DNA of 56,579 nucleotides from a virus. The notes below the pieces were generated by a model. That model searched no databases and was not told where the DNA came from. It saw only the letters and a list, made by a program, of their open reading frames with translations. The position numbers and the translations under genes are program-made. The stretch covers positions 1-56,579 of the IMG/VR virus record IMGVR_UViG_3300015371_000043. One strand, written 5' to 3'. The first letter of the stretch is position 1. Each line of letters starts with the position of its first letter. Positions 1 through 56,579 of this stretch are shown here, piece by piece.

Positions 1-2
1 CG

Positions 3-50
3 CTCGCGCTCGCAGACGAGGACGGCATTACCGAAGCCGACACCCACTAA
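3..50 (+). CDS. 3' end of an upstream gene (partial)
   Basis: An open frame enters from the left edge and stops with TAA at 48-50, giving the C-terminal residues LALADEDGITEADTH. It is immediately followed by a strong terminator-like hairpin, which fits the end of an operon. The product cannot be named from 15 residues. Confidence 0.5.
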   Translation, partial: LALADEDGITEADTH

Positions 51-73
51 CGCGCCCGCGACGCGGGGAACCG

Positions 74-103
74 AAACGGCCGCCGGGAGACCGGCGGCCG
101 TTT
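74..103 (+). terminator. Strong intrinsic terminator-like hairpin
   Basis: A perfect 13-bp stem (AAACGGCCGCCGG at 74-86 with its complement at 91-103) closes a GAGA (GNRA) tetraloop. The 3' arm ends in TTT, and the A/T ends make it usable on either strand. It sits 24 bases after the stop codon at 48-50, so it probably ends that transcript. Confidence 0.75.
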
Positions 104-289
104 CACGGTCCGGGTTCGGCGGTCCCGGGCTCCCGGTGAGACGGTTCCGTAGCCGGGTTCGGCAACGCATTGTCGCCTTCGGCGACAACACGTGCCCACC
201 ACCCGGCCCCCCGCCGCCCGGCGGCGGGCCGCACCTATTCGTGGTATTTGCAGGGATTTTTGGTTTTCGTAATGTCACCACGGTCGTGG
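104..289. other. Non-coding interval with two further hairpins
   Basis: No credible gene is seen here. An 8-bp hairpin at 170-188 has a TTC loop (TTGTCGCC / GGCGACAA). A GC-rich hairpin at 205-230 has inner stem CCGCC/GGCGG and outer stem GGCCC/GGGCC. A small inverted repeat, CCAC-GGTC-GTGG (277-288), lies just before the -10 box at 290. The hairpins could be back-up terminators or RNA structure, and the repeat a small operator. Confidence 0.5.
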
Positions 290-307
290 TAAGATGCGCT
301 CGTGATG
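290..307 (+). promoter_or_regulatory. Probable promoter of the left gene block (leaderless type)
   Basis: A -10-like hexamer TAAGAT (290-295) is followed six bases later by GTGATG (302-307), the spacing seen at other leaderless promoters in this window. No good -35 is seen. A 56-codon frame starting at GTG 302 runs to TGA at 470-472 but overlaps the better-supported gene at 381. It may be a short leader peptide or nothing. Confidence 0.4.
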
Positions 308-380
308 GTTCAGGTTGTGGCGGTAATGGCGTGGCTTCCGTTCACTTGGTGGGTCGCGCAAGCATCGCAAAGGAGGATTC

Positions 381-596
381 GTGCTGGATGCCGACGAACG
401 GCAGGAGTGGTCGCATCAGGCGGGGAAGATTGCGCAGATGGCGGCGATTGTCTACCGGCAGCTGAAGGATGAGGGGCTACCGGATGCGCTAGTGGAGCGA
501 ATGACCTATCGCTGGTGGGAGACGATCGTCAAGCCGACGGTGGACTTTCCTGATCTGGCTGGGATTTTTAGGGAGATCGGGGAGGATCAGTCATGA
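381..596 (+). CDS. Small hypothetical phage protein (71 aa)
   Basis: The start is GTG at 381, chosen because AAAGGAGG lies just upstream (370-377). The product is small, acidic and predicted helical, with a Trp pair in the middle (RWWETIV). It overlaps the next gene by four bases (ATGA at 593), so the two are likely translationally coupled. I do not recognise the family. Confidence 0.75.
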   Translation: MLDADERQEWSHQAGKIAQMAAIVYRQLKDEGLPDALVERMTYRWWETIVKPTVDFPDLAGIFREIGEDQS

Positions 597-829
597 CAAC
601 ACGGGAAGAGACCACCAATGTATGGGTGACTGCCAAGTTTGAGTTGGGGTTTCGCTTGCCGCCGGGGGTTGGCTCGTTGACGTTGGAGCGGCATCGGGGT
701 TTTGAGGCGGCGGATCAGTACACGTTGCAGGTGGTCGTGATGGAGGATTCGGTAGAGGGGGCGGAGACTGCGCTGCGGGAGTTGCGAGAGCAATTGGTGG
801 AAGCGCTCACTACGGGGGAGCTGCCATGA
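593..829 (+). CDS. Small hypothetical protein (78 aa)
   Basis: It starts at an ATGA overlap with the gene before and ends in a four-base overlap with the gene after, so the three form one translational unit. The sequence alternates hydrophobic residues in its first half (beta-strand like: VWVTAKFELGFRLPP) and ends in a helix. This suggests a small alpha/beta fold. The family is not recognised. Confidence 0.75.
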   Translation: MTTREETTNVWVTAKFELGFRLPPGVGSLTLERHRGFEAADQYTLQVVVMEDSVEGAETALRELREQLVEALTTGELP

Positions 830-1062
830 AGAAGGTGTTGGTGACGGTCTCATTTGTCGTTGATGGCTTGCAGGAAGAGGATCTAGGTGGCTTTGTTGGT
901 GGGGTGGAAGAGGGCTTGCGCAAAGGGATTGCCAACTCTCTTGCCAACGCGCCGAGTGGGATGACGAGGGATCAGGCGATGACTGCTGCGGCGGCGGCGA
1001 TCGAGTTCTACGGCGCAACGATCACCCTGCAACGGCCGCTGTTTTTGGAGCAAGAGGTGTAG
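826..1062 (+). CDS. Small hypothetical protein (78 aa)
   Basis: This is the third member of the coupled set, beginning at ATG 826 in an ATGA overlap. It begins with a hydrophobic beta-strand (MKKVLVTVSFVVDGL) and has a Gly-rich middle and an Ala-rich helix. It has the same length as its neighbour and a similar strand-first layout, so it could be a distant paralogue; that is inference only. Confidence 0.75.
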   Translation: MKKVLVTVSFVVDGLQEEDLGGFVGGVEEGLRKGIANSLANAPSGMTRDQAMTAAAAAIEFYGATITLQRPLFLEQEV

Positions 1063-1110
1063 TCCAGTGACTTCCGCCGGTGAAAATACAGATTGGGCGG
1101 GCGGGCTATC

Positions 1111-1139
1111 TTGTCATGACCTAACAGGAGTGGTAGGAT
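1111..1139 (+). promoter_or_regulatory. Sigma-70-like promoter driving a leaderless gene
   Basis: The -35 is TTGTCA (1111-1116) and the -10 is TAGGAT (1134-1139), with a 17-base spacer. Transcription should begin about seven bases later, at 1146, which is the A of the ATG of the next gene. No Shine-Dalgarno sequence lies before that ATG. A leaderless mRNA is therefore inferred. Confidence 0.7.
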
Positions 1140-1145
1140 CTCCCC

Positions 1146-1316
1146 ATGGCACGTAAAGAAGTAATCCAGATCAGGTGTAGTGAGATTGAGAAGGAACGTT
1201 GGCGGGCGGCGGCGGAGACGCAGAAGCTGGAATTGTCAGGCTGGATGCGGCTTGTCTTGGATACGGCAGCACGGATGCAAGAGGCACGCGCCGCGATTCA
1301 CGCCGACGACGAATGA
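1146..1316 (+). CDS. Ribbon-helix-helix (CopG-like) small DNA-binding protein
   Basis: The 56-aa product has the RHH pattern: a short N-terminal strand (EVIQIRC), helix A (EKERWRAAAETQK), then LSGWMRLVLDTAAR as helix B. It resembles the gene at 1574 in length and order of elements (SLSQWVRLILDANAA). Such proteins bind DNA as dimers and usually repress their own promoter. It overlaps the next gene by ATGA. It could be an antitoxin-like regulator, but no obvious toxin is adjacent unless the next small gene is one. Confidence 0.8.
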   Translation: MARKEVIQIRCSEIEKERWRAAAETQKLELSGWMRLVLDTAARMQEARAAIHADDE

Positions 1317-1537
1317 CCAATCCCCAGTACATCCTAGTGGCGGACTCCGCATACCGAACCTGGGAAACACGAGAAAACAGCGCCAACTGGTACGGGCGCG
1401 TGCTCTCCTGGTCGGAGGGTAGTGGCAAGTACATTCCGACGATCTGCACACACGGCGGCAGCATGTGGCTTTGCGCTGGCTGCGCGCAAGCGATCCTCAA
1501 CGCCCACCAAGACGGTACGGCAGATACGGCATTTTAG
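1313..1537 (+). CDS. Small hypothetical protein (74 aa), RHH partner gene
   Basis: The start is ATG 1313, overlapping the RHH gene's stop codon, so it is probably translated by coupling. The product has several Trp residues and three Cys (one at ICTHGG, then LCAGC), a possible metal-binding set. A longer frame begins upstream but would run through the RHH gene. Being paired with an RHH protein leaves a toxin-like role open, with no direct evidence. Confidence 0.7.
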   Translation: MTNPQYILVADSAYRTWETRENSANWYGRVLSWSEGSGKYIPTICTHGGSMWLCAGCAQAILNAHQDGTADTAF

Positions 1538-1575
1538 CTTGACGTACCGTACGGTAATGCCGTAAGATACGGCAT
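1516..1575 (+). promoter_or_regulatory. Promoter with clustered operator repeats
   Basis: The -35 is TTGACG (1539-1544) and the -10 is TAAGAT (1563-1568). The ATG follows at 1574, so the mRNA is likely leaderless. The region is packed with one motif: TACGGCA at 1516 and 1525, a perfect palindrome TACCGTACGGTA (1545-1556) between -35 and -10, and an inverted repeat ATGCCGTA / TACGGCAT (1557-1564, 1568-1575) spanning the -10 and start codon. This layout suggests repression by a dimeric regulator, most simply one of the flanking RHH proteins. Confidence 0.75.
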
Positions 1576-1723
1576 GCCCAAAATTACTGTTAACGTCGAC
1601 CAAGCACAGCTTGATGCTTGGAAAGAGGCGGCCTGGTCTCACAAGGTCTCTCTCTCCCAATGGGTGCGGCTGATCTTGGATGCAAACGCCGCCAAGGCGA
1701 AGGAGAGCCGTGGAGATCATTGA
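1574..1723 (+). CDS. Ribbon-helix-helix (CopG-like) regulator
   Basis: The 49-aa protein fits the RHH fold: strand PKITVNVD, helix A from about residue 10, then SLSQWVRLILDANA as helix B. It is a likely paralogue of the gene at 1146. Its promoter carries a dense set of TACGGCA-type repeats, which makes autoregulation likely. The leaderless start is supported by the -10 box five bases upstream and the absence of a Shine-Dalgarno sequence. Confidence 0.8.
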   Translation: MPKITVNVDQAQLDAWKEAAWSHKVSLSQWVRLILDANAAKAKESRGDH

Positions 1724-2039
1724 TCCGTTTGCCGAAGAGCCGACTCCTGAGCCGGAACCTCCTTCTTCAACCCCAGAACCAGGTGAGACCTACCAGCGGG
1801 CGCCCGGAGAACCGGTGTTTCAGGTGGCGGACGTCAGCTGGCAGCACCCCAAGCACAAGCTTTGGGCTGAGCACCGTGCCAAGCGAGGGATCGAGGCTCC
1901 GTTTTATGTCATGACCCCGGCAGGAGAACTGGCCTGGGTGCCCTGGCCGGGTTCTAAGGTGGTGGCACAAGACGACATCGCCTGGGAAATGGACATGTTT
2001 CGGCCCAGCGTCGATGCGGACCTGAAGAAGGGCAAGTGA
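1710..2039 (+). CDS. Hypothetical protein with Pro/Glu-rich N-terminus (109 aa)
   Basis: The start GTG 1710 is chosen because AAGGAGAG lies just before it and it overlaps the end of the RHH gene. Residues 1-35 are Pro/Glu/Thr-rich and probably disordered. The rest has conserved-looking Trp residues (DVSWQHPKHKLWAEH; WVPWPGSKVV). It could be a small adaptor; the function is unknown. Confidence 0.75.
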   Translation: MEIIDPFAEEPTPEPEPPSSTPEPGETYQRAPGEPVFQVADVSWQHPKHKLWAEHRAKRGIEAPFYVMTPAGELAWVPWPGSKVVAQDDIAWEMDMFRPSVDADLKKGK

Positions 2040-2052
2040 AGCGGAAGCGTTG

Positions 2053-2784
2053 GTGACCCAGGTCTTGCAACATCCTCTTGAGCTACACGAACAAGCGCGA
2101 GAGTTGTATGCCGAGGGATTTGGTTATGTCGCAATCGGCAAGAAGCTTGGCGTCTCCTCGACGACGATTCGGCGTTGGCTGTTTCCAGAGGTACATCAAC
2201 ACTCTCTTTGCAAGGCTCGTGCCTATAAGGCAAGCCGAGCCAAGCAGTGTGCCAACTGTGGCGTAACGATTTGGTACACAAGCACACTGTGTGCTGATTG
2301 CTCTCAGGAAAAGCAGCGACAAGAGAGGCTTTGGACACGAGAGCGAGTGATCTTGGCAATCCAGAACTGGGCGCGGATGTATGGCAGCCCACCCGCCGCG
2401 ACACAGTGGAGACGATCAGGAAAGGCGCACCCATCCATAGGTGCGGTTTACGGTAAGACTGGTGTCTTCTCCAGTTGGAACGAAGCGATTGCTGCGGCTG
2501 GTTTTACTCCGCGTCACAGTAACCCCGGCCCCGGCAAGAGCAGCTGGACAAACGACGAGGCACGGAAGTTGCGCGCCGAGGGACTCTCAAACCGAGAGAT
2601 TGGAGAGCGGTTTGGTGTGACACCAACAGCGATCAGCCATCGCATCGGCATCGAAGGATCACGCCAACCTCGGTCAGTAATCAAGAAAAGGACGCGTGAG
2701 CAACGGATCGCGGATCTACGTGCTGCGATCAAGAAAGGAGAACAAGATGGAAATCGGAACCGAGCGGGAGACAATCACGATTGA
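2053..2784 (+). CDS. HTH / zinc-ribbon protein with homing-endonuclease-associated repeat
   Basis: The N-terminus has a resolvase-type helix-turn-helix (ELYAEGFGYVAIGKKLGVSS, then TTIRRWL). A zinc ribbon follows (CANC...CADC, about residues 65-85). The middle matches the repeat found beside HNH homing endonucleases: AIQNWARMYGSPPAATQW, later SWNEAIAAAGFTPR. A second HTH lies near the C-terminus (LSNREIGERFGVTPTAISHR). No HNH or GIY-YIG nuclease core is visible, so it is likely a DNA-binding regulator or a nuclease partner. The start could also be TTG 2050; GTG 2053 fits the weak GGAAG site better. Confidence 0.75.
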   Translation: MTQVLQHPLELHEQARELYAEGFGYVAIGKKLGVSSTTIRRWLFPEVHQHSLCKARAYKASRAKQCANCGVTIWYTSTLCADCSQEKQRQERLWTRERVILAIQNWARMYGSPPAATQWRRSGKAHPSIGAVYGKTGVFSSWNEAIAAAGFTPRHSNPGPGKSSWTNDEARKLRAEGLSNREIGERFGVTPTAISHRIGIEGSRQPRSVIKKRTREQRIADLRAAIKKGEQDGNRNRAGDNHD

Positions 2785-2893
2785 GCCGGTTGTAGAGCCG
2801 GTGCCCAATCCTGACCCCGCACCAAGTGAGCCGGAGTACGAACCGGCCGAGACCCCGGCCGAAACTCCCGCCGAAGAGCCGGTGCCCGCATGA
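2747..2893 (+). CDS. Small acidic Pro/Glu-rich protein (48 aa)
   Basis: The start ATG 2747 follows AAAGGAG at a good distance. The product is almost entirely Pro, Glu, Thr and Ala with repeated P-A-E-T-P units, so it is very acidic and likely disordered. It overlaps the end of the previous gene and joins the next by an ATGA overlap. It could be a spacer-like or DNA-mimic peptide; there is no firm clue. Confidence 0.65.
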   Translation: MEIGTERETITIEPVVEPVPNPDPAPSEPEYEPAETPAETPAEEPVPA

Positions 2894-3612
2894 GCGAGCG
2901 CGCACCGGACAGCATTGAACCCTACGTCGGCTTCAAATATTTGAGGGTGACCGGTGGCTTCACGCTGTACTCCAACAGCGGCTCAGCCAATTGGCCGCAT
3001 GGCAAGGCGCTTGTAGCGCGATGCGTCAGAGACTGGGGTTATCAGTGGGAGCCTAGTGATCGGGGTGAGGCGCAACAGCCGTACAAGAAGGGCAAGCGAA
3101 TGGAAGCCGTATATGGAGGGAAGAGCGTCGTCAAAGCGCAGTGGTGGATCAACGAGACGCCACTCTCCTACAAGCCGCCCAAACGACCCAAGCTTGAACT
3201 ACCAGACCGTCTCGCCTGGTCATACAACAAGCAAAGCTGCCCGCACGATCCTGTGGCAGAAGACTGCGCCTGCGGCATCTATGTTGTTGACTCAGCCGAG
3301 CATGCAGCAAACTACACGCATTACGGTCGGCTGCTAGTCAAGGTGGCGCTGTGGGGCAAGGTCATCAGTGGTGATAAGGGCGCCCGCGGGCAGTATGCGT
3401 ATCCGCTGGAAATTGTTGGCTCAAGCCAGGCCAACGACGAAAAGATGATGGAAGGTGTCGGGATCGCCTATGGCGTTCCCTTTCCAGGCTACGCACCGCC
3501 CGCATCCCTCGCGCCAGTTTCAGAGCATCCTGTGGTCTCGGGGAGCGGTGATTGCTTCCAGAACAATGAACGTGCCGTGGCCCGTGGGATCAAAGCCTTT
3601 CTGAACTTCTGA
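2890..3612 (+). CDS. Unknown Cys-containing family, copy 1 of 3
   Basis: First of three tandem paralogues (also 3621 and 4256). Shared marks are an N-terminal SIEPYVGFKYLRV (IEPxxGWKxLRL in the other two), a central CACGIYVVD preceded by another Cys, then VALWGKV and a strictly kept GARGQYAYP near the C-terminus. The fold and role are unknown to me. No signal peptide is seen, and this copy lacks the C-terminal membrane segments of copy 3. Small folded domains of this sort in phage accessory regions often act on host processes, which is only a guess. Confidence 0.8.
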   Translation: MSERAPDSIEPYVGFKYLRVTGGFTLYSNSGSANWPHGKALVARCVRDWGYQWEPSDRGEAQQPYKKGKRMEAVYGGKSVVKAQWWINETPLSYKPPKRPKLELPDRLAWSYNKQSCPHDPVAEDCACGIYVVDSAEHAANYTHYGRLLVKVALWGKVISGDKGARGQYAYPLEIVGSSQANDEKMMEGVGIAYGVPFPGYAPPASLAPVSEHPVVSGSGDCFQNNERAVARGIKAFLNF

Positions 3613-3620
3613 GCAAAACG

Positions 3621-4259
3621 TTGATCGTCCCAGACGCAATCGAACCACGCCTCGGCTGGAAGGCACTCAGGCTTTCAGCCGAGGGCGACCTTTCCTCTCC
3701 CTCTCGGGGAACACGCTGGCCTGTCGGAGAACGCTTCGAGGCTACGTGTCGCGCGCAATCACGGCAAACGATAATCGCTCATTGCGTGCGCGCAGCAGAT
3801 CCAAATCCACCCGGTGAGGTATATGCGATCTATTACGCCGAGACTGGTACGACGATGATTGTGACCTCTCCTATTTATGGAGTACTCCACTTTGCGGCGA
3901 TGCCTGAGGGACACAACCGCTGGGTGTTGATTCAGCACGTCGCCGAAGATGAAGAACCACATCTTGTTCCGGATGACTGCAGCTGCGGTGTCTATGTCGT
4001 CGATGACCCGCAGGGATGCAAGAACTACTTCCGACCCAGCAGTTCTGTGCTGGCTGAGATTGCACTTTGGGGAGCTGTGCGGATCGGCGATGCGGGCGCG
4101 CGTGGGCAGTACGCGTATCCGCAGATGCTGTATGCCGATGTGAGGCTACGCGAACAGGTTGAACTTGCGAGCGAGCGGTATCAGGTTCCGTTTGTGTTGC
4201 TGGAAACGATTTTTCGTGGTGGGAAGTTTGTCTCGCTGCCAGTAAAGGAGAACATGTGA
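3621..4259 (+). CDS. Unknown Cys-containing family, copy 2 of 3
   Basis: Paralogue of the genes on both sides: IEPRLGWKALRL at the start, DCSCGIYVVDDPQG in the middle, then IALWGAV and GARGQYAYPQ. It begins with TTG at 3621 and has no clear Shine-Dalgarno site. Its stop overlaps the start of copy 3 (GTGA), so the three are probably co-translated. Copy 2 differs most in the region between the two conserved blocks. Confidence 0.78.
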   Translation: MIVPDAIEPRLGWKALRLSAEGDLSSPSRGTRWPVGERFEATCRAQSRQTIIAHCVRAADPNPPGEVYAIYYAETGTTMIVTSPIYGVLHFAAMPEGHNRWVLIQHVAEDEEPHLVPDDCSCGVYVVDDPQGCKNYFRPSSSVLAEIALWGAVRIGDAGARGQYAYPQMLYADVRLREQVELASERYQVPFVLLETIFRGGKFVSLPVKENM

Positions 4260-4996
4260 TCATCCCCGATTCGGTCGAACCTGTAATTGGCTGGAAGGCA
4301 CTTCGCCTGGGAAGTAATGCGGATCGGTTGCATTCTCCATCGCAGGACTTTGTCTGGTCGCCTGGGCTGAGAGCAGAGGCGAAGTGTGATTGTGAATGGG
4401 GGGAATGGGTACCGACATCAGGCGCGCCACAGCCAGTGATGAATATGGTGTCACCACCGAAGCCAGCGCTTGTTCTCCCACAAGGGATGGACTGGTCATG
4501 GGAAGTGCAGAACTGCAAAATCCCAGCCGGTGAACATTGCTCTTGTGGGATCTATGTTGCTTCGGATATGGCAGGGGCAGCCCACTACTTCTCGCATGAG
4601 TGCGTGTTTGCAAAAATTGCGCTGTGGGGGAATGTCACCGTTGCTGATCATGGAGCGCGCGGGCAATACGCATACCCACAAGAGCTGGTGATCCCTCCGT
4701 ACCTTGCGGAAGCTGGTGAGCGGGTTGCAGCCATCTACCAGGTGCCGTTTCGGATTCTCAACGCTGAGGATGATCTAGATGTGGGTGTTGCCATAAGGAC
4801 CGTCACCAAGAAGAAGGATCCGCAATTGGCAGCAGAGACGAGAGGCGCAGGCTTCGTCCTCCTGTCTCTAACAACGTTTTGTAGCCTAGTCTCATTGGTG
4901 ATCCAATCTTCTTGGGGACTGATCCCTCTGTTCTTTGCGATCGGTTGCTTGCTCCTTGCCTGTCTGGCTTTCGTAGATGCACATAGATATGGGTAA
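4256..4996 (+). CDS. Unknown Cys-containing family, copy 3 of 3, with membrane anchor
   Basis: It shares IEPVIGWKALRL, HCSCGIYVASD, IALWGNV and GARGQYAYPQ with copies 1 and 2. It also has a C-terminal extension of about 50 residues holding two hydrophobic segments (VLLSLTTFCSLVSLVI; LIPLFFAIGCLLLACLAF), so it is probably membrane-anchored with a short tail. The GTG start at 4256 follows AAAGGAG. A soluble pair plus one anchored member suggests division of labour. Confidence 0.8.
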   Translation: MIIPDSVEPVIGWKALRLGSNADRLHSPSQDFVWSPGLRAEAKCDCEWGEWVPTSGAPQPVMNMVSPPKPALVLPQGMDWSWEVQNCKIPAGEHCSCGIYVASDMAGAAHYFSHECVFAKIALWGNVTVADHGARGQYAYPQELVIPPYLAEAGERVAAIYQVPFRILNAEDDLDVGVAIRTVTKKKDPQLAAETRGAGFVLLSLTTFCSLVSLVIQSSWGLIPLFFAIGCLLLACLAFVDAHRYG

Positions 4997-5023
4997 ACCA
5001 CGGCAACCAACGAAAGGAGCTAT

Positions 5024-5236
5024 ATGGCTGTCAAAGATTTGACGCGCTGGAAGGAGAACGCAGACGGGTCTTGGTCACGCAAGCTCAGCGCGTTCTCAGA
5101 ACAGGGAGTCCGGGCTACAGCGGGCGCCCTCGAAGCGGCGCATGAACTTGGTGTCGAGATCGGTTCCGTCACGGGGACCGGCAAAGACGGCAAGATTACA
5201 AAGGCTGATGTAGAAGCGGCCGTCAAGGAGGCGTAA
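5024..5236 (+). CDS. Stand-alone E3-binding (PSBD-like) domain protein
   Basis: The 70-aa product starts after GGAGC and ends in a peripheral-subunit-binding type motif: ALEAAHELGVEIGSVTGTG, then KDGKITKADVEAA. In 2-oxo acid dehydrogenases this small three-helix domain sits inside E2 subunits; related folds also occur in small DNA-binding proteins such as Lsr2 C-termini. Here it is free, with a short N-terminal tail (WKENADGSWSRKL). A protein- or DNA-binding role is inferred. Confidence 0.7.
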   Translation: MAVKDLTRWKENADGSWSRKLSAFSEQGVRATAGALEAAHELGVEIGSVTGTGKDGKITKADVEAAVKEA

Positions 5237-5239
5237 GCA

Positions 5240-5431
5240 ATGACTGCTGACGAGACAGTGTGGAAGCCGGTCGAGGGAGATCACGCCGACGACCAGAGTT
5301 ACGAGCGCGCTGCGCGAGATCCTAATGCGGTGCCGACTGACGAGCAGCGCACCCAGGAAGAGATTGACGCCACTGAGGCTGCCAATAAGGAAGCCGAGAA
5401 GGCTGCGAAGAAGGCCGAGAAGAGCAAGTAG
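5240..5431 (+). CDS. Small charged protein with Lys/Glu/Ala helix (63 aa)
   Basis: It follows the PSBD-like gene by three bases, with GGAGGCG upstream of ATG 5240. The C-terminal half is an EAANKEAEKAAKKAEKSK-type charged helix, likely coiled or disordered. Its final stop base is shared with the GTG of the next gene. The function is unknown. Confidence 0.65.
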   Translation: MTADETVWKPVEGDHADDQSYERAARDPNAVPTDEQRTQEEIDATEAANKEAEKAAKKAEKSK

Positions 5432-5757
5432 TGTCGAACGTCCCTAGCTGGTGGGAGTTTTTGCTCCTCGGTTTGGCCTCATGGCGCATCTATCGCCTAC
5501 TGGCTGAGGACGAGATTCTCAACAGACCTCGTCGCTGGGTCCTCAAGCTCGATCCCAACTGGGAAGAGGGAGAGGACCCAAACGACGACTATCGCTTTGA
5601 GTGGGGCACGTTCCTCACGTGTCCATACTGCGCAGGCTTTTGGATTTCACTCGCCTGGTGGGGAGCTTGGTTGGTCTGGCCTCACGCCACCGTGCTGGTG
5701 GCGGTGCCGTTTGCGATCAACGCCGTTGTGATTGCAGGAGCAAAGCTGGATCAGTAA
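5431..5757 (+). CDS. DUF1360-like small membrane protein
   Basis: The 108-aa protein starts with GTG 5431, overlapping the preceding TAG. It has an N-terminal hydrophobic helix (WWEFLLLGLASWRIYRLLAE), a conserved TCPYCAGFWISLAWW core and a C-terminal hydrophobic helix. The CxYCxGFW signature with flanking helices is typical of DUF1360 proteins found in actinobacteria, bacilli and their phages. An inner-membrane location is likely; the role is unknown. Confidence 0.75.
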   Translation: MSNVPSWWEFLLLGLASWRIYRLLAEDEILNRPRRWVLKLDPNWEEGEDPNDDYRFEWGTFLTCPYCAGFWISLAWWGAWLVWPHATVLVAVPFAINAVVIAGAKLDQ

Positions 5758-5766
5758 AGTGGTGCG

Positions 5767-6132
5767 GTGAGCCAGTTCGTCGATGGCCAGCAGTCTCTGT
5801 TCGGTATTGATCGCACTGATGGCTTGCGCGCCGGTCGTGCCGCCAGAGATGAAGCTATGGAAAGGGCCGAGCGTGGATCGCGCCTCGCTTCTGAGGTTCT
5901 CTATGAGGTTGCGATTCAGATCGCCCGGCGAACAGCTATCGAAGGCAAAGATTTCATCGCCGATGATATTTGGACAGAATCTGGTTTGAAGGTGCGCGAA
6001 CCGCGGGTCATGGGTCCAGTCATGGACAAGCTTCGTCGCCATGGCTACGCTTACCCAACTGACCGAACGCGTCAGGGATATCGCGGTATCAATCACGCCC
6101 GGCCACAAACTGTGTGGCAGGGTCGTTTGTAA
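5767..6132 (+). CDS. Winged-helix-like small protein (121 aa)
   Basis: The start is GTG 5767. The middle reads ARRTAIEGKDFIADDIW...VREPRVMGPVMDKLRRHGYAYP, the helix-helix-wing pattern of small phage DNA-binding proteins in which a final Arg-rich segment follows the wing. It lies just before the terminase operon. A role in replication or regulation is possible but unproven. Confidence 0.6.
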   Translation: MSQFVDGQQSLFGIDRTDGLRAGRAARDEAMERAERGSRLASEVLYEVAIQIARRTAIEGKDFIADDIWTESGLKVREPRVMGPVMDKLRRHGYAYPTDRTRQGYRGINHARPQTVWQGRL

Positions 6133-6163
6133 CTAGACCCTAGCGCTCAGCCGATAGTCGCCC

Positions 6164-6178
6164 TACACTGGCGGCGTG
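6164..6178 (+). promoter_or_regulatory. Leaderless promoter of the terminase genes
   Basis: TACACT (6164-6169) lies six bases before GTG 6176. The same GCCCTACACT decamer occurs at 18698-18707 before the structural operon, and TACACT six bases before an ATG recurs at 54983. No strong -35 is seen here. There is no Shine-Dalgarno site, which fits a leaderless start. Confidence 0.55.
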
Positions 6179-6889
6179 ATTCCCCAGCACGACAAGGACG
6201 CGTTCCTTGATTTTCTGAGGATCGGCAAATCGCCACCGGAGGCGGCTGCGCTCGTTAGTGAGGCATACACCGCATCGATGTTCCGGCGGTTGCTGTCGGA
6301 GAAGAGCACTGACTACGACCCATTCTTCGCTGCCGAATACCTACGTGCGCGCGCAGAGGGCAGGAAGAATGCGCCACCGCGACCAGACGCTGGTAAACCG
6401 CGCACCACCACACTCTCTGGCCATGTCAAGGCCGACTACCTGACACCGGAGATGCTTGAGCAGTTTTGTGAGTACATCGAAGCTGGTGTGCCAATGAAGG
6501 ATGCGGCCGAACTGCTTGAGCCAAAGACGACGCTGACTCAGCTTCATCGTCGCGCTCAGAAGGACACCGAGTTTGCGGAGCAGTACGGGGAAGCAAAGAA
6601 GGTTGGCTATCCCAATTTCCAAGAGGGCTTGCGCTCGACGATCCAGCGAATGGCCGATAGCGGTGATTACCGCGCGGCACGTGACTTGGCCATCATCCAT
6701 TTGCCCGAGTTCCGCGAGGCGTTCCTCACCAAGAAGACTGAAATCATGGGCGGCACAAGCAATGAGCTGAAGGTGCTTGTGCAGCAGGTCTTCCCAGAGC
6801 TGAGCGATAACGATCTTGACATGCTGATCGATCACGTCGAGCAGCGAGTAATTGAGCCGGGCGAAGACGATGACGCTCGGGCTGCCTGA
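6176..6889 (+). CDS. Terminase small subunit (probable)
   Basis: The 237-aa protein sits directly before, and overlaps, the large subunit. Residues 85-125 form a HTH-like region (EMLEQFCEYIEAGVPMKDAAEL...TTLTQLHRRAQ) as in phage small terminases that bind the packaging start site. A long helical middle and an acidic tail (EPGEDDDARAA) follow. Position and architecture are the main evidence; the N-terminal 70 residues could be a second DNA-binding module. Confidence 0.7.
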   Translation: MIPQHDKDAFLDFLRIGKSPPEAAALVSEAYTASMFRRLLSEKSTDYDPFFAAEYLRARAEGRKNAPPRPDAGKPRTTTLSGHVKADYLTPEMLEQFCEYIEAGVPMKDAAELLEPKTTLTQLHRRAQKDTEFAEQYGEAKKVGYPNFQEGLRSTIQRMADSGDYRAARDLAIIHLPEFREAFLTKKTEIMGGTSNELKVLVQQVFPELSDNDLDMLIDHVEQRVIEPGEDDDARAA

Positions 6890-8501
6890 GATAGGCCAAG
6901 ACAAGCTGCTCTACGAGTCTCTCCTCGCAGAGAAGGAGAGACGTGAACTCCAACGCGAACGTGAGGAACTGCCGCAATCGTTGGCGAAGTTCATCGCTGC
7001 CGCGTGGCACGTGCTCTATCCAGAGACCGAGTACCACCACAACTGGCACGTCGATGCAATCTGCGCCAACCTCGAAGCCGTTTCCCGAGGCGACATCCTG
7101 CGGCTGCAGATCTGGGTTCCGCCTGGCTCGATGAAGACGAGCACCGTTTCGGTGTTCTGGCATCCGTGGGAATGGACGACGCGGCCTTGGCTTCGTTACT
7201 GGTCGGCGTCCTACGAGACGCGACTTGCGGGACGCATGTCGGCTCAATCGCGTCGTTTGATGATGGATGAGTGGTACACCGATCGCTGGGGGCATCGCTT
7301 TGAGTTCACCCGTGAGGGTGAGCATTACTACGGCAATGACCGAGGTGGCACGCGCCTCGCCACCGCTCCAAAGTCAACCGGTACGGGAGAGCATGGCCAT
7401 CGGATCATTGTCGATGATCCGATCAAGGCTGATGCCGCCGATGCCACCAGCCGCGCCTCACTTGACGAAGCAAACAACTGGTGGGACGGCACACTCTCAA
7501 CCCGTGGTCTTTCAATCGGCTTCAAGCATGCGCGCGTGATTGTGATGCAGCGTCTGCACGAGGATGACCTCGCTGGGCACGTGCTTGAGCAAGAGGACTG
7601 GACGATCCTCTGTCTGCCGGAGCGATTTGAAGAAGATCATGAATACGCATGGCGAGGCGACCGCATCCATCCTTCAGTGCAAGAGGCATTGCGGGGCACC
7701 CCTCTTGAGAACGGTGACCCGCGTGAAGAAGGCGAACTGCTATGGCCGGACCACAGAAACGAAGCAGAGTCAGATGTACTAGCGAAGACTCTTACGTCAC
7801 ACCGTGCCGCAGGCCAGCTGCAACAGCGCCCAGCTGCTCGTGAAGGAGACTTGCTCAAGGTCGAGTGGTGGCGCTTCTATAACCCAGCCGTGCGAGCGCA
7901 GGAAAACTGGGGCGCCCTCGGGAAGTTCGGTCAAGTCGTGATCTCGGTTGATACGCCGCTCAAGGACACGGAGACATCAGACAACGTGGCCATTCAGTGC
8001 TGGGGCGTAAAGAACGCGGACCGCTATTTGCTTGATCTTGTCTGCGACAAGATGAATTACGGCAAAGCGAGGCGCACAATCAAAGAAATGGCATTTTGGG
8101 CACGCAAGACCTGGCCCTCGGCTCCTTTGTCGGTGCTGATTGAAAACGCTGGTTACGGCGTAGAACTGCATACCGATCTCAAGCGAGAGATCGTCGGAGT
8201 GCAGAAGATTACTCCCGGTGCAGAAGGCAACAAAGAGACTCGCGCTGAATCAGCCTCGGATGCCTTGGAGTCTGGGAACTACTTTCTGCCTGGGTATGGA
8301 CCGCCTTGGCAACCCGCTTACGACGAGCATCGCACGCCGGATGATGTTGCCAAGTTTGTGGCCAACTGCGCTCGCTTCCCCAATGCCAAACACGATGACG
8401 ATGTCGATGCTTGGAGCCAATTTGGCAACTGGATTCGGAGCCGCCAAGTGGCCCCGATCAGGACTAGTGGACTCAATCGTTTGCGTCGTCGCGCTGCATA
8501 G
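6870..8501 (+). CDS. terL: Terminase large subunit (DNA packaging ATPase-nuclease)
   Basis: It has a Walker A-like PPGSMKTS near residue 85 after the usual aromatic-rich lead (RLQIWV), and a Walker B-like HRIIVDDPI near residue 177. The C-terminal nuclease domain is marked by VVISVDTPLKD (about 355-365) and by a late acidic cluster, DDDVDAW (about 510). At 543 aa it has the usual length. It packages concatemeric DNA into the prohead by ATP hydrolysis and cuts it. ATG 6870 is preferred; TTG 6852 in the same frame is an alternative. Confidence 0.93.
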   Translation: MTLGLPEIGQDKLLYESLLAEKERRELQREREELPQSLAKFIAAAWHVLYPETEYHHNWHVDAICANLEAVSRGDILRLQIWVPPGSMKTSTVSVFWHPWEWTTRPWLRYWSASYETRLAGRMSAQSRRLMMDEWYTDRWGHRFEFTREGEHYYGNDRGGTRLATAPKSTGTGEHGHRIIVDDPIKADAADATSRASLDEANNWWDGTLSTRGLSIGFKHARVIVMQRLHEDDLAGHVLEQEDWTILCLPERFEEDHEYAWRGDRIHPSVQEALRGTPLENGDPREEGELLWPDHRNEAESDVLAKTLTSHRAAGQLQQRPAAREGDLLKVEWWRFYNPAVRAQENWGALGKFGQVVISVDTPLKDTETSDNVAIQCWGVKNADRYLLDLVCDKMNYGKARRTIKEMAFWARKTWPSAPLSVLIENAGYGVELHTDLKREIVGVQKITPGAEGNKETRAESASDALESGNYFLPGYGPPWQPAYDEHRTPDDVAKFVANCARFPNAKHDDDVDAWSQFGNWIRSRQVAPIRTSGLNRLRRRAA

Positions 8502-8528
8502 CCGACGTTAGCCGTATCTTTCGCAACC

Positions 8529-8771
8529 ATGGAAACAGCTTCAGTACGCAAACCGTCGAGAAGCGTGTCGATCCGGTGCACTCAATGCGGAGATTCGGAT
8601 CAAATAAATGATCGCTCCTACCGACGTAAGAAGAGCGAAGGCAAGCCCCATCTTTGTCGTATGTGTCGTGCGGTAGCGTCGGTGACGCCTAGCGAAGAGG
8701 ACTACGCCTACTGGCAAAACCGCTTTACCCCCCAAGAGATCCAAGCACTCGTCGGTGCGATCTTAGGATGA
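8529..8771 (+). CDS. Small zinc-ribbon protein (80 aa)
   Basis: It carries CTQC near residue 18 and CRMC near residue 44, a CxxC...CxxC zinc-binding set like those in HNH-related or Rpb9-like ribbons. The remainder is helical (FTPQEIQALVGAILG). It overlaps the next gene by four bases (ATGA). It may bind nucleic acid; no catalytic motif is visible. Confidence 0.72.
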   Translation: METASVRKPSRSVSIRCTQCGDSDQINDRSYRRKKSEGKPHLCRMCRAVASVTPSEEDYAYWQNRFTPQEIQALVGAILG

Positions 8772-9472
8772 TCGCAATCTTGGTGCCCGTTCTAGGGCGC
8801 GGGCATCAGATCAAGCCCCTCCTAGCCTCGATCGAAGGCGCGACCACAACCGAGCATCGTGTCGTCCTGATCTTTTCTCCCGGTGACGATGCAATCAAAG
8901 CGGCCAAGGGAGCCAATGCTCTTGTTCTAGTTACGAGCTGGAATCCCGGTCATGCTGATTACGCCAAGAAGTTGACACTTGGCTATGAGAGCACGGACGA
9001 ACCTTGGCTTTTTCAGGGCGCAACTGATCTCGTCTTCTATCCGGGCTGGGATGTTCATGCCCTTCGTGTTGCCGAACGCACTGGTTGTGGCGTTATCGGC
9101 ACCAACGATCTTGGCAACCCGCTTGTCAAGCGGGGTAGGCATTCCACGCACACTCTCTTTGCGCGTAGCTACATCGATCACTGGGGCGGCACCTCCGACG
9201 GATCGGGATTGATTTTTTCCGAGGCGTACGACCACCAGTGGACTGACAGCGAGTTCATCGAGACAGCGACGCGGCGCAAGCAGTTCATCTTCTCAAAGCG
9301 TTCAATTGTCGAACATCTCCACCCCCATTGGGGTAAGGCGGAGATGGACGCGACGTATGAGAAGGCACATCTCCATACATCGGCTGATCAAAAGCTCTTC
9401 ATACGGCGGCGTACCAAGGTTGCACGCCTTGATCAGGAACGACTGCGGATGGAGCGGCAACGGATCACATGA
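8768..9472 (+). CDS. Glycosyltransferase-like protein (GT-A fold)
   Basis: It opens with MIAILVPVLGRGHQIKPLL, typical of family-2-like glycosyltransferases, followed by WLFQGATDLVFYPGWD in place of the usual DxD strand and a DSEFIE/H(x)n late motif. The T-D in GATDL may serve as the metal site. It is the first of three overlapping glycosyltransferase genes. Donor and acceptor are unknown. Confidence 0.7.
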   Translation: MIAILVPVLGRGHQIKPLLASIEGATTTEHRVVLIFSPGDDAIKAAKGANALVLVTSWNPGHADYAKKLTLGYESTDEPWLFQGATDLVFYPGWDVHALRVAERTGCGVIGTNDLGNPLVKRGRHSTHTLFARSYIDHWGGTSDGSGLIFSEAYDHQWTDSEFIETATRRKQFIFSKRSIVEHLHPHWGKAEMDATYEKAHLHTSADQKLFIRRRTKVARLDQERLRMERQRIT

Positions 9473-10098
9473 TCTCCATAGTTATTACGACCTATGGTGG
9501 TGACCATTGGCCGGAGATTGCGCGCCAGCGTGCATATCCATCAGCGATGGAACAAAACGCCTATGAAGTGATTGTCCACCACGAACGATCACTCCCAATC
9601 GGGCCTGCTCGGAACAGAGCCGCGCTGCGCACGTCAGGTGAATGGCTCTTGTTCCTCGATGCCGATGACGACCTTGATCCCGATTACTGCAGCATGATGA
9701 CTGATGCAATCTGTTCCGTCGAGCGGCCGGAGCCTGCGCTGTTACAGCCAGCCGTTTGTTACTACCGCAAAGGTCGTCCTGGGCCGACTTACTTGATTCC
9801 TGAAAAGGATCTCAGCACCGACAACTTCCTTGTGATTGGGACCGTGCTGCGAAGAAGGCTGTTCATGGATGTGGGTGGTTTCAACGACTATCCACATGGG
9901 TTCGAAGATTGGAGCCTGTGGGCTAAGTGCTGGAGAGCAGGAGCCAAGGTATTCCCCGTACCAAGAGCTGTGTACAACGCACACATCAATCCGCAATCTG
10001 AGCATCGAAAAATGTGGCGTAACAGGAAATGGCAAGTAGAAACGCACATGCGCGTTCAATCCGAGTTGTTTCCGGAGATTGTAGATGCATCTGCATAG
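9469..10098 (+). CDS. Family-2-like glycosyltransferase
   Basis: Clear GT2 features: MISIVITTYGG at the start, PARNRAALRTSGEWLLFLD, the metal-binding DADDD near residue 64, and a late FEDWSLWAKCW (ED acid/base motif). At 209 aa it is a minimal GT-A domain with no membrane anchor. It overlaps both neighbours by 4-14 bases. It probably transfers a sugar to a polysaccharide, lipid or virion protein. Confidence 0.85.
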   Translation: MISIVITTYGGDHWPEIARQRAYPSAMEQNAYEVIVHHERSLPIGPARNRAALRTSGEWLLFLDADDDLDPDYCSMMTDAICSVERPEPALLQPAVCYYRKGRPGPTYLIPEKDLSTDNFLVIGTVLRRRLFMDVGGFNDYPHGFEDWSLWAKCWRAGAKVFPVPRAVYNAHINPQSEHRKMWRNRKWQVETHMRVQSELFPEIVDASA

Positions 10099-10732
10099 CG
10101 TCATGATCACTTATAACCGCCTGGAGCTGACTAAGCGGGCGATTGAGTCGTATCTGGAGACGCGCACCGGCCCAGGGACGCTCGTTGTGGTGGATAACGG
10201 TTCTACGGACGGAACCGAGGAATGGTTATGGAATGAGTTCAATGTTGAGGGAACCGGAGTTGAACTGCTGAAAGAGAACAAATACCCCGGTTACGCATGC
10301 AACCGCGGCTGGGAACAAGCATCACCCGACACCGTGCTTCTCCACCGCGCCGACAACGATTTCGTGTTCTTGCCCGGCTGGGAAACCCACGTCCGGCTTA
10401 GGTTCTCAGCCGACCCAGAGCTAGGACAACTCGGGTTGCGCACTGATGAAGAAGAAATGTTCAATGGCCACAATGTCGGCGGCAACTGTGTGATCCGCAA
10501 AGAACTGTGGGATCAGGGGCTGAGGTATGACGAGCGTCCGTGGCCGAAGATCGCGGCGAAGGTTCCTGGTTATACCGAGGACTCGTTTTTTTCACCCGCA
10601 GTTAAGAAGATGGGCTGGGATTGGGGTCGAGTGACGCAGCCTTGCATTCAACCGATTTCGAGTGAGGACCCAAACGATCCTTATTACCAGGAGACATGGA
10701 GACTACGCGGTATCAAGCCGCCCGGAGGGTAA
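10085..10732 (+). CDS. Family-2-like glycosyltransferase
   Basis: It has LHSVMITYNRLELTKRAIES and the hallmark VVDNGSTDGTEEWL (residues about 36-48). A D-N-D (RADNDF) in the DxD position and a late EDSFFS follow. It is 215 aa long, soluble, and overlaps the previous gene by 14 bases. The same operon contains a protease, a methyltransferase and a UDP-sugar dehydrogenase-like enzyme. Confidence 0.85.
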   Translation: MHLHSVMITYNRLELTKRAIESYLETRTGPGTLVVVDNGSTDGTEEWLWNEFNVEGTGVELLKENKYPGYACNRGWEQASPDTVLLHRADNDFVFLPGWETHVRLRFSADPELGQLGLRTDEEEMFNGHNVGGNCVIRKELWDQGLRYDERPWPKIAAKVPGYTEDSFFSPAVKKMGWDWGRVTQPCIQPISSEDPNDPYYQETWRLRGIKPPGG

Positions 10733-10735
10733 GAG

Positions 10736-11554
10736 ATGGCCGATCCAAGTCCGCAGCTTCTCGGGCGCAAGCCCTCACCGCCTGACCTACGCGACTACCG
10801 CCTCGCGAACTTCCAGCAACTTGGCAGCCTGCTCATTGCAGGCACAGCAGAGGAACTTGCGGCGTATGCAAGCGCTGAACTGAAGAAGACAACGATCACC
10901 TATCAGCAGTGGGCGGCACGTCACTACGCCGATGTCACCGTCACTCACTGGTGGAAGGCATTCAACGCGCTGTCCCAGATTTCGGGGCCGCCGCCCGTAC
11001 CAAGCACCGACAAGCTGTGGGACGCTAGCGGCTTTCAACTTGATCAAGGTGACACCGGTCACTGTGTTGGTTTCGGCTGGGCTGGTTGGAGCGACGCTGA
11101 ACCGATCGAGAACGTTTACGTCAACCAGGACGGGCACGCGATCTACTACGAGTGCAAGACGATCGAAGGTGACCCGACCGGAGAAGACGGCGCGTATCCG
11201 CGCGACGGTGCGAAGGCAATGAAGAACCGCGGCCGTCTCACGACCTACGCATCCGCGACAACGATGAACGATGTTCTCGCCTGGCTACGGCAATACGGAC
11301 CGCTTGTTGTTGGCACCGACTGGACGTACGACATGTTTGACCCAGACGCCAACGGCTACGTGAAGCCGACCGGATCCTACGCTGGCGGTCACTGCTATTT
11401 GCTGTATGGCGTCCAGGGTGACACGCTTCTCTTCAAGAACTCATGGGGCAACAATTGGGCGCTCTCCGGCTCGTTCAAGATGAAGATCAATGATTGGACA
11501 ACGCTCTTCCAGGCATATGGAGAAGCGTGGACATCGGTGGAGTTGCCACTGTGA
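10736..11554 (+). CDS. Papain-like (C1A) cysteine protease
   Basis: The papain catalytic layout is visible: QGDTGHCVGFGWAGW with the nucleophile Cys near residue 110 and the upstream Gln, GGHCYLLYG with the His near 218, and FKNSWGNNW with the Asn near 236. The first 75 residues (PPDLRDYRL...) resemble a short propeptide. No signal peptide is present, so it acts in the cytoplasm, in the virion or after lysis. The start ATG 10736 follows GGAGGG. Confidence 0.88.
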   Translation: MADPSPQLLGRKPSPPDLRDYRLANFQQLGSLLIAGTAEELAAYASAELKKTTITYQQWAARHYADVTVTHWWKAFNALSQISGPPPVPSTDKLWDASGFQLDQGDTGHCVGFGWAGWSDAEPIENVYVNQDGHAIYYECKTIEGDPTGEDGAYPRDGAKAMKNRGRLTTYASATTMNDVLAWLRQYGPLVVGTDWTYDMFDPDANGYVKPTGSYAGGHCYLLYGVQGDTLLFKNSWGNNWALSGSFKMKINDWTTLFQAYGEAWTSVELPL

Positions 11555-11658
11555 GGGGATCAGACAGCTCAGAAATGCTGGGTGTGGTGATCTTGCTTAT
11601 TAGCGCGGTATTGGCTGGCGCAGCCATCGCGCTCGGCGTGGAGGCGCTGCTGTTTTGA
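11551..11658 (+). CDS. 35-residue single-span membrane microprotein
   Basis: The frame runs from GTG 11551 (overlapping the protease stop) to TGA 11656-11658, which overlaps the next start. Residues 9-33 form one hydrophobic helix (MLGVVILLISAVLAGAAIAL). The double overlap supports real translation. It could be a holin-like or anchor peptide; the function is unknown. Confidence 0.6.
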   Translation: MRGSDSSEMLGVVILLISAVLAGAAIALGVEALLF

Positions 11659-12509
11659 GCAAGGTCTATTTCGTAGGTACGAAGCATGCGCAGTACATCG
11701 CACAAGCGTTTGAGCCGGGCAGCACGGTTATTGACCCATGGCGATACATCCCTAGCCAAACGGGTGTAACAGTGCAAAGGATCGGTCAGCACAAGCCTGC
11801 ATTGATCTCTGCGCTTGTTCCATCACGGGGGCGCCCCGATTGGCTGCACAAAACCGTGAAGTCTGCGTTCGAGACGGCGACCTATCCCAGGCAGCTTGAG
11901 TTTGTTGTCTATCTCGATGATGACGATGATCCCAAGAAGCTATTTGATTACGAGACGGTTCTACCGTTCGCGGTCGAAGCTAACTTGATGAAGAATATTC
12001 ATCTGTTGATTCGTCCGCGCGCTCTTTTGTCGGAATGTTGGAATGTATGTGCAGCCAACGCACGCGGTGAAATCCTCATGCATTGTGGTGATGATCTCAC
12101 CTTCGATACACCGGGGTGGGATGCGCATGTACGACGGGCGTTTGCAGAGACGCCGGACAAGATTCTCTTCGCCTACGGCAATGATCTCGGTCCGCATGGC
12201 GAGACATTCGGCACACACGGCTTCGTGCATCGCAAATGGGTTGAGACCGTGGGATACTTCGTGCCGCCGATCTTTTCCTCTGATTGGAATGACGTGTGGC
12301 TCAATGAGGTCGCGAAGATGATCAATCGCCACAAGCTGTTGCCATTTGTGACGGAGCACCACCACTACACCTTTGGCAAGTCAGAGCGCGATCAAACTCA
12401 CGCTGAGCGTGAGGAACGCGGGATTGCCGATGGCGTCGTTGATCTCTATAAGCAGACCAAGCGAGACCGAGAGAATGACGCAGCCAAGCTCAGGGCGGTG
12501 ATGGCGTAA
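11655..12509 (+). CDS. Glycosyltransferase-like protein (284 aa)
   Basis: After an N-terminal extension of about 45 residues, a GT-A core begins at ALVPSRGRPDWLHKTV. It continues with YLDDDDDP, ARGEILMHCGDDLTF (likely DxD) and WNDVWLNEVA. The C-terminus is a charged helix. It starts at TTG 11655, inside the stop codon of the microprotein. It is the fourth glycosyltransferase in this block. Confidence 0.78.
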   Translation: MSKVYFVGTKHAQYIAQAFEPGSTVIDPWRYIPSQTGVTVQRIGQHKPALISALVPSRGRPDWLHKTVKSAFETATYPRQLEFVVYLDDDDDPKKLFDYETVLPFAVEANLMKNIHLLIRPRALLSECWNVCAANARGEILMHCGDDLTFDTPGWDAHVRRAFAETPDKILFAYGNDLGPHGETFGTHGFVHRKWVETVGYFVPPIFSSDWNDVWLNEVAKMINRHKLLPFVTEHHHYTFGKSERDQTHAEREERGIADGVVDLYKQTKRDRENDAAKLRAVMA

Positions 12510-12730
12510 TGGAAGTAGGGCCTCCTGTCATGCCGATCAAGCAAATCGCCAGGATCATCCAGAGCCTTACTGTCGAACAGCTCCTAGAGCTACGCAAGTT
12601 CTTGAGTGAAGAAGGTGGCGATGCGGCTGGCGTGTTTGCTGCCATTCCTCCCGGTCCACCTTCGAGAGAAGGTGGTGCAGAGGTTCCATTCGAGAAGTGG
12701 CCAGCCGACTACTTTAAATCAATGGAGTGA
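12509..12730 (+). CDS. Small hypothetical protein (73 aa)
   Basis: ATG 12509 shares one base with the preceding TAA. The N-terminal half is helical (IKQIARIIQSLTVEQLLELRK), and a Pro/Gly linker and an aromatic tail (WPADYFKSME) follow. It could be a small helical binding domain. The family is not recognised. Confidence 0.65.
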   Translation: MEVGPPVMPIKQIARIIQSLTVEQLLELRKFLSEEGGDAAGVFAAIPPGPPSREGGAEVPFEKWPADYFKSME

Positions 12731-12951
12731 TGGGTTACTTCCCGAACGGAACTGACGGTTTGGCGTACGAGGCGAAGTACTGCTCTAAGTGCATTCATTA
12801 CGGGGACGACGATGGACCGGGTTGCCCCATCTGGTTCGCTCACTTGCTGCATAACTATCAAGACTGTGATAATGATGACTCCATCTTGCATATCTTGATT
12901 CCTCGAAAAGGTGTCGAGAACCTCAAGTGCACGATGTTTGTGAAGAAGTGA
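12727..12951 (+). CDS. Small Cys-rich protein, likely metal-binding
   Basis: The 74-aa protein has CSKCIHY and GCPIWFAHLLHNYQDC, then a late KCTMF. The CxxCxHY...GCPxWxAHxxxNY pattern suggests a zinc site. It begins at an overlap with the previous stop and overlaps the methyltransferase. The role is unknown; small proteins with this pattern turn up in other phages as conserved hypotheticals. Confidence 0.68.
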   Translation: MMGYFPNGTDGLAYEAKYCSKCIHYGDDDGPGCPIWFAHLLHNYQDCDNDDSILHILIPRKGVENLKCTMFVKK

Positions 12952-13712
12952 GCTATCCAACCTTCTCTCAACGAGCCAAAGCGTGGTCGGCTCCCCCGGT
13001 TGACGACATCGGCTATCTGCCATCCAAAGACCTTTTGACATGGGATGACGAGGCGCTGCTCGATCTGATTTCGCAGATGGCTCAGTCTCGGTATCAAGGC
13101 TGGCGGAACTACCAAATGAAGTGGCGCATCGTTCTAGGTCTCGACAACACGCGCGGTCGACGGGTCCTGGACTACGGTTGCGGGGTTGGATTGGAGGCGT
13201 TGCAATACGCCAAACTCGGCAACACCGTCTCCATTGCCGATATCTCCGCTGACAACTTGAAGCTCGCGGAGCGAGTGGTGCAGCTGGGCGCCCCCGGACA
13301 TGTGGTAGATGGCGTTTTCAAGGTGCAAGAGAAATCGCCCTTCATCGAAGCGGAGCCGGAATCGTTTGACGTGGTCCACTGCTGTGGTGTGTTGCACCAC
13401 ATTCCACACCCGGAGCCAGTGGTACAGAGATTCTCCGAATTGCTTAGTCGAGGCGGTGAGCTACGGCTAATGGTGTATTCGGACGAGGCGTGGAAGATCG
13501 CTACTGGCACCGAGCCACCAACAGAGCTGAACGTCGAGGACTATGTCCAGTTCGACGCGTTTTGGCAGCATTGGGATCCGATTGGCGGCTATGCCGATTG
13601 GTACGACTGCGACAGGTTGATGGACCGGTTCGGTGAGTGGTTCACGATGAAAGAATGCAACTACCTAACAGAGCACAATGAATATTTGGGCGCCGTGCTA
13701 GTGAAGCGATGA
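12948..13712 (+). CDS. SAM-dependent class I methyltransferase
   Basis: The start is GTG 12948, overlapping the previous TGA. The Rossmann core is clear: VLDYGCGVGLEALQYA (motif I), VSIADIS with the acidic ribose-binding residue, and FDVVHCCGVLHHIPHP (motif IV/post-IV). The downstream region resembles Methyltransf_11-type small-molecule enzymes rather than DNA methylases, since there is no NPPY or PC motif. In this glycosyltransferase-rich operon, a sugar or lipid substrate is the simplest inference. Confidence 0.88.
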   Translation: MSYPTFSQRAKAWSAPPVDDIGYLPSKDLLTWDDEALLDLISQMAQSRYQGWRNYQMKWRIVLGLDNTRGRRVLDYGCGVGLEALQYAKLGNTVSIADISADNLKLAERVVQLGAPGHVVDGVFKVQEKSPFIEAEPESFDVVHCCGVLHHIPHPEPVVQRFSELLSRGGELRLMVYSDEAWKIATGTEPPTELNVEDYVQFDAFWQHWDPIGGYADWYDCDRLMDRFGEWFTMKECNYLTEHNEYLGAVLVKR

Positions 13713-13882
13713 ACAAGAAGACCGCAGACAGACTCTTCGTGGGATTCTTCGTCGCTTGTTTCATTGTTGTGATCGCGATCGGAATCGGGTTTTCGATCTG
13801 GGGTGGCCCGACTAAAGGCGAGCGGATCAGCAGGCTAGAAGACCGCGTCGCGAAACTGGAAGCAAAGAACGGGAGGCGTTAG
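13709..13882 (+). CDS. Membrane-anchored coiled-coil microprotein (57 aa)
   Basis: ATG 13709 lies in an ATGA overlap with the methyltransferase. One membrane helix (about residues 8-30, LFVGFFVACFIVVIAIGIG) is followed by a short heptad-like helix (ISRLEDRVAKLEAKN). The layout resembles small phage spanin- or anchor-like proteins, but it has no lipobox. Confidence 0.65.
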   Translation: MNKKTADRLFVGFFVACFIVVIAIGIGFSIWGGPTKGERISRLEDRVAKLEAKNGRR

Positions 13883-14254
13883 ATGCAAGCGACAGGGAGC
13901 GTCACGTTTGGTGGCTCGGTATTTGGCGGAGTGATTGCAGACATCACCACCGAGGACGGGCACAAGTACCACTTCAAGGGCTACATCGGTGAGATTGGTA
14001 CACCGCAGGTTGGCTACGGAACCCAGTTCTCCGGTGATTTCCCCGGCCTCTCGCATATCGAAGGCTCTTGCGCCTTGCAGGTTTCTACCGCTGCTGTTGG
14101 TCCTGGCTACGCACAGCTAACTTGGTTTGATTTGCACGGTCAAATTGGTACTCTTGTTGGGTACGTATTTGGTGGTGGATTTGACGTCGGAATGGGTGGT
14201 GGTTCATGGGATGATGAAGAGTGGGTTCACTTCAATAAGTCAGAGAATAAGTAG
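13883..14254 (+). CDS. Gly-rich beta protein, unknown (123 aa)
   Basis: It abuts the previous stop and has GGGAGG upstream. Alternating Gly and hydrophobic residues (VTFGGSVFGGVIADI; TLVGYVFGGGFDVGMG) suggest a small beta-barrel with Gly-rich turns. It has no signal peptide and one Cys. It is possibly a virion or secreted binding protein; the family is not recognised. Confidence 0.7.
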   Translation: MQATGSVTFGGSVFGGVIADITTEDGHKYHFKGYIGEIGTPQVGYGTQFSGDFPGLSHIEGSCALQVSTAAVGPGYAQLTWFDLHGQIGTLVGYVFGGGFDVGMGGGSWDDEEWVHFNKSENK

Positions 14255-14266
14255 AAGGAGAACAAC

Positions 14267-14464
14267 ATGGCAAGAGAAGAGATCGATCCCATGGAGCAAG
14301 AGGTGATCATCGCTGTGTCTCGTGGCGCAGACACTGTTGATTACGTGACAAGCGAGTTCCAGTGGGGGAAGCGTCGGCTTGCTCGCAAGGCGCTTGACCG
14401 AGTCTTGCGTAAGGGTAATGTCTTGATGACAGTTGAAGACAAGCTGATTCTGCCACCTGTCTAA
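14267..14464 (+). CDS. Small HTH-like protein (65 aa)
   Basis: It follows AAGGAGAAC. The sequence EVIIAVSRGADTVDYVTSEF, then ARKALDRVLRKGNV, reads as a winged-helix pattern with a terminal strand pair (LMTVEDKLILPPV). It probably binds DNA, but no partner site is evident. Confidence 0.62.
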   Translation: MAREEIDPMEQEVIIAVSRGADTVDYVTSEFQWGKRRLARKALDRVLRKGNVLMTVEDKLILPPV

Positions 14465-14536
14465 ATGGGCAACATTCTCATCCTCATCCTGATCGTCCTT
14501 CTAATCGCTGCTCTGCTGAAGTTTCTCTTGCGATGA
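14465..14536 (+). CDS. 23-residue hydrophobic microprotein
   Basis: ATG 14465 directly follows a TAA, and TGA 14534-14536 overlaps the next ATG. The peptide is almost entirely Ile/Leu/Val (MGNILILILIVLLIAALLK) with a basic end, a perfect single membrane span. Its exact fit between two genes supports expression, as do similar microproteins elsewhere in this window. Confidence 0.55.
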   Translation: MGNILILILIVLLIAALLKFLLR

Positions 14537-15609
14537 AAATCGGCGTCATCGGCCTGGGCAAGCTGGGCTTGCCAGTCGCGCTTGCCATGGAAGCGGCTGG
14601 CCACGAAGTGCACGGTTGGGATCCATCCGAGTCGGTGCAAAACACCATCGACTCCAAGGTGCTGCCGTACATGGAAGAGGGCGCCCAGGAACTACTTAGC
14701 AAGAGCAAGCTTCATTACAAGCGTCCGCATATTCTTGCGCAATGGGCTGATTTGATTTTCGTTGCGGTGCAGACGCCGCATCAGCCTGAGTTCGAGGGCA
14801 TCACCAGGCTTCCGGATGAACGGGCTGATTTTGAATACGGACATCTTTGGGAGGCGCTCTCCTCTTTGGATAGCGTCAAGTGTCCGATCGTCGTGATCAG
14901 CACCGTGTTGCCAGGAACGATGCAGCGCGAGATTTTTGATGATCCCGACATTGGTATCTCTGCGTCGGATGTTCTCTACAACCCGTTCTTCATCGCGATG
15001 GGCACCACCATCCCCGACTTTCTCAATCCCGAGTTCGTGCTTGTGGGCACTGATGGTGCGCACCCAGGCGTCCTCAAGAAGTTCTACTCGTCCATTCACT
15101 CAAGGCCAGTTTTTGTCACAACGATCAAAACCGCAGAACTGACGAAGGTGGCCTACAACACCTTCATCGGCTTGAAGATCGCGTTCGCAAACACCATGAT
15201 GGAGCTGTGCGAAAAGACCGGAGCCGACGTCGATGATTTGGTGGACGCCCTCAGTTTGGCTACGACCAGACTTCTATCCCCCGCTTACCTCCGGGGAGGT
15301 ATGGGCGACGGCGGTGGGTGTCATCCACGTGACAACATCGCTCTTTCATGGCTCGCCCGAGAACACAACTTGTCGTACGACCTATTCGACGCGCTCATGG
15401 TTTGCCGGGAACGACAAACCGAGTGGCTCGCAGACCTGATTGTTGAAGAGCAGAACTCAACTAGCGAGTTTCGGCCAGTTGAGATCCTAGGCAAAGCCTA
15501 CAAGCCAGAGACTGCTCTGACTGTTGGTTCCCCAGCAACTCTGCTTGCAAACATTCTGCAAGAACGCAACATCGAGTTCACACACACTGATCCTGTTGTA
15601 GATGTATAA
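14533..15609 (+). CDS. UDP-glucose/GDP-mannose dehydrogenase-like enzyme
   Basis: The N-terminal NAD-binding Rossmann motif is IGVIGLGKLGLPVALAME, with the usual acidic end (GWDPS). The central domain has AELTKVAYNTFIGLKIAFAN and the catalytic Cys in GGGCHPRDNIAL (near residue 263). These enzymes oxidise nucleotide-sugar C6 to a carboxylate in two steps. At 358 aa the C-terminal substrate domain is shorter than usual (about 430-450), with only ILGKAYKPETALTVGSP-type residues kept. It may supply a uronic acid donor to the neighbouring glycosyltransferases. Confidence 0.87.
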   Translation: MKIGVIGLGKLGLPVALAMEAAGHEVHGWDPSESVQNTIDSKVLPYMEEGAQELLSKSKLHYKRPHILAQWADLIFVAVQTPHQPEFEGITRLPDERADFEYGHLWEALSSLDSVKCPIVVISTVLPGTMQREIFDDPDIGISASDVLYNPFFIAMGTTIPDFLNPEFVLVGTDGAHPGVLKKFYSSIHSRPVFVTTIKTAELTKVAYNTFIGLKIAFANTMMELCEKTGADVDDLVDALSLATTRLLSPAYLRGGMGDGGGCHPRDNIALSWLAREHNLSYDLFDALMVCRERQTEWLADLIVEEQNSTSEFRPVEILGKAYKPETALTVGSPATLLANILQERNIEFTHTDPVVDV

Positions 15610-15610
15610 T
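15605..15610 (+). promoter_or_regulatory. Perfect -10 box before the AT-hook gene and Y RNA array
   Basis: TATAAT at 15605-15610 overlaps the dehydrogenase stop codon and lies 24 bases before ATG 15634. No good -35 is seen at the normal distance (TTCACA is 22 bases away). It could drive the AT-hook gene and read into the Y RNA array. Confidence 0.4.
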
Positions 15611-15633
15611 CACCTTTTGCGAAAGGAGGTGTA

Positions 15634-20619: not shown

Positions 20620-22482
20620 ATGCCGTGGAACATCAAAAAGCGAGGCAATCAGTACTGCGTCGTCAAACAGGGAGAGACAAGCCCTGTTCCTGGCGGATGC
20701 CATCCAACGAAGGAGAAGGCTCGCGCACATCAGAAGGCTCTCTACGCGAGCGGAGCCGCTAGCGCAGAGGAGACAGACATGGCAACAGATTCAGCCACCA
20801 ACCCACTGTGGGTTTATGTTGGTCCGGCCCAGATCAACACGACGGGTGGGTCTGCGACATTCACTCAACTGGGAGAACTTATTCCAGTTTCAACCGGAAC
20901 GTTCTCGGTGGCCCCTGTGGATGTTGAAACGGTGGACGAGACGGATGCTCCTACTTGGGAGGGCGTGCTCGCTGTTGAGGGCATCAAGACGAGCGACAAT
21001 CGTTATCTGATGCCGGGCAAGATTGGGCATCGCGATCTACCGCTGACGCTGATGGCCCAGACCGTTACTGCCGATGGGCATGAAGGTGCGTGGGCTGCTG
21101 GAAAGATCACCAGGATTTGGCGCGAGGATCGCCCTGATCTCGGAGAGGGCGCTGTCGCGATCATGGGTTCTGGGGTTTTTGCCACCAACGAGGATGGACA
21201 GCGCGCCCACGATCTCCTTGAAGAGGAAGTCCTGCGCGGCGTGTCGATTGACTTTGCTGCGTCCGAGACTCACCTACTTGATCCCGAGTCGCTCAATGTG
21301 ATCGATGAAGGTGAGATGGACCTGATGGATCTTTTGAGTGGGAACTTCGTACGCGGCTTCGAGGGCGACATCATGGGCGCGACGCTCTGTCCGTTCCAGG
21401 CTTTCGAGGACGCGACGATGCAGATCATCGAGACGCCGGACAAGGTTGTCGTCGCTTCTGCATTCCCGATTCGGAGAGTGCTCACCGCTTCGGCTGCTGG
21501 CATCGCGCCACTCAAGCCGCCGAAGGATTGGTTCTACACCGAAGAGACAAACGGACCGTGTCCGTTGACGGTGACTTCTGACGGGCGTGTCTATGGGCAC
21601 CTCGCCCTGTGGAACCAGTGCCATCGGGCTGTTGGCGCTACTTGCGAGATGGCTCCGCGCTCGAAGTCTGGTTATGCCTACTTCCACACCGGATCGCTAG
21701 CCACCAATGATGGCGAAAAGGTCAATGTGGGCCGCATCACTGTTGGTGCAGGTGGTCACGCCAGCGTGAGTCCCTACCTCGGGACGCAGGGCGCGATTCA
21801 GCATTACGACGAGACTGGCACGGTCGGCGCTTTTGTCCGTGCCAAGGATGGCATCCATGGCATTTGGCTTTCGGGGGCCGTGCGCTCCGATTGCCCGGCC
21901 GAGAAGGTTCGCGACATGGAAGCTAATCCACCCTCCGGGGACTGGCGTGAGGAAAACGGGCGCTTGGAGCTTTGCGCCGCGCTGTCCGTTCCTGTGGCCG
22001 GGTTCCCGGTGCCTCGCTACGAGGCGGCGCTTGTCGCCTCTGGCGTGGACGAACGTGTTGTTGCTCTTGTTGCCTCGGGTTATGCCGAGGCGGGCGCCCC
22101 CTCGCGTACTACGCAGCGGCGTGTTGAAACGCTCAAGGCGGAAGCACGCCGCACGCTTGCGAAGAAGAGCGACGAAGACATGCGCGATCCGAAGAGGCGG
22201 AAGAAGGCGAAGACATACGCGGAATCCGCTGACACGATCTGGATGTCGGTAGACGAATTGCTCGAAACAGAGTTCGCGCCAACTGCTGCGCAGCGGCGAC
22301 GTTGGGCGAAGTCAGGCGTCGCGCTTCCCGATGGCTCGTATCCGATCACGAAGTGCACGGGAGATGGAACTTCGGCAATGAACGCACGGCGTGCAATCGG
22401 TCGCGCACCAGAGTCGAAGCGCAGCCAGGTGCGTGCCCATATCTCGAAGCGCGAAAGCGCACTAGGGTGCTCAAACGAGTGA
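20620..22482 (+). CDS. Capsid maturation protease (probable)
   Basis: The 620-aa protein lies between portal and major capsid, the usual place for a prohead protease. The N-terminal 60 residues are a small DUF2945-like basic module (KKRGNQYCVVKQGE...). The protease-like core has LAVEGIKTSDNRYLMPGKIGHRDLPL with a conserved-type His and later GVSIDFAAS with a candidate Ser. The C-terminus (LPDGSYPITKCTGDGTSAMN...) is a module often fused to actinophage head proteins. Catalytic residues are inferred, not proven. Confidence 0.72.
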   Translation: MPWNIKKRGNQYCVVKQGETSPVPGGCHPTKEKARAHQKALYASGAASAEETDMATDSATNPLWVYVGPAQINTTGGSATFTQLGELIPVSTGTFSVAPVDVETVDETDAPTWEGVLAVEGIKTSDNRYLMPGKIGHRDLPLTLMAQTVTADGHEGAWAAGKITRIWREDRPDLGEGAVAIMGSGVFATNEDGQRAHDLLEEEVLRGVSIDFAASETHLLDPESLNVIDEGEMDLMDLLSGNFVRGFEGDIMGATLCPFQAFEDATMQIIETPDKVVVASAFPIRRVLTASAAGIAPLKPPKDWFYTEETNGPCPLTVTSDGRVYGHLALWNQCHRAVGATCEMAPRSKSGYAYFHTGSLATNDGEKVNVGRITVGAGGHASVSPYLGTQGAIQHYDETGTVGAFVRAKDGIHGIWLSGAVRSDCPAEKVRDMEANPPSGDWREENGRLELCAALSVPVAGFPVPRYEAALVASGVDERVVALVASGYAEAGAPSRTTQRRVETLKAEARRTLAKKSDEDMRDPKRRKKAKTYAESADTIWMSVDELLETEFAPTAAQRRRWAKSGVALPDGSYPITKCTGDGTSAMNARRAIGRAPESKRSQVRAHISKRESALGCSNE

Positions 22483-22625
22483 AGAAAGAGATCTGGCTTC
22501 CTAAGACGGAAACCCGCGTCATCGTGGATGGTAAAGGGAACGTCGAACTATGGGATGCCATGGTCATGGAACTGAAGCCAATCAAGGGTGTTGGTGTAAC
22601 AGGATTCGCGGATAAAAAGAGTTGA
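22479..22625 (+). CDS. Small hypothetical protein (48 aa)
   Basis: The start is GTG 22479, overlapping the protease stop. The product KKEIWLPKTETRVIVDGKGN, then VELWDAMVMELKPIKGVG, looks like a small beta protein. No family is recognised. It is followed by a strongly folded leader before the next gene. Confidence 0.6.
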   Translation: MKKEIWLPKTETRVIVDGKGNVELWDAMVMELKPIKGVGVTGFADKKS

Positions 22626-22690
22626 GCGGGGCATGGTGCGCGGCGAGATGCCGTGACAGCCTCGGGATGGGCGCATGAAACACCCCGCTC
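22624..22690 (+). promoter_or_regulatory. Folded leader around a glycosyltransferase start codon
   Basis: GAGCGGGG (22624-22631) pairs perfectly with CCCCGCTC (22683-22690) across the start of the next gene. Inside it, TGCGC (22637-22641) pairs with GCGCA (22671-22675), which includes the A of ATG 22675, and CGGC-GAGAT-GCCG forms a hairpin. The start codon would be hidden and there is no clear Shine-Dalgarno site. This suggests regulated or coupled translation. Confidence 0.5.
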
Positions 22691-23322
22691 ACGTAATTCA
22701 CTACAGGATCCAGCATCTAGCTGGGCGGGAGGATGCGTTGGCGCGCATCCTCCCGCTGTTGCCAGCCGATGCAGAGGTCATCACCGATCACCCGGACGAT
22801 GGACGCCTTCGCCCAATGCGGGGATATCTCAAGTGTCTTGAGAATCCTCCCGCTGGCGTGAGCCATCTTTGCGTTATCCAGGACGATGCGTTACCGTGTC
22901 GTGAAGCGGCCTCGCGCATCGGGGAGGCTGTCGACGAGCGGCCGACGGACATGGTCTCCCTCTTCGTCGGCGGTCTCCCTGGCCGCACTCGCAAAGAATT
23001 CTGGCAGGCCCAGATCAAGGGTGAGAAATGGGCGCCGATCTATTTCCGCGAGATTCATCACGTCGTCGCCTTGGTGTGGCCTATCGAGGACGTCAAAAGC
23101 TTTCTTGAGTGGTATGCAACGGCCAAGATTCCCGTTCCGGTGCCGCATAGCTCCGATGATGCGGTAGTTGGCTACTGGGCGCGTACGCACAAGCGGCTGT
23201 TTTGGGCAACAGTCCCTTGCCTCGTCGAGCATCCAGATGATTTGCCTTCAGTCGTTCAGGGCAATCGCAAGCTAGGAGACAAAGGTCGCCGCGCTATTCA
23301 CTTTATTGACGATGTGCAATAG
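22675..23322 (+). CDS. Glycosyltransferase-like protein (215 aa)
   Basis: It resembles short GT-A proteins: HVIHYRIQHLAGREDALARI, PMRGYLKCLENPPAGVSH, then a DxD-like VIQDDALPC near residue 70 and a late HSSDDAVVGYW. The layout is close to GT25-like enzymes, where donor-binding E/DDD residues follow a CLxSH motif. It stands apart from the other glycosyltransferases, between protease and capsid genes. A perfect 13-bp inverted repeat lies in its coding sequence (22725-22756). Confidence 0.68.
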   Translation: MKHPAHVIHYRIQHLAGREDALARILPLLPADAEVITDHPDDGRLRPMRGYLKCLENPPAGVSHLCVIQDDALPCREAASRIGEAVDERPTDMVSLFVGGLPGRTRKEFWQAQIKGEKWAPIYFREIHHVVALVWPIEDVKSFLEWYATAKIPVPVPHSSDDAVVGYWARTHKRLFWATVPCLVEHPDDLPSVVQGNRKLGDKGRRAIHFIDDVQ

Positions 23323-23373
23323 GATCCTCCCGATGCCAAGACTCCCGTGATGGGAGTGGCGAAGGAGGGCGAG

Positions 23374-23625
23374 ATGCCCAGCGAGTACGTGAAGGGAACG
23401 AACTTCAGCGAAGTTGATGACACCGATGAGGCTGTCGTCAAAGTTGGCTGGAGCGATGGCTATGTGCAGGTCGCCTCGCTCGTGAGAGATGCAGGAACCC
23501 ACGAAGAGTCAGAGGTTCCTGATGGATACACAGCATGGTTCGTCACTCTTGATCGGCACGGGATCAACCAGCTGATCAAGAAGCTGCGCGTGGCACGCGA
23601 CCGCGCCTACGGACGGGACGAGTAG
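23374..23625 (+). CDS. Small hypothetical protein (83 aa)
   Basis: The start ATG 23374 is chosen for the GAAGGAGGG just upstream; in-frame ATGs at 23347 and 23350 lack one. The product is acidic with a beta-rich core (AVVKVGWSDGYVQVASLV) and a C-terminal helix (GINQLIKKLRVARDRAY). The function is unknown. Confidence 0.7.
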   Translation: MPSEYVKGTNFSEVDDTDEAVVKVGWSDGYVQVASLVRDAGTHEESEVPDGYTAWFVTLDRHGINQLIKKLRVARDRAYGRDE

Positions 23626-23639
23626 TAACCTGCTAACCA

Positions 23640-23694
23640 GCGGGGGGCAGCGACACGCCGCTGCTTGAACGACGGATTCGAACCGCGCCCCCGC
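23640..23694. other. Small tRNA-like folded element without anticodon arm
   Basis: A 7-bp closing stem, GCGGGGG (23640-23646) with CCCCCGC (23688-23694), encloses a hairpin GCAGCG-ACACGC-CGCTGC and a T-arm-like CGG-ATTCGAA-CCG. On the - strand the same bases give a canonical GG-TTCGAAT-CC T arm. It lacks an anticodon arm and a 3' CCA. It may be a tRNA remnant, an attachment-site relic or a structured RNA. Confidence 0.4.
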
Positions 23695-23722
23695 TTCCCG
23701 TTGCTTCGGCGCGGGGCTAGCC

Positions 23723-23750
23723 AAAGGCCCGGACTTTCGTCCGGGCCTTT
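23723..23750. terminator. Bidirectional intrinsic terminator
   Basis: A perfect 12-bp stem, AAAGGCCCGGAC / GTCCGGGCCTTT, closes a TTTC loop. It lies between convergent genes, and the A-run and T-run at its ends let it work on both strands. Confidence 0.88.
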
Positions 23751-23755
23751 GTGCG

Positions 23756-24166
23756 TCACGGGTTCTGTGGGTAGTGCTCATCCAACCAAGCTCGTCCACG
23801 CACCTGGATCGCGAAGGCAATCTCATTCGCTCCGAGGTTTTCGCGAATCGCGGCCCGCTTCTTGAGCCGTCCTACCGGGTCGCGCACACCGTCGACGATG
23901 CGATGGCATTCCTCGCAAAGCGGAATGATGTTTGCGTTGGCGTTTCGAATGGCTCGGAATCGAGCGCCTCTCTCCGAAAAGAACCAAGAAAGTGGAATGA
24001 CATGATGTCTGGTCATGACCTGATCGCTAGGGCAGATGCGGCACTTCCGCTCTGCATACAGCTTTTCCCTCCCTGACATCCGGTTGTCAGAGAGAGAGCG
24101 ACTGACTCCGTAGACATACGGATGTGAGGGGCTGCGCTTGTGGAGTTCGTCGTTGATCAGGCTCAT
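23756..24166 (-). CDS. HNH endonuclease
   Basis: The 136-aa protein has the HNH fold: CRICPSDQVMTRHHVIPLSW (first Cys pair, then the catalytic HH), N-ANIIPLCEECHRIVDG (second Cys pair and final His). A basic helix follows. It is on the strand opposite to the structural genes and is a likely homing-type or packaging-associated nuclease. Its ATG overlaps the stop of the upstream - strand gene. Confidence 0.88.
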   Translation of the reverse strand: MSLINDELHKRSPSHPYVYGVSRSLSDNRMSGREKLYAERKCRICPSDQVMTRHHVIPLSWFFSERGARFRAIRNANANIIPLCEECHRIVDGVRDPVGRLKKRAAIRENLGANEIAFAIQVRGRAWLDEHYPQNP

Positions 24167-24375
24167 CGCAGAACCTTTCGCACGGCCTTCTCGGGGAGCC
24201 AGTAGATGCGATCCGATGGAGACTCAACGGCAGCGTGAATCTGCGCCGCGAGAGGCAGGTCGTGGTCAAGTACCGCCGCCTCGTACAGCGCATGGCCGTA
24301 GCGACGACGAACCTTGAGTGGGACTTCCGAGAGCCGAATGGCAATCGACCGCCCCGTTGCGCGAGGCGGTGTCAT
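24163..24375 (-). CDS. Small hypothetical protein coupled to HNH gene (70 aa)
   Basis: It begins at 24375 on the - strand and overlaps the HNH start by four bases. The product is basic and helical (SIAIRLSEVPLKVRRRYGHALYEA). It has no recognised domain. It may be a partner of the nuclease or part of the same mobile cassette. Confidence 0.6.
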   Translation of the reverse strand: MTPPRATGRSIAIRLSEVPLKVRRRYGHALYEAAVLDHDLPLAAQIHAAVESPSDRIYWLPEKAVRKVLR

Positions 24376-24387
24376 GACCAGCTCGCT

Positions 24388-24414
24388 TTCTTAGAGGGGT
24401 CCCTTACCCGTCAA
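24388..24414 (-). promoter_or_regulatory. Candidate promoter of the - strand cassette
   Basis: Read on the - strand, TTGACG (24409-24414) and TAAGAA (24388-24393) lie 15 bases apart, upstream of the start at 24375. The spacer is short, so this is weak. Confidence 0.35.
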
Positions 24415-24657
24415 ATTGATGCGCGGGCAGACGAATTCGAAGGCATCTGTCTCATGCCTTTTTGATGGCGATGCCTGCCAGCGACTCATCACCATGACCT
24501 TACACAATCGGCCCTTCAAGGTCTAGTAATGACCGGTCATTTGCATTTCGTCCGCTACGCCATCTATCTTCCGCATATCGGATTGGCGCGGGGCGCCCAC
24601 CGGTAGCCGGGTCCAGGGGACTCCAGGCGTGAGTCAACACGTCAAGAAGGAGTCGAA
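24415..24657 (+). promoter_or_regulatory. Regulatory gap before the capsid gene, with palindrome
   Basis: No gene is seen. TTACAC (24500-24505) and TAGTAA (24524-24529), 18 bases apart, form a possible promoter. A perfect 14-bp palindrome, AATGACCGGTCATT (24528-24541), overlaps the -10 and start region, fitting a repressor or activator site. AAGAAGGAG then leads to ATG 24658. Confidence 0.5.
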
Positions 24658-26448
24658 ATGGATCCGCTTTTCCCGGAACTTCCCGAGGATCTCGCTGAAC
24701 TTTCAGACGACGATCTTCAGTCTCTGCTTGAGGAGCATGAAGTTGCCCTGTCCAAGATTGAGTCCGATGACCCGACATACATCGGGGACATGTCGGCCGA
24801 AGAGGTTCTTGCCCAGCTTGAGCTGGGTGTCGAGCAGATCAAGCAGATCACGGAGCTGCAGAAGGCCCGTGTAGACGCTGAGGCCGCTTACCAGCAGGCC
24901 AAGCTCGACAAGATTCACCAGGTGCGCCCGCCGGTCGCAGAGGCCGAGGGTGACGAGGGTGACGACGACGGCGATGCCGGTGACGAGGGTGATGAGGCTG
25001 AGGTCACGGCTGAGGCCGAGACCGATGAGGCCGAGGCCGTTGAAGAGGTCGAAGAGAAGGAAGCTGTGCTGGTCGCGGCCGCTGAAGAGCCGGTCGAGGT
25101 CAAGCCAGAGGTCAAGCCCTCCGCTCCGCCGCGTGCGGCCCCGACGGTTGTCTATCGCCGCCCGCCCGCGCCTGACGCGGATCGTTCGGTGCCCGAGGGT
25201 GATTCCTCGAAGCCGGTGCTCGTTGCTGCTTCGGGTGTTGAGGGAACGCGCGCAGGAGTGCACCTCGACTCCTACACGCTGGCGAAGTCGATCATCGACT
25301 ACGTCTCCCGTCGCTCGCCCCCGACCAAGCACCAGCATGGCGTTGAGGAAAAGCTTCTCATCGCCTCGGCGCAGTATCAGTTCCCCGAGGATCGCCGCCT
25401 GATTGATGGTGATCACTCGAACAACGTCAAGAAGATCCGCGCGGTCGGTAACCCGTATCTCGGGTCCGAGGGTCAGATGGCACTGGTCGCCTCCGGTGGT
25501 CTTTGTGCTCCGCTGACGCCGCTGTATGAGATCCCGAACCTCGCGGTCAACGATCGCCCGGTGCGGGATGCGCTTCCGTCCTTCCAGGCCGAGCGCGGCG
25601 GCATTTCGGTGCCTTCCGTCTCGACGATCGGTGACATCTCGACCGCGATCACGGTGATCGAGGAGTCCGGCGACGCGCAGGGCGGAACCTTCGCCACCAA
25701 GTCGTGCCAGGACCTCACGTGCCCGACGTGGACTGATGTGGCGATCGGGATCATCTCTCACTGCCGCGAGTACGGCAACCTCAATGCTCGCGCGTGGCCG
25801 GAGGGGATCGCCCACGAGAACGCAATCACGATGGCGGCTCATGCGCGGACGGCGGAGGGTCGCCTCCTCGACCGCATCAAGGCGCTGTCGATCAACGTGA
25901 CGGGCGGTGCAGCCACCCTGAGCGCTTGGTCGCACTTCCTCTACGCGGTCACTCGCACGCGTTCCTCGATGCGGTATGTGCTCCGCCTCGATCGGAACTT
26001 CCGCCTGCGGATGCTCGCACCGGAGTGGCTGCCGGACCTGCTTGTGCAGGATCAGGTCTCCGCTCAGTTCGATCGCTTCATGGCGCTCGAAGAGGCAACC
26101 GCCAATCTCCGCGCCGTTGGCGTGGAGCCGACGTGGTACAAGGACACGCCGAGCACGGGCACGACGCAGGCATTTGCTGCTGAGACGGCGTCCGCGATCG
26201 ACGACTTCCCGGACGTCGCCCAGGTGGCGTTGTTCCCGGAGGGCACGTTCCTGCACCTCGATGGTGGCGTCCTAGAGCTGGGCATCGTGCGCGACTCGAC
26301 GCTCAACTCGACGAATGACTACCAGGTCTTCGGCGAGACGTTCGAGAACGTGGCAAGAATCGGGCCGACCCAGGCAGCGCGCTGGGCCTCGATCACGATC
26401 TGCCCGTCGGGCACGTTCCCGGCGGCGGGCACGGGGATCTCCTGCTAA
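24658..26448 (+). CDS. Major capsid protein with fused N-terminal scaffold-like domain
   Basis: Residues 1-170 are helical and very acidic (LEEHEVALSKIESDD; long Glu/Asp/Ala runs), like scaffolding delta domains. From about residue 215 the sequence becomes HK97-like: LPSFQAERGGISVPSVSTIG, a Cys-bearing CQDLTCPTW, a backbone helix and P-domain strands, ending in a beta-rich C-terminus. A single fused scaffold-capsid chain fits the absence of a separate scaffold gene. The maturation protease upstream would remove the N-terminal part. Confidence 0.85.
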   Translation: MDPLFPELPEDLAELSDDDLQSLLEEHEVALSKIESDDPTYIGDMSAEEVLAQLELGVEQIKQITELQKARVDAEAAYQQAKLDKIHQVRPPVAEAEGDEGDDDGDAGDEGDEAEVTAEAETDEAEAVEEVEEKEAVLVAAAEEPVEVKPEVKPSAPPRAAPTVVYRRPPAPDADRSVPEGDSSKPVLVAASGVEGTRAGVHLDSYTLAKSIIDYVSRRSPPTKHQHGVEEKLLIASAQYQFPEDRRLIDGDHSNNVKKIRAVGNPYLGSEGQMALVASGGLCAPLTPLYEIPNLAVNDRPVRDALPSFQAERGGISVPSVSTIGDISTAITVIEESGDAQGGTFATKSCQDLTCPTWTDVAIGIISHCREYGNLNARAWPEGIAHENAITMAAHARTAEGRLLDRIKALSINVTGGAATLSAWSHFLYAVTRTRSSMRYVLRLDRNFRLRMLAPEWLPDLLVQDQVSAQFDRFMALEEATANLRAVGVEPTWYKDTPSTGTTQAFAAETASAIDDFPDVAQVALFPEGTFLHLDGGVLELGIVRDSTLNSTNDYQVFGETFENVARIGPTQAARWASITICPSGTFPAAGTGISC

Positions 26449-26488
26449 TCGCGGCTTGAGGATCGACGTGCGGATGGCAGATGAATAC

Positions 26489-26512
26489 GGGGAGGCGGGC
26501 AACCGCCTCCCC
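26489..26512 (+). terminator. GNRA hairpin after the capsid gene
   Basis: GGGGAGGCGG / CCGCCTCCCC, 10 perfect pairs, closes a GCAA tetraloop between the capsid and the next gene. No T-run follows, so it may be a partial terminator or an mRNA stability element that lets the capsid be made in excess. Confidence 0.6.
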
Positions 26513-26535
26513 GGCCATGCTTATAGGAGGGCTGC

Positions 26536-27372
26536 GTGAGCGCTTTGACGTTTGGCCCGCCCGTCGTCCTCGACGACGGCCATCTGCCGGTCGCGCCGCC
26601 TCACTCACTGCTGAATACGCCGGGAGTCGTCAAGCCGCCCGGCGATCCGCACTGGTTGAGCGGGGCGGCCGTCTATCCGTACCCAGATGCCTTGCCCGCG
26701 GAATGGGATCCATGTACTACGGGCACATTCCGCGAGAAAGACGAGGGTACGGCTATCGAAAGCCCTCACTTCGCGAGCTTTGTTTCATATCTGCCGATCA
26801 CGTGTTCTGCGATGTCGATCGGTGATCCTGAAGAGTTCGCTAATCGGGCCGAGATTGCCCTCAATGCCGTGCAGTCGTACAGCGTTGAGAAGCAGCTGTC
26901 TCAAGGGACTGGTGTTCTCACAAACCCATTCCTTGCGGATGCGGCGCATTCGTTGAGCGCGGCTGGTGCTACTGCAAAAGCGCCCGATGTGGCGCTTGCA
27001 TATCTGGAAGAGGAAATCGGCGAGACCGGCAAGCAGGGAATGATCCATGCAACACCTCCGGTTGTTTCTCGCTGGTTCGATCAGAACCGAGCCGACACGA
27101 GACCGCTCGTCACGGTCAATGGGACGCGTGTTGTGTCAGGTGGCGGTTACCAAGGCGCGACGCCATCAGGTCGCGCGGCGGCGTCAGCTGGAGAGTCCTG
27201 GGTCTATGCCACCGGGCCGGTCGAGGTTCGCCTTGCTCCGGTCGCAGTGCTCGACATCAAGGAGGTTCTTGATCGCTCCAACAACGATGTCACGTTCCGC
27301 GCAGAGCGATATGTGCTCGTGACATGGGACACGCAGCTTCAGGCGGCGGTCCTAGTGGATTGGGACTCGTGA
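26536..27372 (+). CDS. Head structural protein, probable (278 aa)
   Basis: The start is GTG 26536 after TAGGAGGG. It lies just after the capsid gene, and the sequence has a Pro-rich N-terminus and a later beta-rich part (VEVRLAPVAVLDIKEVLDRS). The pattern, including a Cys-containing first third and a helical region near residues 100-160, resembles encapsulin/minor head proteins of actinophages. The exact role is not certain. Confidence 0.6.
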   Translation: MSALTFGPPVVLDDGHLPVAPPHSLLNTPGVVKPPGDPHWLSGAAVYPYPDALPAEWDPCTTGTFREKDEGTAIESPHFASFVSYLPITCSAMSIGDPEEFANRAEIALNAVQSYSVEKQLSQGTGVLTNPFLADAAHSLSAAGATAKAPDVALAYLEEEIGETGKQGMIHATPPVVSRWFDQNRADTRPLVTVNGTRVVSGGGYQGATPSGRAAASAGESWVYATGPVEVRLAPVAVLDIKEVLDRSNNDVTFRAERYVLVTWDTQLQAAVLVDWDS

Positions 27373-27425
27373 TGGATGTCATCACGCGTATCACGTCGGC
27401 GACAGACGCCGAAAGGAGGAAGTAA
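27372..27425 (+). CDS. Possible 17-codon coupling ORF
   Basis: ATG 27372 overlaps the previous stop, and the frame ends with TAA at 27423, four bases before the next ATG. It contains that gene's AAAGGAGG. It may exist only to carry ribosomes to the next start. There is no independent support. Confidence 0.25.
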   Translation: MDVITRITSATDAERRK

Positions 27426-27428
27426 GCC

Positions 27429-28088
27429 ATGGCCGTGAACTGTGGCGTGAGCTTCGGAATCTGCCGCCTGCGGGTGACAACCGTTGACGCGAGCGGCAAC
27501 GTAATTGGTACCGCGAACAACTCCTACGTCACTGACTCAGTGACGTCGGTCGGCCTTACCCCGAACATCGAGACGGGTGACACCTTCTCGCAGCGGAACG
27601 GGTGCGGCTGCTCGGTCGCTCGCTTCAAGGCGAACGACACGTTCAACTGGTTCGAGTTCGCGTTCCAGAACGCGGCACTTGAGCCTGCGCTTATGTCCCT
27701 GATGCTCGGCACCGCCACCATCGAAGATGGTGCTGACATTGTGGGTCAGGCGTTCTCGGGCGCCCTCGCATGCGATGAAGACGAGCCTGCGGTGGCACTT
27801 GAGTTCTGGACGAAGCACATCGTTGGCTCTGGCCAGGACGGGACGTACCCGTGGATCCATTGGGTCTTCCCGAAGACGGTGTGGCAGATCGGCGACAACA
27901 CGTTCGAAGAGGCCATCGCGCTTCCGACGCTGAACGGGTTCTCGCGGACAAACCTCAACTGGGGCGACGGTCCTTACGGCGATGGCCCGCCGGACGGACA
28001 GGACATCTCGGAGGGTGGTTGGTGGAAGACGGACGTGGATCCGCCTGCCGCTGCCTGCGCCTCCGCCAACGTCACCCCGTCGAGCTAA
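27429..28088 (+). CDS. Major tail protein candidate (219 aa)
   Basis: It has a strong AAAGGAGG site. The product is beta-rich with four Cys in the first 65 residues (NCGVSFGIC, GCGCS) and a WIHWVFPKTVWQIGD motif seen in tail-tube-like proteins. It is followed by a second tail-like gene and a strong terminator, as expected for highly expressed structural genes. The identification rests on position and composition. Confidence 0.6.
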   Translation: MAVNCGVSFGICRLRVTTVDASGNVIGTANNSYVTDSVTSVGLTPNIETGDTFSQRNGCGCSVARFKANDTFNWFEFAFQNAALEPALMSLMLGTATIEDGADIVGQAFSGALACDEDEPAVALEFWTKHIVGSGQDGTYPWIHWVFPKTVWQIGDNTFEEAIALPTLNGFSRTNLNWGDGPYGDGPPDGQDISEGGWWKTDVDPPAAACASANVTPSS

Positions 28089-28118
28089 CCGGGACTCACC
28101 GGAAGGAGGTAGCACGCA

Positions 28119-28631
28119 ATGACGGCCAAGACCTACGCGGTGACGAACGGTGCCGCACCGGGCGCTGCCGCTGCTGTCGCTCTTACGACGGGCACAGCGA
28201 TCAAGACGCACATCCAGCTCGCGACCAACACGACGACTCCGGCGATCCGGTTTGTCGAGTGGTGGGCCGAGTTCGATGGCTCCACGGCCGCTACGCCGAT
28301 CAAGGTCGAGCTGATCCGCCACACCGGTGGTGCGCAGACGACCCTGACCGCGTACGCTGCCGCGGACATCGCCAAGGTCAACGACCCGAACGCTCCGGCC
28401 AGCTCGATCCAGCTTGGTACGGCGCTGTCCGGGTTCTCCAACACGACGACCGAGGTCACCCCGACCTCTGCCGTCTCGCTGGAGACTCACTTCGTTCCGC
28501 CGACCTCCGGCATCTACGTCCAGTTCCCGCTTGGTCGTGAGCCTGAGGTGCAGGTGTCCGCGTTCGCCCGCCTTCGCACCACGGCAGGCGCAGCGGTCAA
28601 CTGCTACGGCGGACTCATGTGGGAAGAATAG
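28119..28631 (+). CDS. Tail or decoration protein (170 aa)
   Basis: It starts after GGAAGGAGG. The protein is Ala/Thr-rich and all-beta in appearance (IQLATNTTTPAIRFVEWWAE; VSAFARLRTTAGAAVNCYGG), like capsid decoration or tail-tube-associated proteins. A strong terminator-like hairpin follows 19 bases later, so its transcript is probably abundant. Confidence 0.6.
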   Translation: MTAKTYAVTNGAAPGAAAAVALTTGTAIKTHIQLATNTTTPAIRFVEWWAEFDGSTAATPIKVELIRHTGGAQTTLTAYAAADIAKVNDPNAPASSIQLGTALSGFSNTTTEVTPTSAVSLETHFVPPTSGIYVQFPLGREPEVQVSAFARLRTTAGAAVNCYGGLMWEE

Positions 28632-28650
28632 TTAAGACGGGTTGATGGAA

Positions 28651-28682
28651 GAGAGAGGGCGGGGTTTCCCCCGCCCTCTCTC
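28651..28682 (+). terminator. Strong hairpin after the capsid/tail block
   Basis: A perfect 14-bp stem, GAGAGAGGGCGGGG / CCCCGCCCTCTCTC, closes a TTTC loop. No T-run follows, but the stem is very stable and lies in a 120-base gap between genes. Confidence 0.75.
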
Positions 28683-28753
28683 GAAGTGATGACCGCATTA
28701 CTGGTTAGCATCTTTCTCGCGGGGGCGTCAATACACGGAAGGAGTCGAATACC

Positions 28754-30124
28754 GTGAAGCGTCTGCTGGCTGTAGTCGCTGTTGCTCTAGTTGTGTGCGT
28801 CGCTGGGGGTGCGGCAGCCGACACGTTCTCGGTGCGACTTGTTTCGCAAACCAACACAACGATCACGCTTGGCTGGGATGCGCAGCCAGGCTACGGCTAT
28901 TTGTTCTCGGCTGGCGGCGTGTTGGTCTCGCGCACTAATGACGCTTCGCGCACTTCGGTGAAGTTCTCCAAGGTCACACCCGCGTCATATGACATCGATG
29001 TGATCGTTAAGGGTGCGAATGGTCACTATCCGAGTGAGCCACCTCTGCCCCCGCCGCCTAAACCTGCAGCTTCGCTCAATCAGACGATTCTGTCCGGCTC
29101 AACAGTGTCCGGGACGGTGGTGTGGCAGGCCACCTATGACGGCAATGGTGACGGTGTTCCGGACGACCCAGGTTCTATGAGGTTTTCGGTGGACGGCAAC
29201 GTTGTCTTGACGGAGACGACACCGCCGTTTGGTGACACCGCTGGATTCTGGGACTCCACGACCGTCGGAAACGGCAGCCACACATTCAAGGTGGAGGCGG
29301 TTTCCGACAGCGGCACCGTCGTTGTGGCGAACACGGTCACTGCGAGCGTATCTAACGGCACGCAGCCGCCTCCGCCGCCGACAGGTTTCCCGAATGCGTC
29401 CAACACCGGGGTACCCGCGGGGACCACGCTGACGGCATACACGGGTCCGTCGAACATCACCACTGCGGGCACCGTGATTAACGGCAAGTCGATTGGGTGC
29501 TTGCAGATTTCAGCGCCAGGCGTCGTGATTCGCAATTCGAAGATTTCCTGCAACGGCTTCTACGCGCTGCTGCAAGAGTCCGGAGGCGCTCCGATGCTGA
29601 TCGAGGACTCCGAGATTGACTGCCAGGGATCGAACGGCACCGGCCTTGCTGACTCGAACTTCACCGCTCGCCGCCTTGACATTTCCGGTTGCGAGAATGG
29701 CCTCTCGATCAACCATGACATGACGATTGAAGACTCGTACATTCATGACCTCACAAACAGCGCCGAAGCTCACCTGGACGGCATCCAGTTCGACCCGTAT
29801 GTGAACGCCAACAACATCACGATTCGGCACAACACGATCTACGGGATGGGGTCCGACGGGTCGTTTGGCACGTCCGCGATCATCGACCACTCGTTCCGCC
29901 AGAACAGCAATGTCCTGATCGACGGGAATCTGATGGCGGGTGGAGCGGCGACGATCTACTGCTCGATCGGATTCACGGGCATCAACTATCGGGTCACGAA
30001 CAATGCGTTCTCCACCAAGTTCAAGTCGACGGTGGGGTTCTATTTCCCGTCCACTGAATGCTCTGACGAGACACAGTCCGGCAACTACATCTACGAGACA
30101 GGCCAGCCCCTGCATCTCGACTGA
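28754..30124 (+). CDS. Exported beta-helix protein with FN3-like domains
   Basis: It begins (GTG 28754, after GGAAGGAG) with a typical signal peptide: KRLLAVVAVALVVCVAGGAAA. Two beta-sandwich domains follow (FN3-like to about residue 95, then a Big-like DGNVVLTETTPPFGDTAG to about 210) with Pro linkers. From about residue 215 it is a right-handed beta-helix: repeated G-V-V-I-R-N-S, IEDSEIDCQG, IEDSYIHDL and NNITIRHNTI coils, as in pectate-lyase-like polysaccharide lyases. It could act on cell-surface glycans. The catalytic set is not identified. Confidence 0.8.
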   Translation: MKRLLAVVAVALVVCVAGGAAADTFSVRLVSQTNTTITLGWDAQPGYGYLFSAGGVLVSRTNDASRTSVKFSKVTPASYDIDVIVKGANGHYPSEPPLPPPPKPAASLNQTILSGSTVSGTVVWQATYDGNGDGVPDDPGSMRFSVDGNVVLTETTPPFGDTAGFWDSTTVGNGSHTFKVEAVSDSGTVVVANTVTASVSNGTQPPPPPTGFPNASNTGVPAGTTLTAYTGPSNITTAGTVINGKSIGCLQISAPGVVIRNSKISCNGFYALLQESGGAPMLIEDSEIDCQGSNGTGLADSNFTARRLDISGCENGLSINHDMTIEDSYIHDLTNSAEAHLDGIQFDPYVNANNITIRHNTIYGMGSDGSFGTSAIIDHSFRQNSNVLIDGNLMAGGAATIYCSIGFTGINYRVTNNAFSTKFKSTVGFYFPSTECSDETQSGNYIYETGQPLHLD

Positions 30125-31068
30125 TGAGGATCGGGATTACGACATCGATCGCCACCGCCATCGCTGTCGGTGTGCTCATCGCTAGCACTGGCGGTGGCGG
30201 TGGAGCGTGTGCGTTCCCATCCTGTTTCCCGGACGCGACCAATACCGGTGTTCCCGCGGGCACAACACTTACCGCATATTCAGGGCCGTCCACGATCACG
30301 ACCAACAACACGGTGATTGATTCGAAAACGATCAGTAGTTGCTTGGAGATTCGAGCGACTGGTGTGATCATCAAGAACTCGCATCTGACCTGCGACACCA
30401 GCAGCACGGTGTACGCAATCCTCGTAGACGACTCGGTGGGAGCATTCGATCTAACGATTCAAGACTCGGAGGTCGAATGCTCCCCGAACCGGGGTAACTC
30501 AACAGCGCTTGGATCGGCGTTCATCACCGCTAGACGCGTGAACATTCACGGATGCGAGAACGGCGGCGACATCAACCAGTCCTTCGACATTCAAGACTCG
30601 TATATCCACGACATGTTCCAGTCAGCAGACACCGTCACTTATCCACCTGACGGAACTCACACTGACGGGTTGCAGTTCGGTACCGGCCACTTCACCCCGC
30701 CGGGGGGCGCCCTCGTTGGGAACGTGATCAACGTCACGATCAAGCACAACACGATCCTGTCGATGTGCCCTGGCGCAACAACGCCAGAGCCAGACGCGGA
30801 CTGTTACACAACCTCGGCGATCATCGACCACTCATTCGCGGCCAACACCAACATCACCATCTCCCAGAACCTGCTGGCTGGGGGTGCGGCAACGCTGTAC
30901 TGCTCAATCGGCTTTACGGGCACCAACTATCACGTCGATGACAACCGGTTCTCCACCCGCTACAACACCAACGTTGGCTTCTATCAGCCCGTGTCAGAGT
31001 GCGGCGACCAAACCAACTCCGGCAACATCTATTACGAGTCCGGGTTGCCGGTTGACATGAACCAGTAG
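30124..31068 (+). CDS. Exported beta-helix protein, second copy
   Basis: Paralogue of the gene before: shared NTGVPAGTTLTAY, IQDSYIHDM, IIDHSF and AGGAAT-YCSIGFTG blocks. It has its own signal peptide (ITTSIATAIAVGVLIAS) but lacks the two beta-sandwich domains, leaving the beta-helix alone. It starts one base into the previous stop. The pair is a clear tandem duplication with domain loss. Confidence 0.8.
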   Translation: MRIGITTSIATAIAVGVLIASTGGGGGACAFPSCFPDATNTGVPAGTTLTAYSGPSTITTNNTVIDSKTISSCLEIRATGVIIKNSHLTCDTSSTVYAILVDDSVGAFDLTIQDSEVECSPNRGNSTALGSAFITARRVNIHGCENGGDINQSFDIQDSYIHDMFQSADTVTYPPDGTHTDGLQFGTGHFTPPGGALVGNVINVTIKHNTILSMCPGATTPEPDADCYTTSAIIDHSFAANTNITISQNLLAGGAATLYCSIGFTGTNYHVDDNRFSTRYNTNVGFYQPVSECGDQTNSGNIYYESGLPVDMNQ

Positions 31069-31782
31069 ATGGCAATCGCGTACACGAACCAGAAGGCTTC
31101 CGGGAGCGCCGCATCCGGCAACTCAATCGTGATCACCGTTCCGGGGGGCGGGTTCACCGCGGGCAACCAGTTGATCGTCGCCGCATACAACGAGGACGAC
31201 ACATACAACATTTCGTCGGTATCGGCAGGTGGCAACCTATACACCCAAAACCACCGGATTGTCGACACGCCCGTGTCTTTCTCAACAGTGATCCTCGGTG
31301 AGATTTATCTCGCATCAGGAATGGCGGCGGCGTCAACGATCACGGTGACGACTACCACGTCTGTTGGTGGCGTCGTGTCTGTGTACGAATTCTCCGGCCT
31401 GATGACCGGCGACTGTTTCGACAAGGCGGCATCCGCTGTCATCAACTTCGACACCGCCTACGACTCAGGAGCAACCGCCACGACTACGCAGGCGGACGAG
31501 CTTTTGTTTGGGGTCAACCACTCGTTTGATCAGACCATCACGTTCCTTCCTTTGAACAGTTTCAGCGAAATCGATGAAAACGCGTGGTTCGCATCGTGGG
31601 ATACGCAGGTGCAATACAAGATCGTGTCCGCGACCGGCACGTACAACTCGACAGCAACCGCATCCGGTGCAACGAAAGGGATCGCGGCGATTGGAACGTA
31701 CAAGGCTGCGCCGTCCGGCCCGGCACCCGACACCCAAACCCGCCGCTATCAGATCCGTCGTTCTCGTATGACAAGCTGGTAG
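31069..31782 (+). CDS. Beta-sandwich virion/adhesin protein (237 aa)
   Basis: It directly follows the second beta-helix gene without a gap. The sequence is all-beta and Ser/Thr/Gly-rich (GNSIVITVPGGGFTAGNQLI), similar in style to the next gene, and ends in a short basic tail (RRYQIRRSR). Likely a tail- or capsid-attached binding protein. Confidence 0.65.
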   Translation: MAIAYTNQKASGSAASGNSIVITVPGGGFTAGNQLIVAAYNEDDTYNISSVSAGGNLYTQNHRIVDTPVSFSTVILGEIYLASGMAAASTITVTTTTSVGGVVSVYEFSGLMTGDCFDKAASAVINFDTAYDSGATATTTQADELLFGVNHSFDQTITFLPLNSFSEIDENAWFASWDTQVQYKIVSATGTYNSTATASGATKGIAAIGTYKAAPSGPAPDTQTRRYQIRRSRMTSW

Positions 31783-31785
31783 CCG

Positions 31786-32550
31786 ATGGCAGCCGTAACC
31801 CTTCTCGGCGCAGTCACATTCGACACCAACGCCGGTAACAAAACGGTCACCGCAACCCCGGCTGTCGGCGATCTGATCGTGATCGTCGCTGCTTCTACAG
31901 GGCTAGCTGGTGGTACAACCGCATGCTCGGATAACCAGACTCGTGCTGGCACCTACGCGCAGGTTGACGCCGATCGCACCGGCTTCTCGACCACTGGTGT
32001 GCTGACCGTGTGGGTACGAAATGAACTGATCCTGGAGGCCAACTCCACAATCTTCACAGCATCACAGGGCGGATCTTCTGGTGGCGGCCTCGCCGTGCTG
32101 AAGGTCACCGGAATGAGCATCGCCGGAGCCTCCGCGGTACGCCGCATCGGGGTTGCCACATACAACACCGGAGGCCAGTCCAGCGGCACCGCGGCTACCA
32201 CACCAGCCCCGGTGATGGGGGCGGCAGTGTTGACGACAAATCCGGTGATCATGGCTGTCTGCAACGGCACCAACAGCACAACTACTGTGGTTCCACGGGC
32301 GAGCTTCACTGAACGATTCGACAACGGCTACACCGTTCCTGCAACCGGGATGGAAGTCTCTACCCGTGACTCAGGTGAGACCGGCACCACGCTGACGATG
32401 GGCGGCACGACCGCCTCGACGTTTGCATCGGTGGCGATTGAACTCGACTCATCAGTGCCGCAGTACGACTACGTGATCCAGGGCCGAGCAGACAAGGAAC
32501 GGCCGATCGCATTCCTGCATGCGAACCATGTGCGCGCCTCATTCTGGTAA
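31786..32550 (+). CDS. Beta-sandwich virion/adhesin protein, related (254 aa)
   Basis: It resembles the preceding gene in pattern: a G-N-K-T-V-T-A-TPAVGDLIVIVAA opening, a Thr/Gly-rich middle and an FASVAIELD C-terminal strand. The final residues are basic and aromatic. The two genes probably encode related surface domains. No catalytic motif is seen. Confidence 0.63.
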   Translation: MAAVTLLGAVTFDTNAGNKTVTATPAVGDLIVIVAASTGLAGGTTACSDNQTRAGTYAQVDADRTGFSTTGVLTVWVRNELILEANSTIFTASQGGSSGGGLAVLKVTGMSIAGASAVRRIGVATYNTGGQSSGTAATTPAPVMGAAVLTTNPVIMAVCNGTNSTTTVVPRASFTERFDNGYTVPATGMEVSTRDSGETGTTLTMGGTTASTFASVAIELDSSVPQYDYVIQGRADKERPIAFLHANHVRASFW

Positions 32551-32581
32551 CTAGCCGCCGCTCGTTGTAGTCTCTGCAGCG

Positions 32582-32812
32582 ATGGCAGCCCCGAAGGTCA
32601 TTACCGCGGTCAAAACGATCGCGGAAGCTAACGAGGTGCGTCTTCTTTGCCCGTATTGCAATGACGCAATCTATGTGCAGTTGTCATGGCCGTACACCAG
32701 CGTCGATAAACAGCGAAGGATCAGCGAAGCGATCACTGAACATCGCAAGTTGTGCGTCAAGGCCCCGCCAGAAGCGGGACGCGTATACCGGATCGACTAC
32801 CCAAGGAAGTAA
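32582..32812 (+). CDS. Small zinc-finger-like protein (76 aa)
   Basis: It has LLCPYCNDAIYVQLSWP and a later ITEHRKLC, giving a CxxC...HxxxC set. The rest is basic. It ends by overlapping the next gene's ATG. A nucleic-acid- or protein-binding role is inferred. Confidence 0.68.
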   Translation: MAAPKVITAVKTIAEANEVRLLCPYCNDAIYVQLSWPYTSVDKQRRISEAITEHRKLCVKAPPEAGRVYRIDYPRK

Positions 32813-33507
32813 TGCGTAGGGATGAATGGGCACGTCTTGCCCAGCTAGATACGCGTGTCTCCCCACATATGAGAAGCAAGGGTCCGGTATCCACGCCGGG
32901 CGCCCGCATGATTGAACTGAACAGCCAACTGCAACGAACCCAGGTCGCGCTTGGCGAATCTCTCAACGAGATCAACAGCCTAGAAAAAAAGCTAGCGCGG
33001 TTCACCGAGTTCGGCGAAGTGTCGTTCGGCGGTGTCCGAATGGCTCAGATTTGGGCTGACATGATCGTCTGGGAAGGCATTCTGAACATTCGCAAGTTTC
33101 GAGCGATCATCGAACTTGGCACATTCGAGGGCGGCTTCTCGTGGTGGCTGTGGGCGCAAACTCAGGTGCGCAAAGGAATGAACTTCTATACGTATGACAG
33201 CCGTGTGCCGGAGAACCCGCCGCCGGGATTCGAGAAGAAAGACGTTTTTGCGTGCGCAGATGAGCTAGGAAAGATCATGCGTCTAAACGAGCCGTGCGTC
33301 GTGTTCTGCGACAACGGCAATAAGCCGCGCGAGATGGAGATCTTCTCGAAAGAGCTACGGGACGTAAACAGTGTTCTGGTTGTGCATGATTGGGGCACAG
33401 AGTTCCTTCCCGAAGACATTCCCGATACGGTTGAAATGGTGTACGGCGACTTTTGCGAAGAGATCGGCTCAGTCAGCCGTGTGTTCCGAATAAAGGAGAA
33501 CAAATGA
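32812..33507 (+). CDS. Class I methyltransferase-like protein
   Basis: An N-terminal coiled segment (LNSQLQRTQVALGESLNEIN) precedes a Rossmann-type core: AIIELGTFEGGFSWWLW (motif I), FYTYDSR with acidic/aromatic residues, CVVFCDNGNK and VLVVHDWGTEF. The GTFxGGFS pattern is like cephalosporin-hydroxylase/rhamnosyl-O-methyltransferase enzymes. ATG 32812 shares a base with the previous stop; a longer frame from 32752 is less likely. It may methylate sugars made by the adjacent glycosyltransferases. Confidence 0.78.
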   Translation: MRRDEWARLAQLDTRVSPHMRSKGPVSTPGARMIELNSQLQRTQVALGESLNEINSLEKKLARFTEFGEVSFGGVRMAQIWADMIVWEGILNIRKFRAIIELGTFEGGFSWWLWAQTQVRKGMNFYTYDSRVPENPPPGFEKKDVFACADELGKIMRLNEPCVVFCDNGNKPREMEIFSKELRDVNSVLVVHDWGTEFLPEDIPDTVEMVYGDFCEEIGSVSRVFRIKENK

Positions 33508-33647
33508 TCTTCAGCAGTCGCGCAATTCAAGCTGGGGTTACAGGAGCACTGGTTGCGTTGTTTTCGGTTACGGCAGGGCTGCTGGCAGGGGCAGCGATTC
33601 TTTCAACGGCTCTGCTTTGGTACTTCGTGGGGAAAGGCGACCAATGA
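33504..33647 (+). CDS. 47-residue membrane microprotein
   Basis: ATGA overlap with the methyltransferase, with AAAGGAG upstream. Most of the peptide is hydrophobic (GALVALFSVTAGLLAGAAIL; ALLWYFVG), consistent with one long or two short membrane spans. The role is unknown. Confidence 0.62.
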   Translation: MIFSSRAIQAGVTGALVALFSVTAGLLAGAAILSTALLWYFVGKGDQ

Positions 33648-34207
33648 GCCAACGCGGACGGCACTACTATGACCCGATCACACAGCCGCCGCTGGCCGAG
33701 GGTGAACAGCGTGACGTTTCGCGGATCGAGGTATTTCAGGATCCAGCTGATCCGACGCTTCGGCGTTGGTGCGCGAGACACGTGCTGTCTGATGGGCGCG
33801 TCGATCCTGAAGGCATCGAGGACACCGATCGCGACCGCGTCATTGCCATGGCGCAGAGCGCTTGGCCGGAGCTGGACGTGTACGAACTACAGGATCCTGG
33901 GGAGGACTCGACCTGGGAAGGCATGGGGCCATCACCGAGACTATGGCAGAGTGGTTTGGAATTTAGCTCGGCCGAACGGGAGATTCTTCATGCTGCAAAT
34001 GTCACGCCAGCGAGTGAAGTTCATTACCCGGCCGAGGAGAAGCAGATTCCACTGCGCGTGATTGTTGCCTCCGAACCTGGGACGTACCTATTGATCGACG
34101 ACGTGATCCAGCTTCTAGATGGATGGGCCGTCCAGTACGACGAGGACAAGAACCCGTCTGGGGCAATGGCGCTGCGTGAAGCTGCCCAAACCCTTAGAGA
34201 GATCTGA
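33644..34207 (+). CDS. Hypothetical acidic protein (187 aa)
   Basis: It starts at an ATGA overlap (33644). It has a central aromatic-rich stretch and an acidic C-terminus. No domain is recognised. It is flanked by two membrane microproteins, all overlapping, so it is part of the same coupled operon. Confidence 0.7.
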   Translation: MSQRGRHYYDPITQPPLAEGEQRDVSRIEVFQDPADPTLRRWCARHVLSDGRVDPEGIEDTDRDRVIAMAQSAWPELDVYELQDPGEDSTWEGMGPSPRLWQSGLEFSSAEREILHAANVTPASEVHYPAEEKQIPLRVIVASEPGTYLLIDDVIQLLDGWAVQYDEDKNPSGAMALREAAQTLREI

Positions 34208-34296
34208 TGACTCTTGGAGAACAGTGTTGCTGGCTCATATTCGTCGTCGCTGTTGTTGAGGTGGCGTTTGCAGTTGTCATGCTGACGGTGGGTTGA
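34207..34296 (+). CDS. 29-residue membrane microprotein
   Basis: It starts within the preceding stop codon, and its TGA (34294-34296) overlaps the next ATG. A single hydrophobic helix (WLIFVVAVVEVAFAVVML) is present. Its tight packing between genes supports it. Confidence 0.55.
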   Translation: MTLGEQCCWLIFVVAVVEVAFAVVMLTVG

Positions 34297-35156
34297 TGGG
34301 CGGTCTCGTTGGAATCATTGCGAACGATTTCGCGCGCTCATCGCTGTTCACGTCATGCGTGATGAAGCTCGATGTTCCAGACGGCTGGCGCAAGGAGATG
34401 CTGATCGGTGGTGACTGGTGCGGTGCCCGCAACACGCTCTGCAGCATGCTTCTCGAAACAGACGATTTGACCCACCTCTGGTTTATGGATGACGATCATG
34501 CGTTCCCGCCGGGAATGCTCAGACAGCTTCTCGCCCACAACGAAGCACTCGTCTCACCGATTTGTCTTACGCGCACATATCCGTTTGCGCCGGTGCAGTA
34601 CACCGAAAAGGTCGGCGAGAACCAGTATCTGCCAATCAAGTTCTCCGAGTTCGACCACAAGGGGCTTGTGAAGTTGGAGGTTGGTGGCGCGGCTGGCATG
34701 CTGATCCGCCGTGACGTGATCGAGAAGATCGAGTCGCCGTGGTTCGAGTACACCGATCGTTCAGAGGACATCGTCTTCTGCGAGAAGGCCAAGGAAGCTG
34801 GCTTCACGCTCTACGCAGATCTGGAATGTCGACTTGGACACATCACTACCGCCGTTGTTCATCCTGCGGTGCGTGATAATGACTGGAAGACAGGTCTGAC
34901 GATCGGCCGTGATCTGAACCTGATTGTGGATACGGCCGAGAATGTAGTGGCTGAACGTCCAGGGCAGCCAGCAACCGTCCAAACGTGGGTGTGGGAGCTA
35001 CGCCGTGTTCTGGACGATGACCTCATCATTAGGCTGTTTCTCCCGGCAGGAACACCGTTCAACGTTCCCCCGAACGGTGAGAAGATTCTTTCGCAGTGGT
35101 ATTGCGACGACGGCATCGACGGCTTCAAGGTCGTCGGGGATCCATTCCGCTACTGA
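34296..35156 (+). CDS. GT-A glycosyltransferase, tandem copy 1
   Basis: A short GT-A protein with VGIIANDFARSSLF, GGDWCGARNTLCSMLL, the metal site WFMDDDHAFPPGML near residue 65, and a late RSEDIVFCEKAKEAG (ED acid). It is 286 aa, longer than copies 2-4, with a C-terminal domain of about 75 residues that the others lack. Four such genes follow one another. Donor and acceptor are unknown. Confidence 0.8.
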   Translation: MGGLVGIIANDFARSSLFTSCVMKLDVPDGWRKEMLIGGDWCGARNTLCSMLLETDDLTHLWFMDDDHAFPPGMLRQLLAHNEALVSPICLTRTYPFAPVQYTEKVGENQYLPIKFSEFDHKGLVKLEVGGAAGMLIRRDVIEKIESPWFEYTDRSEDIVFCEKAKEAGFTLYADLECRLGHITTAVVHPAVRDNDWKTGLTIGRDLNLIVDTAENVVAERPGQPATVQTWVWELRRVLDDDLIIRLFLPAGTPFNVPPNGEKILSQWYCDDGIDGFKVVGDPFRY

Positions 35157-35809
35157 TGAGCGGGATGATTGGAATCATCTCCGACCATTCGGCGCGATAC
35201 ACGTGGTTTCAGCAATCGCTCGAAGGGCTGATCCGACCGGAGGGCACCGTCACCGAATGGCGCGTCGGATCAAACCGGGGTGTGTGCCGCGAACAGCTCG
35301 CCCGCGCCTGTGTTGATCGCGACTGCGACTGGCTGTTCTTCGTTGATGACGACCAGGTGTTCCAGCCGGACGCGCTTTGTCGGATGCTGGCGTGGGAGCA
35401 GCCAGTCGTGTCGGCGCTGATCCTTCAGCGGGGCGCCCCTTTTCTGCCAACGATCTACAAGACCAAACAGGACGACCGCTTCTATCCGCTGGATTTGCAG
35501 TCGGTCGGTGATAACCAGCTTGTCACCTGTGCCGGGGTCGGAACAGGCGGTCTCTTGATTCGGGGCGATGTGCTGCGTAAGCTCGACGACGGGCGTCCTT
35601 GGTTTGTGTACGACGAGAAGTTCGGCGAGGACTTGTATTTCAGCAACCGCTGCAATGAGGCAGGCATTCAGATGCTCGTTGACACTGGTTGCCGGATGGG
35701 CCATCTGATTCCGGCGGTGGTGGTCGCCTCATGGTTCGGCGACCGGTGGGGTGTTGGGATTCAGCTGGCGGACGGAACAGCCACCGCGATTGAGATGCAG
35801 CACTCATGA
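35156..35809 (+). CDS. GT-A glycosyltransferase, tandem copy 2
   Basis: It has IGIISDHSARYTWFQQSLEG, NRGVCREQLARACVD, WLFFVDDDQVFQPDAL, VGTGGLLIRGDV and FGEDLYFSNRCNEAG. These blocks line up with copies 1, 3 and 4. ATG 35156 overlaps the previous TGA. It is a minimal single-domain enzyme of 217 aa. Confidence 0.83.
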   Translation: MSGMIGIISDHSARYTWFQQSLEGLIRPEGTVTEWRVGSNRGVCREQLARACVDRDCDWLFFVDDDQVFQPDALCRMLAWEQPVVSALILQRGAPFLPTIYKTKQDDRFYPLDLQSVGDNQLVTCAGVGTGGLLIRGDVLRKLDDGRPWFVYDEKFGEDLYFSNRCNEAGIQMLVDTGCRMGHLIPAVVVASWFGDRWGVGIQLADGTATAIEMQHS

Positions 35810-35994
35810 GACTCGACGAATCATTCGAACTCACCAAAGCGCTTGAAGAGGCGCTCAACAACGGTGGTTTCCACGTGCAGGCTAGTGAGCGTGATGGTCT
35901 TGATGAAGAACGCATGACCGTATCGTTTCACGGAGATCGCGGACCGTGGTTCGAGCTGATCGCATATCTCGACATCGACAAGGACGACGAGTGA
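35806..35994 (+). CDS. Small acidic protein (62 aa)
   Basis: It lies between glycosyltransferase copies 2 and 3, overlapping both by four bases. A helix followed by a strand-rich second half (MTVSFHGDRGPWFELIAYLD) is visible. The function is unknown. Confidence 0.63.
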   Translation: MRLDESFELTKALEEALNNGGFHVQASERDGLDEERMTVSFHGDRGPWFELIAYLDIDKDDE

Positions 35995-36650
35995 GCGTTC
36001 TGATCGGTGTGTCCGCGTCCGTGAACGCGAGATTCTCGGCATTCACGGAATGCTTGGCGAACCTACACAAGCCACCGATGAGCGAAACGATGATCGCTAC
36101 CGGCATCGACATCGGCGCGAATCGAAACGCGATCGTGCGTAGGGCACTGAGCGAGAGGTTCTCGCATGTCTGGTTCGTCGATGATGACATGACATTTGGG
36201 CCGGAGCATCTGATGTTGATGACGACGCACGATCGTCCCGTCGTTGCGAGTTTGTATCTGAACCGTAAGCCACCGCACTACGCGATGGCGTTCAACGACA
36301 GCGCTGTAGTGGAGGGCATACGTGTGTGGCGTCCAGTGAGTCTTGGTGGGGCACCGGAAACGGGTCTTGCTGATGTGATCGCTGCAGGCACAGGCGGAAT
36401 GCTTGTCAATACCGATGTGTTCCGCGCGATCGAGTACGACACTTGGTTCGACCATCACCAGTCCACCGACGATCTAGCGTTCTGCCAGCGCGTGATCGAC
36501 GCGGGCTTCCCGATCTATCTTGACCTGCGGGCGGTAATGGGCCACATCTCAACCTACGAGATCTGGCCGCTGTATCAGCAGCAGCAGGGATGGAGTGGCG
36601 ACGTGCGTATTTCAGACAACTGTTCGTTCAAAGTGCGGCTAGGTGATTAG
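35991..36650 (+). CDS. GT-A glycosyltransferase, tandem copy 3
   Basis: The start is GTG 35991 in a GTGA overlap. It has VLIGVSASVNARFSAFTECL, DIGANRNAIVRRAL, the metal site WFVDDDMTF, AAGTGGMLVNTDVFRAI and STDDLAFCQRVIDAG (DD in place of ED). It belongs with copies 1, 2 and 4. Confidence 0.83.
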   Translation: MSVLIGVSASVNARFSAFTECLANLHKPPMSETMIATGIDIGANRNAIVRRALSERFSHVWFVDDDMTFGPEHLMLMTTHDRPVVASLYLNRKPPHYAMAFNDSAVVEGIRVWRPVSLGGAPETGLADVIAAGTGGMLVNTDVFRAIEYDTWFDHHQSTDDLAFCQRVIDAGFPIYLDLRAVMGHISTYEIWPLYQQQQGWSGDVRISDNCSFKVRLGD

Positions 36651-36822
36651 CGTCTGCCATACCTGTGGTAAGCCTGCAATTGCTTTAGCGTCGGCTCTCA
36701 ATCCAGGTGGACCGGTCTGCTGGATACATTCGTGGGGGGACACACAGAAACAAGCAGAGGCCGCTTTCTATGCGGCAGTTATCGACATTGCCAGAAAAGT
36801 AAAGGAGAGCACTGAAAAATGA
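36643..36822 (+). CDS. Small Cys-containing protein (59 aa)
   Basis: GTG 36643 lies just before the previous stop, and TGA 36820-36822 overlaps the next ATG (36819). It has an N-terminal CHTCGK and a later PVCWIHSW, a possible zinc site, then a helix (EAAFYAAVIDIARKVKES). AAAGGAG for the next gene is inside its end. Confidence 0.6.
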   Translation: MISVCHTCGKPAIALASALNPGGPVCWIHSWGDTQKQAEAAFYAAVIDIARKVKESTEK

Positions 36823-37478
36823 GTGGCCATATCGCTGTCGTCTGTAATGACTCAGCCCGTTACAGCATGTTTTGGATCTGCCTGTCCGACATGCACAAGC
36901 CTGTCAACACCAGGCCGATCTGGGAGATCACTTCTGATCGCATCCTCGGACGCAACGAGGCTGCTAGGGAGATGCTGGATAAGGGCGGTGAATGGCTGCT
37001 GTGCCTTGATGACGATCACGTGTTCTCGACTGGATTGCTTAATCGGCTGCTGTCACACAACAAGCCCGTTGTGGGCGCCCTGTATTTGCAGCGAGCGAAG
37101 CCATTTCTGCCGATCGCCTATTCGCACAAGGACGAAGAGGGCCGCTACCACAACATTAATCTGCACAACCATGGCGAGAACGATCTGATCGAGGTTGCGG
37201 CTGTGGGCACTGGTGGAATGTTGATTCGCGCCGAAGTGTTCCGCAAGCTGTCATGGCCCTGGTTTGAGCACGGCCGTGCTTCCGAGGACCTGATCTTCTG
37301 CGACAAGGTGTACGAGGAAGGACTCGGCCCCGTCTACTGCGATCTCGGTGCTCGCCTTGGGCATATCGCACCGGCGGCGTTGTGGCCCGCATTCCAGGAC
37401 GACAAGTGGGCGGCCGGGTTCGCGCTAGCGGATGGGTTTTCGGTCACCGTAGACCTGCCTGACGAAGAGTCCGTCTAG
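36819..37478 (+). CDS. GT-A glycosyltransferase, tandem copy 4
   Basis: It shares IAVVCNDSARYSMFWICLSD, GRNEAAREML, WLLCLDDDHVFSTGLLNRLL, VGTGGMLIRAEVFRKL and ASEDLIFCDKVYEEG with copies 1-3. Start AAAGGAG-ATG 36819 is clear. The four copies probably arose by duplication and divergence and may add different sugars. Confidence 0.83.
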   Translation: MSGHIAVVCNDSARYSMFWICLSDMHKPVNTRPIWEITSDRILGRNEAAREMLDKGGEWLLCLDDDHVFSTGLLNRLLSHNKPVVGALYLQRAKPFLPIAYSHKDEEGRYHNINLHNHGENDLIEVAAVGTGGMLIRAEVFRKLSWPWFEHGRASEDLIFCDKVYEEGLGPVYCDLGARLGHIAPAALWPAFQDDKWAAGFALADGFSVTVDLPDEESV

Positions 37479-37498
37479 CGAAGTAACCTCTCTTTGAA

Positions 37499-38218
37499 AT
37501 GCTGATCCCTGTGGCTGTCGTTTCTTCTGGGACTGCGGAGCCTTCTGTTGTCGCCCCGGCAGTCAGCGGCTATGACCTGTGGCTTGACGCGAGCGACCCA
37601 GCGACGGTGACGCTCGACGGGAGCGGGCTGCTCGCGTCAACATGGGCGGACAAGAGCGGCAACTCGTACACCGCGACCGCGACCGGGAGCATCCCGTACG
37701 TGAGGACAAGGCTGAACTCGCGGCAGATGATGATGATGATGGGGGCGCAGCATTTCACGGCGGCGGGGGCGCAATGGGCGGCCGACGCGACCTCATCCGC
37801 GTTTTTTGTCGGGAACATGTGGGCGCTTACGAACTACCGGACATTGCTGCACGGTTCAGCGGCCACCACATTCCAATGGGTGTTTGCGACCTCGGTCTTG
37901 GAGCTGTATCTGTCGGGCGTTTCGGGTATCGCCTCTAAGAGCAACGGCGGCATTACAGAGGCGGTTCCGTTCATCGCGGGCGTACGCGTGAGCGCGGCAA
38001 CCACGCAGTATCTGAAGACGCGCGGGGCGTCGGTGACGCAGGAGACGGACGGGGCGGCGTCCACCAATGCTTCGCCCGATCTTCTGATCGGCAAGAGCGT
38101 TGGTTCCCCGTTCTATTTCCAGGGTCTAATCGGTGAGGTCATCACGTACCCGACCACGCTGTCAGACGCAGACACGCTATCGGTGATCTCCGGCCTGTCG
38201 ACCAAGTGGGATATCTGA
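37499..38218 (+). CDS. LamG/concanavalin-like surface domain protein
   Basis: The sequence follows a LamG-type jelly roll: YDLWLDASDPATVTLDGSGL, STWADKSGNSYTA, a middle beta-rich part and a closing FQGLIGEVITYPTTLSDAD. Such domains bind carbohydrates and are common in phage tail fibres and virion decorations. A run of five Met near residue 78 is odd. No Shine-Dalgarno site is evident; a TAACCT lies 10 bases upstream. Confidence 0.72.
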   Translation: MLIPVAVVSSGTAEPSVVAPAVSGYDLWLDASDPATVTLDGSGLLASTWADKSGNSYTATATGSIPYVRTRLNSRQMMMMMGAQHFTAAGAQWAADATSSAFFVGNMWALTNYRTLLHGSAATTFQWVFATSVLELYLSGVSGIASKSNGGITEAVPFIAGVRVSAATTQYLKTRGASVTQETDGAASTNASPDLLIGKSVGSPFYFQGLIGEVITYPTTLSDADTLSVISGLSTKWDI

Positions 38219-38220
38219 GC

Positions 38221-38442
38221 ATGAGAGTTTATTTGGCGAACAGGTCGCCCCGTGTCAGCGGTCGCCAGTTTTTCTTGAAACGCCAAACATCAGTTTTGTC
38301 ACGACGTCCGCCTGTGATCGTCCGCTGCCGCTTCATGCCAAAGCGTTCACGTCCACGTGTCGCTCGTTCTTGTGCAGCCGCGGTTAAGCGCAAGACCAAA
38401 CCGCGACCAACAGACCATCCTGTAGATAGGCGGGCCGTCTAG
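38221..38442 (+). CDS. Small Arg/Pro-rich protein, relative of the repeat protein
   Basis: The 73-aa product is very basic (RRPPVIVRCRFMPKRSRPRV) and matches the Arg...P-P-x-V-V pattern of the 1,097-residue protein that follows. Its stop shares a base with that gene's GTG. It may be one or two copies of the same repeat made as a separate protein. Confidence 0.65.
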   Translation: MRVYLANRSPRVSGRQFFLKRQTSVLSRRPPVIVRCRFMPKRSRPRVARSCAAAVKRKTKPRPTDHPVDRRAV

Positions 38443-41400
38443 TGGCCCGCTTCATGCGCACCGACCTCGGGACAGGGCATTCCAACCTCGCTCCGCCCGC
38501 GGTTGTCGGCGAAGGCATCGTTTTCCCGCCGATCCAGGGCTACCTGTTTCCTGTCGCAGAAGTTCGGCAGGAGATCCTGCGGCGCAAAGCCATATCGCGG
38601 CTGCGGCCACCGGCGGTTGTTGCGCAACCGACACCGTTTGTTGCCGCGCCAGTGCGTACCTATGGCGCTGACGAGCAGGACCAGACACAGCACCGGTCAC
38701 GACAACGGGCCACCACCTGGTTGCTCAGACCGCCGGTTGTCATTGACCTACGTCCACAGACCGTCTACCTAAACGTCAATCTCGCCTATTCGCGTAGGGG
38801 TCAGCCGAAATCGTTGCTGCGGCCGCCTACCGACACTGTCGGGCTGGAGGACCAGGGTCGCGTCAAAGTTGCACTGACGCCTTCACCGCGACAAGCGCGC
38901 GCGCCACATTCGCGACTGCGGCCACCGGTTGTCATTGACCTGACGCCGCAGACGAAATATCTGTCGGTCAATCTCGCTTATCAGAGACGTGGAACACCAA
39001 AATCGCGTCTTGGTGCACCGACTGTTGTAGATACCAGAGTTTATTACGGGCCGACAGTAACGCTTGCGTATTCACTGCGAGGAAAACCAAAGTCTGTTCT
39101 TCGCCCGCCTGTTGTTATCGACCTGACACCGCAGGTGTATTACCTGGTTGTTGGTCTCGCTTACTCGCGACGCGGACAGCCAAAACCAAAACTACGGCCG
39201 CCAACTGTCGTTGCCGTCGGCGACATCTTCTATGGCCCAGTCGTTCGTTTGGCAAAGCCAATTCCGAGACGATTTGTCAAATCTACTTTGCGCACTCCCG
39301 CGGTTGTCGCGCAAACGGTCAGCGCACTCGGCGGCATCGGGATCTCGCTGGCACCTTCTCGCAAGCCGACGGCCAAGTCGGTTCTTCGCGCCCCGGTCGT
39401 TGTTACCCAGACAACCGCTGCCGTCTATTACGGACCGACGACCGTTCTTGCGGCTGCCGTCAGGACTGTCGCGAAGTCGAGACTATTCGCACCCGCCGTA
39501 GTTGGCGAAGGAATCGTTTTCTCGCCGATCCAGGGTTCGCTGACGCCGCTCAGCTACGCAACTTTGCCCCGGGCTAAATCGGTTCTGCGTCCACCGACAA
39601 CTGTCGTCGTCGCCGTCGTCTATTACGGCCCGGCCGTCACTTTCGCCTACCAGTCGCGTGGCCGCACCAGATCGCTGCTGTTCCAACCTGTCATTCCGCC
39701 GGTTGCACGGCCTGTACAGGTAACGCTTGCCAGGATCAGGCCGCGGCCTGTGTTGTCGGCATTGCAGCCGCCGACGGTTATCGATAACAGCCCGCAAGTC
39801 GTCTATCTGGCGGTCACGCTTGCGTACTCGCGCAGGGGCGTCCCGAAATCGCGACTGCAGCCGCCGACGGTCGTTGATACCAGGGTCTATTTCGGGCCGT
39901 CGGTCACGCTTGCCTATTCACGGCGAGGTGTTCCGAAGTCGGTGCTCCACGCACCAACGGTCATCGACCTACGGCCGCAGGTTTATTACCTCACCGTCAT
40001 GCTCGCGCCTTCCAGGCGAGGGCAGCCGAAGTCGCGGCTTATTCCGCCAACGGTCATTGACGTCCGTGTTTACAGCGGCCCCGCAGTCACGCTTGCTTAC
40101 AGCCGTCGCGGTCAGCCGAAGCCGAGACTTGCTCCGCCTACGGTCATCGATCTCAGGCCGCAGGTCTTCTATCTATCAATCAACCTCGCGTACTCGCTAC
40201 GCGGACGTCCAAAGCCCCGGCTGTTTGCGCCAGCGGTAATCAGTCGCGTTGCTTTCTTTGGGCCAAAAGTAATCCTCACGTATTCCCGGCGCGGTAGAGC
40301 ACGCGCCGGGCTTGCCGCCCCGATGGTGGTGTTCATTCCGGAACCGGTTCTGTATCCGGTTGCGGTCACGCTTGCCTACCAATCCAGAGGCAAGCCGAAA
40401 TCGTTCCTGCGTAGACCGCAGGTTGTTGGTGCCGTTGTCTATTACGGCCCGGCCGTTGCGCTTGCGTACTCCAGGCGGGGGCGCCCGCTCTCGGTGCTGC
40501 GCAAGCCGGTGGTCATTGACCTTCGACCGCAAACCTATTACCTCGCTGTCCAACTTGCCTATTCCAGGCGCGGCCGCCCGCTGTCTGAACTCAAGCCGCC
40601 GACGGTCATTGAGGTTCGTGTTTACAGCGGCCCTGCCGTAACTCTCGCGTACAGCCGTCGCGGTACACCGAAGCAGGAGCTGCGTCCGCCGACGGTCATT
40701 GAGGTTCGTGCTTACAGCGGCCCCGCCGTAACTCTCGCGTACAGCAGTCGCGGAACTCCGAAGTCAGAGCTACGGTCGCCAACGGTTATCGACCTACGGC
40801 CGCAGGTCTATTACCTGAGCGTCACGCTGGTCAGGATCGCGCCGCCGCCGACGATGTCGCGGCTGTCGCCTTCGACAGTCACGGAGGCATTGCCGAGAGC
40901 AGAACGCGATCTTCGTATCTATCTCGCATATTCCCGGCGCGGGGTTGCCAAATCTCGTCTCAAGCCGCCGACAGTTATCGACAACCGGCCGCAGGTCAAG
41001 TACCTACGGGTCGAGCTTGCGTATTCCAGACGCGGTGTCACGAAGCCGTTCCTGCTGCCGCCTGTTCTTGAATCGGAACGGTTCTTCGGTCCGAAGATCA
41101 CGCTTGTCCGTCGGCCCACGCCGAAGACGACGTTCCTGGTCAACCCGCCCGCCAGAGTCAAGGCAGCGTTCTATGCGCGGCCGGTTCAGGTTTTCCTTGC
41201 CCGTAACAAGCCTCAGCCGACCGCTAAGAAGCTACGGCCGCCGACCGTTGTCTTCCCGTTCTTCGCCCGCGCGATTGAGATCACGCTCGCGCCGCAGGCG
41301 CGTGGGAAGACACGCAGCCAGCTTCTCCCGCCAGCGGTAGCCCGCTTCTTCGTTGCCGCACCGCTTCGTGTCTTCCTGACACCGTCGCAGACACGCAAGG

Positions 41401-41735
41401 CGAAGTACGGTCTTGCCGCTCCTGCGATCATCGGCGCTCCGGTCGCCTTCTACGGGCCGACCGTCAATCTGACCAGGATCGTTCCGCCGCCTGTCGGCTA
41501 TGGACTGGCCCCGCCAGCAGTCGTCAGCACTTTCGTTCCGCCAGCGGGAGATGTGTGTGGATTCGATATCGCAGGCTCATTCGTCTGCGAAACCGTGGAA
41601 ACCATCGTCGATGTCTGTGAAACAGTCACGCCTGGCACTGACCTCGTATCCGGAATGTCCGCCAATGAAAGTACGATCGAAGGCGGCGATGGCCCTGCGG
41701 GGAGCGTGTCAGGCAGCGATCAGGAGAGTGTCTAG
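38442..41735 (+). CDS. Giant basic repeat protein (1,097 aa, LAYSRRG-PPTVV repeats)
   Basis: About 32 imperfect repeats of roughly 33 residues make up nearly the whole protein. The unit is a strand ending LAYSRRGxPKS, a link LRPPTVV or PPVVI, then a turn such as DLRPQVYYL or VYYGPAVT. It is strongly basic, with no signal peptide and no catalytic motif. The last 70 residues differ: acidic, with Cys residues (VCGFDIAGSFVCETVETIVD). It lies between an adhesin-like gene and the head-tail adaptor, so a virion fibre, an internal DNA-binding protein or a tail extension are all possible. Confidence 0.85.
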   Translation: MARFMRTDLGTGHSNLAPPAVVGEGIVFPPIQGYLFPVAEVRQEILRRKAISRLRPPAVVAQPTPFVAAPVRTYGADEQDQTQHRSRQRATTWLLRPPVVIDLRPQTVYLNVNLAYSRRGQPKSLLRPPTDTVGLEDQGRVKVALTPSPRQARAPHSRLRPPVVIDLTPQTKYLSVNLAYQRRGTPKSRLGAPTVVDTRVYYGPTVTLAYSLRGKPKSVLRPPVVIDLTPQVYYLVVGLAYSRRGQPKPKLRPPTVVAVGDIFYGPVVRLAKPIPRRFVKSTLRTPAVVAQTVSALGGIGISLAPSRKPTAKSVLRAPVVVTQTTAAVYYGPTTVLAAAVRTVAKSRLFAPAVVGEGIVFSPIQGSLTPLSYATLPRAKSVLRPPTTVVVAVVYYGPAVTFAYQSRGRTRSLLFQPVIPPVARPVQVTLARIRPRPVLSALQPPTVIDNSPQVVYLAVTLAYSRRGVPKSRLQPPTVVDTRVYFGPSVTLAYSRRGVPKSVLHAPTVIDLRPQVYYLTVMLAPSRRGQPKSRLIPPTVIDVRVYSGPAVTLAYSRRGQPKPRLAPPTVIDLRPQVFYLSINLAYSLRGRPKPRLFAPAVISRVAFFGPKVILTYSRRGRARAGLAAPMVVFIPEPVLYPVAVTLAYQSRGKPKSFLRRPQVVGAVVYYGPAVALAYSRRGRPLSVLRKPVVIDLRPQTYYLAVQLAYSRRGRPLSELKPPTVIEVRVYSGPAVTLAYSRRGTPKQELRPPTVIEVRAYSGPAVTLAYSSRGTPKSELRSPTVIDLRPQVYYLSVTLVRIAPPPTMSRLSPSTVTEALPRAERDLRIYLAYSRRGVAKSRLKPPTVIDNRPQVKYLRVELAYSRRGVTKPFLLPPVLESERFFGPKITLVRRPTPKTTFLVNPPARVKAAFYARPVQVFLARNKPQPTAKKLRPPTVVFPFFARAIEITLAPQARGKTRSQLLPPAVARFFVAAPLRVFLTPSQTRKAKYGLAAPAIIGAPVAFYGPTVNLTRIVPPPVGYGLAPPAVVSTFVPPAGDVCGFDIAGSFVCETVETIVDVCETVTPGTDLVSGMSANESTIEGGDGPAGSVSGSDQESV

Positions 41736-42883
41736 TGGCCGATTACCAGCTCGGAACACCAATTCTGATCAACGACACGTTCTATGTTGCCGGGACGCCG
41801 ACTGATCCGACGACCGTTACCTACACGATCTATGTGCCCGACGGATCAGTAACGACCTACATTTGGCCAGGCGCACCAGCGATCACGCATTCCGGTCCAG
41901 GTGTGTTTTCACTGGCGGTAGGAGCGCCAACGATTGCTGGCTCGTATCACTACGACGTTGACGCGACAGGTGCAGTTGTAGCGTCACGACAAGGTTCGTT
42001 CAGCATCCTCCCAGATGCACAACGCGCTGACGTTGCCTGGGCGGTTAGTGGGCCGTGTAGCTCTTGGACGTCATCACAAGACGTGTGGAATTGCTGCGGC
42101 CAACCGACGGTAGAGATCGATGGTGTCACCTGCAACGTCGATTTCACCGCCGAGGCGCTGATGGCATCAGAGATTCTGTTCGAGCTTTCGGGTCGCCTCT
42201 ACTCGGGACGCTGTGAGAAGACAGTGCGTCCATGTCGCACCAATTGCGGCTGCGGTATCCAGGTGCTTTCGAGAGGACATGTCATTGCACCGTGGACGTG
42301 GATGGGTGATTCGTGGGGCTGTGACGATGATCCTTGCGGATGCGCACCACTCTCACGAGTGTTGCTCTCGGGGTACCCCGTGCGAGAAGTGATCGAGGTC
42401 AAGATCGATGGTGATGTCGTTGACCCTGACACTTATCGCTTGGACAATTTCCGCTGGTTGACACGCGTCCGGAATCCCGCCGACCCAGGTACAGCCTTGA
42501 GTTGGCCGTCATGTCAGCTCATGGATTTGCCGGATACCGAAGACAGCACGTTCTCTGTGACCTATGCCTACGGTCAGGATGCGCCACTGATTGGTCAGCA
42601 GGCCGCCTCCGCGCTCGCATGCCAGCTTTATCAGGCATGCGCTGGCGGAGTTGGTGAATGCCAGATCCCCGCGAACGCGGTGCGCGTGACCCGCCAGGGT
42701 GTGACGATCGATAAAAACGCGACGGTCGCTTGGTTTTATGGCAAGAACGGAACGAGTGGCTGGGCAACAGGAATCCCATCCGTTGATGCCTTTCTCAATT
42801 CATTCACCACAGGCGGGATGCGTCAGCGTCCGCGCACGTGGTCTCCCGATGCCTGGCGCTATGCGAAGGCGGTAGGGGGCTAA
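41735..42883 (+). CDS. Head-tail adaptor-like protein with N-terminal beta domain
   Basis: The N-terminal 90 residues are an Ig-like domain (PTTVTYTIYVPDGSVTTYIW). After that, FTAEALMASEILFELSGRLYSG, Cys-rich turns, VIAPWTWMG, VREVIEVKIDGDVVDPDTYRL and LACQLYQACAG fit the gp6/gp15-type connector of actinophages. The many Cys (CGCG, CCGQ, CDDDPCGC) are unusual. It starts with GTG in the preceding stop. Confidence 0.68.
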   Translation: MADYQLGTPILINDTFYVAGTPTDPTTVTYTIYVPDGSVTTYIWPGAPAITHSGPGVFSLAVGAPTIAGSYHYDVDATGAVVASRQGSFSILPDAQRADVAWAVSGPCSSWTSSQDVWNCCGQPTVEIDGVTCNVDFTAEALMASEILFELSGRLYSGRCEKTVRPCRTNCGCGIQVLSRGHVIAPWTWMGDSWGCDDDPCGCAPLSRVLLSGYPVREVIEVKIDGDVVDPDTYRLDNFRWLTRVRNPADPGTALSWPSCQLMDLPDTEDSTFSVTYAYGQDAPLIGQQAASALACQLYQACAGGVGECQIPANAVRVTRQGVTIDKNATVAWFYGKNGTSGWATGIPSVDAFLNSFTTGGMRQRPRTWSPDAWRYAKAVGG

Positions 42884-42886
42884 CAA

Positions 42887-43207
42887 GTGGGCAAGATCAA
42901 TTTTAGAGAGGCCAATATTAGCCTTCTCTCAAAGAGAGGATTCGTATACGAACATCTCGATGACCTAGGGCAGCAAGCTGTCGAGAATGCGCAGACTAAC
43001 GTTGAAGTTATTCTTGGCGACCGCCTACCTGGAGGAGTTATTGAAGGCATCCTCAACTCCATCGATTACGAGATCATCCAAAGGGGATTTATTCTTGAAT
43101 TGAGAGTAGGGATCATTGATACAGGTAAGGCCACTAGATTTCTCGCCAGAAAAGAGGACAAAGAAGGTTCTGTCATTTTCGCGGCTATCGCCGAGGCGCT
43201 TGACTAG
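42887..43207 (+). CDS. Head-tail joining / neck-type protein (106 aa)
   Basis: Short protein after the adaptor in standard order. It has a helical first half with an amphipathic LGQQAVENAQTNVEVILGD and a beta C-terminal half (FILELRVGIIDTGKATRFLA), the layout of HK97 gp10-like neck proteins. Unusually AT-rich for this genome (GAGAGGATTC..., AATTTTAG), which may indicate separate origin. Confidence 0.6.
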   Translation: MGKINFREANISLLSKRGFVYEHLDDLGQQAVENAQTNVEVILGDRLPGGVIEGILNSIDYEIIQRGFILELRVGIIDTGKATRFLARKEDKEGSVIFAAIAEALD

Positions 43208-43738
43208 ATGTCTGGCGTGGGTCCTATTGACCTTCATGACCTGTCAACACAATTTCTGGATGCTTGCATCCAGGCTCTGGACACAATCCCAACATATGAC
43301 TCTTCTCTTGGGGGCGCCCCCGCGCGTGCATTCGTTGCTCCAGGGCCACCAGCATTCGACTGTTGCGATCAACTGACTGTTCATGTGGCGTCTTTGACAG
43401 AGGGTGACTCTGCTCCAGAATTCCCCAAAGCAAGTATCGCGCGGATCAATTATGTGCAGCTTGCTGCAATCTCGACTAGATGTGTACCGATGTTGGATCA
43501 GAACGGCAACCCACCACCAGTGTCAGAAATGGAGGCATCTGCAGAACAAATCAACGCAGACAAGTGGGCATTGTGGAATCACATCTACAACCTCATCCGT
43601 GATGAGAGGCTCTTCAGCCTTTGCTGCGATGTGATCTGGGGTCCACTTTCTGCCCTGCAACCACAAGGTGGATGCGGTGGCAGTCGACTCTTGATCACCG
43701 TATGTTTTGACGGTTATGAAGAGGTGCCGGGCACCTAA
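43208..43738 (+). CDS. Tail terminator-like protein (176 aa)
   Basis: It abuts the previous stop at ATG 43208. It begins DLHDLSTQFLDACIQALDTIP, with a Cys pair (FDCCDQLTVHV) and a later ADKWALWNHIYNLIRDERLF. Position between neck and tail chaperone, and a beta-rich core, fit the tail terminator that caps the tail tube. Confidence 0.6.
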   Translation: MSGVGPIDLHDLSTQFLDACIQALDTIPTYDSSLGGAPARAFVAPGPPAFDCCDQLTVHVASLTEGDSAPEFPKASIARINYVQLAAISTRCVPMLDQNGNPPPVSEMEASAEQINADKWALWNHIYNLIRDERLFSLCCDVIWGPLSALQPQGGCGGSRLLITVCFDGYEEVPGT

Positions 43739-43767
43739 CCCTAAGCTCTCAGGGAGGGCACAACTAA

Positions 43768-44127
43768 ATGAAGAGATTTACAGTAGAGCAAGATCGCGAG
43801 TTTGAAGTCGCGGGTGAGGTCTTCACTTGGGTCTATCCGTATTGGGAGGATATCGCAGAGGTCTTCGATAGGGACAACGCTGATGAGAATGCAGAAATTG
43901 ATTTCAGTGTGAAGACGACGATCACTGACTTCATCGATCGCATTCAGCTATTCATCGAGCCAGACCAGCGCGAGCGGTGGGTGCAGCTCACCAAGCGCCG
44001 CAAGAACCCCATTCCTCACTCCCAGTATTCGCAGCTCTATCAGTGGTTGCTGGAGGTCACCTCTGCAACCCCTATCGAACTATCACAGCCCTCGGAGGAT
44101 GGGCAGCAGCAAATCGTGGCTACGTAA
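43768..44127 (+). CDS. Tail assembly chaperone, G-like (first frame)
   Basis: The 119-aa protein starts after AGGGAGG. Sequence RFTVEQDREFEVAGEVFTWVYPYWEDIAEVFD, then a helical half, is typical of the first chaperone before the tape measure. A second open frame overlaps its 3' end in the -1 frame (to 44384), as in the conserved programmed frameshift of siphophage tail chaperones. Confidence 0.8.
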   Translation: MKRFTVEQDREFEVAGEVFTWVYPYWEDIAEVFDRDNADENAEIDFSVKTTITDFIDRIQLFIEPDQRERWVQLTKRRKNPIPHSQYSQLYQWLLEVTSATPIELSQPSEDGQQQIVAT

Positions 44128-44384
44128 GCGGGCGTCTCACGCTAGCCGGACATGATCCCGCCAGCGTGAGATTCAAAGTTGTTCTTGATGTTGCAAGAGT
44201 GTTGATCATTGAGATCTATCGGGAATATGGGATGAAATTCCAAGAAGCCATAGAAGAGCTTGAGTCAAAGCTTGTGGATCCCACCGATCCACAGCCCAAG
44301 CCGAGGGCGCCCGATAACGAGGCATCAATGGCTGTGCTCCAGGCCATGATGGGCGGCTCAGACTTTGGAGGACCTAAAGGCTGA
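43977..44384 (+). CDS. Tail assembly chaperone, T-like -1 frame extension
   Basis: The open frame is -1 relative to the gene at 43768 and ends just where the tape measure starts. Only the part after about 44100 (RLTLAGHDPASVRFKVVLDV...) is probably used, joined by frameshift. I find no canonical slippery heptamer; CCCC at 44007-44010 in the overlap is the only run and is weak. The tail (DPTDPQPKPRAPDNEASM) fits a G-T fusion C-terminus. Confidence 0.65.
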   Translation: MGAAHQAPQEPHSSLPVFAALSVVAGGHLCNPYRTITALGGWAAANRGYVSGRLTLAGHDPASVRFKVVLDVARVLIIEIYREYGMKFQEAIEELESKLVDPTDPQPKPRAPDNEASMAVLQAMMGGSDFGGPKG

Positions 44385-47300
44385 TGTCTGAGTTTATTGG
44401 CGAATCCACAGTCATCGTCAAGGCGGATACACGCGCATTTCTCTTTCAGGTAAAGAGGGCGATTGCTGAGGCTGAGAAGCTAGAGGCTGTTGTTCCGGTT
44501 CGTGCTTCGACGGCTGGATTCCGCGCCGATCTGATTGAAAAGGTCAAGCGCTCGCAGAAGGGCGTTGTTGTCAACGTCCTCGTGAAGCCGGACATGACCG
44601 GTTTCCGCACTCGACTTATCGAGGCGGTCAAGGCATCGTCGAAGGGTGTTGTTGCGACGGTTGGAGTAGTCCCGAGTGGCGTCGCGACTGGTGCCGCAGC
44701 GAGAGCTGCCGCTGCTCAACCAGTCACGCCGCCTCCAACTGCCGCTAGACCAGCAGCCTCAGTCGCAGGAAACGCGCTTGCTGATCAGCGCACGGCTGCA
44801 GCCATCACCGCAATCAACAAGGCCACGGAAGCCGGTATCGACGCGCGGAGGCGGATCAGTGGCGCGCTTTCCGTCGAGGAAAAGCGATCAGCGAAACTGG
44901 CACGAGAGCTGACAGCACTCCGGACAGCGCAGGAGGCCCTGAGAAGGGCGATCATCTCCACCGATGAGGCCCTGATTCAGCAGGCAAGGGACCTGGTAGC
45001 AACTGCTGATGCCGCTGTAGCTAACACGCGTGCTCAGCAGGAACGGGCCGCGCTTCGCACGCCTGAAGGACGAGCCGCAGCCCTCGAAAAGCAGGCGGCT
45101 GAGGAACTGGCGATCCGCAAAAAGTTAGAGCAAGAAATCACCAAGGCCCACGGCGAGGCCCTGCGGGAAAACGCTCGTCTGGATAAGGCAGCTCAGGCGG
45201 AGCTGGGTCGTGCTCAGACCGCAGCCATCGCGGAAAACAAGCGGCGTGATGCACAGGCAAGACAAGCCAGACAAGACCAGCTTGGGCCACTACAGACGGC
45301 CGCAATTGCCGAGAACAAGCAGCGCGATCTCATCGCACGGCAGCTTGCCCTGTCGGTCAACAAACAGGCCGAAGCCGAGGCGAAGCTTGCCAATATCGCA
45401 AGAGGCGGGATTGCGATCGAGGAGCGATCCGCTGAAATTCGGAATGCGCAGGCTGCTGGTCTAGCTGGCGTTACAAGTGCAGAGAAGGCATTGGCCACTG
45501 CCAGATCGCTCGGGGTCCAGGTCCTTATTGAAACATCGGCAAAAGAGCTAGAGAGAGCAGTCGCTGCTAGGGCTAGTAGTGCAGCCACTCTGTCCGATAT
45601 TAGACAGTTGGCTGCTGCTGAGAAATTCCTTTCACAGTCTATTGCAACCAGTATCAAAGTTGAGCAACAGGTTATTGGCGCGAAAAATGAAGAAGATGCG
45701 GTCAATCGTCGCTTGCGACTGTCCAAGACCGCGCTTGCGCAGGTGAATGACGCAGAAGCAGCTGCATTACAGATTGTCAACAAGGAATTGCGCGAATCGA
45801 TCCTTTTGCGGGTCGCGGAGCGGAAAGCAATTACGTCTACTGCAGCCACGGAACTGGCGGGCAGCGCACGGCGCGTTGCCGCAAACAAGAGTGTCCGTGA
45901 ATCGGTTCTTGCGAACACCCTCTCGCTGCTGGGACTGCGCGGCTCCGCGTTGGCGGCCAACGCTGCATTCCTCGGAACATCAGCAGCCATCATTGCGCTT
46001 GCGAAGTCCGTCGGGCTTGCGTCGAAGCTTGCGTCGCAACTGAACGTATTCCAGGCGACCGCTGGTGCCACCGCCGATCAAATGGAGCGGGTCAGCGCCA
46101 CCGCAGAGCAACTCGGACGCGACATCACGCTACCTGGCGTTGGCGCGACCGATGCTGCGCAGGCATTGACGGAACTATCCAAGGCCGGTCTTTCTGTTCA
46201 AGATTCAATCGACGGTGCACGCGGTGTGTTGCAGCTTGCAACTGCCGCAGCAATCGATAACTCGCAAGCAACCGATCTAGTTGCCTCGGCGCTGAATGCA
46301 TTCGGACTTGCTGGAGATCAGGCGGTTAGGGTTGCTGACGATCTAGCGAATGCCGCTAATGATTCGCAGGGATCAATTGTTGACATCGGTATTGCCTTGC
46401 AACAGTCTTCTGCGGTGGCTCGGCAGGCGGGCCTCTCTTTGGAGCAGACGGTTTCGGCGCTTACGATTCTGGCGCGTGCTGGTCTGAGAAGCAGTGATGC
46501 TGGTACGTCGCTCCGCACGGCTCTTCTCCGTCTGATCAATCCTTCTAAGAGGGCACAGGAGCAAATCAACAAGCTCGGTCTGAGCGTCAGAACATCTACT
46601 GGCGCCATCAATCTTGGCGTTTTCGACGAATTCGCTCGCAAGACACGCAATTTCACAAAAGCACAGCGTGACCAGGCCCTCGCAATCATCTTCGGCCAGG
46701 ACGCGATTAGAGCTGCCGCAATTCTCTCCCGAACCGGCGCGCGTGGTCTTGACGCTCAGGTCGCCAGTATCGAGAAGCAAGGGACCGCCTCAAAGCTCGC
46801 CGCTGCACGTATGAAGGGTCTTACAGGTTCGGCGGAGAACCTCAAAAATCAACTAGCCGCCCTTGGCATTGAAGTAGGCCAGTTGGCAACTGGACCACTC
46901 GTGGTTCTCACCAACTCTCTGGCTGAGGCTGCTGGAGCATTCGCAGATGTTCTTGGTGTTGCTAGCAAAATCGGCGATATCAAGATCCCGAAGGTTGAGA
47001 TTGGTGGAACAGACTCCAACGAAATACTCAAGAAAGGTATTAAAACAGCGATTACGCTCGGCAGCGTGCCGCTGACTGCGGTAAAGACTGTCAATTTCCT
47101 TGAAAAGCTTTCTAAGTCTCTATCAGATGTAGATAAAGAAAGCAGTTCTGCTAGAGAGCGCGTAGGTGACTTCATCAAGGGCCTTGCGTCGACTCAGGCC
47201 CTATTTGGAGGTACGAGCAAGGAGGCGGACAAGCTTGTGCTTGGTGTCGTAAACACCGCCGCAGCGTTCGCGACGACAGCAGAGGGAATCGATACGGTCA

Positions 47301-49660
47301 AGCAGAAGTTTGCCGAGTTTTCTCCGGCCATTAAGACAGCGCTCCAAGACGGTGTCATTGATACAGCAGAACGGGCCACCATTGCCACAACTGCACTCGG
47401 GCGGGCGTTCCTTTCATTCATTGATCTGCCAACCAATGTCCGTAAAAACATTGAGATCACCACGACGGGTCCTGATGGGAAGCCCCTGACGACGGGCATC
47501 AGTCAGAAGCTTGTCGGTGACATCGAAGATGCAAGTGCTGCTGCGAAGAAAGCCGCCAGTCCATTTGGTCCTGAAATGGCGCAAATCTTTGCGCGCGCTG
47601 AAGGTTTGATGAGTAATGCCGCCCGTCATGCGACTACAGCTACTGGTGATGCGTTGGAAGAGGGTGTCAAGACAGTTTTCTTCCGCGCAATTGCGGTTGC
47701 ACGGCAACAGGCTGGTGCTCTTGAAGATGAAATGAATAGAGCGTTGATCGCAGGCGCTGGGCCAGCGACACAGAACAAGATTCTGCAAAAGCAGTTTGCC
47801 AATGCCCAGACCAGAATTGACGCCGCGAACGCACGTCTTACGGAGATCAAGCCTGGAGACAAATCGAAGGCAGCAAAGAAAGCAAGAACAACTGCCAAAG
47901 CAGAGCGTTCAGCAGCTCTTGCCGAACAGGCGCGTATCACTGGTGAGATCGAATCTAACAATCAGCAGATTGTTGCGGACAAGAAAGAAGCCGCGGACAG
48001 GATTACAGAAGCAAATAATAAGGCAGATCAAGATCTGCTGAATGCCTTGTCAGGTGGACGTACGCGGTTCACGCGTGCAATTTCGCGTGCGCAGGCTACG
48101 CCTGGAGTAGATGACAACATTAGGACGCTGCAGGCTTTCCGTAGGAGACTTCTTGACGAGGTCAAACAGGTCAGGAGTGGTGTAAAGGACGCGAAGACAA
48201 AAGCCGCTCAGCTGAAAGTGTTGTCTGATGAGCTATTCCAGAACAGCCAGGATATTCAGGCAGCGCGTAAAGCGCGCAACGACGCAATCGCACAGGCGTT
48301 ACAGGACAAGGGCACCGCACTCCAGCAGCTTGGCGAGCTGACAGGAAACTTCGCACTTGCGCTGAAGGGGTTCGATCTACAGATCGCTGCGGCCAAGCAG
48401 CTACTGGTGAAGGCAAAGCAGGATGCTGCGGCGCAAAAGAAAGCGACGGCCGCGGTCACGGAGGCGGGTACAGCGGCGGCTGGGACGACAAAAGCGGCGG
48501 CCGACGCGCAGAAGAGGCAGTTCACTGTTGGCAAGCCGAAAGGTCTAGAGCAGGCCGGGAACATCAATCTCTTGAACAGGCCGCGTGTTCGGACGCCTGG
48601 AAAAACGGGCTTTACGTCAACTGTTCGTTCGATCACGGTCGGGATTGAGAAGGACGGCAAGAAGCTGTTTGCGTTGATCCCGACGGTTGTCAACAAGGCT
48701 GTTGTCTCCAACAAGGAGGCGATCAAGCATTTTGAGCAGACCGGTAAAAACCTCGGGATTTTCACAACCGAGAAATTTGCGAATGCTTACTCGGCGACGC
48801 TGCATAACCAGCAGGCTGGTCTGACCAAGTCCGTGAGTAAGAGCACGTCTGATCTTGTGAACACCGCGCTTGCGACTGGCACGAAGGACATTGTTTCGGA
48901 CGCTACTGCGACACAAGCTGAATTGAATTTCAGGCAGAAGATGCAGAACAAGCTCGATTTCATCAAGCAGACACGACAGGATCTGTTGCAGAGCGCCGAG
49001 GGTCTAGCGGAAGCAAGGTTTAATACGAATCCGAGCGCCCGCAACAAGAGCGCGCTGCTGCAGATCCTTGATTTGCAGATTGCAAACGCGAATCGAGAGG
49101 CCAAGGCAGCCAAGACACTTCCCGAGAAATACGCTGCTATGACGGAAGCGATCAACCTTGCCGACAAGAAGAAGCAGATCCTGGCGGATGCGTTGAACAA
49201 GGATCAGCAGCAGGGCACAACGGTGTTGGATCTCTTGAAGCAGGGTGTGGACACGTTCAATAAGAGCGCCGGGAACCTGGTCTTCGCCGATCAGCCGTTC
49301 GCGGGGCCGAACGCGTTCAACGCGGATATCGCGCAGTTCCTCAAGTTCCGCAAGAAGCTCCCCGATCTCACGGACATTGGTGGCGGTGGAGGCCCATTCG
49401 GATTCGGTGCCGGGGGTGCCCCGCGCGGATCGTTCTCGTTCGCGCGTGGTGGCTTCCAGTTCCAGCAGAAGTCCGACCCGATCGTCAACGACTTGATCGC
49501 CGCTTTGAACAACTTGGCGAAGATCACTCAGGAGGCTTCTGGGAATACGTCAACGGCGGCGGGCGCCCCGGCGAAGGTGCCAGTTGTGAAGGGCAGCCCA
49601 TGGGCCGGGAAGCCGTGGTTCAACGCAGCACATTGGGCACGAAGCGCCCAGGAGTCATAG
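44384..49660 (+). CDS. Tape measure protein (1,758 aa)
   Basis: The longest gene. A TP901-type core lies at about residues 540-830: LNVFQATAGATADQMERVSA, AQALTELSKAGLSVQDSIDG, VSALTILARAGLRSSDAGTS and RAAAILSRTGARGLDAQV. Long Ala/Lys/Glu/Gln coiled-coil regions flank it (300-500 and 1,150-1,550), with Pro/Gly-rich C-terminal segments (GGGGPFGFGAGG). It sets tail length: at about 0.15 nm per residue, some 260 nm. The N-terminus has a duplicated AGFRADLIEKVKRSQKGVVV-type unit. Confidence 0.92.
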   Translation: MSEFIGESTVIVKADTRAFLFQVKRAIAEAEKLEAVVPVRASTAGFRADLIEKVKRSQKGVVVNVLVKPDMTGFRTRLIEAVKASSKGVVATVGVVPSGVATGAAARAAAAQPVTPPPTAARPAASVAGNALADQRTAAAITAINKATEAGIDARRRISGALSVEEKRSAKLARELTALRTAQEALRRAIISTDEALIQQARDLVATADAAVANTRAQQERAALRTPEGRAAALEKQAAEELAIRKKLEQEITKAHGEALRENARLDKAAQAELGRAQTAAIAENKRRDAQARQARQDQLGPLQTAAIAENKQRDLIARQLALSVNKQAEAEAKLANIARGGIAIEERSAEIRNAQAAGLAGVTSAEKALATARSLGVQVLIETSAKELERAVAARASSAATLSDIRQLAAAEKFLSQSIATSIKVEQQVIGAKNEEDAVNRRLRLSKTALAQVNDAEAAALQIVNKELRESILLRVAERKAITSTAATELAGSARRVAANKSVRESVLANTLSLLGLRGSALAANAAFLGTSAAIIALAKSVGLASKLASQLNVFQATAGATADQMERVSATAEQLGRDITLPGVGATDAAQALTELSKAGLSVQDSIDGARGVLQLATAAAIDNSQATDLVASALNAFGLAGDQAVRVADDLANAANDSQGSIVDIGIALQQSSAVARQAGLSLEQTVSALTILARAGLRSSDAGTSLRTALLRLINPSKRAQEQINKLGLSVRTSTGAINLGVFDEFARKTRNFTKAQRDQALAIIFGQDAIRAAAILSRTGARGLDAQVASIEKQGTASKLAAARMKGLTGSAENLKNQLAALGIEVGQLATGPLVVLTNSLAEAAGAFADVLGVASKIGDIKIPKVEIGGTDSNEILKKGIKTAITLGSVPLTAVKTVNFLEKLSKSLSDVDKESSSARERVGDFIKGLASTQALFGGTSKEADKLVLGVVNTAAAFATTAEGIDTVKQKFAEFSPAIKTALQDGVIDTAERATIATTALGRAFLSFIDLPTNVRKNIEITTTGPDGKPLTTGISQKLVGDIEDASAAAKKAASPFGPEMAQIFARAEGLMSNAARHATTATGDALEEGVKTVFFRAIAVARQQAGALEDEMNRALIAGAGPATQNKILQKQFANAQTRIDAANARLTEIKPGDKSKAAKKARTTAKAERSAALAEQARITGEIESNNQQIVADKKEAADRITEANNKADQDLLNALSGGRTRFTRAISRAQATPGVDDNIRTLQAFRRRLLDEVKQVRSGVKDAKTKAAQLKVLSDELFQNSQDIQAARKARNDAIAQALQDKGTALQQLGELTGNFALALKGFDLQIAAAKQLLVKAKQDAAAQKKATAAVTEAGTAAAGTTKAAADAQKRQFTVGKPKGLEQAGNINLLNRPRVRTPGKTGFTSTVRSITVGIEKDGKKLFALIPTVVNKAVVSNKEAIKHFEQTGKNLGIFTTEKFANAYSATLHNQQAGLTKSVSKSTSDLVNTALATGTKDIVSDATATQAELNFRQKMQNKLDFIKQTRQDLLQSAEGLAEARFNTNPSARNKSALLQILDLQIANANREAKAAKTLPEKYAAMTEAINLADKKKQILADALNKDQQQGTTVLDLLKQGVDTFNKSAGNLVFADQPFAGPNAFNADIAQFLKFRKKLPDLTDIGGGGGPFGFGAGGAPRGSFSFARGGFQFQQKSDPIVNDLIAALNNLAKITQEASGNTSTAAGAPAKVPVVKGSPWAGKPWFNAAHWARSAQES

Positions 49661-49670
49661 GAGGAAGGTC

Positions 49671-50138
49671 ATCGCCGACACATGTTGTCAGTACACGTTT
49701 GGCAGCCTGACGGTCAACAAGACCACGGGCGACACGTTGCTGACCGACTTTGACGGTGGCGACATCGACGGTCTCGACGGGGCGCCCATCAGGTCGCAGA
49801 TCGATCCGCAGGGCCAGTCCGACGGAGGCATCGTCCATCACAAGTTCTTCGGCCCTCGGATCATTACGTTCACCGGTGCTGTCTTGATCCGGTCGGTGAC
49901 AGATCCGTCCAGCGACGCCTATATCGGTGCGGTCAATGCTGTGATCGCCGCCGCGAAGTCTGCGTTGGAGACGCAGTTGAACTCGGCCACGAACCTCGCG
50001 TGGACAGAGACCGGCGGATCAAGTCACACGATCAGTTGCACCTACGGCACCGAGGGCGGCGAGTTCAAAACGAACGGCAACATGCTGCAAAAAAAGTTCT
50101 CCTTCTCTCTCGTCGCCGCCGACCCGACGATCACATGA
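49671..50138 (+). CDS. Tail protein with a probable ATC start (155 aa)
   Basis: The frame is open upstream of 49737, and AGGAGG at 49659-49664 sits at an ideal distance before ATC 49671, with no ATG/GTG/TTG nearby in this frame. The residues after it, IADTCCQYTFGSLTVN, look native. A start at TTG 49737 would lose them and has no Shine-Dalgarno site. The protein is beta-rich (ITFTGAVLIRSVTDPSSDAY). It is likely a distal-tail-type protein. Confidence 0.65.
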   Translation: MADTCCQYTFGSLTVNKTTGDTLLTDFDGGDIDGLDGAPIRSQIDPQGQSDGGIVHHKFFGPRIITFTGAVLIRSVTDPSSDAYIGAVNAVIAAAKSALETQLNSATNLAWTETGGSSHTISCTYGTEGGEFKTNGNMLQKKFSFSLVAADPTIT

Positions 50139-51358
50139 CCTGGAGCATCGACCTGGACGGCACAGATATCACGAATCTGTGCCAGGAGATCACGTGGCAT
50201 CCAAAGTGGTCTCGGCCCGCGAGCCTCGTGGTGCGTGTGCCTGGACATTTGGTGAACGCGATTGAAGGTCAGAGCGAGCTGCATATGACGAATGGCAGCT
50301 TGCTGTTCTCGGGGCCGGTGTGGCATGTCGATGACAGCGGTGATGCGAACTCGACCTACTCGGAGATCACCGCCTACGACCATCTGATCTATCTGAATAA
50401 ACGGATGTGCAAGACCGGCACTGATTATCCGGAGTCTCTTGATCCGACGGATTCCAGTCAGCCCGGTCCGTGCAATCTTGCTGACCCGCACCAGGTGATC
50501 CTGAATGAGGGAACTGCCCCGGCGATCCTCGGCTACTTCATTAGACACGCCGATGATTGTCCCAACGAGGCCCCCTACGCACCGTGGCAAATCCGGGTAA
50601 ATACGGTGGAGCCTGGGGGTGTCGATATGACCGGCATTCCGGCTGAGTGGCCGATGAACATGCAGGACATGGCGGAGCTTTTGTTGAGCAGCGGAGAGCT
50701 GGCAATCAACGTCAATCCAGGCTACGGCACCAGCAGCGTTGACCTGACCAACGGCGGTGTTGTCAATGATCTGACCGGATCGGTTTCAATCGACTACGCG
50801 ACTGGTGGTTTCAACGCCCAAACAGCCACCAAGACCGGGGATATGGAAGATGTCACGAACGCGTTGTGGTATCTGCTTGGGCCGCGCGTTCATTTCTATG
50901 CGGGTGACATCAGCCATTGGGCGGGATCGATCACACCAACGAAGAAGAACTCTGGCTATGACGGCAATAAGCCAGAGGGGGAACCAGGCGAGGATTGGCC
51001 ACCCACGCTTGTTGCTCGTTGGATGGGATCACGTTCGACCTATGGATACATGCAGGAAATCCAGATCCATGACGAGAAGGAAGATGAGCAGACGACGGTG
51101 CGTCCGATGTTCGAGGCGTTGTTCGCGAAAGAGGCGTATCTTCGCGCTGTGCCGCGCACATTCACCGACATCAAGCCAGAACGCGCGACAGGATCTGCGC
51201 CACTGTTTGGCGTCGGGGATCTAATCACGGTCAACGCTGGGTCAAGGCTGGGTGGTGGTTTCTCCGGAGCCATCCTCGTGTATGAATTCGAAATTCAGAT
51301 TGATGCCGACGGTGTGGCTGAGTACACACAAATTACTGGGAGTCCGGACGCGCTCTAA
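50135..51358 (+). CDS. Tail-tip/baseplate protein (407 aa)
   Basis: Start ATG 50135 in an ATGA overlap. It opens with TWSIDLDGTDITNLCQEITW and has SVDLTNGGVVNDLTGSVSID and a late LFGVGDLITVNAGSRLGGGF, the beta-rich layout of minor tail proteins after the tape measure (gp27-like hub domain). It probably forms part of the baseplate hub. Confidence 0.72.
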   Translation: MTWSIDLDGTDITNLCQEITWHPKWSRPASLVVRVPGHLVNAIEGQSELHMTNGSLLFSGPVWHVDDSGDANSTYSEITAYDHLIYLNKRMCKTGTDYPESLDPTDSSQPGPCNLADPHQVILNEGTAPAILGYFIRHADDCPNEAPYAPWQIRVNTVEPGGVDMTGIPAEWPMNMQDMAELLLSSGELAINVNPGYGTSSVDLTNGGVVNDLTGSVSIDYATGGFNAQTATKTGDMEDVTNALWYLLGPRVHFYAGDISHWAGSITPTKKNSGYDGNKPEGEPGEDWPPTLVARWMGSRSTYGYMQEIQIHDEKEDEQTTVRPMFEALFAKEAYLRAVPRTFTDIKPERATGSAPLFGVGDLITVNAGSRLGGGFSGAILVYEFEIQIDADGVAEYTQITGSPDAL

Positions 51359-51795
51359 TGTTCAACTATCCGCTTAAACAGAAGAAGCCTGTCACTCGGC
51401 AAAAAAACACGCAGTATGAGATGCGTCAAGAACGACGCAAGCCTGTGCTTCCCGGCCCGTATATCTACGTCAGCGATGGCACCGGAGAGACCTCACCTTT
51501 GAAGACGTGGCAGTCTCCGGAATGGGAAAACAATTTCATGTGGTTTGACACCGCGTATGTGGGGTTTCGTCATGGCCTAGACGGATGGACAGAGTTCATT
51601 GGGAAACTTGACCTGACGCTGGGCGCTGTTACGGGTACCGCTGCGTTTACGTTGCCGGTGCCTTGGCGCTCCTTAGCGTGGGACTACACGTTCCCTATTT
51701 ACATGGGTGGTAACGACTGGGAAGCGGGAGTGCTGTCCGTTAATCCCAATGGTGACGGCAAAGTGTTTGTGTACTGGCCGGTGCAGACGGCGTAA
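51358..51795 (+). CDS. Minor tail protein (145 aa)
   Basis: ATG 51358 overlaps the previous stop. A basic N-terminus (LKQKKPVTRQKNTQYEMRQE) precedes a beta-rich part with many Trp. No family is recognised; position indicates a tail-tip part. Confidence 0.63.
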   Translation: MFNYPLKQKKPVTRQKNTQYEMRQERRKPVLPGPYIYVSDGTGETSPLKTWQSPEWENNFMWFDTAYVGFRHGLDGWTEFIGKLDLTLGAVTGTAAFTLPVPWRSLAWDYTFPIYMGGNDWEAGVLSVNPNGDGKVFVYWPVQTA

Positions 51796-51800
51796 CGATT

Positions 51801-53933
51801 GTGGCGCTTACGCTGTTCTCACCGACCGGGCCGGTCACAGAGATGCCTTTCACGGCGGCGGGGCCGACGATCATCGCCGTTCGTTTGGCCGACTATGTTG
51901 GTCCGGCCCGCGGAACACTGTCTGTCGTCGCGGACTCTCTTTCGGTGGTCGGGAACGTGGTGCTGGACGAGCAGACGATCCCGGTGCAGACAACGAACAC
52001 GTCGCCTGGGACGCAGTTCGCGGACGCGGGCCTGGGCGACTCAGTTCGGGTGCCCGTAGCTGACCTGCCGCTCGACCCGGCGATCAACTACGCGGTGTTC
52101 ATCTCATCGCGGCAGGAGGGCGACCCGCCCATGAATGCTCGGTCACGGATGACAACGGGCACGTACGGCAACGAGAACAGCGAAGGGGTCGCGGGGTTCT
52201 GGGGATGGGGTGTGCAGGCGGCCGACGACGGCTTCCGGAGCAATCCGCGCTATCTGGCCCGCCCGGTGGTGCCGCACTACATGATCTATGACTGCGACCG
52301 GTGGCTCCGCTTTACCGAGACGTATCTGAAGATCCGAGCGTGGGGGATCACCGGGGGTAATCAGACGACACGATTCGACATGCTGTATCTCGTCCCGGTC
52401 CAGGAGCGTTCTCCAGCGGGCGACTGGACTATCGACGATTTCCTACTCGACGCCGGATGGGAACCTCCGCTGCGATTCGGGCCGAACGGCGTCTTGTATG
52501 AGGACCACGACAACGACACGACGAGCGTGCCGTGGCTTGGGAAGAAATTCTCGGTTGTCGGGATGGGCGTGCCGTGGCTGCCGTCCAGTGGCCGCGCCGA
52601 CTTCCAAGAGGACGACGACGAAATAACGCTCGGCCATGTCGACGAGTTCTGGTGGGACTTCGTTGGGTCGAACCCGTGGGAGATCGTTGATCCGAAGTCG
52701 TCGCTCGCGTACATCGTTGGAGCCTCGCATGTCGATGCGTTCTCGATCGTGGGGGAGACGTTCCCGTCGTTTGTACGGCGCAAGCCTTCCACTCCCACTA
52801 CTGGCAACTGGTCATTCATTGACACCGGCCTTGGAGGAAGTCCGGCCGGAGCCTGGGTATACAACAGCAGCGAAGGCTGGGTCGTCGTAGGGCAGCACAA
52901 TTCCGCGACCATCGACGACGGGGAGACGTTCTTGCCGCTCTGGTGGACACCGCTGGAGTCCGGAATCATCCAGTACAACAGCGACGTCGACGGCGGCGGT
53001 CGTGCACAAATCATCTGGGGGCCGTACGAGTACACTACGTCGGCGTTCTGGTATGAGCTAGCGGCCGACCCGCGCACACACCATGCGACGATCCGGTTTC
53101 GCAACGCGATCGTGGCGGCGCAGGCGAAATTCAACTCGGTGCAGGATGCGACATTCGCGGTCGGGACAATAAAGCTTGGTCAATACCAAGCTGCTAGTAC
53201 CGCCCTGCAAGTCTGGGCGCCGTTGGAATTAGACTCGTCCGGCAATCTCAGCCTGTCGCTCATCGCCAGTAAAGCGGACGGCCCGAGCTTTGATGTTCTG
53301 CTGGACGGCCCGGTGTCGGTCGGGTCTGGATACTCGGCCGGTGACCTGTGGTGGGTGAAGATCGAACAGCGGCTCTACAGCTACCGCGCGAAAGCATGGA
53401 AAGACGGAGATACCGAACCAGACTGGCAGGTCGAAGGCGTAGACGTGCTGTGGTTCTACGTGGATGGGCACGTGGATTACCCGTGGGACGACAACTGGCT
53501 CGGGGATTTGACGCACGACACGCCACTCGCCGATCCCGTTGATAGCGACACGTTCAGCGCCTCCCGGTGGTACGTACCGGCCGTGTTCGCGAGCGTCGAG
53601 GCAGCCACCTACATGACGATCGATCTGCACGCGTTCACGTGCGACCACGATCCTGGCTCGGGCACGCTCGGCACCGTGTCAACGAAGACCGTGCATTCCC
53701 ACACGTCCACCGTGATCGACGAGACGGTGAGCGTGCCGTATGGATCGCACCGCTGGGTCTACGACCCGGCCGAGAAGTACCGGCACTTTGGCGGCGGCAT
53801 GGAAGAGACGTTTGACATTCGCGTCTGGAAAGCACCAGGGATGCCGAATATCACGCCAGCGATAGCCGGAATAGTCTGGGAGCGCAGGTCGCATCATCCG
53901 ATTGATCTCTGGGGAGACATCACCTACCCATGA
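51801..53933 (+). CDS. Large minor tail / fibre protein (710 aa)
   Basis: Start GTG 51801. All-beta protein, rich in Trp, Tyr, Gly and Asp. An N-terminal Ig-like domain (SPTGPVTEMPFTAAGPTIIA...) is followed by repeated beta-sandwich-like segments. Position just after baseplate genes suggests a host-contact fibre or receptor-binding protein. No protease or glycosidase motif is evident. Confidence 0.7.
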   Translation: MALTLFSPTGPVTEMPFTAAGPTIIAVRLADYVGPARGTLSVVADSLSVVGNVVLDEQTIPVQTTNTSPGTQFADAGLGDSVRVPVADLPLDPAINYAVFISSRQEGDPPMNARSRMTTGTYGNENSEGVAGFWGWGVQAADDGFRSNPRYLARPVVPHYMIYDCDRWLRFTETYLKIRAWGITGGNQTTRFDMLYLVPVQERSPAGDWTIDDFLLDAGWEPPLRFGPNGVLYEDHDNDTTSVPWLGKKFSVVGMGVPWLPSSGRADFQEDDDEITLGHVDEFWWDFVGSNPWEIVDPKSSLAYIVGASHVDAFSIVGETFPSFVRRKPSTPTTGNWSFIDTGLGGSPAGAWVYNSSEGWVVVGQHNSATIDDGETFLPLWWTPLESGIIQYNSDVDGGGRAQIIWGPYEYTTSAFWYELAADPRTHHATIRFRNAIVAAQAKFNSVQDATFAVGTIKLGQYQAASTALQVWAPLELDSSGNLSLSLIASKADGPSFDVLLDGPVSVGSGYSAGDLWWVKIEQRLYSYRAKAWKDGDTEPDWQVEGVDVLWFYVDGHVDYPWDDNWLGDLTHDTPLADPVDSDTFSASRWYVPAVFASVEAATYMTIDLHAFTCDHDPGSGTLGTVSTKTVHSHTSTVIDETVSVPYGSHRWVYDPAEKYRHFGGGMEETFDIRVWKAPGMPNITPAIAGIVWERRSHHPIDLWGDITYP

Positions 53934-54442
53934 CTGGTGGCAACAGATTCTCCGGGTATGCAGTTCCTGCAGCGACACCGTTTCCGATTGAAGACGTGTT
54001 GACAGGAGACTCGGGTTCGACTAGTAGCGACACCACTCCTGCCCCACTATTAACAGGGCCACAAGGAGTTTCTATCGGCTATGGATTTTCCGCTACTGCA
54101 CCACCAGCACTTGGGTACGGCGGCGGAAGAGCGCTCTTTTATCAGTGGACAGCAACGTCGAACGGCACGCTGACTGTAGGGACGAGTGGTGGAACAATCT
54201 CTGACACAGTCATGACTTTGTTCACAAACCTCGCGAGTCCGGTCGTGATCGATTCTGACGACGACTCAGGCCCCGGGTTTTATTCACTGATCAGCCACGC
54301 CGTTACCTCGGGGACCACGTACTACATCGTTGTCGACGGTTACAACAGTACGCCGTTTGGCGGAGCAAACGCGGAAGATCCTGCCTGGGATCCTTCCGGT
54401 GCTGATTTTGGAACATTTACCTTGACATGGAGTTTTGTGTGA
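53930..54442 (+). CDS. PPC-like beta-sandwich tail protein (170 aa)
   Basis: The first 15 residues (GNRFSGYAVP) match the start of the next gene (HKLSGYAVPG), a shared docking tag. The rest resembles a pre-peptidase C-terminal (PPC) domain: FYQWTATSNGTLTVGTSGG, DSDDDSG, SGTTYYIVVDGY and GTFTLTW. Likely a binding module attached to the tail. Confidence 0.75.
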   Translation: MTGGNRFSGYAVPAATPFPIEDVLTGDSGSTSSDTTPAPLLTGPQGVSIGYGFSATAPPALGYGGGRALFYQWTATSNGTLTVGTSGGTISDTVMTLFTNLASPVVIDSDDDSGPGFYSLISHAVTSGTTYYIVVDGYNSTPFGGANAEDPAWDPSGADFGTFTLTWSFV

Positions 54443-54445
54443 CCC

Positions 54446-54958
54446 GTGAGTGGACGACACAAACTTTCAGGCTACGCAGTACCGGGTCCGCCGGTCGAGA
54501 CGGTCATCACACCTCGTACCGGAGGTGCAATCAAAGCCGCTTTGGTGCCGGTACGGAGACGCCGTTCCAAGTGGAAGCTGTTTCCTCCGTACATCGTGTA
54601 TCCGCTTCCGCCTGCGTCTCCGGAAGTAGTTACGAGGGAACGCCCGAAGCTAGTTGTTGTTGGAACAGCCAGAGCGATCCAGCGGCGACGGCCTCGTGTT
54701 CTACTCAGACAGCCATCTGTTGTTATTCAGCCAGCGCTGGCTGGATATGTAACGCTCGAACGTCCGAAGCTGGTTGCTATTGCATCGGCTCGGTCTGTCC
54801 GGCGTCTCAGGCCGCGCTTTGTGCTCGGGCGCCCGTCGTCTGTTGGCAGTCAGGTGGGTGCGGCAGCATTGGGCGGAGTCGGTATTCAACTTGTTCAGCC
54901 ACCAAGAGCAAGAGACACGTACTACGTGCTGCATCCTCCGGTTGTCGTCAATCCGTGA
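54446..54958 (+). CDS. Arg/Pro-rich protein, second relative of the repeat protein
   Basis: GTG 54446. After the shared LSGYAVPG tag, it has units like LVPVRRRRSKWKLFPPYIVY, RERPKLVVVGTARAI, RRRPRVLLRQPSVVI and LVAIASARSVRRLRPRFVL. They match the 33-residue repeat at 38442 (strand, RRG/RR, P-x-VV). It may be a short form of the same fibre or DNA-binding repeat. Confidence 0.7.
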   Translation: MSGRHKLSGYAVPGPPVETVITPRTGGAIKAALVPVRRRRSKWKLFPPYIVYPLPPASPEVVTRERPKLVVVGTARAIQRRRPRVLLRQPSVVIQPALAGYVTLERPKLVAIASARSVRRLRPRFVLGRPSSVGSQVGAAALGGVGIQLVQPPRARDTYYVLHPPVVVNP

Positions 54959-54960
54959 CC

Positions 54961-54988
54961 TTGTGATGACCGCTTCCCGGCGTACACT
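54961..54988 (+). promoter_or_regulatory. Leaderless promoter before the distal tail/lysis genes
   Basis: TTGTGA (54961-54966) and TACACT (54983-54988), 16 bases apart, with ATG 54995 seven bases after the -10. No Shine-Dalgarno site is present. It matches the TACACT-type promoters at 6164 and 18702. Confidence 0.62.
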
Positions 54989-54994
54989 CCGCGC

Positions 54995-55150
54995 ATGAGC
55001 AAAGGCAAACCCTTTGATCCTGTCGTCTCGAACACGGGGACGACGAAGTGGGCAGCACCGCCGATGTTGAAATCAACAGGGATTCCATTTGATCCGGTGT
55101 GTCAGCAGAACACAGGCACACAGACAGCCGTCCCAGATTTGGCGGGCTAG
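54995..55150 (+). CDS. Small hypothetical protein (51 aa)
   Basis: Leaderless start after TACACT. The product contains two PFDPV motifs (KPFDPVVSNTGT; IPFDPVCQQNTGT), a short internal repeat. It abuts the next gene. The role is unknown; it may be a capsid- or tail-binding peptide. Confidence 0.65.
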   Translation: MSKGKPFDPVVSNTGTTKWAAPPMLKSTGIPFDPVCQQNTGTQTAVPDLAG

Positions 55151-55636
55151 ATGGCCTCGGTGCAACTCAACTGCTCGAAGGGTAGAGAAGTCGAGTACTA
55201 CAACCGAGTCGACTCGAATGACCCGACAAACAGCGCGTTGATCATGATGGTATTGGCGTCCGGCAGCGCCGACGGCGTGTACGGTCTGACAGACTTCGCC
55301 ACGTTCTCGGCGATCACGTCCGGTGGCTATACCGAGGTCACGAACACCGGCTATTCACGCAAGACATTGACCGACGCGCAGTTGTCGGCATTCACGGTTG
55401 ACAACACCAACAACCGGATTTTGTTGACGCTGCCGTTGCAGACGTTCTCGACTATCTCCGCCGGTGACACATGGGACCTGGTTGTGGTCGGCTATGACAA
55501 CGACACCACTGGTGGTACCGACGCGAACATCGTGCCGATCACCGCCAGCGAGATCAGATATCAGGGCACCGCGATCGTGCCCTCCGGAGGCAACATCGTG
55601 ATCGACTTTTCGGCAGGATGGATTGTCGCAACCTGA
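55151..55636 (+). CDS. Beta-rich virion protein (161 aa)
   Basis: It directly follows the previous stop. All-beta sequence (ADGVYGLTDFATFSAITSGG; TWDLVVVGYDNDTTGGTD). Its end overlaps the hydrolase start. Likely a tail or surface protein; no family is recognised. Confidence 0.62.
   Translation: MASVQLNCSKGREVEYYNRVDSNDPTNSALIMMVLASGSADGVYGLTDFATFSAITSGGYTEVTNTGYSRKTLTDAQLSAFTVDNTNNRILLTLPLQTFSTISAGDTWDLVVVGYDNDTTGGTDANIVPITASEIRYQGTAIVPSGGNIVIDFSAGWIVAT

Positions 55637-56579: not shown

What the first reader, a model, noticed from the sequence alone, without database searches (positions are those of the whole stretch)
38442..41735. A 1,097-residue protein built from about 32 LAYSRRG/PPTVV repeats
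Seen: a basic repeat of about 33 residues fills nearly the whole protein, with an unrelated acidic Cys-bearing tail. I do not recognise the family. The genes at 38221 and 54446 are short relatives. Regular Arg-Arg-Gly turns and P-P-T-V-V strands suggest a long beta fibre or a DNA/polyanion-coating protein.
Basis: partly seen in the sequence, partly recalled or inferred. Interest (0 to 1): 0.72.

Follow-up and report, generated by a model that had tools for sequence, protein, structure and literature searches.

The report
Giant basic repeat protein in phages
A phage known only from metagenomes carries, among its virion genes, a 1,097-residue strongly basic protein made of 33 copies of an undescribed 31-residue repeat; the same repeat protein, with the same small set of partner genes, recurs in six other environmental phages with at least three unrelated capsids, which points to a mobile set of genes that probably decorates the virus particle.

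Summary
ORF 38442-41735 encodes 1,097 aa with 33 repeats of 30-31 residues (not 33), in a 61-residue double period, net charge about +106, and an acidic tail with three Cys. It matches nothing in Pfam, PHROGs, NCBIfam, PDB sequences, 50,697 phage records or 72,556 plasmids. Repeat searches and linkage found six relatives (795-1,338 aa) in uncultivated phages. Repeats persist at 40% and 67% genome GC (GC3 0.23 versus 0.88), so they are not a composition artefact. The array belongs to a conserved gene set: a conserved 170-aa predicted jelly-roll protein, Fringe-like glycosyltransferases, usually a 73-91-aa basic gene overlapping the array start, and directly downstream an Ig-like domain, fused to the head-tail adaptor in five phages and separate in two. 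Two carriers have capsids unrelated to the window's, so the set moves between phages. AlphaFold2 of four repeats gives no fold (pLDDT 40): disorder or an obligate oligomer. Best reading: an accessory virion-surface polycationic fibre or coat near the neck, binding anionic surfaces. 54446 is a probable short relative; 38221 is better seen as a separate small basic partner.

The parts
38442..41735 (+). Repeat-array protein, 1,097 aa, 33 repeats of about 31 aa
38469..41525 (+). Repeat region (residues about 10-1028), net about +118; alternating linkers DLxPQVYYL and VYYGP between conserved cores V.LAYSRRGxPKSxLRPPTVV
41526..41732 (+). Acidic C-terminal tail with three Cys; motif CGFDIAGSFVC shared with G010 and, as GFDFAPEVC, with G001 and G002
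38221..38442 (+). Small basic protein (73 aa, net +20); its stop overlaps the array start by one base; positional counterparts in five relatives
41735..42883 (+). Head-tail adaptor (PHROG 783) with an N-terminal Ig-like domain (about 41735-42019); starts on the last base of the array stop codon
28119..28631 (+). 170-aa predicted jelly-roll protein found with every array; 92% identical to the one in G001 although the major capsid proteins share only 57%
34293..37478 (+). Run of Fringe/GT-A-like glycosyltransferase genes (34293, 35096, 35946, 36819); homologues or look-alikes in every array phage
37499..38218 (+). LamG-like predicted virion protein of the cassette
54446..54958 (+). Probable short relative with four weak repeat units, in the tail-gene region
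28119..41732 (+). Whole accessory cassette inserted between major tail protein (27429) and head-tail adaptor (41735), which are adjacent in the cultured relatives checked

Best explanation
The array is the main chain of an accessory virion-decoration module. It is made late with the structural genes, coupled to the head-tail adaptor gene, and probably forms a long extended or beta-rich, probably oligomeric, polycationic fibre or coat on the outside of the particle near the neck. It would be held by its tail and/or by the Ig-like domain encoded directly downstream. About 30 basic units would give multivalent, low-specificity adhesion to anionic surfaces (teichoic acids, capsule, extracellular polymer) and raise the rate of encounter with the host. 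Shown: the repeat family, its conserved gene set, its location among virion genes and its spread between unrelated phages. Inferred: presence in the virion, place of attachment, oligomeric fold, adhesion.
For: In the five phages with the window's capsid type it is the last gene before the adaptor, in the slot between major tail protein and adaptor that is empty in five cultured records examined. The Ig-like domain follows the array in all seven: fused to the adaptor in five, a separate gene in G003 (5052-5339) and G011. Cassette neighbours look like surface proteins: LamG-like, predicted jelly-roll, pre-peptidase C-terminal domain, glycosyltransferases. Variable length (795-1,338 aa), changing tails and linker words shared and re-sorted between phages suit an exposed, recombining fibre. 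Hydrophobic and proline positions are conserved above basic ones. The same amino-acid repeat is kept at GC3 0.23 and 0.88.
Against: No protein data. AlphaFold2 found no fold for four repeats. Strong net positive charge would also suit a DNA-binding role. No trimerisation or adhesin tip is recognised. G003 lacks the Cys tail and G011 the small basic gene.
Confidence: 0.45

Rival explanations
1. Internal genome-condensing or ejected protein: the array and its small basic neighbour neutralise DNA in the head, as large cationic virion proteins do in ascoviruses (P64).
For: Net +78 to +145 in all seven arrays; partner of 73-91 aa with pI 12 and net +18 to +20. P64 is a large repeat-bearing cationic virion protein shown to condense DNA (PMC6163548).
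Against: About 40% hydrophobic residues with L/V/P positions conserved above basic ones; gene lies outside the portal-protease-capsid block in the window's capsid type; relatives with the same capsid manage without it.
Confidence: 0.2
2. Glycan carrier: Ser/Thr-Pro-rich repeats are sugar-coated by the cassette's glycosyltransferases, giving a mucin-like shield or ligand.
For: Glycosyltransferase genes in every array cassette; virion glycosylation is reported in mycobacteriophages (PMC11256854, citing Freeman et al. 2023); Ser+Thr 13-19%.
Against: The conserved repeat positions are Leu, Pro, Val and Arg; the Ser/Thr positions are only 46-70% conserved. The glycosyltransferases may act on other proteins or on the host.
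Confidence: 0.12
3. Multivalent scaffold: the repeats, or the acceptor they bind, dock other cassette proteins, several of which end in a similar basic/aromatic tag (RRSRxTSW, GRGASW).
For: Such endings on about ten cassette proteins in window, G001, G002, G004 and G010; alternating linker classes shared between phages.
Against: Tag-array interaction is untested; G003 and G011 cassettes show no such endings; part of the sharing may be paralogy.
Confidence: 0.08
4. Non-structural assembly factor, or a selfish low-complexity expansion without virion role.
For: No fold predicted; no adhesin domain recognised.
Against: Old repeats under protein-level selection, conserved across 40-67% GC and with conserved partners.
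Confidence: 0.1

Closest known systems
T4 fibritin (gpwac) and other collar or neck whiskers
   Same: Accessory repeat-bearing virion fibre at the neck (the proposed site here)
   Different: Fibritin is coiled coil; the array is proline- and arginine-rich, strongly basic, and no coiled coil or helix was predicted. Resemblance only, not a tested homology.
Ascovirus P64 (PMC6163548)
   Same: Large cationic virus protein with many basic tandem repeats
   Different: P64 repeats are about 13-residue Arg/Ser motifs with two-cysteine adaptor domains; here 31-residue units with a hydrophobic/proline frame in a tailed phage, and no two-cysteine adaptor domain found by Pfam.
Glycosyltransferase-equipped mycobacteriophages such as Che8 (Freeman et al. 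2023, cited in PMC11256854)
   Same: Tailed actinophages with phage-coded glycosyltransferases thought to modify virion proteins
   Different: No 31-residue array there; no cultured phage record matched it.
Structural module of cultured actinophages (Gordonia Sixama, Arthrobacter Atuin, Streptomyces YDN12, Actinomycetia phage DSL-LC01)
   Same: Same capsid (PHROG 777), portal, adaptor (PHROG 783) and gene order; capsid 28-37% identical to the window's
   Different: No gene between major tail protein and adaptor; no array, small basic gene or 170-aa gene.

Membership tests
Any known protein family (Pfam-A, PHROGs v4, NCBIfam 20) | Significant profile match to the array | tested here: not met
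   No match for the window array in any of the three; relatives tested in Pfam and NCBIfam had none either, except an insignificant TetR_C_3 score
Family of a protein with solved structure | Sequence-profile match to a PDB chain | tested here: not met
   Only a CFA/I fimbrial subunit at E 0.01 with no stretch passing on its own; treated as chance
Beta-solenoid or other self-standing repeat fold | Confident regular fold for consecutive repeats as a monomer | tested here: not met
   AlphaFold2, four repeats, 24-row alignment: pLDDT 40, pTM 0.17, no secondary structure
Obligate oligomeric beta-fibre | Homotrimeric fibre structure | not testable with these tools
   No multimer prediction on hand
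Neck whisker (fibritin-like) | Coiled-coil repeats and trimerisation domain | tested here: not met
   No helix in the four-repeat model and no trimerisation-domain match in Pfam
Ascovirus P64-type DNA condenser | Two-cysteine adaptor domains plus short Arg/Ser repeats | tested here: not met
   No Pfam match; repeat unit is 31 aa with conserved Leu/Pro/Val
Virion protein | Present in purified particles | not testable with these tools
   Context only
New 31-aa array family defined here | Repeat profile match, a downstream Ig-like gene or domain, and the 170-aa gene | tested here: met
   Seven phages; profile matches; context

The most novel reading that the evidence does not exclude
A mobile virion-decoration module of an undescribed kind, centred on a giant basic 31-residue-repeat protein with a small set of linker words that are re-sorted between phages, which plugs into unrelated tailed phages through an Ig-like adaptor and gives their particles a polycationic coat or a docking backbone for other tagged surface proteins.
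Probability: 0.3. Interest if true: 0.8.

Novelty: new variant of a known kind. Interest (0 to 1): 0.62.

Why it matters
Accessory fibres and coats affect how phages find hosts and persist in soil or water, but they are mostly known from cultured models. Here an undescribed giant repeat protein with fixed partners recurs in several environmental phages with different capsids and in none of 50,697 deposited phage records searched. If it is a polycationic adhesion layer, it would be a transferable way for phages to stick to anionic envelopes, testable with a recombinant array. It also offers a repeat system in which conserved cores and exchangeable linker words can be studied.

Tried and rejected
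GC-driven artefact or wrong reading frame: rejected (40% GC relative, pS above pN). Recent duplication: rejected (synonymous sites near saturation). Match to a known family, PDB chain, plasmid or deposited phage: none. Bacterial or prophage copies: a pattern scan of genome contigs gave 16 stretches with one match each; two held weak single profile hits (E 8e-5 and 1e-3) and none an array, so they were taken as chance; this does not exclude diverged copies. The first HMM test of 54446 was circular because its units were in the profile; it was redone with an independent profile and shuffles. The conserved C-terminal REGC of three relatives is probably the ribosome-binding site of the next gene (GAGAGGATG...) read in frame, so it was not used as evidence. 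An alignment of overlapping eight-repeat windows was unusable and replaced by four-repeat segments. The 170-aa protein's structural matches are to uncharacterised phage proteins; its PDB matches have E above 1e-3 and low TM-scores. Virus records have no 'relatives' search.

Full report
What is there. ORF 38442-41735 (GTG, 1,097 aa) is filled by a repeat. Profile searches place 33 units with a mean spacing of about 31 residues. Self-identity is highest at lags 61, 30 and 31 (0.22, 0.20, 0.18), against at most 0.116 in 1,000 shuffles. The unit has a conserved core, roughly V-x-L-A-Y/R/P-S-R-R-G-x-P-K-S-x-L-R-P-P-T-V-V, and a variable linker. In the window two linkers alternate (DLxPQVYYL and VYYGP), giving the 61-residue double period; D-type (DLVDQQDLG, GLEDQG) and other words dominate in relatives and are shared between phages. 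Over 153 units L8 is 90% and L22 96% conserved, P25 99% and V27 100% of those present, whereas the basic positions are basic in 46-61% of units. The repeat region carries about +118; the last 67 residues carry about -12 and three Cys.

It is a real, old coding repeat. Among 16 cores pS is 0.71 and pN 0.45. The relative G003 has 40% genome GC and GC3 0.23 in the array; G001 has 67% and 0.88. The same amino-acid pattern under such different codon use cannot come from base composition.

Relatives. No match in Pfam, PHROGs or NCBIfam, in PDB sequences (best E 0.01, taken as chance), in 50,697 phage records or in plasmids. Viral contigs gave six relatives: G001/L001 (1,338 aa), G002/L005 (at least 1,036 aa; an upstream ATG is likely), G003/L038 (1,125 aa), G004/L067 (961 aa), G010/L080 (795 aa) and G011/L081 (1,147 aa). 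G011 has diverged units (VRTRPRPTTRRLAPPTVV) but scores 282.7 bits with an independent profile against 25.4 for the best of 295 scored shuffles. G010 and the window share the N-terminus (MARYMRSDLGPGH / MARFMRTDLGTGH) and the tail motif CGFDIAGSxVC.

Context. The window is a virus record with an actinophage-type structural module: terminase, portal, capsid (PHROG 777), tail protein, adaptor (PHROG 783), tape measure. Its capsid protein is 28-37% identical to those of Gordonia, Arthrobacter, Microbacterium and Streptomyces phages. In the five cultured records examined the adaptor follows the tail protein directly or after a short gap; in the window 13 kb lie between, and in L008, a relative without array, about 1 kb. 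This insert holds a 170-aa protein, pectate-lyase-like, LamG-like and glycosyltransferase-like genes and, last, the array. ('Pectate-lyase-like' for 28754 and 30124 is my impression from the sequence; no library matched them.)

Conserved set. (1) The 170-aa gene occurs with all arrays; two arrays (G010, G011) were found through it, the others independently of it. Four further contigs that carry it end 0.5-4 kb downstream and are uninformative. It is 92% identical between window and G001 while their capsid proteins share 57%, and its DNA is 85-88% identical, which points to exchange of the module or unusual constraint. AlphaFold2 gives a confident beta-sandwich (pLDDT 85) that resembles uncharacterised phage proteins. 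(2) A basic ORF of 73-91 aa, net +18 to +20, ends at or just inside the array start in window, G001, G002, G003 and G004, and a similar ORF stands there in G010. Sequence similarity is clear among the four relatives in most pairings (none or few of 300 shuffles reach it) but not significant for the window copy, which is assigned by position, size and charge. (3) An Ig-like domain follows directly in all seven: the adaptor N-terminus in five, separate genes in G003 and G011. That these domains are Ig-like is judged from sequence pattern and position, not from a profile. (4) Fringe/GT-A-like genes occur in every cassette.

Mobility. G003 and G011 have no match to the window's capsid protein yet carry the set, before the head genes in G003 and before a different connector in G011. 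The set therefore moves between unrelated phages.

Structure. Four repeats with a 24-row in-register alignment gave pLDDT 40 and no secondary structure. Hydropathy and charge put all five arrays tested on the folded side of the Uversky boundary, although this is a crude measure; alternating hydrophobicity was above shuffles in two of five (z 3.2 and 2.2) and not in the others. Obligate oligomer or disordered chain both remain open; a beta fibre is not shown.

Function. Position among virion genes, coupling to the adaptor, surface-type neighbours, variable length and tails, and conserved non-charged frame favour an external accessory fibre or coat with polycationic adhesion (0.45). DNA condensation (0.2) is supported by charge and by the precedent of ascovirus P64 (PMC6163548). 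Glycan carrier, docking scaffold and assembly factor are less likely. No step from gene to virion has been shown.

Novelty. A new protein family in a recurrent gene set; as a kind it is closest to accessory phage fibres and decoration proteins, hence 'new variant of a known kind'.

Noticed in passing
window 31069-31782 and 31786-32550; G001 25726-26913 and 27617-28243; G002 28228-29280 and 29991-30653; G004 22598-23311 and 23262-23831; L080 12077-12721: Several otherwise different cassette proteins end in a similar basic/aromatic tag (RRSRMTSW, KRRRSRGTSWV, HNIRRSRKTSW, GGRGASW, GRGAGW), possibly a shared docking peptide.
   Followed up: partly
window 53930-54442 and 54446-54958: Two neighbouring tail-region proteins share an N-terminal peptide (MTGGNRFSGYAVP / MSGRHKLSGYAVP); the first has a PPC domain, the second is the short repeat relative.
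   Followed up: no
L067 13941-15281: The minor tail protein of G004 ends in one repeat-like unit (QQRRRRKTQSTLKPPTKINP; profile E 9e-4).
   Followed up: partly
window 16937-18604: Gene matching a PHROG of RNA-binding proteins (PHROG 850, E 3e-87) just before the portal gene.
   Followed up: no
window 14533-15609: Phage-encoded UDP-glucose dehydrogenase (PHROG 9148), which with the glycosyltransferases suggests a virus-coded sugar pathway.
   Followed up: no
window 41735-42019; L009-L036: The Ig-like N-terminal domain of the adaptor has weak relatives in 28 other viral contigs whose held stretches show no array.
   Followed up: partly
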